A stretch of DNA of 36,932 bases, taken from the NCBI GenBank assembly GCA_011525905.1, contig WYBK01000322.1, forward strand, positions 1-36,932, given 5' to 3'. Position numbers and translations under genes: made by a program. This DNA comes from Acidobacteriota bacterium (GTDB taxonomy: Bacteria; Acidobacteriota; Thermoanaerobaculia; Multivoradales; JAGPDF01). This document shows, piece after piece, positions 1-36,932 of this stretch (within the stretch, counting starts at the first letter, position 1; every line of letters begins with the position of its first letter). The notes under the pieces are model-generated. The model saw only the letters and a program-made list of their open reading frames with translations, was not told where the DNA came from and ran no database searches.

Positions 1-495
1 GCCGAGCAGGCCGAAGCCCCGAAGTACGCCGCCGACGCCTGGAGCGCCGCGCAGCAGGCGATGAACGCGGTCAACGCCGAGGTCGAGGCGCAGGCCAACA
101 AGTTCGCGCTCTTCCGCAGCTACACCAAGACCAAGGAGCTGATCACCGCCGCCTCCTCGGCCGCCCAGGCCGCGCAGGATGCCGCCGTCGCCGGCAAGGA
201 GGCCGCGAAGAACGCCGCGAACGAGGCGCTCGCCGCCGCCCAGGCCTCGGTCGACGCCGCCAACATGGCGATGGAAGAGCTCGCCAAGTGCCGCCGTCAG
301 CCGAAGGACTTCAAGAAGGACATGGAGGCGATGCGCGGCATGCTCGACGGCTACGTCGCCCAGGTCGCCGGCATCCAGAGCGCGATCGCGTCCGAGGATT
401 TCTTCGGCGCCCGCTCGCAGGCCGAGTCGCTGAAGGCCTCGGTCGACTCGCTCGCCGCGGACGTCGCCAGCGCCAAGGAGCGCATCCGCTGCTGA
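1..495 (+). CDS. Alanine-rich coiled-coil protein, 5' partial
   Basis: The reading frame is open from the first base of the window and has no start before the Met codon at 61, so the gene very probably begins upstream. The visible 164 residues are rich in Ala, Glu and Lys with a strong helical, heptad-like pattern, and there is no membrane segment. It resembles the helical part of DUF4398-type envelope proteins (small lipoproteins), but the N-terminus that would show a lipobox is missing, so this is a weak match. The stop at 493-495 lies 22 bases before the next gene, an L,D-transpeptidase, which fits an envelope role. Function unknown. Confidence 0.7.
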   Translation, partial: AEQAEAPKYAADAWSAAQQAMNAVNAEVEAQANKFALFRSYTKTKELITAASSAAQAAQDAAVAGKEAAKNAANEALAAAQASVDAANMAMEELAKCRRQPKDFKKDMEAMRGMLDGYVAQVAGIQSAIASEDFFGARSQAESLKASVDSLAADVASAKERIRC

Positions 496-517
496 GCCCG
501 TTCGTGGTCTCGAAGTC

Positions 518-1648
518 TTGACCGCGATCCGAGTCCGCATCTATCGACGACCGGCGACGGGACACCGTCGCCGGTCGTTTCTCTTCCTCCTCCTGCTCGG
601 CTGCATCGGCCTGTCGCTGGCCGCCCGCGCCTACCAGCCGGGGGCCGGCGAGCTGCTGCGCTTCGAGCCGGTGGTCGCGCGCGGCGCGGCGACCCGCGCG
701 GCGCGCACGCTGCGTCCGACGGCGCCCGCGGCCGCCCGCCACGTCGAGCGCCTGGTCGCCGACGCCGAGGTGATCACCGTCGACGAGGCGACCTCGCCCG
801 TCTGGCAGCGCACGCCGGGCCGGGCTCAGGCGGCCTGGGGGCGCGCCCTCCAGGCGGCGCACCGGGGCCTGGTCGACCTGCGCCGGCGCGAGTCGGTCTT
901 CGGCGAGCGCTGGCGCGGTCTCGCCGCGCAGGTCGAGGGCGAGGTGGCGCGCGCGCTCGCCGAGTCGCAGGAGGCCGGCGTCGGCCGGCGCGAGATCGCC
1001 GCGGCCAATCAAGCGAAGTTGAAGTGGACGATCGCCGGCCGCTACGCCGGCTCCGGCGAGTTCGAGCGCGCCATCGCCGAGGGCGAGCAGGCGCGCGTGC
1101 TCGCGGCGACCGTGCACGAGAGCTTCAAGGCGCTCCACTCCCGTTTCAGCGATCCGCGCAACTTGCGTCGCTGGCGCGCGATGGTGGCCGAGACGATCGC
1201 AGACTCGCGCCACGACGGCGAAACCGCCTTCGTCGTCGACAAGCTGGCCCGCAAGCTCCACGTCTACCGCGCCGGCCGGCGCGTCGCGACCTACAACGCC
1301 GAGCTGGGCGCCAAGGGCCTGAAGCAGAAGATGCACGCCGGCGACCAGGCGACCCCCGAGGGGCGCTACCGGGTGAGCGAGGTGCGCGGGCCGCAGCGCA
1401 CCATCTACTACAAGGCGTTGATGCTCGACTATCCCAACGCCGAGGACAAGGCGCGCTACGCTCTCGGGCGCCGGACCGGCCAGGTCCCGCTGCGCGCCGG
1501 CATCGGCAGCCTGATCGAGATCCACGGCGATGGCGGCCAGGGGCGCGACTGGACCGACGGCTGCGTCGCGCTGCGCAACGAGGACATGGACCGCGTCTTC
1601 GAGCTGGCGCGCGTCGGTACGCCGGTGACCATCGTCGGCACGATGTGA
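518..1648 (+). CDS. L,D-transpeptidase, YafK-like (YkuD domain)
   Basis: 376 residues from a TTG start; no in-frame ATG or GTG sits nearby, so the start is the best available rather than certain. Residues 20-36 are a hydrophobic signal or anchor with a possible lipobox (LLGC, Cys29). The middle (about 60-230) is helical, and the C-terminal third (about 240-376) is a YkuD domain beginning near FVVDKLARKLHVYRAG. The catalytic region reads IHGDGG with His336, then TDGCVAL with Cys349. The Asp before GlyCys, where most family members have His, is typical of the YafK subgroup. Such enzymes form or cleave 3-3 cross-links or attach proteins to peptidoglycan in the periplasm; which reaction applies here cannot be told from sequence. 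A second transpeptidase follows 20 bases downstream. Confidence 0.9.
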   Translation: MTAIRVRIYRRPATGHRRRSFLFLLLLGCIGLSLAARAYQPGAGELLRFEPVVARGAATRAARTLRPTAPAAARHVERLVADAEVITVDEATSPVWQRTPGRAQAAWGRALQAAHRGLVDLRRRESVFGERWRGLAAQVEGEVARALAESQEAGVGRREIAAANQAKLKWTIAGRYAGSGEFERAIAEGEQARVLAATVHESFKALHSRFSDPRNLRRWRAMVAETIADSRHDGETAFVVDKLARKLHVYRAGRRVATYNAELGAKGLKQKMHAGDQATPEGRYRVSEVRGPQRTIYYKALMLDYPNAEDKARYALGRRTGQVPLRAGIGSLIEIHGDGGQGRDWTDGCVALRNEDMDRVFELARVGTPVTIVGTM

Positions 1649-1656
1649 GCGCCGGG

Positions 1657-1662
1657 TAGAAT
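1657..1662 (+). promoter_or_regulatory. -10-like box TAGAAT, probable leaderless start
   Basis: TAGAAT lies just after the stop of the upstream transpeptidase gene and ends 6 bases before the ATG at 1669. With the usual 6-7 base distance to the transcription start, the mRNA would begin at or next to the A of the ATG. There is no Shine-Dalgarno sequence in the six-base gap and no good -35 hexamer. Confidence 0.45.
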
Positions 1663-1668
1663 GCCGCG

Positions 1669-2412
1669 ATGATCCCCTCGACGCCACCGCCCTCGCTCGC
1701 CGCCGCGCCGCCCGAGCAGCCGCTCGCCGGCGCCGCCGCGCGGCGGCGCGGTGCCGGCCTGGCGCGCGCCCTGCGTCTGGCCGGCCTGGCGCTCGCCGCC
1801 GTCGCGATCGTCGGCACCGGCGCCGCGGCCGGACTGGCCCGCTACGGCGGCGCCTACGCCGGCTCGGACTTCGAGACCCGGCTGGCGCTGCCGCCCGGCG
1901 ACGAGCTGCCGCGCGATCCGGAGGCGAAGGCCAGCCGGCTCGAGCAGCGGCTCGCCCGCCCGGTGCGCGCCAACGAGGTCTACGTCACGGTCGACACGCA
2001 CCGCAACGTCCTGCGCATCTTCCGCGGCGAGGAGCTGCTGCGCGAGGCGATCTGCTCGACCGGCTCGGGCGTGCGCCTGCTCGACCCGCGCAACGGCAAG
2101 GAGTGGATCTTCGACTCCCCGCAGGGGGAGCTGCGCATCTGGCGCAAGCGCAGGAACCCGGTCTGGGTCAAGCCCGACTGGGCGTTCATCGAGGAGGGCT
2201 ACGAGCCCCCGAAGGGCATGCGCGACCGCATCGACGACTTCTCGCTCGGCGACTACGCGCTCGACATGCCGGACGGCTACATCATCCACGGCACGCTGTT
2301 CCAGACGCTGCTCGGCAAGCGCGTCACGCACGGCTGCATCCGGCTGGGAGACGACGATCTCGAGTTCGCCTACAAGACCGTGCCGGTCGGCGCTCGCGTC
2401 TTTCTCTATTAG
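1669..2412 (+). CDS. L,D-transpeptidase (ErfK/YbiS/YcfS type)
   Basis: 247 residues from ATG. Residues about 32-60 form a single hydrophobic segment (signal anchor) after a basic stretch (AARRRGAG), placing the catalytic domain in the periplasm. The YkuD domain runs from about 103 (VYVTVDTHRNVLRIFRGEE) to the end and contains the canonical motif: His207 in IIHGTL, then THGCIRL with His221, catalytic Cys223 and Arg225. The protein ends just after the domain (VGARVFLY), the usual family ending, so it is complete. It probably makes 3-3 cross-links or anchors proteins to peptidoglycan. It is a different subtype from the TDGC enzyme immediately upstream. The stop codon overlaps the next reading frame. 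Confidence 0.95.
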   Translation: MIPSTPPPSLAAAPPEQPLAGAAARRRGAGLARALRLAGLALAAVAIVGTGAAAGLARYGGAYAGSDFETRLALPPGDELPRDPEAKASRLEQRLARPVRANEVYVTVDTHRNVLRIFRGEELLREAICSTGSGVRLLDPRNGKEWIFDSPQGELRIWRKRRNPVWVKPDWAFIEEGYEPPKGMRDRIDDFSLGDYALDMPDGYIIHGTLFQTLLGKRVTHGCIRLGDDDLEFAYKTVPVGARVFLY

Positions 2413-3061
2413 CCTGGCGCTGGCGGCCGCGGCGCCAGCCGCTCCGGCGACGGCGGGAGGCGAGGCCGCGGCGCTGCGCCTGCGGCTGGCCGAGCTCGAG
2501 TCCGAGCTCGCCGGCAAGCCCGATCTCTACCTGGTGCTCGACCCGGCCAGGCGCACCCTCGCCGTCAAGGCACGCGGCCTGACCCTCACCGAGACTCCGG
2601 TGCGCCAGCTCTCGCGGCTGGTCTTCCGGCCGCTGTTCGGCAGCGGCGAGGCGCCGCCGCTCGAGGCGCCGGCGATCTGGCGGGTGGTGCGCGGCCCGGG
2701 CGACACCGACCGCGAGACGATCGCGCCGACGACGCTGCGTCCCTACTCCGAGGAGGAAGAGCGCGCCGAGCCGACGCCGACCGCGACGCCCGCGCCCGGC
2801 GCCGAGCCGACCGAGGGCAAGCCCTCGACCTACCGGGTCGCGCTCGACAACGGCTGGCAGCTGCTGATCACCGACGCTCCTCCCCGGCTCGGCTGGTTGC
2901 GCCGCTTCGGCGCCTCGGTCGCCGACGGCTGGCAGCGCCTGCGCGGACGCGAGCCCTCGCACCCGCCGCTGGTCGCCCTGGTCCTCGCCGGCGAGGACGC
3001 CCGGGCGCTGCACCATCTCTTCCGCTCCGGCGCCGCGATCCTGGTCGCCCCAGCCGGCTGA
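2408..3061 (+). CDS. Periplasmic protein, possible degenerate YkuD-like fold; start uncertain
   Basis: An open frame of about 215 residues directly follows the transpeptidase. No ATG, GTG or TTG exists where the gene should begin: the candidates are ATT at 2408 (overlapping the upstream TAG by one base) and CTG at 2414 or 2420. The N-terminus (ISLALAAAAPAAPATAGG) looks like a signal peptide core, then comes a short coiled coil (LRLRLAELESELAG). The stretch DLYLVLDPARRTLAVKARG resembles the first two strands of a YkuD domain, but no HGC or DGC catalytic motif follows. A Pro/Thr/Glu linker (about residues 115-140) separates a C-terminal part (YRVALDNGWQLLITDAPP). It may be a non-catalytic partner of the transpeptidase. 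Function not established. Confidence 0.65.
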   Translation: MSLALAAAAPAAPATAGGEAAALRLRLAELESELAGKPDLYLVLDPARRTLAVKARGLTLTETPVRQLSRLVFRPLFGSGEAPPLEAPAIWRVVRGPGDTDRETIAPTTLRPYSEEEERAEPTPTATPAPGAEPTEGKPSTYRVALDNGWQLLITDAPPRLGWLRRFGASVADGWQRLRGREPSHPPLVALVLAGEDARALHHLFRSGAAILVAPAG

Positions 3062-3139
3062 CTACCCCTCCGGGCGGCGACTTCCCGCGCCCGGTTGCCA
3101 GAATCAGGGACGCTCGCGATCGGCTCGGAGGGCCCTCCC

Positions 3140-4516
3140 TTGACCGACCCCCTCTTCTGGCACCGCCTCCAGTTCGGCTTCACCGTCGCCTACCACTACC
3201 TCTTCCCGCAGCTGACGATGGGGCTCGCGCTCCTGATCGTCTACTGGAAGGGGATGGGCCTGAAGACCGGACGGGCGGTCTACGACGACACCGCACGCTT
3301 CTGGATCAAGATCTTCGGCCTCAACTTCGCGCTCGGCGTGGTCACCGGCGTGCCGATGGAGTTCCAGTTCGGCACCAACTGGGCCGCCTTCTCGCACTAC
3401 TCGGGCGGCGTCATCGGCCAGACGCTGGCGATGGAGGGGATCTTCGCCTTCTTCCTCGAATCGAGCTTCCTCGCCCTGTTGGTGTTCGGCGAGAGGCGGC
3501 TCGGGCGCGTGCTGCACTTCGCCGCGGCGGTGGCGCTGTTCGTCGGCAGCTGGCTGTCGGGCTACTTCATCATCGCCACCAACGCCTTCATGCAGAATCC
3601 GGTCGGCCACCGGCTGGCCGCCGACGGCACGCTCGAGATCGCGAGCCTGGTGGCGTTCGTCCTCAATCCCTGGGCGATCGCCCAGTACCTGCACAACCAG
3701 ATCGCCGCCGTGGTGACCGGCAGCTTCGTGGTCGCGGCGGTCGGCGCCTACTGGAGACTGCGCGGCGAGCACGTCGAGGTCGCCCGCGTCTCCCTCGCCA
3801 CCGGCGTGGTCGCCGGCCTGGTGGCCTCGCTGCTGGTCGCCTTCCCGACCGGCCACAACCAGGGCCGGATGGTCGCCGCCCACCAGCCGGTGACCTTGGC
3901 GGCGATGGAGGGGCATTTCCACGGCGGCGCACGGGCGCCGCTGGCGATGATCGGCCAGCCGAACGTCGCCGAGCGCAAGCTCGACAATCCGGTCCAGCTG
4001 CCGGCGCTGCTCTCCTGGATCGCCTACGGCGACTTCTCCGCCGACGTGCGCGGCCTGACCGATTTCGACGAGTCGCTCTGGCCGACCAACATCGAGCTGC
4101 TCTACTACGCCTTCCACATCATGGTCGGGCTCGGCACGATCTTCATCGCGGTGATGGGGGTGGCCGCGCTCCAGCTGGCGCGCCGCAAGCTCGAGACGAG
4201 CCGCTGGCTGCTCTGGATCCTGCTGCTCGCCTTCCCCTTCCCCTACATCGCCAACACCGCGGGCTGGCTGACCGCCGAGCTCGGCCGCCAGCCCTGGCTG
4301 ATCCACGGCCTCTTCCGCACCGCCCAGGGCGCTTCGCCGACCGTCCACGGCGGCACGACGCTGTTCACCACGCTCGGCTTCGCGGGCATCTACCTGGTGC
4401 TCGGACTGGTCTTCGTCTGGCTCGTCCTGCGCGAGGTCGCGCACGGGCCGCAACCCCTCCCGGCGGGGCGCCCCGACGCGCCCGACGCCCGAGCGCTCTC
4501 GGGGAACCCCTCATGA
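3140..4516 (+). CDS. cydA: Cytochrome bd ubiquinol oxidase subunit I
   Basis: 458 residues from TTG at 3140, chosen because GGAGGG lies 7 bases upstream and because the N-terminus then aligns with known CydA, putting the first haem ligand at His19 as in E. coli; a TTG at 3095 is possible but has no site. Multi-spanning membrane protein of the quinol oxidase that reduces O2 to water. Visible are His19, Glu99 and Glu107 (LAMEGIFAFFLES), His185 (YLHNQ, equivalent to His186) and Met328 (FHIMVGLG, equivalent to Met393). The Q-loop is short, as in cyanide-insensitive oxidases. At positions equivalent to E. coli Lys252 and Arg391 there are Thr252 and His326. The stop overlaps the cydB start (ATGA). 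Confidence 0.97.
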   Translation: MTDPLFWHRLQFGFTVAYHYLFPQLTMGLALLIVYWKGMGLKTGRAVYDDTARFWIKIFGLNFALGVVTGVPMEFQFGTNWAAFSHYSGGVIGQTLAMEGIFAFFLESSFLALLVFGERRLGRVLHFAAAVALFVGSWLSGYFIIATNAFMQNPVGHRLAADGTLEIASLVAFVLNPWAIAQYLHNQIAAVVTGSFVVAAVGAYWRLRGEHVEVARVSLATGVVAGLVASLLVAFPTGHNQGRMVAAHQPVTLAAMEGHFHGGARAPLAMIGQPNVAERKLDNPVQLPALLSWIAYGDFSADVRGLTDFDESLWPTNIELLYYAFHIMVGLGTIFIAVMGVAALQLARRKLETSRWLLWILLLAFPFPYIANTAGWLTAELGRQPWLIHGLFRTAQGASPTVHGGTTLFTTLGFAGIYLVLGLVFVWLVLREVAHGPQPLPAGRPDAPDARALSGNPS

Positions 4517-5559
4517 TCGAGCTCTGGTTCGCCTTCGCCGCGGTGATGGTCGCGGTCTACGTCGTGCTCGACGGCTTCGACTTCGGCGCCGGCGCGCTCC
4601 ATCTGACGGTCGCCAAGAGCGACACCGAGCGGCGGCAGGTGCTCGCCGCCATCGGCCCGTTCTGGGACGGCAACGAGGTCTGGCTGCTCGCCGCCGGCGG
4701 CGTGCTCTTCCTCGCCTTCCCGAAGGTGCTCGCCGCCGGCCTCTCCGGCTTCTACTTGGCGATCTTCCTGCTGCTCTGGGTGCTGATCCTGCGGGGCGTC
4801 TCGATCGAGCTGCGCTCCCATGTCGCGGACCCGATGTGGCGCTCGTTCTGGGACGCCGGTTTCGCCGTGGCGTCGACGCTCGCGCCGGTGCTGCTCGGCG
4901 CCGCGCTCGGCAACGTCCTGCGCGGCGTGCCAGTCGGCGCCGAAGGCTGGTTCGCGCTGCCGCTGTTCGCGAGCGTCCGCCCCTCGGGCGCGCTCGGCGT
5001 GCTCGATTGGTACACGGTGCTGATCGGCCTGGTCGCGCTCGCCGCGCTCCTGCACCACGGCGCGCTCTTCCTCGCCTGGAAGACCGACGGGCCGGTGCAC
5101 GCGCGCAGCCGCGCCTGGGCCTCGCGCCTCTTCCCCGCGACCGCGGTGCTCTGGATCGCCGCGACCGCCGCCACCGCCGAGGTCGCCCCGCGCACCTTCG
5201 AGGGCGTCGCGGGTAAGCCGCTGGTCTGGGCGGCGAGCCTGCTGCTGGTCGCCGGCCTCGGAACGAGCTTCGGCGCCCGCCGGCTGGGGCGCGACCGCAC
5301 CGCCTTCCTCGGCTCGGCGGCCTTCCTGCTCGGCACGCTCGCCGCGATTGCCGCTTCGGTCTATCCGACCTGGCTCGCCTCGACGATCGACCCGGCGTAT
5401 TCGCTGACCGCGCCGAACTCCGCCGCGAGCCCCGCCTCGCTGCGCGCCGGGCTCTACTGGTGGCCGTTCGGGCTGCTGCTCGCGCTCGCCTACCTCGCCC
5501 TGCTCCTCCACCTGCACCGCGGCAAGGCGAAGGCCGCCGCCGAGGGCGAAGGGTACTAG
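4513..5559 (+). CDS. cydB: Cytochrome bd ubiquinol oxidase subunit II
   Basis: 348 residues from ATG at 4513, overlapping cydA by 4 bases, so the pair is translationally coupled. The N-terminus is the family signature (VLDGFDFGAGAL), followed by IGPFWDGNEVWLL, both conserved in CydB/CioB. About eight to nine hydrophobic segments are visible. CydB packs against CydA to form the oxidase core and supports proton uptake. Its stop lies two bases from the stop of the convergent TPR gene. That leaves no room for a small cydX-type subunit directly downstream, and none is visible. Confidence 0.97.
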   Translation: MIELWFAFAAVMVAVYVVLDGFDFGAGALHLTVAKSDTERRQVLAAIGPFWDGNEVWLLAAGGVLFLAFPKVLAAGLSGFYLAIFLLLWVLILRGVSIELRSHVADPMWRSFWDAGFAVASTLAPVLLGAALGNVLRGVPVGAEGWFALPLFASVRPSGALGVLDWYTVLIGLVALAALLHHGALFLAWKTDGPVHARSRAWASRLFPATAVLWIAATAATAEVAPRTFEGVAGKPLVWAASLLLVAGLGTSFGARRLGRDRTAFLGSAAFLLGTLAAIAASVYPTWLASTIDPAYSLTAPNSAASPASLRAGLYWWPFGLLLALAYLALLLHLHRGKAKAAAEGEGY

Positions 5560-5561
5560 CC

Positions 5562-6092
5562 TCAGTCCTCGGGGGAGAGCCCGAGGTAGCCGCTCGCCAT
5601 GCGCAGTGTGTTGCGCAGGTTCGAGGGATCGAGCGCGAGCGAGCGGGCGAAGAGCTCTTCGGCGCGGGCGCGGTCGCCGGCCAGCAGGTGGTAGGCGCCG
5701 ATCTCGGCGAGCCAGTCCTCGTCCTCGGGCGCCATCTCGACCACCCGATCCAACAGCGGCTTGGCGCGCTCCCAGTCGCCGGCGCGCTGGTAGACGCGCG
5801 CGATGCGGATCCAGTCGCCCGCCTTGGTCTTGCCCGCGGCGACCCGGTCGAGGATCTCCCGCCCCTCGGCCTTCTTGCCGGCCAGGTAGTAGACGCGAGC
5901 CACCGCGATGTTCTCGTAGCTGCCGTCGCCGGCGAGCTGGCGGGCCGCGCCGAGCAGCGCCTCGGCGGCCGCGGCCGGCTCCTGGCCCGCGAAGGCCGCG
6001 GTCGAGACGGTGAGCTTCTTGGCGGCGTAAGCGCCGACGGCGACGCCGGCAGCGAACAGGGCGAGGGCGGCGATGCGGTGCACTCGGGTCAT
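5562..6092 (-). CDS. Tetratricopeptide repeat protein
   Basis: 176 residues from ATG at 6092, with a purine-rich ribosome site (GAGGAG) about 6 bases upstream. Residues 7-23 are a hydrophobic signal anchor, so the rest probably faces the periplasm. From about residue 35 to 170 there are about four helical-hairpin repeats of TPR type, the clearest being DWIRIARVYQRAGDWERAKP, DWLAEIGAYHLLAGDRARAE and the following DPSNLRNTLRMA. TPR domains hold protein partners; no enzyme motif is present. It starts 29 bases after tRNA-Ser in the same direction and may be read through from the serS unit. It converges on cydB with a two-base gap. Confidence 0.85.
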   Translation of the reverse strand: MTRVHRIAALALFAAGVAVGAYAAKKLTVSTAAFAGQEPAAAAEALLGAARQLAGDGSYENIAVARVYYLAGKKAEGREILDRVAAGKTKAGDWIRIARVYQRAGDWERAKPLLDRVVEMAPEDEDWLAEIGAYHLLAGDRARAEELFARSLALDPSNLRNTLRMASGYLGLSPED

Positions 6093-6121
6093 CTCGGTCT
6101 CCTCGGTCGTTGGCGCGGGTC

Positions 6122-6211
6122 TGGCGGAGGGGGAGGGATTCGAACCCCCGGACCCCTTGCGGGGTCAGCGGTTTTCAAGACCGCCGCAATCGACCACTCT
6201 GCCACCCCTCC
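6122..6211 (-). tRNA. tRNA-Ser(UGA)
   Basis: A complete class II tRNA of 90 bases with CCA encoded (complement of 6122-6124). The acceptor stem pairs GGAGGGG (6211-6205) with CCCCTCC (6132-6126), with discriminator G at 6125. The anticodon loop reads CTTGAAA with anticodon TGA (complement of 6175-6177). A long variable arm (TGACCCCGCAAGGGGTCC) identifies a serine tRNA, and the T arm is GGGGG-TTCGAAT-CCCTC. It sits 20 bases after the stop of the receiver/HATPase gene and about 1 kb downstream of serS, the enzyme that charges it, in the same orientation. Confidence 0.98.
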
Positions 6212-6231
6212 GTCTGGCCGGAGTCTAGCCT

Positions 6232-8513
<2,282 letters not shown>

Positions 8514-8525
8514 CGGCGGCGCGCG

Positions 8526-8531
8526 TAGACT
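8526..8531 (+). promoter_or_regulatory. -10-like box TAGACT before polysaccharide operon
   Basis: TAGACT ends 13 bases before the ATG at 8545, predicting a leader of about 6-7 bases without a Shine-Dalgarno site. No convincing -35 hexamer is seen. It is the only promoter-like element directly ahead of the seven-gene operon. Confidence 0.4.
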
Positions 8532-8544
8532 CCTCGAAGCCGCC

Positions 8545-9885
8545 ATGCCCGCCCGAGATCCCGCCGGGACCCTTCCGCGCCGCCGGCCCGCCGGCGGCGA
8601 GCTCGGCCTCGCCGGCCTGCTGCCGCTCGCTGCGCTCGCCGCCGCCGGATTGGCCACCGCGCGCTCGTCGACCGAGTCGGGGGCGGCGGCTGCCACCGAG
8701 GCGCTCACTCTCTTCGCCGTCGCGGCGCTCGCGCCGATCGCGCTGCTCGCCGGCGCGCGGGCGCCGACAGCGCTCGCTGCGCTGCTCGCCGGCGTCGCGC
8801 TCGCCGCCCTGCCGCACCTGGGCGTGCTGCGCCTGGCGGCCGTGCCGCCGCTCGTCTCTGTCGCGATCGCTCTGGTCGCCGCGCGCGAGCTCGACCCCCG
8901 GCGCGCGCCGCCGCGACCGGCGAGCGCGCTCGCCATCGCCTTCGCCGCGCAGCTCGTGGCGCGCGGCGTCGCGCTCTGGTTCGCCCCCGCCGCGCCCGCG
9001 ACCTGGCTCGAGCTCGTGGTGCTGCCGGCCTCGGCTGGCGCCGCCCTCGTGCTGGCCGCGGGCGCCGCGCCCGGCGCCGCCGGCCGCGCCACGGCCGTCG
9101 CGCTCGCCGCCTTCGTCGCCGGACCCGGCTTCACGCCGGCCGGCGTCGGCGCGCTCGCCGCCCTCGCGGCGGTCGAGCGCTCCGCCCGGTCCGGGCCTCG
9201 CCTGCGCCTCGTCGCGACCGGCGCTCTCGCGCTGCTCCCCTTCGCGGCCGCCGCCGAGCCGGCTTGGCTCGCGCTCGCCGTCGCCGCCGCCGCCGTGACG
9301 GCCGCGGGCGCGGCGCCGCCGCTGGCGCACGCGGCGCGCACGCTGCTGCTCCTGCTCGCCCTCGCGACCGCGCTCGCCGCCGCCCCCCCCTGGGCGCGCC
9401 GGCCGGCCGCCGCGAGCGCCCTCTCCGCCCTGGGCGCCGCCCGCCCGCTCGTGCTCGAGCGGCCGGTCGACACCCGCCCAGTCGTGCTCAGCGCAGCCGC
9501 GCCTCGTTTCGAGACCGCGCTCTCCGGCGAGCCGGTGGGAGGCTGGGTAATCGACTCCTACCTGGTCGAGTCGGCGGCCCTCCCCTGCGGCCGCCGCTTG
9601 GCGACGGTCACCCTGGAGGGGGGCGAGCCGGTGCCACTCACCCTCGGCCGCGACAGCGGCGAGTGGGCGTCCGACCGCGCCGACGTCGCGGCCACGCTCA
9701 CCTGCCCGCCGCCCCCGCCCTGGACCTCTTGGGTGCCGGCCGAAGGGCGGTTCTTCGGCCACCACTACCGCAGCCGCGCCCGCCTCGCCACGCCGCGCGC
9801 CGCTCACCGGCTGGTCGTCGAGCGCGACCCGACGCTCCCGCCCGGCGTGACGATCGCGCTCTTCCAGGTGGCGACCGAGCGATGA
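8545..9885 (+). CDS. Polytopic membrane protein with C-terminal extracytoplasmic domain
   Basis: 446 residues from ATG. Residues about 20-305 are almost continuous hydrophobic Ala/Leu-rich segments (roughly ten or more transmembrane helices). Residues about 306-446 are hydrophilic and beta-rich (PVVLSAAAPRFETALSGEPV onward), probably outside the cytoplasmic membrane, and contain two Cys (ALPCGRRL and LTCPPPPP) that could form a disulfide. I recognise no family. It overlaps the next gene, a large GT-C-like membrane protein, by 4 bases and heads the polysaccharide operon. A role in transport, polymerisation or transfer of the glycan is plausible from context only; it could fill the place of the missing flippase or polymerase. 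Confidence 0.85.
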   Translation: MPARDPAGTLPRRRPAGGELGLAGLLPLAALAAAGLATARSSTESGAAAATEALTLFAVAALAPIALLAGARAPTALAALLAGVALAALPHLGVLRLAAVPPLVSVAIALVAARELDPRRAPPRPASALAIAFAAQLVARGVALWFAPAAPATWLELVVLPASAGAALVLAAGAAPGAAGRATAVALAAFVAGPGFTPAGVGALAALAAVERSARSGPRLRLVATGALALLPFAAAAEPAWLALAVAAAAVTAAGAAPPLAHAARTLLLLLALATALAAAPPWARRPAAASALSALGAARPLVLERPVDTRPVVLSAAAPRFETALSGEPVGGWVIDSYLVESAALPCGRRLATVTLEGGEPVPLTLGRDSGEWASDRADVAATLTCPPPPPWTSWVPAEGRFFGHHYRSRARLATPRAAHRLVVERDPTLPPGVTIALFQVATER

Positions 9886-12044
9886 CGCGGCGCTCCCTCG
9901 TCGAGCTCCTCCTCGCGCTCGCCGCGGCGGCGGCGCTCGATGCGCTCCTGCCGCCCTTCGCGGCGGCCGGGCTGCGCGCGACGCTCGCCTTCGCGCCGAT
10001 CCCGCTCGCGCTCTTCGCCGCGGTCGCCCGCGCCGCTCCCCGCGGGCGCGCGCGGCCGGCCGAGCACGCCGCGCTCGTCGCCTGGGTGCTCGCCGCGCTC
10101 GGCCACGACCGGCTCGGCCTGCCCGAGTCGGCGCCCCTGGTCGCCGCCTTCGGCCTCCTCCTCATGGGGGCGCGGACGCTCCGGCTGGCGCTGGCGCTCG
10201 CCCCCCGGCTGCGCCGCCGAGAGGCGCCGCTCGACCTGCTCCCCTTCGTGCTGCTGCCGGCCGCCGTCTACCTCGCGATGCTCCCCTGGGCGAGCGCGGC
10301 GCGCGCGCCCAACGGCGACGAGCCCTACTACCTGCTGCTCGCCCACTCGATCGCGGAGGACCTCGACGTCGACCTCGCCGACGAGTACCGGGAGGGCGCC
10401 TGGCGGAGCTTCTCCGACCAGCCGGTCGAGCCACAGCCGGGCGATCCGACCGGTCCCGCGGGCGAGATCTACTCCCGTCACGAGCCGGCGCTGCCGCTGC
10501 TGCTCGCCCCCGCCTACGCCGCGGCCGGGCGCCTCGGCGCCCAGCTCGTGATGGTCGCGCTCACCGCGCTCGCCGCCGGCCGGCTGCTCGCCGCGGCCCG
10601 CCGCCAGCCCGGCGTCGGGCCGCGCGGCGCGCTGGCGGCTTGGGGGCTGTTCGCCTTCGCGCCCCCGCTGCCGCTCTACAGCCACCAGGTCTGGGTCGAG
10701 GTGCCGGCGGCGCTGCTGCTGCTCCTGGCGATCGAGGCGCGGCTCGACCTGCGCGCGTCGGCGGGCGCGGCGTCCTGGCGCAGCTGGCTCCGCTTCGCTC
10801 TGCCGCTCGCGGCGCTCCCCCTGCTCAAGCTCCGGCTGCTCGCCGTCGCCGCGCCGCTCGCCCTGCTCGCGCTGGCCGGGCTGCGCCGCCAGCGCCGCCT
10901 CCAGGTGTCGCTGGTCGCCCTCTTCGCTCTGGTCGTCGCGGCGATCCTCACGGCCAACCAGCTCGCCTTCGGCAACCCGCTCAAGATGCACTCGGTCGAG
11001 GACCTGGCGCTCGGCTCGGTGCCGCTCGAGCAGTTCCTGCGCGGCGGCGTCGGGCTCGGCTTCGACTTGGCGTTCGGGCTGCTCGCCGCGGCGCCGCTCT
11101 GGCTGCTCGCCCTGCCGGCGGTCGCGCGCGTCCTCTGGCGCCTCGAGCCGATCACGCTCGAGCTGGCCGCGCTCGCCCCCTACCTCCTGCTCACCGCCTC
11201 GCGCCGCGAGTGGTACGGCGGCTTCTCGCCGCCGTTCCGCTACGGCCTCGTTCTGCTGCCGATCGTCGCCCTGGCGATCGCCCGACTGCTGGCGCGCCGG
11301 CCGCCGGCGCCGGCGCGCACGCTGATCGCCGCGCTGGCGGCGCTCTCGCTGCCGCTCGCGCTGGTCTGGCTCGCGCTGCCCGAGTTCAGCTACCACCTGG
11401 CCGACGGCAGCAATCATCCGCTCGACCGGCTGAGCGCGCGCCACGCCGTCGACCTGCTGCGCTTCCTGCCCAGCGCCGTGCGACCGAGCGCGGCGACCTG
11501 GCTCGTGCCGCTCGCGCTCGCGGCGCTCGCGCTCGCCGCCTTCGCGTCGCGTGCCCGCCGGCCGCGCCGCGCCTGGACGGCCGGCGTCGCGGCGGCGCTC
11601 GCGCTCTGGCCGGCGTTGCTCGTCGCCGCCCACCGGCTGCCCACCCGGGTCGTCGAGCTCGAAGACCCCTGGATCGCCCATCGGGGCGCCCTGCCCTACC
11701 CGGAGCGCTGGGTGCTCGACCGCACGCTCTACCGCGGGGGCCGGATCCTGCCGGAGGGCGCCGAGGCCGCTTTCGTTCCGGTCCCGGGCGGCCGCCAGGT
11801 CGAGATGGCGGTCGAATGGAGCTACATCCGCAACGTCGCCTCGCCGCTCGCGCTCGAGCTCTGGGCCGACGACCGGCTGCTGGCGCGCCTGCGGCCGGGT
11901 GCGCCGGGCGTCTGGCAGCGCACGCAGCTCGGCCCCTTCCCCTGGCGAAAGGGATCGCGCCTCCGACTGGTCGGGGGCGCGCCGGAGGGGTCGGCGCCGG
12001 TCAACGGCCTCGTGGTCGATCGCCTGGAGCTCGCCTGGCGGTGA
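9882..12044 (+). CDS. Large GT-C-like membrane glycosyltransferase
   Basis: 720 residues from ATG overlapping the previous stop (ATGA). About 12 or more hydrophobic segments fill residues 1-590, and a beta-rich tail (about 610-720, ending APVNGLVVDRLELAWR) probably faces the periplasm. After the first helices, in a loop typical of the GT39/GT83 superfamily, is APNGDEPYYLLLAHS with Asp146-Glu147, the kind of acidic pair that binds the lipid-phosphate donor. A further conserved-looking loop motif is YSRHEPALPLLL. GT-C enzymes move a sugar from a polyprenyl-phosphate carrier to an acceptor outside the membrane. The exact family is uncertain. Donor and acceptor are unknown. The next gene starts inside its stop (GTGA). 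Confidence 0.85.
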   Translation: MTRRSLVELLLALAAAAALDALLPPFAAAGLRATLAFAPIPLALFAAVARAAPRGRARPAEHAALVAWVLAALGHDRLGLPESAPLVAAFGLLLMGARTLRLALALAPRLRRREAPLDLLPFVLLPAAVYLAMLPWASAARAPNGDEPYYLLLAHSIAEDLDVDLADEYREGAWRSFSDQPVEPQPGDPTGPAGEIYSRHEPALPLLLAPAYAAAGRLGAQLVMVALTALAAGRLLAAARRQPGVGPRGALAAWGLFAFAPPLPLYSHQVWVEVPAALLLLLAIEARLDLRASAGAASWRSWLRFALPLAALPLLKLRLLAVAAPLALLALAGLRRQRRLQVSLVALFALVVAAILTANQLAFGNPLKMHSVEDLALGSVPLEQFLRGGVGLGFDLAFGLLAAAPLWLLALPAVARVLWRLEPITLELAALAPYLLLTASRREWYGGFSPPFRYGLVLLPIVALAIARLLARRPPAPARTLIAALAALSLPLALVWLALPEFSYHLADGSNHPLDRLSARHAVDLLRFLPSAVRPSAATWLVPLALAALALAAFASRARRPRRAWTAGVAAALALWPALLVAAHRLPTRVVELEDPWIAHRGALPYPERWVLDRTLYRGGRILPEGAEAAFVPVPGGRQVEMAVEWSYIRNVASPLALELWADDRLLARLRPGAPGVWQRTQLGPFPWRKGSRLRLVGGAPEGSAPVNGLVVDRLELAWR

Positions 12045-12973
12045 CTCGGGTCGTCGCCGTGGTCCCCTCGCTCGGCCTCGCTCCGGGGGCCGGCCGCGCC
12101 CTGGCCGCGCTGCGCGCCGAGCTCGCGCGCGCGCACGGCGCTCTCGTCTGGGTGCACCAGGGAGTGGCGGGCGAGCCTCCGGAGCTTCTCCCCCCCGCCG
12201 AGCGGCTGCTCAGATTGCCGCGGCGCGCCGGCTTCGCCCGCGCGGTCAACACCGGCATCGCCGCCGCCCGGGCGGCCGGCGCCGTGAGGATCGCCCTGGT
12301 CAACGACGACGCGACGGTCGAGCCGGGCTGGCTCGCCGATCTCGACCGCGCGCTCGACGACCATCCCGAGGCGGCCGCCGCGCAGGGGGTCGTCCTGCTC
12401 GAGGAGCGCCCCGCGCTCGCCGACGGTTGGGGGCTCGGCTGGAACCGCTGGCATCAGGCGGTGCAGCTCGGTCACGGCGAGGCGCCGCCGCCGGCGAGCG
12501 CCGAGGCATGCGAGGTCTTCGGCGTCTCGGCGACCGCCGCCCTCTACCGCGCCGCGGCGCTCGCCGAGCTCGGCGAGCGGCCGTTCGACGAACGGCTCGA
12601 CAGCTACTACGAAGACGCCGACCTCGCCGTGCGTCTGCGCGCCCTCGGCCACGCCGCGCTCTCGGTGCCGGCGGCGCGCGCCCGCCACGGCGCCGGCGCC
12701 ACCGCGCGGCGGCGGCCGGCGCGGCGCTGGGCTTGGATCCAGGGGAACCGCTGGGCGGTGGTGGCACGCGCCGCCGGGCGTCGCTTCCCGCTCCTGCTGC
12801 CGGCGCTCGCCGCGCGCGACCTCGCCGACCTCGCGCGCGCGCTGGCCGAGGGGGACGGCGCGCGCGCCGCCGGCATCCTCGGCGGCTTCGCACGCGCCGC
12901 CTGGCTGCTGCCGCGTTTCGCGCGCGCCGGTGCGCCCTGGCCGCCCTTCGCCCCCTCCGTGCGCTCGCGCTAG
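12041..12973 (+). CDS. Glycosyltransferase family 2
   Basis: 310 residues from GTG at 12041 (GTGA overlap with the upstream stop). GT-A fold features: N-terminal VVAVVPSLG, GFARAVNTGIAAAR, the acidic nucleotide-sugar/metal motif LVNDDATVEPGWL, and DSYYEDADLAVRLRALG, the ED motif with the likely catalytic base. This pattern matches rhamnosyltransferase-like GT2 enzymes. No transmembrane helix is evident, so it works at the inner face of the membrane. It is the first of three successive GT2 genes, which suggests sequential additions to one repeating unit. The sugar added cannot be read from the sequence. Confidence 0.92.
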   Translation: MTRVVAVVPSLGLAPGAGRALAALRAELARAHGALVWVHQGVAGEPPELLPPAERLLRLPRRAGFARAVNTGIAAARAAGAVRIALVNDDATVEPGWLADLDRALDDHPEAAAAQGVVLLEERPALADGWGLGWNRWHQAVQLGHGEAPPPASAEACEVFGVSATAALYRAAALAELGERPFDERLDSYYEDADLAVRLRALGHAALSVPAARARHGAGATARRRPARRWAWIQGNRWAVVARAAGRRFPLLLPALAARDLADLARALAEGDGARAAGILGGFARAAWLLPRFARAGAPWPPFAPSVRSR

Positions 12974-12976
12974 GCT
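12971..12976 (+). promoter_or_regulatory. -10-like box TAGGCT overlapping stop codon
   Basis: TAGGCT begins with the TAG stop of the upstream GT2 gene and ends 7 bases before the ATG at 12984. This spacing would give a leaderless internal transcript. There is no clear -35 hexamer, so chance is a real alternative. Confidence 0.25.
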
Positions 12977-12983
12977 GGCCCGG

Positions 12984-13895
12984 ATGAGCTCGCCGCGCCT
13001 CTCGACCGTGGTCGTCGTCTGGCGGGCGGCAGCCGACGCGCTCGAGCTGGCGCGCACCTTTCCCGGCGACCCGCGACACGAGCTCCTGCTGGTCGACAAC
13101 GGCGGCGACCTCCAGCTGGACGAGGCGCCGGGTCGCCGCGTGCTCCGGCCCGGGCGCAATCTCGGCTTCGCCGGCGGCTCGAACCTCGGCGCGCGCGCCG
13201 CCACGGGCGAGCTGCTCCTCTTCTTGAACCCCGACGCGCGCCCGGTCGACGACGCCTACGCGCGGCTGCTCGCCGGTTTCGAGGCGCAGCCGGCGGCCGC
13301 CGGCCTGGTGCCGCGCCTGCTCTCCCCCGACGGCGCCCCGCAGGCGCGCTGGCAGCTGCGGCCGCTGCCCGGCGCGCTCGCGCTGCTCGCCCATGCCTTC
13401 TTCTGGAATCCGACCCGCGGGCCGCGCGCCGAGCCGGCCGCCGGCACGCCGGTCGCGCAGCCGGCGGCGGCGGCGCTGGCCCTCCGGCGGTCCGCCTTCG
13501 AGCGCGTCGGCGGCTTCGACGAGGGTTTCCATCCCGCCTGGTTCGAGGACGTCGACCTGGCGCGGCGGCTGGCCGCCGCCGGCCTGCCGCTGCTCTACCA
13601 TCCGGCGGCCGCCTTCACCCACCGGATCGGCTCGAGCCTGGCGACGCTCGGCTACGCGGGCTTCCTGATCGCTTACGACCGGGGGCTCGCCCGCTATCTC
13701 GCCCGGCATCACGGAAAGGCCTGGGCGGGCGCCTTCCGCGCCCTGGTGCCGCTCGGCGCGCTGGCGCGGCTCGCCCTGCTGCCGCTGGTCAAGCCGACGC
13801 GCGCGCCGAGCCGCCGGGCAGCCGCTCGCGCGCTCTGCGCGGTCGCGCGCGCGGCGGTCGCCGGCTTCCCGCGCGACCGCGAAGGGGTGGCGTGA
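12984..13895 (+). CDS. Glycosyltransferase family 2 (WbbL-like)
   Basis: 303 residues from ATG, 10 bases after the previous gene. Motifs in order are LSTVVVVWRAA, LLLVDNGGD, the GT2 signature GRNLGFAGGSNLGARAA, the donor-binding LLLFLNPDARP, and HPAWFEDVDLARRLAAAG with the ED pair and catalytic-base region. These are typical of WbbL-type rhamnosyltransferases of O-antigen and exopolysaccharide pathways. Residues about 240-270 contain a hydrophobic patch that may touch the membrane. The stop overlaps the next GT2 start (GTGA). Sugar specificity is an inference from family resemblance only. Confidence 0.93.
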   Translation: MSSPRLSTVVVVWRAAADALELARTFPGDPRHELLLVDNGGDLQLDEAPGRRVLRPGRNLGFAGGSNLGARAATGELLLFLNPDARPVDDAYARLLAGFEAQPAAAGLVPRLLSPDGAPQARWQLRPLPGALALLAHAFFWNPTRGPRAEPAAGTPVAQPAAAALALRRSAFERVGGFDEGFHPAWFEDVDLARRLAAAGLPLLYHPAAAFTHRIGSSLATLGYAGFLIAYDRGLARYLARHHGKAWAGAFRALVPLGALARLALLPLVKPTRAPSRRAAARALCAVARAAVAGFPRDREGVA

Positions 13896-14893
13896 GCGCG
13901 CCGGTCACGGTGGCGATCGTCACCCACGACGACGCCGCCGATCTGCCCGCCTGCCTGGCCGCGGTCGCCCGTCAGACCCAGCGGCCGCTCGAGCTGGTGG
14001 TCGCCGACTGCGCGAGCCGTGACGACTCGCTCGCCATGGCGCGCCGGCACGCGCCGTCCGGCGTCGAGACCCGCCTGCTCGAGCTCGGCGAGAACCTCGG
14101 CTTCTCCGGGGGGATGAACGCGGCCTTCCGCGCGAGCCGGGCGCCCTGGTTCCTCACCCTGAACGCCGACGCCGAGCTGGCGCCCGACTACCTCGAACGG
14201 CTGCTCGCGCGGCTCGTCTCCTCGGCGGCCGCACGGCCCGGCGCCGCGACCGGCCGCCTCCTGCGTCCGGGGGCGCCGCCGACGCTCGACGCCTGCGGCT
14301 TTCGCCTGACTCGCGCCTGGCGCCACCTCGACCGGGGCTCCGGCCAAGCCGACCGGGGGCAGCTCGGACGCGCCGAGCGGGTCTTCGGCGGCACGGGCGC
14401 GGCGACCCTCTGGTCGCGCGCGGCGGCCGAGGACGCCGCGGTCGAGCCGGGCGAGCTGTTCGATCCGCGCTTCCACACCTACCGCGAGGACGCCGAGCTC
14501 TGCTTCCGCCTGGCCGAACGGGGCTGGGCGGTGCTCTACGAGCCGGCGGCGCGCGCGCTGCACCGCCGGCGCGTGCTGCCGGAGCGGCGGCGAGCGCTGC
14601 CCGCCTTCGTCAATCAGGCCTCGCTGCGCAACCGCTACCTGCTGCGCATCTACCATCAGACCGGCGCGAACCTCCTGCGCACCCTGCCCTGGACGCTGGC
14701 GCGCGACCTCGGCGCGCTCGCCTGGGTGCTCGCGCTCGAACGCCGCTCGCTGCCCGCCTACGCTTGGCTCTGGCGGCACCGGCGCGAGCTCTGGGCGCGG
14801 CGGCGGCGGCTCCAGGCGCGCAAGAGCGCGCCGGCGAGCGACCTCGAGCGCTGGTTCTCGACCGACGCGCTGCCGCTCGGGGAGGGGAGTTGA
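13892..14893 (+). CDS. Glycosyltransferase family 2
   Basis: 333 residues from GTG at 13892 (GTGA overlap). Motifs are VTVAIVTHDDAADLPACL, LVVADCASRDDS, GENLGFSGGMNAAFRAS, FLTLNADAELAPDYL (donor and metal binding) and FHTYREDAELCFRLAERG (ED motif). The C-terminal 80 residues are basic and amphipathic (ARDLGALAWVLALERRSLPA), which would suit membrane association. It belongs to the same broad group as the gene before it but has diverged, so the two probably add different sugars or linkages. Its stop overlaps the TTG start of the next gene. Confidence 0.93.
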   Translation: MSAPVTVAIVTHDDAADLPACLAAVARQTQRPLELVVADCASRDDSLAMARRHAPSGVETRLLELGENLGFSGGMNAAFRASRAPWFLTLNADAELAPDYLERLLARLVSSAAARPGAATGRLLRPGAPPTLDACGFRLTRAWRHLDRGSGQADRGQLGRAERVFGGTGAATLWSRAAAEDAAVEPGELFDPRFHTYREDAELCFRLAERGWAVLYEPAARALHRRRVLPERRRALPAFVNQASLRNRYLLRIYHQTGANLLRTLPWTLARDLGALAWVLALERRSLPAYAWLWRHRRELWARRRRLQARKSAPASDLERWFSTDALPLGEGS

Positions 14894-16080
14894 GGGGAGG
14901 GGCGGGAATCGAGGAGAGGGGCCGGGAGTCGAGCCGCCCGCCGCGCGTCGCGCTGCTCGGCAGCCGGGGGATCCCGGCGCGCTACGGCGGTTACGAGACG
15001 CTCTTCGCCGAGCTCGCACCGCGCCTCGTCGCGCGCGGCTTCGACGTCACCGTCTACGCCCGAAAGCACTACGTCCGCCGCCCCGTGCGCCGCTATCGGG
15101 GAGCGCGCATCGTGGTGCTGCCGACGCTCGCCACCAAGCACCTCGACACGCCGGTCCACACGCTGCTCTCCTGCCTGCACGCCGCCAGCGAGCGCTTCGA
15201 CGCGGCGCTCGTGGTCAACTCGGCCAACGCGCTCTTCCTGCCGCTGCTCGGCGCGGCCGGCGTGCCGAGCGTGCTCAACGTCGACGGCATCGAGAGGCGC
15301 CGGGCGAAGTGGGGGGCCTTCGGCCGGGCCGTCTACGCGCTCTCCGAGCGGCTCGCCTGTCTGCTGCCCGACGCGCTGGTGACCGACGCCGAGGTGATCC
15401 GCGAGCACTACGAGCGGCGTTACGGCGCCCCCTCGACCGTGGTCACCTACGGCGTCGACCGCGGCCCGGCGCGCGGCCGGCGCACGCTCACCCGGCTCGG
15501 GCTCGAGCCGGGGCGCTATCTGCTCTACGTCTCCCGCTTCGAACCGGAGAACAACCCGCACCGGGTCGCCGAGGCCTACCGGCGAGTGCCGGGCGAGCTG
15601 CCCCTCGTGCTGGTCGGCACGGCCCCCTACGCCTCGGCCTTCATCGACTCCTTCACCCGCGGCGCCGACCCGCGAGTCCGCTTCCCCGGCGCGATCTACG
15701 GCCGCGGCTACCGCCAGTTGCTCGAGCACTGCGCCGCCTACGTCCACGCCACCGAGGTGGGCGGAACGCACCCCGCTCTCGTAGAAGCGATGGGTCATGG
15801 CGCCTGCTGCATCGTCCACGACACACCCGAGAATCGCGAGGTCGCCGGCGCGGCCGCGCTCTACTTCCGCGCCGAGGAGCCGGCGAGCCTCGCCGCGGCG
15901 ATCGGCAGGGTGCTGGCCGACCCGCCACTGGCCCGCCGGCTCGGCGAGGCGGCCGCCGCACGCGCGCGTGCGCGCTTCGACTGGGAGGCGGTCGCCGACC
16001 GCTACGCCGAGCTGCTCGCGCGCGTGGCCGGGCTCGGACCGCTCCCGGCTTCGCGGCGGGAGCCCCCGGCGGTCGGCTAG
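14890..16080 (+). CDS. Glycosyltransferase family 4, DUF1972 rhamnosyltransferase-like
   Basis: 396 residues from TTG at 14890, which overlaps the upstream TGA (TTGA) and follows a GGGGAGGGGAG tract that can serve as ribosome site. After a short Arg/Glu-rich lead, residues 20 onward show VALLGSRGIPARYGGYETLF, the hallmark of the DUF1972 N-terminal domain. The C-terminal GT-B half has YLLYVSRFEPENNPHRVAEA and ATEVGGTHPALVEAMGHG, the donor-binding region in the form usual for this group. Family members transfer rhamnose or related sugars in capsule and exopolysaccharide synthesis. It works in the cytoplasm on the lipid-linked chain. Confidence 0.93.
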   Translation: MRGGAGIEERGRESSRPPRVALLGSRGIPARYGGYETLFAELAPRLVARGFDVTVYARKHYVRRPVRRYRGARIVVLPTLATKHLDTPVHTLLSCLHAASERFDAALVVNSANALFLPLLGAAGVPSVLNVDGIERRRAKWGAFGRAVYALSERLACLLPDALVTDAEVIREHYERRYGAPSTVVTYGVDRGPARGRRTLTRLGLEPGRYLLYVSRFEPENNPHRVAEAYRRVPGELPLVLVGTAPYASAFIDSFTRGADPRVRFPGAIYGRGYRQLLEHCAAYVHATEVGGTHPALVEAMGHGACCIVHDTPENREVAGAAALYFRAEEPASLAAAIGRVLADPPLARRLGEAAAARARARFDWEAVADRYAELLARVAGLGPLPASRREPPAVG

Positions 16081-16134
16081 AATCGGTCGCCAGAGCCGCA
16101 GCCGGCGCCGCGCGCCGTGCTCGACCGCGCCGAC

Positions 16135-17589
16135 ATGCTGAAGCAGCAGGCCCGACTGATCGCGACCGGGGTCTACCTCCTCGACCTCGCCCTGGTCTCG
16201 CTCGCCTTCTTCCTGGCGCACGTCCTGCGCGACACCCTGCTTCCGGCGCTCGGCCTCGACGCCTTCGAGGCCGGCCTCTACCCGGTCGAGCGCTACCTGC
16301 CGCTGCTGCCGCTCGCCCTCGCGCTCTGGTCGGTGCTGCTCTGGTCCTCGGGCCGCTACCGCTCGCACCGCACGGTGCCGCTGCTCGCCGAGGCGAGCGC
16401 GATCCTGCGGGTCACCGCCACGGCCGCCGTGCTCTTCGCCCTCGCCGTCTGGGCGCTGCGGCTCGACGAGCGGCTGCTCGGCGACGATCGCATCAGCCGC
16501 TCCTGGATCCTGCTCTTCGCGCTGCTCGCCGGCCTGCTGCTGCTCGCCGAGAAGATCGCCCTGCGCGCCACCTCCCGCCACTTCCGGGTGCGCGGCTTCA
16601 ACTTCCGCACGGTGCTGCTGGTCGGCACCAACCCGGCGGCCCGCGCGATCGCCGCGTCGATTCGCGGCCACCGCTACTGGGGCTACCGGGTGCTCGGCTT
16701 CGTCGCCGGCCGGCAGGAGAGCGGCGCGCCGGAGCCGGACGTCCAGCCGCTGCTCGGCACGGTCGACGAGCTGCCCAGGATCCTGGCCGAGAACGTCGTC
16801 GACGAGGTGATCTTCTCGGTCTCGCGGCGCGAGCTCGACCAGTTCGAGAACCTCTTCCTGGCGCTCCAGGACCAGGGCATCCTGACCCGCTTCGCGCTCG
16901 ACTTCTTCCCCCACACCCAGGCCAAGATGGTGCTCGAGGAGCTCGACGGCGTGCCCCTGGTGACCTTCTCGACCAGCCCGACCGGGGTCGCGCCGCTCGC
17001 CTTCAAGCGGCTGGTCGACGTGGCGCTCGCCGCGTTGCTGCTGCTGCTGGCCGCGCCGGTCGTGCTGCTGATCGCCTCGGCGATCAAGCTCACCTCGGGC
17101 GGCGCGGTGCTCTTCCGCCAGACCCGCTGCGGCCTGAACGGACGCCGCTTCGTGCTCTACAAGTTCCGCACGATGGTGGCCGACGCCCACGAGCGCCGCC
17201 ACGAGGTCGAGCACCTGAACGAGATGAACGGTCCGGTGTTCAAGGCCTCCAACGACCCGCGCGTCACCGCGCTCGGCCGGCTGCTGCGCAAGTTCAGCCT
17301 CGACGAGCTGCCGCAGCTCTGGAACGTGCTGAAGGGGGACATGAGCCTGGTCGGGCCGCGGCCGCCGATCCCCGAGGAGGTCGCGCGCTACGAGCGCTGG
17401 CAGCGGCGCCGGCTGGCGATGAAGCCGGGCCTGACCTGCCTCTGGCAGATCTCCGGGCGCAACCAGGTCGACTTCGACCGCTGGATGCAGCTCGACCTGC
17501 AGTACATCGACTCCTGGTCCCCCTGGCTCGACTTCAAGATCCTGGCCAAGACCGTCCCGGTCGTCCTCTCCGGGCGCGGCGCCTCCTGA
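16135..17589 (+). CDS. Polyprenyl glycosylphosphotransferase (initiating sugar transferase)
   Basis: 484 residues from ATG at 16135; a GTG at 16117 would add six residues and neither has a clear ribosome site. Layout: four hydrophobic segments (about 8-110), a nucleotide-binding-like domain (about 150-270, VLLVGTNPAARAIAAS), one more helix (about 300-325), then the bacterial sugar-transferase domain with FRQTRCGLNGRRFVLYKFRT, RLLRKFSLDELPQLWNVLKG and MSLVGPRPPIPEE. This catalytic signature is that of the WbaP/EpsL/CpsE group, which moves a sugar-1-phosphate onto undecaprenyl phosphate. It would start the repeat unit that the preceding glycosyltransferases extend. Last gene of the operon. Confidence 0.95.
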   Translation: MLKQQARLIATGVYLLDLALVSLAFFLAHVLRDTLLPALGLDAFEAGLYPVERYLPLLPLALALWSVLLWSSGRYRSHRTVPLLAEASAILRVTATAAVLFALAVWALRLDERLLGDDRISRSWILLFALLAGLLLLAEKIALRATSRHFRVRGFNFRTVLLVGTNPAARAIAASIRGHRYWGYRVLGFVAGRQESGAPEPDVQPLLGTVDELPRILAENVVDEVIFSVSRRELDQFENLFLALQDQGILTRFALDFFPHTQAKMVLEELDGVPLVTFSTSPTGVAPLAFKRLVDVALAALLLLLAAPVVLLIASAIKLTSGGAVLFRQTRCGLNGRRFVLYKFRTMVADAHERRHEVEHLNEMNGPVFKASNDPRVTALGRLLRKFSLDELPQLWNVLKGDMSLVGPRPPIPEEVARYERWQRRRLAMKPGLTCLWQISGRNQVDFDRWMQLDLQYIDSWSPWLDFKILAKTVPVVLSGRGAS

Positions 17590-17600
17590 CTCCGGTCAGG
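17585..17600. terminator. Small palindrome holding both convergent stop codons
   Basis: CCTGAC-TCCG-GTCAGG is a perfect six-base-pair hairpin. Its left arm contains the TGA of the sugar transferase gene and its right arm the TGA (reverse strand) of pdxA. It may act as a weak bidirectional terminator, but there is no T-tract on either side. Confidence 0.3.
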
Positions 17601-18621
17601 CCCGCGGCGGCCGAGGTGCGGCGCCCCGGCTGCGCGGCAGACGCCCGGCCAGCAGGTCGAGGGTGGTCGCGAGCACCGCGACGAGCGGTCCGGGGTCGGC
17701 GCGGCCGGTGCCCGCGAGATCGAAAGCGGTGCCGTGGTCGACCGAGGTCCGGACGAAGGGGAGGCCGAGAGTCCAGTTGGTCGCCAGGCCGAAAGCGGCG
17801 GTCTTGACCGCGATCAGTCCCTGGTCGTGGTAGAGCGCCAGCACCCAGTCGAACTCGCCCCGCCGGGCGCGCGCGAAGAGCGAGTCGGCGCTCTCCGGGC
17901 CGTGGGCATCGATGCCCACCGCCCGGGCCCGCTCGACGGCGGGTGCGATCCGCAGCGGCTCGTCGCCGCCGAGCAGGCCCCCTTCGCCGGCGTGCGGATT
18001 GAGGCCCGCGAGCGCGATGCGGCCGCCGGCGTGGCGGTCGAGACAGGCGAGCGCCTCGAGCAGCATCCCCGGCTCGAGCCGCGCGATCGCCTCCGTGAGC
18101 GGCTCGTGGACGGTGGCGAGGGCGACCTGCAGGTCGGGAGCGAGGAAGGCCATCAGGTAGTCGCGCCCGTAGCGCTCGAGCCCGCAGCGCGCGGCCAGGT
18201 GGTCGGTGTGCCCGACGAAGCCGGGAGCGGCGTGGGTGGCGATCGAGGCTTTCGAGACCGGCGCCGTCACCACGGCGTCGACCGCGCCCGCGAGCGCCAA
18301 GTCGATCGCCAGGTCGAGCGCCGCGAGCGCCCCGTGGGCGTCGGCGGCGAGCGAACGGCCGGGGGTGACCGCGCGCCGCGCGCCGACCGGATCGACCGCC
18401 GGCAGGGCGCCGGGCGCCAGCGCGAGCAGCTCCTCGCGGCGCGGCCGCGTGGCGAGCCAGACGATCCGGTCGATCAGCTCCGGCGCGACGCGGGCGGCGA
18501 CCGGCTCGAGCGCGGCGCGTTCGAGGACCAGCAGGGGACGCGCCGCCGAGCCGAGCGGCGCGCGCTCGAGCGCGCGCAACACGATCTCCGGCCCGATGCC
18601 GGCCGGATCGCCCTGCGTCAA
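17596..18621 (-). CDS. pdxA: 4-hydroxythreonine-4-phosphate dehydrogenase
   Basis: 341 residues from TTG at 18621. PdxA oxidises 4-phosphohydroxy-L-threonine with NAD(P)+ in the DXP-dependent pathway to pyridoxal 5'-phosphate. Seen are the N-terminal TQGDPAGIGPEIVLRAL, VTAPVSKASI, GHTDHLA, NPHAGEGGLLG and LALYHDQGLIAVK, whose three His are the usual metal ligands. The start is doubtful: the frame upstream reads LLALTQGDPAG, so a CTG at 18630, 11 bases after GGAG, would match the family N-terminus (LALTMGDPAG) better than the TTG. It lies 17 bases after the Sm-protein gene and probably shares the ricT promoter. PLP made here could serve SufS, but that link is only functional, not genomic. Confidence 0.95.
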   Translation of the reverse strand: MTQGDPAGIGPEIVLRALERAPLGSAARPLLVLERAALEPVAARVAPELIDRIVWLATRPRREELLALAPGALPAVDPVGARRAVTPGRSLAADAHGALAALDLAIDLALAGAVDAVVTAPVSKASIATHAAPGFVGHTDHLAARCGLERYGRDYLMAFLAPDLQVALATVHEPLTEAIARLEPGMLLEALACLDRHAGGRIALAGLNPHAGEGGLLGGDEPLRIAPAVERARAVGIDAHGPESADSLFARARRGEFDWVLALYHDQGLIAVKTAAFGLATNWTLGLPFVRTSVDHGTAFDLAGTGRADPGPLVAVLATTLDLLAGRLPRSRGAAPRPPRA

Positions 18622-18638
18622 CGCGAGCAGGTGCGTGG

Positions 18639-19067
18639 CTACTCCGTGGCGCCGGTTTCGCTGCTGCCGGCGTCGCCGCCGCTGCCGCCGCTGCCGCCAT
18701 TACCGCCGTTGCCGCCGTTCCCGCCGTCGGCCGCGGGCGCTGCGCCCGCCCCCCGCCGCCGCGCGCGGCGCAGCTCCTCTTCCTTGAACAGGTAGCGGAT
18801 CGAGTGCTTCGGGATCAGCAGATTGGGGCCGACGTGGCGGTTGAGCTTGATCGCGCCCTTGTCGTACCACTCGATCCAGCCGCGCAGCTCCTCGCCATCG
18901 ACCAGCACGACCACCATCGGCGTGCGCGCGGCCATCTGCTTGAGGTAGTAGAACTCCTCGGCGTTGGTCTGCTCGGGCGGGCTCTGCTTGCGCCGGGTCA
19001 CGGCGCGCGGCTCGCCGCCGCGTTTCTGCTCTCCCAGGTCGGGACGGATCAGCTTCCGATTGCTCAT
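18639..19067 (-). CDS. Hfq-like Sm RNA-binding protein with Gly/Asn-rich tail
   Basis: 142 residues from ATG at 19067, overlapping the ricT stop (ATGA). Residues 1-34 are a basic, disordered lead ([20 protein letters not shown]). Residues 35-96 fit an Sm fold: an N-terminal helix ([11 protein letters not shown]), Sm1-like strands ([21 protein letters not shown]) and an Sm2 motif [12 protein letters not shown], whose KHSI corresponds to the YKHAI motif of Hfq. Residues 97-110 are Arg-rich, and 114-142 are a low-complexity Gly/Asn/Ser tail ending acidic (SSETGATE), like the flexible tails of Hfq. It probably binds RNA as a hexameric ring, but hexamer and sRNA function are inferred. The neighbour RicT also acts in RNA metabolism. 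Confidence 0.85.
18676..18729. repeat. Six 9-bp tandem units encoding the Gly/Asn/Ser tail
   Basis: Six consecutive units of the form CCGCCGnnn (CCGCCGCTG twice, CCGCCATTA, CCGCCGTTG, CCGCCGTTC, CCGCCGTCG) lie in the 3' part of the Sm-protein gene. On the coding strand each unit encodes GlyGly plus one residue (Asn, Ser or Asp). Each unit is three codons, so expansion or loss would keep the frame and change only tail length. Confidence 0.85.
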
Positions 19068-19798
19068 GACGGCTCGGCCATCCTCGCTTCGTTCGCTCGC
19101 TTCTTCGCGCTCTTGTACTGATCGTCCTCGTAGGCCAGGCAGCAGAGCAGACGACCGCACTGGCCTGAGATCTTCGACGGGTTGAGCGAGAGGTTCTGCC
19201 GCTTGGCCATCTGGATCGAGATCGGCCGAAACTCCTTCAGCCAGGTCGAGCAGCAGAGCGTCTTGCCGCACACCCCGATGCCACCCAGCAGGGCCGCCTC
19301 GTCGCGCGCGCCGACCTGGACCATGTGGACGCGGGTCGAGAAGCGCTGGGCGATCTCGCGCACCAGACGGCGGAAGTCGACCCGGCGCTCGGCGGTGAAG
19401 TGGACCGTCGCCTTCTTGCCCGACAGGCTGAAGTCGACGCGCGAGACCTTCATGTCGAGGCCGAGCGCCCGCGCTCGCTCCTGGCAGAAGACCTTGGCGA
19501 CCGCCTGTCGCTCGAGCTGGCGGTCGTGCTCGTCGACGTCGGCCGGAGTGGCGCCGCGCAGGATCTTCTTGGCGCTCGCCTTCTGACAGGGCTTGAACAC
19601 CGTCATCGGCGAGCTCTCGACGTGCCCGAACGCCGGCTCGCCGTCGACCTCGACCACCACCCGGTCGCCGCGCGCGAAGATCGTGCCGCCGGTGGTGCAC
19701 AGCGTCAGGTTGGTCTCTTCGGCGAAGCGCACGCCGACGAACGCCGACTCGACCGCCGTCGACATCCCCTTGTAGGCGCAGCCGCCGCAACCCGACAT
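19064..19798 (-). CDS. ricT: RicT/YaaT-like PSP1-domain protein
   Basis: 244 residues from ATG at 19798, chosen because AGGAGG lies about 10 bases upstream; an in-frame GTG at 19870 would add 24 residues without a clear site. The PSP1 C-terminal domain is recognised by [36 protein letters not shown] and [15 protein letters not shown]. Cysteines at 4 and 7 (CGGC), 177, 182, 183, 214, 219 and 220 could hold iron-sulfur clusters; in Bacillus, RicT belongs to the RicAFT complex, which carries 4Fe-4S clusters and directs RNase Y processing. No RicA or RicF gene is adjacent. It is followed, with overlap, by the Sm protein and then pdxA. A strong promoter lies about 150 bases upstream. Confidence 0.9.
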
Positions 19799-20002
19799 CT
19801 CCGCTTCGCCTCCTCCTTCGGCCGAGCGTTTCCTGGCACTCGGGTCCCCGACGTGCAGGATCGGTACCACGAAGCCGGAGCCGCTGGCTCGGGGAGCCGT
19901 CGACGTGCCGCGCGAACCGCGCCTCGGCCAGGGTCTCTCGGGGCATTATCCCCACCCCATTCCAGCCCTGTCAACTCGAACAAGATTTTTCTTGACAGCG
20001 GT
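19799..20002. other. Intergenic region between purD and ricT
   Basis: About 200 bases separate the purD stop from the chosen ricT start. It holds the ricT promoter, the long untranslated leader (or an extended ricT N-terminus from GTG 19870), and inverted arms CTGTCAA (19968-19974) and TTGACAG (19992-19998) with a small inner hairpin CAAGA-TTTT-TCTTG. This could be a weak purD terminator or a regulator site overlapping the -35. Confidence 0.6.
19945..19974 (-). promoter_or_regulatory. Strong sigma70 promoter for ricT operon
   Basis: On the minus strand, a perfect TTGACA (19974-19969) and GATAAT (19950-19945) are 18 bases apart. Directly upstream is an AT-rich patch (AAGAAAAATCTTG, 19994-19982) that stands out in this GC-rich genome and could be an UP element. 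The predicted start near 19938 gives ricT a leader of about 140 bases. It is the best promoter in the window. Confidence 0.8.
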
Positions 20003-21307
20003 TTACGACGATGCAAAGCCCTCCGGCGAGGCGTCGAAGCGCTCGATCAGGCGACGCCCGATGTCGCGCCGGAAGCGCTTGGCCGGCCAGCGGATCTCGG
20101 CCGCGGCGGCGTAGGCGCGTCGGAGCGCCTCGGCGAGGTCCTGCCCGGTCGCCGCCACGTTCAGCACCCGGCCGCCGGCGGAGACCACCCGCCCCGCCGC
20201 CGCGGCCGTGCCGGCGTGGAAGACCTCGACGGCCGGGTGCGCGGCCGCCGCCGCGAGGCCCTCGATTTCCTCCCCCTTGACCGGACGCTCGGGATAGCCC
20301 TCGCTGGCCAGCACGACGACCGCGGCGGCCTCCTTCCGAAAGTGGAGACGGGAGACCGCGAAGCCGCCGCCGGCGGCCGCGGCGAGGATCGGCAGCAGGT
20401 CGTCCTCGAGGCGCAGCATCACGGCCTGGCACTCCGGATCGCCGAAGCGGGCGTTGAACTCGAGCACCTGCGGCCCCTCGGCGGTGAGCATCAGGCCGGC
20501 ATAGAGCACGCCGACGAAGCGGCGATTCTCCTCGGCGAGCCCGGCGAGGGTCGGCTTGAGGATCTTCTCGAGGATGGCCGCGCCCTTCTCCGCGGAGAGC
20601 AGGCCGGAGGGGCTGTGCGCGCCCATGCCCCCGGTGTTCGGGCCCTGGTCGTCGTCGCCGAGCCGCTTGTAGTCGCGGGCCGTCGCGAGCGGCAGCAGCC
20701 GCTCGCCGTCGGCGAGCGCCATGAAGGAGACTTCTTCCCCCTCGAGAAAGCGCTCGACCACGACCCGGTCGCCGGCGTTGCCGAAGCGGCGCTCGTCGAA
20801 CAGGACCGCCAGGCCCTGCTCGAGCTGGGCCGCGTTCGCGGCGATCACCACGCCCTTGCCCGCCGCCAGCCCGTCCGCCTTGAGTACCACCGGCAGGCCG
20901 AAGCGCCGCGCCGCGCGCTCGGCCTCGGCGCGCGAGTGCGCCACCACGAACTCGGCGGTCGGCACGCCGTGGCGCGCCAGGAACTCCTTGGCGAAGACCT
21001 TGCTGCCCTCGATCTCGGCGGCCGCCCGGCGTGGACCGAACACGCGCACGCCGCGCGCCAGCAGCTCGTCGACCAGGCCGAGGGAGAGCGGCAGCTCCGG
21101 GCCGACGACCACCAGGTCGATCGCCATCGCGCTCGCGAAGCCGGCGAGCTCGCGGATCTCGTCGACCGCGATCGGCACGAGGTCGGCGGCCGCGGCGATC
21201 CCCGGATTGCCCGGCGCACAGTAGAGCTCGTTGAGCTCGGGACTCTGCGCGAGCTTCCAGCAGAGGGCGTGCTCCCGGCCCCCCGCTCCGACCACCAGTA
21301 CCTTCAT
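20003..21307 (-). CDS. purD: Phosphoribosylamine-glycine ligase (GAR synthetase)
   Basis: 434 residues from ATG at 21307, overlapping the ispH stop (ATGA). PurD joins glycine to phosphoribosylamine with ATP, step two of purine synthesis. Seen are the N-terminal MKVLVVGAGGREHALCWKLA, VVVGPELPLSLGLVDEL, the ATP-grasp core (VVLKADGLAAGKGVVIA), DDQGPNTGGMGAHSP and the metal-binding LEFNARFGDPECQ. Length and domain order (N, A, B, C) are normal, and no fusion to purM or purN is present. It is co-transcribed with ispH, a linkage with no obvious pathway logic. A promoter for the next unit starts just after its stop. Confidence 0.98.
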   Translation of the reverse strand: MKVLVVGAGGREHALCWKLAQSPELNELYCAPGNPGIAAAADLVPIAVDEIRELAGFASAMAIDLVVVGPELPLSLGLVDELLARGVRVFGPRRAAAEIEGSKVFAKEFLARHGVPTAEFVVAHSRAEAERAARRFGLPVVLKADGLAAGKGVVIAANAAQLEQGLAVLFDERRFGNAGDRVVVERFLEGEEVSFMALADGERLLPLATARDYKRLGDDDQGPNTGGMGAHSPSGLLSAEKGAAILEKILKPTLAGLAEENRRFVGVLYAGLMLTAEGPQVLEFNARFGDPECQAVMLRLEDDLLPILAAAAGGGFAVSRLHFRKEAAAVVVLASEGYPERPVKGEEIEGLAAAAAHPAVEVFHAGTAAAAGRVVSAGGRVLNVAATGQDLAEALRRAYAAAAEIRWPAKRFRRDIGRRLIERFDASPEGFASS

Positions 21308-22179
21308 GGCGCCCCTCCGCTCGCGGCCGCCGGCGCGCCGAGCGCGACCAGCGCCGTCTCGACCTCGTCGACCACGTAGTCGGGGGTCGAGGCGCCCGCG
21401 GTCAGCCCGACGGTGTCGATCCCTTCGAACCAGCTCGGATCGAGATCGCCGACGCCCTGCACCAGGTAGCTCGGCTTGTAGCGACGGCAGATCTCCCAGA
21501 GATGCCGGGTGTTGGCCGAGCGCCTGCCGCCGATCACCACGATCGCGCCGATCCGCGGGTCCTGGCCGAGGCGGTGCGCCGCGTCCTGGTTCTCCTTGGT
21601 GGCGTAGCAGATCGTGTCGGCGCGCGTGGCGCCCGGGCACTCGGCCTCGATGTGGCGGACGACCTCCTCGAACTCCTCGGCGTTGAGCGTCGTCTGGTAG
21701 AAGATCTTCACTCGCGCGTAGCGCGCCCAGTCGATCGCCCGCGCCTCCTCGAGCGTGTGCAGCACGTGGTAGCGCGCCGGATCGAGGTCGTGGGTGTAGC
21801 CGATCACCTCGCGGTGGCGCGGGTCGCCGATGAAGACCAGCTGGGCTCCCTCGGCGAGCGCGATCGACGCCTCGTCGTGGATGTCGTAGACGAACGGACA
21901 GGTCGTGTCGAGCACCTGCAGACCGCGCTCGCGCGCCCGGTGGTGGAAGGAGGGGGGAACCCCGTGCGCCGAGAAGACCACGGCGCCCCGGTCGACCTGC
22001 TCGAGTGCCTCGACCGTGCCGACGCCCAGCCGCTCCATCTCCTCGACCACGCGCTCGTTGTGGACCACCTGGCCGAGGATCGCCCCCCGATGACCCAGGC
22101 GCGCGAACTTCTTGACCTTCTTGTCGGCGATCCGCACGCCCGCGCAGAAGCCGTACTTCTCGGCGCGCTCGACCCTCAT
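21304..22179 (-). CDS. ispH: 4-hydroxy-3-methylbut-2-enyl diphosphate reductase
   Basis: 291 residues from ATG at 22179. IspH is the last enzyme of the MEP isoprenoid pathway, making IPP and DMAPP with an oxygen-sensitive 4Fe-4S cluster. The three cluster cysteines are Cys12 (YGFCAGV), Cys94 (DTTCPF) and Cys191 (DTICYAT). His40 (GQVVHN), His122 and Glu124 (GDPRHREVIG) and the SAHGVPP loop are in place. A -10-like TAGACT ends 10 bases before the ATG, which has no Shine-Dalgarno site. IPP feeds the polyprenyl carrier used by the sugar transferases and the quinone of the bd oxidase. The cluster depends on machinery such as the SUF system at the right end. Confidence 0.98.
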   Translation of the reverse strand: MRVERAEKYGFCAGVRIADKKVKKFARLGHRGAILGQVVHNERVVEEMERLGVGTVEALEQVDRGAVVFSAHGVPPSFHHRARERGLQVLDTTCPFVYDIHDEASIALAEGAQLVFIGDPRHREVIGYTHDLDPARYHVLHTLEEARAIDWARYARVKIFYQTTLNAEEFEEVVRHIEAECPGATRADTICYATKENQDAAHRLGQDPRIGAIVVIGGRRSANTRHLWEICRRYKPSYLVQGVGDLDPSWFEGIDTVGLTAGASTPDYVVDEVETALVALGAPAAASGGAP

Positions 22180-22189
22180 GGCAGCGGGC

Positions 22190-22195
22190 AGTCTA
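22190..22195 (-). promoter_or_regulatory. -10-like box TAGACT before ispH
   Basis: TAGACT (22195-22190 on the minus strand) ends 10 bases before the ispH ATG. It predicts a 3-4 base leader, and the gap (GCCCGCTGCC) has no ribosome site. No good -35 is seen. Confidence 0.4.
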
Positions 22196-22237
22196 GCAGG
22201 GGGCGCCGCGCTGCCGCGCCGACGCCGGCGCCCGGCC

Positions 22238-22864
22238 TCAGGCGATCAGCCGCTGCAGCGCGCCCCGCCAACCGCGGAAGCGCACGCGCCCCTCGAGGCG
22301 GAAGAGGATCCAGCAGTCGTCGCCGTCGAGGGTGTGCGGCCCGTGCTCGGAGCCCGGCTCGTAGATCGCGAAGTCGCCGGCCACGAAGGCGCCGCGCTCG
22401 TCCTCGTAGCCGCCGGCGAGCACCACCGCGTGCTCGAAGCCGAGGTGGCGGTGGCGCGGGAAGACCCGGCCTCCCGGCATGTGCGCGACCGCCAGGGCCA
22501 CGCCGCGCTCGTCGTCCCGGTCGAGCACCGCGAGGCGCGCGCCGCGCAGCAGCGGCCGCCACCAGCGCACTCGGCCACCGGGCACGAGCTCGCGGCGGGC
22601 GGCGAGCGGCAGCGGCACCGAGGCCGGGATCGGATCGGCGGCCGGTGCCGAGTCGAGGCGCGCCGCGAGCTTCGTCCAGAGCGCGTCGGGCGCCGGCAGG
22701 CGCGGCAGGGCGCCGAGCGCCCAGCCGCCCGGAGCGCTGACCGCGGCGACCTCGGCGCGGCAGGCGGCGCAGTGGTCGAGATGCGCCTCGAGCACGACGC
22801 GCAGGGCGCGGTCGAGATGTCCCGAAGCGTGGGCGAGCAGAGTCTCGGACGGGGGGTGCATCAT
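22238..22864 (-). CDS. ChrR-like zinc-binding cupin anti-sigma factor
   Basis: 208 residues from ATG at 22864, overlapping the sigma-factor stop (ATGA); a second ATG follows at once. The N-terminal part (about 1-60) is an anti-sigma domain with the zinc motif His28-x3-Cys32-x2-Cys35 (HLDHCAACRAEV). The C-terminal part (about 95-205) is a cupin: FPRHRHLGFEHAVVLAGG supplies the His/His/Glu-type metal site, and GDFAIYEPGSEHGPHTL the second motif. This two-domain layout is that of ChrR, which in Rhodobacter holds its ECF sigma until singlet oxygen or peroxides trigger release. The signal here is inferred from family. The gene context, with superoxide dismutase nearby, agrees. Confidence 0.88.
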   Translation of the reverse strand: MMHPPSETLLAHASGHLDRALRVVLEAHLDHCAACRAEVAAVSAPGGWALGALPRLPAPDALWTKLAARLDSAPAADPIPASVPLPLAARRELVPGGRVRWWRPLLRGARLAVLDRDDERGVALAVAHMPGGRVFPRHRHLGFEHAVVLAGGYEDERGAFVAGDFAIYEPGSEHGPHTLDGDDCWILFRLEGRVRFRGWRGALQRLIA

Positions 22865-23520
22865 GGCGCGGGAGCCTCGGTAGGGGTGCCCGCCGGCACA
22901 GCCGGTCCGGGCTCGGTCAGAACGTCGCGGAGAATCGCGAGGCCGGCGCGGATCCTCGACTTGAGCGTGCCGAGCGGCAGATCGAGCCGCTCGGCCGTTT
23001 CCTCGTAGGTGAGCCCGCCGAAGTAGGCGAGCTCGAGAGCCTGGCGCTGCTCGGCCTTGAGCGCTCCGAGCGCCTGGCGCACCGAGAGCGCGGCGACGCG
23101 GCCGTCGGCGCCCGGCTCGTCGGACTCGAACCGGGTCAGGTCGACGGCCCCGTCCTCGTCGGCGCGCGCCGAGCGACGGCGCCAGAGATCGACCAGCTTG
23201 TTGCGCGCGATCGTGTAGAGCCAGGCCGGCACGTCGCCGCGGTCGGGCCGATAGCTCGGGGCCTTGCGCCAGACCGAGAGGAGCACCTCCTGCGCCAGGT
23301 CCTCGGCCGCCTCGCGCTCGCGCGCGAGCATCCGGATGTAGGCGAGCAGGCGGCCGGCATGGCGGTCGTAGAAGAGGCGGAAAGCCTCCCGGTCCTCGCG
23401 CGCGATGCGCCGGATCAGCTCGCGGTCGGTGATCTCGTCGGTCATCGGTAGGGCCGTCTCCAGCCGGAGGCCGCGCCCGGGCAGGGATGCAGCGGCGGCG
23501 GGGGCGGCGGCACTCGGCAT
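22861..23520 (-). CDS. ECF sigma factor (RpoE-like, ChrR-partnered group)
   Basis: 219 residues from ATG at 23520. This start has a GGAGAG ribosome site and lies 20 bases after a predicted self-promoter; an ATG at 23445 (MTDEITD) would remove a 25-residue low-complexity lead and is the alternative. Region 2 covers about 35-105 (FRLFYDRHAGRLLAYIRM, DLAQEVLLSVWRKAPSYR, WLYTIARNKLVDLWRRR). Region 4 covers about 150-200 (LKAEQRQALELAYFGGLTYEETAERLDLPLGTLKSRI). There is no region 1 or 3, as usual for ECF factors. It is translationally coupled to its anti-sigma factor, and its targets probably include its own operon. Confidence 0.95.
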   Translation of the reverse strand: MPSAAAPAAAASLPGRGLRLETALPMTDEITDRELIRRIAREDREAFRLFYDRHAGRLLAYIRMLAREREAAEDLAQEVLLSVWRKAPSYRPDRGDVPAWLYTIARNKLVDLWRRRSARADEDGAVDLTRFESDEPGADGRVAALSVRQALGALKAEQRQALELAYFGGLTYEETAERLDLPLGTLKSRIRAGLAILRDVLTEPGPAVPAGTPTEAPAP

Positions 23521-23540
23521 TCTGGCACTCTCCGGCCCTA

Positions 23541-23568
23541 CTTACGCAGCGCTGAGAGCGCCGGATGA
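23541..23568 (-). promoter_or_regulatory. Predicted ECF autoregulatory promoter (TCATCC-16-CGTAAG)
   Basis: On the minus strand, TCATCC (23568-23563) and CGTAAG (23546-23541) are 16 bases apart. This is one base from the TGATCC...CGTA pattern described for RpoE-ChrR-type ECF sigma factors, and it ends 20 bases before the sigma-factor ATG. Its position inside the 60-base gap upstream of the sigma gene supports self-activation. Confidence 0.6.
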
Positions 23569-23582
23569 GCGCGCGAGGCGGA

Positions 23583-24799
23583 TCAGGGCGCGGGCAGGGC
23601 GGCGACCGGCAGCAACCGGACGCGCAGGCGCGTCTCGCCCGGGCGCTCCCCGTCGGTCCAGGCGACCGCCAGGCGGTCGCCGAGCGCCGCGAGGCGGGGT
23701 CGGCCGCTCGCCCGGCCCGCGGACAGCGCGGCGACCGCGCGTCGGGGTCCCGCGGCTCCGGCGCCATCGATCAGGACCAGGCGAAGCTCCGCTCCCGCGC
23801 CGGCCCGGGCGATCCAGGCCACGGCGCTGCGCCCCTCGCCGAGCGCCGCGGCCGCCGCGCGGCCGACCGGCGCCTCGGCATCGAGCGTCACCGGCGCCGT
23901 GACGCTGCGACCGCCGTCGGCCGAGCGGGCGAAGCGCACCCGCGGCGCCTCGCCGGCCGCGGTGAACCAGGCGAGGGTGAGCTGCTCCCCCGCGGCCGCG
24001 AGGGCCGGTCCGTTGACCGGGCAACCGGCGATCTGCCAGCCCTCGCCGCCGACCGGCAGCGTCGCGACCGCGCCGTCCTCGGCGCGTCGGGCGAGGCGGA
24101 CGTCGCGGATCTCGCCGGGCGAGCGGTCGCGATAGGCCACCAGCGTCGCCCCGCCGACCGCGGCCGCCGCGGTCGAACAGCAGTCGCAGACCCGCTCGTC
24201 GAGCGGCGCGCGCACGCCGATGCCGGCGGCGTCGATCGCGGCCGTGTAGAGCGCCATCGCGCCGCCGGCGGGGGTGGCGCGGCCGTCCAGCCAGAAGGCG
24301 CGCGCGCCCGCGGGCGTCGTGGCGAAGGAGACGAAGCCGTGCTCGGCGGCGACGCCGTCGTCGTTCAGGCGGCCGAGCCGCGCGAAGCTGGCGCCGCCGT
24401 CGCGCGAGCGGGCGACCCAGAGATCGTAGTCGTAACGGCCGGCGCCGCTCGACTCGAGCCAGGCCACCAGCGTCGAGCCGTCGCCGCCCACCGCGATCTC
24501 GGGCGTGTCCGCCCAGTTGGCCCAGATCCGTTCGCCCGCGGCGACCGTCACCGGCGCGCTCCAGCCCCCGGCGCGCCAGCGCGCGACGACGACCCGGTGA
24601 CCGCCGCCATCCCCCCGCTCGAGCCAGGCGGCGAGCAGCGCGTCGCCGGCCACGGCGAGAGCCGGCGCGAAGGCGCCCGCCGCCGCGGGCGGATCGATCG
24701 CCACGCCTTCGGGTCCGGGAGACGCGGCGGCGGGCGCGGGCGCCTCTCCCGCGAACCCGGCGAGCAGGGCGAGCGCGGCGAGGCCGGCGAGCGGCGGGC

Positions 24800-24803
<4 letters not shown>
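23583..24803 (-). CDS. Secreted beta-propeller protein with CDCC motif (sialidase-like)
   Basis: 406 residues from GTG at 24803, overlapping the superoxide dismutase stop (GTGA). The N-terminus (PPLAGLAALALLAGFAGEAPA) is a signal peptide. The body has BNR/sialidase-type propeller repeats with Asp-box-like SRDGGASF (about 133-140) and SADGGRSV. A cysteine cluster lies at DERVCDCCSTAAA (Cys206, 208, 209), followed by YRDRSPGEIRD and by GCPVNGP (Cys261). Catalytic residues of true sialidases (arginine triad, Tyr/Glu pair) are not evident, so hydrolase activity is doubtful. The cysteines could bind metal or form disulfides. Coupling to an exported SOD suggests an envelope redox role. Function unproven. 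Confidence 0.85.
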
Positions 24804-25531
<728 letters not shown>

Positions 25532-25680
25532 CGCCACCTCCCGCGCGTCTGTCCGGCGCGCGGCCCGCGCGCCGCCTTTCGCCATGATACGCAATCGCAC
25601 GGGTCGCCTCGGCGAGGCCGCCGGCGCGCGGCCGGCCGTGTCAGAATTCGCCCGGCGCCGCGCGGCGCCCGCGCTCCGGC

Positions 25681-27213
25681 ATGACCCGCCCGAATCGCCC
25701 CGATCCGACCGACGACCTCGCGCAGCTCCTGGCGGTGCTGCCACCCGACCTGCGCGACGCGGTCGCCCGGCAGGGGCGCCTCGAGGAGCTGCTCGAGATC
25801 GTCCTCGACCTGGGCCGCCGCCCCGAGGCGCGCTTCGCGCGCGCCAACGTCGAGCTCGCCGCCGAGCCGCTCGGCCGCGAGGTGCTCGACCACGTCGTCG
25901 AGCGTGTCGGCTGCTTCGGTCCCGACAACCGCGCCGGCATCGAGCGGACCCTCCACCGGATCTCGGCGCTGCGCAACCGGCGCGGCGCCGTGGTCGGCTT
26001 GACCTGCCGCGTCGGTCGGGCCGTGGTCGGCACCGTCGACATCGTGCGCGACGTCATCGAGACCGGCCGCTCGACGCTGCTGCTCGGCCGCCCGGGCGTC
26101 GGCAAGACGACGCTGCTGCGCGAGGCGGCGCGCGTGCTCGCCGACGAGCTGGGCAAGCGCGTGGTGGTGGTCGACACCTCGAACGAGATCGCCGGCGACG
26201 GCGACATCCCCCACCCGGGGATCGGGCGCGCGCGGCGGCTGCAGGTGTCCACCCCCTCCGAGCAGCACGCCACCATGATCGAGGCGGTCGAGAATCACAT
26301 GCCGGAGGTCGTCGTGATCGACGAGATCGGCACGCAGGCGGAGGCGCTCGCCGCGCGCACCATCGCCGAGCGCGGCGTCCAGCTGATCGCCACCGCCCAC
26401 GGCAACGCGCTCGACAACCTCCTGCAGAACCCGACGCTCTCCGATCTGGTCGGGGGCATCCAGGCCGTCACCCTCTCCGACGAGGAGGCGCGGCGGCGCG
26501 GCACCCAGAAGACCGTGCTCGAGCGCAGGGCGCCGCCGACCTTCGAAGTGCTCGTCGAGATCCGCGACAAGGACCGCTTCGCGATCTACCCCGACGTCGC
26601 GGAAGTGGTCGACCGGGTGCTGCGCGGCGCCGCGCCCCGCCCGGAGCTGCGCGTGCGCGGCGCCGACGGCCGGGTCGAGGTCGAACCGGCCGCCTCCGGC
26701 GAGGAGCCGGCCGCCTCCGCCGCCCCCGACTGGCGGCGGCCGCGGCGCCGCAGGCGCCTGCTGCGCATCCTGCCCTACGCGGTCTCCTCGCCGCGACTCG
26801 AGCGCGCGATCCGCGACCTGCGGCTGCCGGCGGCCGTGGTCGACCGGCTCTCGGAGGCCGATTGCGTGGTCACGCTCAAGTCGCAGGAGAAGCGGCTGCC
26901 CAAGACGCTGCGCGCCGCCGAGGCCGAGGGCAAGCCGATCCACGTGCTGCGCAACGGCACGACCGGCCAGGTCGAGAGCTTCCTGCGCGGCCTCTTCGAG
27001 GTCGGCGACCTGCTCGACGAGCAACGCAACGCGATGGCCGAGGTCGAGGTCGCGGTCGCCGAGGCGCGCGCGAGCGGCCGGGCGGTCGAGCTGGCGCCGC
27101 AGGCGAGCTTCGTGCGGCGGCTGCAGCACGAGGCGGTCGAGCGCCACGGCCTGACCTCCGCCTCGCGTGGCGACGAGCCCTTCCGCCACGTCGTCGTCTT
27201 CCCCGAGCACTGA
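25681..27213 (+). CDS. AAA ATPase with R3H domain (Ycf45/SpoIIIAA-like)
   Basis: 510 residues from ATG. Residues about 60-120 lead into an AAA core with Walker A LLLGRPGVGKTTLLREAA (Lys142) and Walker B VVVIDEIGTQAEA (Asp214-Glu215), plus IATAHGNALDNLLQNPTL, all typical of the Ycf45 group related to SpoIIIAA. A basic linker (RRPRRRRRLLRILPYAVS, from about 352) is followed by a small domain (IHVLRNGTTGQVESFL) and an R3H-like end (FVRRLQHEAVERHGL, then EPFRHVVVF). R3H domains bind single-stranded nucleic acid. The biological role of this family is poorly known outside sporulation and plastids. It is divergent from the superoxide dismutase gene across 149 bases. Confidence 0.92.
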   Translation: MTRPNRPDPTDDLAQLLAVLPPDLRDAVARQGRLEELLEIVLDLGRRPEARFARANVELAAEPLGREVLDHVVERVGCFGPDNRAGIERTLHRISALRNRRGAVVGLTCRVGRAVVGTVDIVRDVIETGRSTLLLGRPGVGKTTLLREAARVLADELGKRVVVVDTSNEIAGDGDIPHPGIGRARRLQVSTPSEQHATMIEAVENHMPEVVVIDEIGTQAEALAARTIAERGVQLIATAHGNALDNLLQNPTLSDLVGGIQAVTLSDEEARRRGTQKTVLERRAPPTFEVLVEIRDKDRFAIYPDVAEVVDRVLRGAAPRPELRVRGADGRVEVEPAASGEEPAASAAPDWRRPRRRRRLLRILPYAVSSPRLERAIRDLRLPAAVVDRLSEADCVVTLKSQEKRLPKTLRAAEAEGKPIHVLRNGTTGQVESFLRGLFEVGDLLDEQRNAMAEVEVAVAEARASGRAVELAPQASFVRRLQHEAVERHGLTSASRGDEPFRHVVVFPEH

Positions 27214-27246
27214 TCCACGAGCGGGCGCGCCGGACCCGTCGCGTTC

Positions 27247-27252
27247 TAGTAT
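27247..27252 (+). promoter_or_regulatory. -10-like box TAGTAT before antiporter gene
   Basis: TAGTAT lies 23 bases ahead of the ATG at 27276 and is followed by a clear ribosome site (GGAGG, 5 bases before the ATG). The predicted leader is about 17 bases. No strong -35 is visible. Confidence 0.35.
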
Positions 27253-27275
27253 TGCGCCGACGTTCTGGAGGACCG

Positions 27276-28817
27276 ATGCCCCGATCGACCGCGCACCGAC
27301 TCGCCCGCGCCCTGCGCGCCGCGCTCATCGCGCTCTGCTCGCTCGCGGCCCCCGCCGCTCTCTCGGCTGCGGGAGGCGGCGCGCCGGAGGCCGGGCTCGC
27401 CTTTCCGCCCCCGCTCGCGAGCTACGGCGGCGAGGAGGGCCTGCCGCTCGGCGAGGTGCTCGCCGGGCGGGTGCGCGCCGAGCCGCTCAACCTGGTCGCG
27501 ACGCTGCTCTTCTTCGCCGCGGTCCTGCACACCTTCCTGGCGCCCAAGATCGCCGCCTACGCCCACCGGCTCGAGCACCGGCCGCCCGCCGACTACGACC
27601 GGGACGGCGAGATCGAGCCGCACGAGCACCCGCTCGACACCAGCACGTTCAAGGCGGAGTTGCTCCATTTCCTGGGCGAGATCGAGGCGGTTTTCGGACT
27701 CTGGGTGGTGCCGCTGCTGATCACCCTGACGGTGGCCAAGGGCTGGGGCACCGCCGAGGGGTTCATCGGCCGTGGCGTGCACTTCACCGAGCCGGTGTTC
27801 GTCGTGGTCATCATGGCGATCTCCTCGACCCGGCCGGTGCTGCAGTTCGCCGAATGGCTGATCGGGCAGGTGGCGCGGCTGGGCGGCGGTACGCCCTTCG
27901 CCTGGTGGCTCTCGATCCTCACGGTCGGTCCGGTGCTCGGCTCGTTCATCACCGAGCCGGCGGCGATGGTGATCGCCGCCCTGCTGCTCTCGCGCCGGCT
28001 CTTCGCGCTCGGGCCCTCGCGCCGCCTCGCCTACGCCACGCTCGGCCTGCTGTTCGTCAACATCTCGGTCGGTGGCACGCTCACCCACTTCGCCGCGCCG
28101 CCGGTGCTGATGGTGGCGGGCAAGTGGGGGTGGGGCTTCTCGCACATGGCGAGCCAGTTCGGCTGGAAGGCCGTGGTCGGCGTGCTGATCGCCAACGCGC
28201 TCTACGCCACGCTCTTCCGCGGCGAGCTCACGGCGCTCTCCGCGCGCGTCGCCGAGCGTGCGGAGGCGACCGCCGCCCGGCGCGCCCCGGCGCCCTTCTG
28301 GGTCGTGGCGATCCATCTCGTCTTCCTCGCCTGGACCGTGATGACCGCCCACACGACGGCCCTCTTCGTCGGCGGCTTCCTCTTCTTCCTCGCCTTCCTG
28401 CAGGCGAGCCAACCCCATCAGGACCCGCTCAACCTGCGCTCGCCGCTGCTGGTCGGCTTCTTCCTCGGCGGTCTGGTCGTCCACGGTGCGCTGCAGCAGT
28501 GGTGGATCGAACCGGTGCTCAGCCGACTCGGCGAGCTGCCGCTCTTCTTCGGCGCGGTGGTGCTGACGGCCTTCAACGACAACGCGGCGATCACCTACCT
28601 CGCCTCGCTCGTCCCCTCTTTCAGCGACGGGATGAAGTACGCGGTGGTCGCCGGCGCGGTCACCGGCGGCGGCTTGACGGTGATCGCCAACGCGCCCAAC
28701 CCTGCGGGCCAGGCGATCCTCGGCAAGCACTTCGAAGGGGGCATCCAGCCGCTCGGGCTGCTGGCCGGCGCGCTGCCGCCGACCGCCGTGCTGGCCGCGG
28801 CCTATCTCCTCCTCTGA
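27276..28817 (+). CDS. Putative Na+/H+ antiporter with EF-hand loop
   Basis: 513 residues from ATG with GGAGG just upstream. Residues 8-32 form a signal-like segment; then come about 11-12 transmembrane helices. The sequence fits the putative Na+/H+ antiporter family of pfam07399: LLHFLGEIEAVFGLWVVPLL, SSTRPVLQFAEWLI, SFITEPAAMVIAALLLSRRL and VVLTAFNDNAAITYLASL, with acidic and Asn residues inside helices as in ion-coupled carriers. A loop at 106-117 (DYDRDGEIEPHE) matches the calcium-binding EF-hand consensus at every key position. Substrate ions are not proven. Its 3' end overlaps the 3' end of the convergent sensor kinase gene by 16 bases. Confidence 0.85.
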   Translation: MPRSTAHRLARALRAALIALCSLAAPAALSAAGGGAPEAGLAFPPPLASYGGEEGLPLGEVLAGRVRAEPLNLVATLLFFAAVLHTFLAPKIAAYAHRLEHRPPADYDRDGEIEPHEHPLDTSTFKAELLHFLGEIEAVFGLWVVPLLITLTVAKGWGTAEGFIGRGVHFTEPVFVVVIMAISSTRPVLQFAEWLIGQVARLGGGTPFAWWLSILTVGPVLGSFITEPAAMVIAALLLSRRLFALGPSRRLAYATLGLLFVNISVGGTLTHFAAPPVLMVAGKWGWGFSHMASQFGWKAVVGVLIANALYATLFRGELTALSARVAERAEATAARRAPAPFWVVAIHLVFLAWTVMTAHTTALFVGGFLFFLAFLQASQPHQDPLNLRSPLLVGFFLGGLVVHGALQQWWIEPVLSRLGELPLFFGAVVLTAFNDNAAITYLASLVPSFSDGMKYAVVAGAVTGGGLTVIANAPNPAGQAILGKHFEGGIQPLGLLAGALPPTAVLAAAYLLL

Positions 28818-31800
28818 GCGGCGCGGCGGGCGGCGCGCCCGCGCCCTTCGGCGAAGGCGAGCGCCGTGGCGATGTCGGCCGTGGCGAGCTCTTCGGCCCT
28901 CTCGACCTGGTCGGCGTAGGCGCGCCGCACGTGCGCCGGCAGCTCGCCCGGCAGCAGCAGGCACCAGGCGAGCGCCCGGCCGCGCGCCTCCCGCTGCAGG
29001 GAGCGGACCAGGCCGAGCCCGCCCGGCAGCGCGCTCTCCGGGTCGACCAGCACCGCCGCCGCGCTCTCCTGCTCGAGCTCCTCGAGCACGGCCTCGGGCG
29101 TTTCGGGCGCGCGCGCGGCGAGCCCGGCGGCCGCGAGCGCCGCGGCGCGCGCCCGGCGGCGCTCGCGCTCGCCGCCGAGCAGGACGACCGACGCCCCGTC
29201 TGGCCTGCCCTCGCCGGCGATCAGCCCGGCGACGGTCTGGGCGACCTCTTCGACGTCGGCGCTCGCGGCGAGCACCCGGTCGAAGACGAGAGCCCAGCCG
29301 CGCTCGTCGTCGCCGGCGCTCGCCAGCAGGAGCAGCGGCACCCCGCTGCGCGCCAGCTCGCGCTCGAGCGCCGCCGCGCTCCCCCACCCCTCGGGACGCG
29401 CCGGGTCGAGGCGCAAGACCACGGCGGCCGGCTCGAGCTCGCGCATCATTCGCCGCGCCTCCTCGAGGTCGGGCGCCCGCACCGCCAGCCGCCCCTCGGG
29501 CTCGAGGAGGCGCGCCAGGCCCCGGAAACGCTCCGGCTCGGGCTCGATGACCAGCACGCGCGGCAGATCGGGTGAGGCGCCCGAGCGCTCCTCCTCCTCG
29601 ACCCGCGCCAGCAGGGCCTGGGGCACGAGTGGCAGCAGGACGCGGAAGCTCGCGCCCTGGCCGGCCCGGGAGTCGACCTCGATGTGCCCGCCGAGCAGGC
29701 GCGCGAGCTGGCGGGCGATCGGCAACCCGAGCCCGGTGCCCGGCGCATCGCCCGGCCGGGACGCGGCCTGACGGTAGGGCTCGAAAATCCGCTCGAGGTC
29801 GTCGGCGCCGATCCCCGGCCCCTGGTCGCGGACCGCGAGCTCCCAGGCCGGAGCCCCCAGGCTGCCGCCCCCCTCGGGCAGCGGCCGCGCCTCGATCGCC
29901 ACCAGGCCCCGCGGCGGCGAGAACTTGATCGCGTTCGACAGCAGGTTGAGCACGATCTGGCGGAGCTTGGCGACGTCGGTCTCGACCCGTTCGAGCGGCG
30001 GCTCGACGCGCGTCTCGAGGCGCACGCCGCGCGTTACCGCGAAACCCTCCATCAACGAGGCGACGCTGGCGAGCAGCGGCTCGAGCGCCACGGCCTCCAG
30101 GTGCACCTCCATGCGCCCCGACTCGAGCTTGGCCTGGTCGAGCAGGTTGTTGACCAAGCGCAGCAAGTGGTTGCCGCTCTCGCGGATGTTGACCAGGAAG
30201 CGCAGCTCGCGCGCGTTGAGTCGGCCGCCGGCGGCCGACTCGAGCAGCTCCGAGAAGCCGAGGATCGAGGTCAGCGGCGTGCGCACCTCGTGGCCCAGCC
30301 GCGCGAGCAGCTCGTCGCGCTCGCTGGCGCGGGCGCGCACGCGGGCGTGGCTGCGGTCGAGCGTCGAGAGGTGCTCGGCCAGCGCGCGAGCGTAGCGGGC
30401 GAGGTCTTCGGTGCGCTCGGCGACGCGCCGCTCGAGCTCGCGCGCCCGCGCCTCCACCCGCCGGGTGCGCAGCCCCATTCCGGCGGCACCCAGGCCGACC
30501 AGCGCGAGCAGCGCCGCGAATCGCACCGGCGGGCGCTGCCACCAGGCGGGGCGCACGGTGAGCGGCAGGGCCGCCGGCTCCCCCCACTCGCCGCCGCGCA
30601 GCGCCGCCCGCACCTCGAGGCGGTAGTTTCCCGGCGCGAGATTGGTGAACTCGCGGAAGGGCTCCGAAACCGCCTCGGGCCAGTCCGCGTCGAGCCCCTC
30701 GAGCCGGAACTGGTAGCGCAGGCCCCGTTGCCGGCGGAAGAGCAGCGCCCGCGCTTCGACCCGCAGCCGGTCGTCGCCCGGCGCCAGCTCGACCGGCGCC
30801 GAGCCCAGCCAGCCGGCCACCCCCGTCCCTTCGAGCGCCGAGAAGGGGGCGGCGAGCAGACGCCCGCGACGAGAGATCAGGCGCTCGATCGCGACCGCCG
30901 GCGAGGGCTCGGCCTCCGGCTCGAGGCCGGCGGGGAAGCCGGTCATCCCCCCCTTGAAGCCGAACCAGTACCGGCCGAACGCGTCGCGCGTGAAGGCGCT
31001 CGAGTGCGAGACCTCGGTGGCGAGCGGACCGTCGCCGCGCGCGAAGCGGGCGAGCACGCTCCCCTCCCCCTGGCGGGCGCGCGGATCGAAGAGCAGCACC
31101 CCCCGGTTGGTCCCGAGCAGCAGGTGACCATGCTCGTCGTCGCCGAGCGTGAGCACCTGCACGTCGGCGAGCCCCGCCTCGGCGCCGTAGCTGACGAACC
31201 GGGGGGGCGCCCCGGGCCGCAGCTCGAGGAGGCGCGTGACGTGGCCGTAGCCGCCCAGCCAGAGCGTGCCGTCACGCGCCGTCGCGAGCGCGCGCACGGT
31301 GCCGACCGGCGCGGCGCTCTCGGCGACGGCGTGGAAACGCCCCGCCTGGCGGTAGGAGAGCCCCTCGCCGTGCGCGATCCAGAGGCGCCCCGCGGCGTCC
31401 TCGGCGAAGATGTAGCCGCGGTCCGCGGCCATGCCGTCGGCACTCGTGAAGACTTCGACCCGCGGGGGAGCGGCGCCGGCGACCAGCCCGCGCACGCGCG
31501 CCACCGCCAGCGAGGTCGCCACCCAGAGGTCTCCGGCGCGGTCGAAGTGCAGGGCGTAGATCGTGCCCGGCCAGGGGGGCGGGTCGGGCAGCGGCCGCAG
31601 GCAGCGCCCGCCCTCCAGGCGGCAGATGCCGCTGCCGGTGCCGACCCAGAGCCGCCCGGCCGGGTCGAAGGCGAGCGCCCAGACCCACGCCTCCGGCAAA
31701 CCCGCCTCGACGCCGAAGCTCTCGATCTCCGGCCGGCCGTGGGCGTCGAGCGCGAGGCGCGCCAGCCCGCCGACGGTGCCCGCCCAGACCGCGCCCGCGC

Positions 31801-32887
31801 GGTCGGCGGCGAGCGCGTAGACGTGCTCGCCGGGGAGCCCCTCCGCGACGCCGTAGCTCCACAGGTCGACGCGATCGAGGCGCGCCAGACCCCCCTCGAC
31901 GCCGATCCAGACCGACCCCTCGCCGTCGACCTCGAGCGCACGCACGTCGTCGTCGCGCAGGCCGTTCTCCCGGCGCAGCACGCGGCAGCCGCGCAGTCCG
32001 GGCAGCTCGCAGATCGCCAGGCCGGCGCCGGTGCCGACCAGCAGCCGGCCGGAGCGGTCGACCAGCAGCGCGTAGATGTCGTCGTCCGGCAGGCCGTCGG
32101 CGCGGGTGACGCGGGAGACGCTCTCACCCTCGAAGCGCAGCAACCCGGCGCCGCGCGTGCCGACCCAGACGACGCCGGGGGCCTCTTCGGCCAGGCCGCG
32201 CACCACGCCCTCGCCGAGCTCGTCCGGCGTGTGGAGGCGGCACCCTTCGAGATCCCCCTCGACGCCGATCCGGCAGCGGGCGAGGCCGGCGCCGCGCGTG
32301 CCGACCCAGAGCTCGCCGGTCGAGCTGGCGAGCAGCGCGTAGACGTACTCGCTCGGCAGGCCGTCGGCGGGACCGTAAGCGCGGAAACGCACGCCGTCGA
32401 AGCTCGCCAGGCCGCGCTCGGTACCGAACCAGAGGCGGCCCTGGTGGTCCATCGCGCTCGCCCAGACGGTCATCCGCGGCAGCCCCGCGAGGTCCTCGAT
32501 CGCCACCAGCTCGCGGCCGTCGTAGCGCGCCACCCCGCTGTTGGTGCCGATCCAGAGGACACCGTCGCGGTCCTCGAGCAGGGTGCGCGCGGTCGGACTG
32601 GGGAGACCTTCGGGCACCGAAAAGGTGGTGAAGCTCTCGCCGTCGTAGCGGCAGAGCCCCCAGGTCGTGGCGATCCAGAGATAGCCGCGCGAATCGAGGT
32701 GGAGGTCCCAGACCTGGGTGCCGGCCAGCCCCTCGTCGGCCGTGAAGGTGGCGAGCGGGTAGCGCTGCGGGGAGGCGGCGGGCGGGATGGCGAGCGAAGA
32801 CGTCAGGAGCAGGAGCGCGATGCGTCCGAGCGTTCCCCGGCGCGCGCCCCTCGGCTCCGCCCGGAAGACGTCGTTGCCCTCCGCCAT
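28802..32887 (-). CDS. Two-component propeller sensor kinase with receiver-like tail
   Basis: 1361 residues from ATG at 32887; a GTG at 32935 would extend it, but a TACGCT -10-like box lies inside that extension. Order: signal segment (about 22-40); fourteen propeller repeats of LWIGT..GL type (about 45-640), enough for two seven-bladed propellers; Y_Y_Y domain (about 690-780, YQFRLEGLDADW to NYRLEVRA); one membrane helix (VRFAALLALVGLGAAGMGL); coiled coil; HisKA with His866 (LGHEVRTPLTSILGF); HATPase with NLLSNAIKF, DQGPGIG and GTGLGLPIA. After about residue 1120 come two receiver-like domains that lack most phosphorylation residues. The kinase core looks active. Many relatives sense glycans outside the cell; the signal here is unknown and no response regulator is adjacent. 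Confidence 0.95.
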   Translation of the reverse strand: MAEGNDVFRAEPRGARRGTLGRIALLLLTSSLAIPPAASPQRYPLATFTADEGLAGTQVWDLHLDSRGYLWIATTWGLCRYDGESFTTFSVPEGLPSPTARTLLEDRDGVLWIGTNSGVARYDGRELVAIEDLAGLPRMTVWASAMDHQGRLWFGTERGLASFDGVRFRAYGPADGLPSEYVYALLASSTGELWVGTRGAGLARCRIGVEGDLEGCRLHTPDELGEGVVRGLAEEAPGVVWVGTRGAGLLRFEGESVSRVTRADGLPDDDIYALLVDRSGRLLVGTGAGLAICELPGLRGCRVLRRENGLRDDDVRALEVDGEGSVWIGVEGGLARLDRVDLWSYGVAEGLPGEHVYALAADRAGAVWAGTVGGLARLALDAHGRPEIESFGVEAGLPEAWVWALAFDPAGRLWVGTGSGICRLEGGRCLRPLPDPPPWPGTIYALHFDRAGDLWVATSLAVARVRGLVAGAAPPRVEVFTSADGMAADRGYIFAEDAAGRLWIAHGEGLSYRQAGRFHAVAESAAPVGTVRALATARDGTLWLGGYGHVTRLLELRPGAPPRFVSYGAEAGLADVQVLTLGDDEHGHLLLGTNRGVLLFDPRARQGEGSVLARFARGDGPLATEVSHSSAFTRDAFGRYWFGFKGGMTGFPAGLEPEAEPSPAVAIERLISRRGRLLAAPFSALEGTGVAGWLGSAPVELAPGDDRLRVEARALLFRRQRGLRYQFRLEGLDADWPEAVSEPFREFTNLAPGNYRLEVRAALRGGEWGEPAALPLTVRPAWWQRPPVRFAALLALVGLGAAGMGLRTRRVEARARELERRVAERTEDLARYARALAEHLSTLDRSHARVRARASERDELLARLGHEVRTPLTSILGFSELLESAAGGRLNARELRFLVNIRESGNHLLRLVNNLLDQAKLESGRMEVHLEAVALEPLLASVASLMEGFAVTRGVRLETRVEPPLERVETDVAKLRQIVLNLLSNAIKFSPPRGLVAIEARPLPEGGGSLGAPAWELAVRDQGPGIGADDLERIFEPYRQAASRPGDAPGTGLGLPIARQLARLLGGHIEVDSRAGQGASFRVLLPLVPQALLARVEEEERSGASPDLPRVLVIEPEPERFRGLARLLEPEGRLAVRAPDLEEARRMMRELEPAAVVLRLDPARPEGWGSAAALERELARSGVPLLLLASAGDDERGWALVFDRVLAASADVEEVAQTVAGLIAGEGRPDGASVVLLGGERERRRARAAALAAAGLAARAPETPEAVLEELEQESAAAVLVDPESALPGGLGLVRSLQREARGRALAWCLLLPGELPAHVRRAYADQVERAEELATADIATALAFAEGRGRAARRAAQRRR

Positions 32888-32962
32888 CGCCCCCCCCGAA
32901 CTCGCGGCTACGCTCCTTGCGGGCGAGCGTAGCACGCGCTCGCCGGCGTCCGGCGGGCGCGT

Positions 32963-33415
32963 TCACTCGGTCGAGACGGTGGTCCCTCCGGCCGGCGAGT
33001 GGAGCGCGGCCTCGAGCGCGTGCCAGGCGAGCGTGGCGCACTTGACGCGCATCGGGAACTCGGCGACGCCCGCGAGCGCCGCGAGCTTGCCGAGATCGAC
33101 CTCACGGTCGGGCGCGCCGCCGGTCACCGTCGCACGGAAGGCGGCGAACAGGCGCTCGAACTCCTCGATCCGGCGCCCTTGGAGCGCCTCGGCCATGAGC
33201 GACGCCGACGCGGTCGAGATCGCGCAACCGCTCCCTTCGAAGCCGAGCGCCCGGATGACGCCCTCCTCGACGTCGACGTAGACCTTGACCCGGTCGCCGC
33301 AGAGCGGATTGAAGCCCTCGGCCTCGCGCTCGGCGCCCGCCGGGCGGCCGAAGTGCCGAGGCGAGCGGTAGTGGTCGAGCAGCACCTGCTGGTAGAGCTC
33401 GGCGAGCTCGTTCAT
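32963..33415 (-). CDS. sufU: Fe-S assembly sulfur-acceptor protein SufU
   Basis: 150 residues from ATG at 33415, overlapping the sufS stop (ATGA). It has the IscU-like fold with three conserved cysteines: Cys39 (NPLCGDR), Cys64 (GSGCAISTASASL) and Cys126 (RVKCATLAW), plus Asp41. The insertion between the second and third Cys (about 85-105) is the mark of SufU rather than IscU. In Gram-positive bacteria SufU binds zinc and takes persulfide sulfur from SufS to the SufBCD scaffold. It is the last gene of the visible suf operon. Confidence 0.95.
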   Translation of the reverse strand: MNELAELYQQVLLDHYRSPRHFGRPAGAEREAEGFNPLCGDRVKVYVDVEEGVIRALGFEGSGCAISTASASLMAEALQGRRIEEFERLFAAFRATVTGGAPDREVDLGKLAALAGVAEFPMRVKCATLAWHALEAALHSPAGGTTVSTE

Positions 33416-34674
33416 CCTCTCCCCCCGCGGAACAGGTCGCGCGCGCGCTCGACGGCGCGCGCCAGCGTCTCGACCTCTTCGACGGTGTTGAACGCCGCGA
33501 AGGAGGCGCGCACCGTCGCCGGCAGCCCGAGCCGGCGCATCAGCGGCTGCGCGCAGTGATGGCCGGCGCGCACCGCCACGCCGGCCGCGTCGAGCACCGT
33601 GCCGACGTCGTGCGGGTGCGCCCCCTCGACCACGAAGGAGAGCACGCCGGCGCGGCGTGCCGGCCGGCCGACGACACGCACGCCGTCGAGCGACTCGAGC
33701 CGCGCGACCGCGTGCTCGGCGAGCGCCGTCTCGTGCGCGGCGATCGCCTCGATCCCGACCCTGGCCATCCACTCGACCGCGGCGGCCAGGCCAACGGCCT
33801 CGGCCGCCGCCGGCGTCCCGGCCTCGAAGCGCTGCGGTGCCTCGGCGAAGTCGGTCGTCTCGTCGCCCACGGTTCGGATCATGCCGCCGCCGGTCTGGTA
33901 GGGGGGCAGCTCCCGCGCCAGGCGGGGGGAGAGCCAGAGCGCGCCGATGCCGGTCGGGCCGTAGGTCTTGTGGCCGGAGAAGGCGTAGGCGTCGACGTCG
34001 AGCGCTTCGACCGCGAGCGGCAAGTGCGGCGCCCCCTGCGCGCCGTCGACCACCACCAGGGCGCCGGCGGCGTGCGCGCGCGCGGCGATCTCGGAAACCG
34101 GCAGCACCGTGCCGAGGGCGTTCGAGACGTGCGGCAACGCGACGATGCGCGTGCGGCCCGAGAGCTTCCCCTCGACCTCGGCGAGCGGCAGCTCGCCCTC
34201 CTCGTCGCACTCGGCGATCACGAAGCGGGCACCGCGCTGGCTGGCCAGCCGTTGCCAAGGGACGAAGTTCGAATGGTGATCGAGCCGGGTCACCAGGATC
34301 TCGTCGCCCGCCTCGACCCGCTCGGCGAGCGTCGCGGCGAGCAGGTTGATCGCCTCGGTGGTCCCGCGCACGAAAGCGACCTGGGCCGGGTTCGCCGCGC
34401 CCAGGAACCGGGCCACCGCCGCGCGCGCGCCCTCGTAGGCGGCGGTCGCCTCGCCCGACAAGCGGTGGACGCCGCGCGCCACCGAGGCGTTGCCCTCGGA
34501 GTAGAAGCGTGACACCGCCTCGATCACCGCCCGCGGCTTCTGCGCCGTCGCCGCGCTGTCCAGGTAGACGAGCGGATGGGGGCCCAGGCGCCGCGCGAGG
34601 ATCGGGAACTCGGTGCGCAGCTCGGCGACGTCGAACCCGGTCGGGGCCGTCCGCTGCGCCGTCGCTCGCTCCAT
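33412..34674 (-). CDS. sufS: Cysteine desulfurase SufS
   Basis: 420 residues from ATG at 34674, with GGAGGCGGAG directly upstream. PLP-dependent enzyme that removes sulfur from cysteine as a persulfide. Visible are the N-terminal YLDSAATAQKP, VRGTTEAINLLA, HHSNFVPWQ, the PLP lysine in FSGHKTYGPTG (Lys236) and the catalytic cysteine in RAGHHCAQPLM (Cys374). The length and the Cys loop are those of group II (SufS/CsdA) enzymes. The persulfide would pass to SufU, whose gene overlaps its stop. It lies 25 bases after sufD in the same operon. Confidence 0.97.
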   Translation of the reverse strand: MERATAQRTAPTGFDVAELRTEFPILARRLGPHPLVYLDSAATAQKPRAVIEAVSRFYSEGNASVARGVHRLSGEATAAYEGARAAVARFLGAANPAQVAFVRGTTEAINLLAATLAERVEAGDEILVTRLDHHSNFVPWQRLASQRGARFVIAECDEEGELPLAEVEGKLSGRTRIVALPHVSNALGTVLPVSEIAARAHAAGALVVVDGAQGAPHLPLAVEALDVDAYAFSGHKTYGPTGIGALWLSPRLARELPPYQTGGGMIRTVGDETTDFAEAPQRFEAGTPAAAEAVGLAAAVEWMARVGIEAIAAHETALAEHAVARLESLDGVRVVGRPARRAGVLSFVVEGAHPHDVGTVLDAAGVAVRAGHHCAQPLMRRLGLPATVRASFAAFNTVEEVETLARAVERARDLFRGGRG

Positions 34675-34699
34675 CTCCGCCTCCTCGCCGTCCAGGGTC

Positions 34700-36025
34700 T
34701 CAGACCGCGTCGCGCACCACCTCGCCCTGCGGCACCCAGGCGAAGAGGAACTCCTGCAGCTCGGCCTGCAGCGCCGGCACCTCGACCCTCGCCACGAGAT
34801 CGGCGGCGAAGGCGTAGGTCAGCAGGCTCCTCGCCGCCTCCAGTCCGATGCCGCGCGAGCGCAGGTAGAAGACCGCCTCGTCGTCGAGCTGGCCGACGGT
34901 CGAGCCGTGCGTGCACTTGACGTCGTCGGCGTAGATCTCGAGCTGCGGCTGCGAGCTGGCGAGCGCGTCGTCGGAGAGCAGCAGGTTGCGGTTGGTCTGC
35001 TTGGCGTCGGTCTTCTGGGCGCCGGGGTGGACGTGGATGCGGCCGGAGAAGACCGAGCGGGCGCGGCCGTCGAGCACTCCTTTGTAGAGCTCGTGGCTGG
35101 CGCAGTGCGGCGCTTCGTGGTCGACGCGCATGTGGGTGTCGACCAGCTGCTTGTCGACCACCAGGTAGAGGCCGTTGAGCGTCGCCTCGCTCCCCTCGCC
35201 GGTCAGGGCGCAGCGGATGTCGTGGCGCACGATCGCGCCGCCGAGCGAGAAGGAATGGGTCGAGACGTTGGACGCGCGCCGGGTCTCGACGGCGATGCCC
35301 GACAGGTGGAACGCCTCCTTGCTCTCGCGCTGGAACTTGTAGTGGTCGACGACCGCCGCCGGCTCGGCGACCAGCTCGGTCACCGGACAGACGAGGTAGC
35401 GCGCGCCCGGCTCGCCCGCGAAGCTCTCGATGACGGTCGACTGCGAGTGCTCGCCGGCCAGGATCAAGGTGCGCGGAAAGCTCGCCGTCGGCTCGGCCGC
35501 CGCGGTCGAGAAGAAGATCAGGTGGAGCGGCCGCTCGACGACCGCGCCCGGCGCGACGCGCAGCACCGCGCCGTCCTCGAAGAGCGCGGTCGACAGCGCC
35601 AGGAAGGGGTGGTTGTCGAAGCGGGCGCGCCGGCCGAGGACCCGCTCGACCTCCGCGTCGCCCGCGCCGAGCAGGCTCGCCAGCGCGTCGAAGCGGACGC
35701 CCGCCGGCAACTCGCCGGCCCCGAGCTCGGGCAGGAAGCGGCCGTCGACGAAGACGAGCTCCGCGGTGCCGGCCAGGCGGAAGGGCGCGATCGCCCGTTC
35801 GAGCGCCGCCGGCTCGACCGCTGCCGGGCGGGCGAAGCGCGTGCGCGCCACCGGGCCGACGTTGGTCTGGCGCCACTCCTCGTCCTTGGGCCCCGGGAAT
35901 CCGAGGGCGCGGAAGCGCTCGGCGGCCTGCGTGCGGAGTTCCCGGATGCCCTCCGACTCGGAGCGGGCGAGCGCCGCCTCGAGCTCCGCGGCGAAGGGGG
36001 CCGCTGCGGTCAGGGTCTCGCTCAT
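34700..36025 (-). CDS. sufD: Fe-S cluster assembly protein SufD
   Basis: 441 residues from ATG at 36025, preceded by GAGGAGG. SufD pairs with SufB and the SufC ATPase in the SufBC2D scaffold. Seen are the helical N-terminus with FPGPKDEEWRQTNV, the beta-helix core (SQSTVIESFAG, YKFQRESKEAFHLSG, HSFSLGGAIVRHDIRCALTG) and the conserved C-terminal motif TNRNLLLSDDALASSQPQLEI with DDVKCTHGSTVGQLD, where the Cys-Thr-His is important for cluster formation on the SufB/SufD interface. It could in principle be a SufB, but it is too short and has the SufD-type N-terminus. sufC ends 10 bases upstream. Confidence 0.96.
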   Translation of the reverse strand: MSETLTAAAPFAAELEAALARSESEGIRELRTQAAERFRALGFPGPKDEEWRQTNVGPVARTRFARPAAVEPAALERAIAPFRLAGTAELVFVDGRFLPELGAGELPAGVRFDALASLLGAGDAEVERVLGRRARFDNHPFLALSTALFEDGAVLRVAPGAVVERPLHLIFFSTAAAEPTASFPRTLILAGEHSQSTVIESFAGEPGARYLVCPVTELVAEPAAVVDHYKFQRESKEAFHLSGIAVETRRASNVSTHSFSLGGAIVRHDIRCALTGEGSEATLNGLYLVVDKQLVDTHMRVDHEAPHCASHELYKGVLDGRARSVFSGRIHVHPGAQKTDAKQTNRNLLLSDDALASSQPQLEIYADDVKCTHGSTVGQLDDEAVFYLRSRGIGLEAARSLLTYAFAADLVARVEVPALQAELQEFLFAWVPQGEVVRDAV

Positions 36026-36035
36026 CGCCCCCTCC

Positions 36036-36800
<765 letters not shown>

Positions 36801-36885
36801 GCTCGGTTCATCCGTTCTTCAGTGGTTCGTTCGTCGGTACGTCGTCGCTCGTGACTCGTGGCTCGCGGGGCCTGTCGGGCCCGCT

Positions 36886-36921
36886 TCCCGTGAATGCTCG
36901 CTGCGCTGCGCGTTCACGGGA
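36886..36921. repeat. Inverted repeat at window edge
   Basis: TCCCGTGAA (36886-36894) and TTCACGGGA (36913-36921) are perfect nine-base arms around an 18-base GC-rich loop. This lies about 90 bases upstream of sufC in a non-coding stretch with further small dyad symmetry (GCGGGGCC...GGGCCCGC, about 36865-36884). It may be a transcript hairpin of the suf operon or an interspersed repeat. Confidence 0.5.
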
Positions 36922-36932
36922 GCCCTCGGTCC

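Follow-up and report, generated by a model that had tools for sequence, protein, structure and literature searches.

Glycosyltransferases in which a GT-C core is joined to a CBM have been described from two bacterial settings. GT136 of Citrobacter youngae O1/O2, as presented in the part of PMC11127046 used here, is a GT-C pentofuranosyltransferase with a CBM that acts post-polymerisation on an ABC-exported O antigen; D31/E34, H106 and R349 are essential for it and Y350 nearly so, and a polyprenyl-phosphoribose synthase and a MATE flippase are linked to it (PMC11127046). A second precedent is the CBM of mycobacterial EmbC, according to the portion of PMC3044687 that we draw on.

The locus described here lies on a contig (C266, 36.9 kb) of a 93% complete MAG of 3.74 Mb in 353 contigs, belonging to the class Thermoanaerobaculia; the whole stretch of 36,932 nucleotides was analysed and is referred to as the window. 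Positions 8545-17589 of the plus strand are filled by seven co-directional, mostly overlapping genes in the order A (8545-9885), B (9882-12044), GT2a (12041-12973), GT2b (12984-13895, with an alternative in-frame start possible at 12930), GT2c (13892-14893), GT4 (14890-16080) and a WbaP/EPS-type polyprenyl-phosphate sugar-1-phosphate transferase (16117-17589), the initiating transferase. Overlaps of 4 nt join A to B (9882-9885), B to GT2a (12041-12044), GT2b to GT2c (13892-13895) and GT2c to GT4 (14890-14893, where the TTG start of GT4 is uncertain), and GT4 and the initiating transferase are 36 nt apart. Three GT2, one GT4 and one PF02397/TIGR03025 protein were assigned with Pfam and NCBIfam, the last of these with 424.9 bits against a TIGR03025 cut-off of 295.55; the model nearest to GT4 was the beta-1,4-rhamnosyltransferase Cps2T, below its cut-off. 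The operon is flanked by a divergent seryl-tRNA synthetase gene (serS, 7167-8465, minus strand) and a convergent pdxA gene (17596-18621, minus strand), both assigned by Pfam and conserved in the loci of relatives. The order from SerRS on the minus strand through A, B, GT2a, GT2b, GT2c and GT4 to WbaP was found again in relatives and is therefore not due to chance. The overlaps, the family assignments and this recurrence bear out the initial annotation, which had read the genes from sequence as a tightly overlapping seven-gene glycan operon and as a lipid-linked pathway with one initiating transferase and four glycosyltransferases. A simple codon-position gene caller favoured a minus-strand ORF (8502-9473) over A, which was accepted as a gene nevertheless because the same place and frame are kept in relatives.

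Elsewhere in the window, a tRNA-Ser (TGA) gene at 6122-6211 is found on the same strand as serS, just downstream of serS and a response-regulator/ATPase gene, and this tRNA was the sole result of scanning the window for tRNAs and Rfam families. A short gene with a sub-threshold Hfq-like domain (18639-19067) lies between pdxA and a PSP1 gene, and this trio again adjoins the operon in relatives. An ECF sigma factor gene followed by a ChrR-type cupin anti-sigma gene was identified at 22238-23445, and a hybrid sensor kinase of 1361 residues with regulator-propeller repeats at 28802-32887.

In order to follow the operon across the class, 148 genomes were surveyed, 72 of them from the same order. 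GT4 was identified in 133/148 genomes (1e-30) and B, by profile, in 106/148 (1e-20). A was recovered from 28/148 by single-sequence search, and a profile of its C-terminal domain detected 63/148. Among B-positive genomes, 62 of 106 contained this domain, as did one of the 42 B-negative ones (counts read from lists, with kinship ignored). Gene order was read in a census of 84 loci around GT4, taken from the 133 GT4-positive genomes, and in five further A/B loci; f1-f17 are family labels, and families f13 to f17 contributed 11, 10, 1, 3 and 6 loci, respectively. GT2c adjoins GT4 in 78/84 loci (on the opposite strand in L224), and the initiating transferase follows in 79/84, most exceptions being at contig ends. 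A directly precedes B as a separate gene in 14/84 loci, while A and B are fused into one gene in 10/84, which are all ten f14 loci examined. Taken with the co-occurrence of the two genes, the fusion confirms the earlier suggestion that the 446- and 720-residue proteins belong together.

B without a detected A was found in nine GT4 loci (eight from f10 and L207, at a contig edge), and on the opposite strand in L227. All seven f7 loci contain A without B; the B locus was read for one genome of this family, and there B stands alone elsewhere. The pair is therefore separable in place. Neither gene was present in any of the ten f15-f17 core loci, and A/B is therefore not essential to the core glycan. 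Three f3 loci (L037, L048 and L060) have A and B between serS and pdxA, with the glycosyltransferase block located elsewhere; A of L037 was seen by profile only, under the label L096/G041. HMM searches did not pick up the A domain in f10, where an A-like protein ends in a divergent form of it (hhalign probability 75%, E 2.6e-5, three sequences). This divergent domain, together with the still extended C-termini of the f10 B proteins, led us to reject a joint loss of both beta domains in that family. B-type proteins of 911-1149 residues with long N-terminal membrane parts and no detectable A domain occur in f13 (L247-L255). A fusion was called only where an A domain lay in the same frame as B, and the long f13 genes were thus not counted; a long frame is insufficient by itself because the GC content here yields long frames by chance, and B of the window itself sits in a frame of 1171 aa. 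The HMM Ac2 was rebuilt from hits that included fused proteins; against six f14 loci, the earlier model Ac, made from separate genes only, scored 25-45 bits, and it gave 32 bits for L123. Outside Thermoanaerobaculia, GT-C proteins resembling B adjoin GT2 genes in Chloroflexota and Aminicenantes contigs, and no A domain was detected in these loci.

Additional genes were observed at some loci. In L067 (10599-12452) and L071 (8950-10794), the gene immediately after the initiating transferase belongs to the sulfatase family, a hint that the glycan of these relatives may be sulfated or phospho-modified. A PhyH-family dioxygenase gene lies between GT4 and the initiating transferase in L177 (2477-3523; f2 genome G025), and genes of about 320-340 aa occupy a similar place in L188 and L190.

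The model of B (mean pLDDT 93.6, pTM 0.93) contains a core at residues ~118-505 whose best matches by VIA were ALG12 (Z 23.4), ArnT (21.6) and AglB (20.5), with 321-331 residues aligned at an rmsd of 3.9-4.3; PMT, PglB, AftB and AftD were also matched, Z ranging overall from 23.4 down to ~15. By Foldseek, the top match was mycobacterial EmbB (E 1.1e-6). The core is much better conserved than the rest of the protein, with 109/387 columns at ≥85%, and contains a GDEP motif (G145-P148; 10314-10325) in which D146 and E147 are putative catalytic first-loop residues, each kept in 49/50 alignment rows with a gap in the remaining row. H200 and R453 are kept in 50/50 rows, and E273 is essentially invariant. 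No Pfam family matched B, and sequence searches against solved structures gave nothing usable for either B or A. By fold and motif, B is a GT-C glycosyltransferase and therefore neither a flippase nor a Wzy polymerase, which sets aside the earlier proposal that it might supply export or polymerisation. Its modelled fold would place sugar transfer on the outer face of the membrane, probably from a polyprenyl-phosphate-linked sugar. The C-terminal module (residues 587-720; 11640-12041) gave a Z of 15.0 to 7ay3 (118 aligned, rmsd 2.5) and of 14.7 to 1w0n (CBM36), and accordingly has a CBM jelly-roll fold of the CBM36/CBM6-like type.

A was modelled with lower scores (mean pLDDT 85.9, pTM 0.77) as a membrane bundle of about eleven helices followed by a jelly-roll of ~135 residues (residues ~310-446; 9472-9882), so that both proteins are indeed membrane bundles with a C-terminal beta domain, as had been read from their sequences. 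The structure search that had been proposed for A gave no Foldseek match at E≤0.001 and no clear homology to an unrelated family; the VIA match list is dominated by the beta domain and bears little on the membrane fold. The membrane part shows no catalytic-looking pattern. No Pfam family was found at E≤1, hence none of the Wzx, Wzy or MATE families, and as judged from sequence matches A is a protein of no known family. The best VIA match of the beta domain was AziU3/U2 (Z 9.2), followed by CBM36 and CBM29 at 7.2-8.4, with CBMs and BcsB at 7-9 overall. Binding of carbohydrate by this jelly-roll is plausible, as a guess from middling fold matches; W374 and R409 are invariant in it and R378 is kept in 93%. 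Helix counts and the positive charges near the fusion joint, read by eye and heuristically, put the domain outside the membrane; in the fusion, some four helices separate the A domain from GDEP, compared with five in the B model of the window. Foldseek matches of A to EmbC were not significant (E 7.5e-3, TM-score 0.16) and were rejected as a sign of a GT-C fold; a distant duplication linking A and B was likewise rejected (hhalign A3 vs A4, probability 0.4%).

Among the window proteins scanned with Pfam, none matched a Wzx, Wzy, Wzz or Wza family, in agreement with the earlier statement that flippase, polymerase and length-control genes are absent from the locus. Elsewhere in the same genome, we identified four Wzy_C matches and, at the end of a contig, one partial Wzx-type gene, along with a weak second match; Wzz and Wza gave no match in the 93% complete MAG. 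One of the Wzy_C genes, on C226, adjoins another initiating transferase, and that set therefore probably serves another glycan. The search for wzx/wzy outside the operon thus confirmed that such genes exist, but they are unlinked and lack a detected Wzz and Wza, so that the initial annotation is not cleanly refuted by them. Wzm/Wzt genes lie directly upstream of the glycosyltransferase core in four of the 84 GT4 loci (f3 genomes G041, G042, G049 and G050). The ABC-2 permease and ATPase linked there are nearest to galactan-type Wzm/Wzt, come from a single family of genomes in all four cases and lack Wzt_C; A and B are also present in three of these four genomes. Wzt_C domains were identified in 70 of the 72 order genomes, including the one studied here, with an adjacent Wzm (nine neighbourhoods read). 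The Wzm/Wzt pair of this genome (C213; L194 9884-11988) contains Wzt_C, stands alone with no glycosyltransferase beside it and is unlinked to the operon; it may serve another glycan. No gene for an ABC-pathway chain terminator was seen. Most likely, the operon glycan is exported by a Wzm/Wzt ABC transporter rather than by Wzx/Wzy.

The reading that we favour, and consider fairly probable, is that the operon makes a lipid-linked glycan which is probably ABC-exported and which A/B then lengthens or decorates on the outer side of the membrane, with a polyprenyl-phosphate sugar as donor. As the observed gene content suggests, the WbaP-type enzyme would load the first sugar onto polyprenyl-phosphate, and GT4 and the GT2 enzymes would lengthen the polyprenyl-diphosphate-linked glycan on the cytoplasmic side. 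Export would most likely proceed via Wzm/Wzt, in line with the linkage observed in a few relatives. In keeping with the GT-C and CBM folds, B would then add one or more sugars on the outer face, presumably from the polyprenyl-phosphate sugar, while its CBM may bind the acceptor glycan. The pairing and fusion of A and B are consistent with a physical complex, in which A would be the dedicated partner of B, a membrane scaffold holding or positioning the acceptor, and its jelly-roll a second, probably glycan-binding, domain. A more far-reaching version, which we put forward tentatively, takes A as a new GT-C companion that delivers or flips the donor or clamps the acceptor, and A/B as a two-part glycan machine of the outer face, a split counterpart of Emb that was later fused in one lineage.

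That A might instead be the donor flippase, its bundle moving the polyprenyl-phosphate sugar outward and handing it to B with the beta domain docked on B or on the glycan, would agree with the need for such a flippase in three-component GT-C systems, as set out in the part of PMC11127046 used here, and with a bundle of ~11 helices that is coupled or fused to B. We consider it unlikely: in addition to the missing Pfam match, only 13 of the 252 columns of the membrane part are conserved at ≥85%, few of them polar, and the length of the membrane part differs widely between relatives. Given the same scarcity of conserved polar residues, the lack of a Pfam or significant fold match and the three f3 genomes in which A/B occurs alongside a linked ABC exporter, nothing positive supports export or polymerisation by A, which the initial annotation had raised as a possibility for one of the two proteins. 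Quite unlikely, in our view, is an oligosaccharyltransferase or ligase role, in which B would hand over the complete lipid-linked glycan to a protein or a surface lipid. The oligosaccharyltransferases AglB, STT3 and PglB are among the GT-C matches of B (Z 16.5-20.5), but single-sugar transferases match it at equal or higher Z, and WWDYG, the oligosaccharyltransferase motif, is absent from the B sequence as read by eye. In G035, which has neither A nor B, their slot is occupied by a Wzy_C (O-antigen ligase) protein. This keeps a ligase or polymerase role alive, but the replacement was observed in a single genome, with another case nearby. Transfer to protein, as suggested earlier, is thus possible insofar as the GT-C class includes oligosaccharyltransferases, but nothing points to a protein acceptor. 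Polymerisation of repeat units outside the membrane by A/B, as an Emb-like processive extension in place of Wzy, appears similarly unlikely: the Emb/Aft arabinosyltransferases are the top Foldseek matches of B, the fused form has two beta domains flanking the GT-C core as Emb proteins do, and no Wzy is linked, but product length is unreadable from sequence and f15-f17 retain the core pathway without A/B.

Under the favoured reading of a probably ABC-exported glycan that A/B extends or decorates outside the membrane, an anatomy can now be given for a core surface-glycan pathway that is widespread in a little-studied class: an initiating enzyme and four transferases are joined by a GT-C/CBM enzyme and by a partner protein that falls into no known family. 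Through the fusion, it becomes possible to ask directly if a GT-C enzyme may depend on a dedicated partner that is itself non-catalytic. The ABC exporters linked in a few relatives suggest a way in which the product of a locus lacking Wzx/Wzy can still be exported. Literature searches, including those on Thermoanaerobaculia glycosyltransferases and Acidobacteria exopolysaccharide clusters, found no description of the operon.

Among known systems, the only named family matching B is LA_3751/LA_3752 (NF047440; E 1.9e-5), of which B is a relative and not a member (23.7 bits, cut-off 200). ArnT (GT83) and ALG12/ALG9 have the GT-C core in common with B (Z 16.7-23.4), which differs from them by extra N-terminal helices, the CBM and the partner A. 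The Wzm/Wzt pathway resembles the present one through its linkage to the same core in the four loci, and differs in being unlinked in this genome and in the chain-terminator gene, which was not seen. EmbA and EmbB are partners that are both GT-C proteins, whereas A, by sequence, is not a GT-C homologue. Mycobacterial EmbA/B/C and AftD share the GT-C core and CBM fold with B, as far as the part of PMC3044687 used here goes, but are much larger, with an overall TM of 0.35. An A-like partner is not described for EmbC or for the GT136 system in the parts of PMC3044687 and PMC11127046 used here. No polyprenyl-phosphoribose synthase or MATE flippase was found among the window proteins scanned with Pfam, so that the operon differs from GT136 in having no linked donor synthase or MATE flippase. 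Otherwise GT136 and B agree in being GT-C proteins that carry a CBM at the C-terminus and work on the far side of the membrane, their substrate being a polysaccharide that is exported by an ABC transporter; for B, this role and route are the probable ones. D31/E34, H106 and R349/Y350 of GT136 recall the invariant D146/E147, H200 and R453-Y454 of B in order and rough spacing, a likeness of pattern between unaligned sequences. On the portion of PMC11127046 considered here, the GT136 system is the closest characterised counterpart of the A/B locus.
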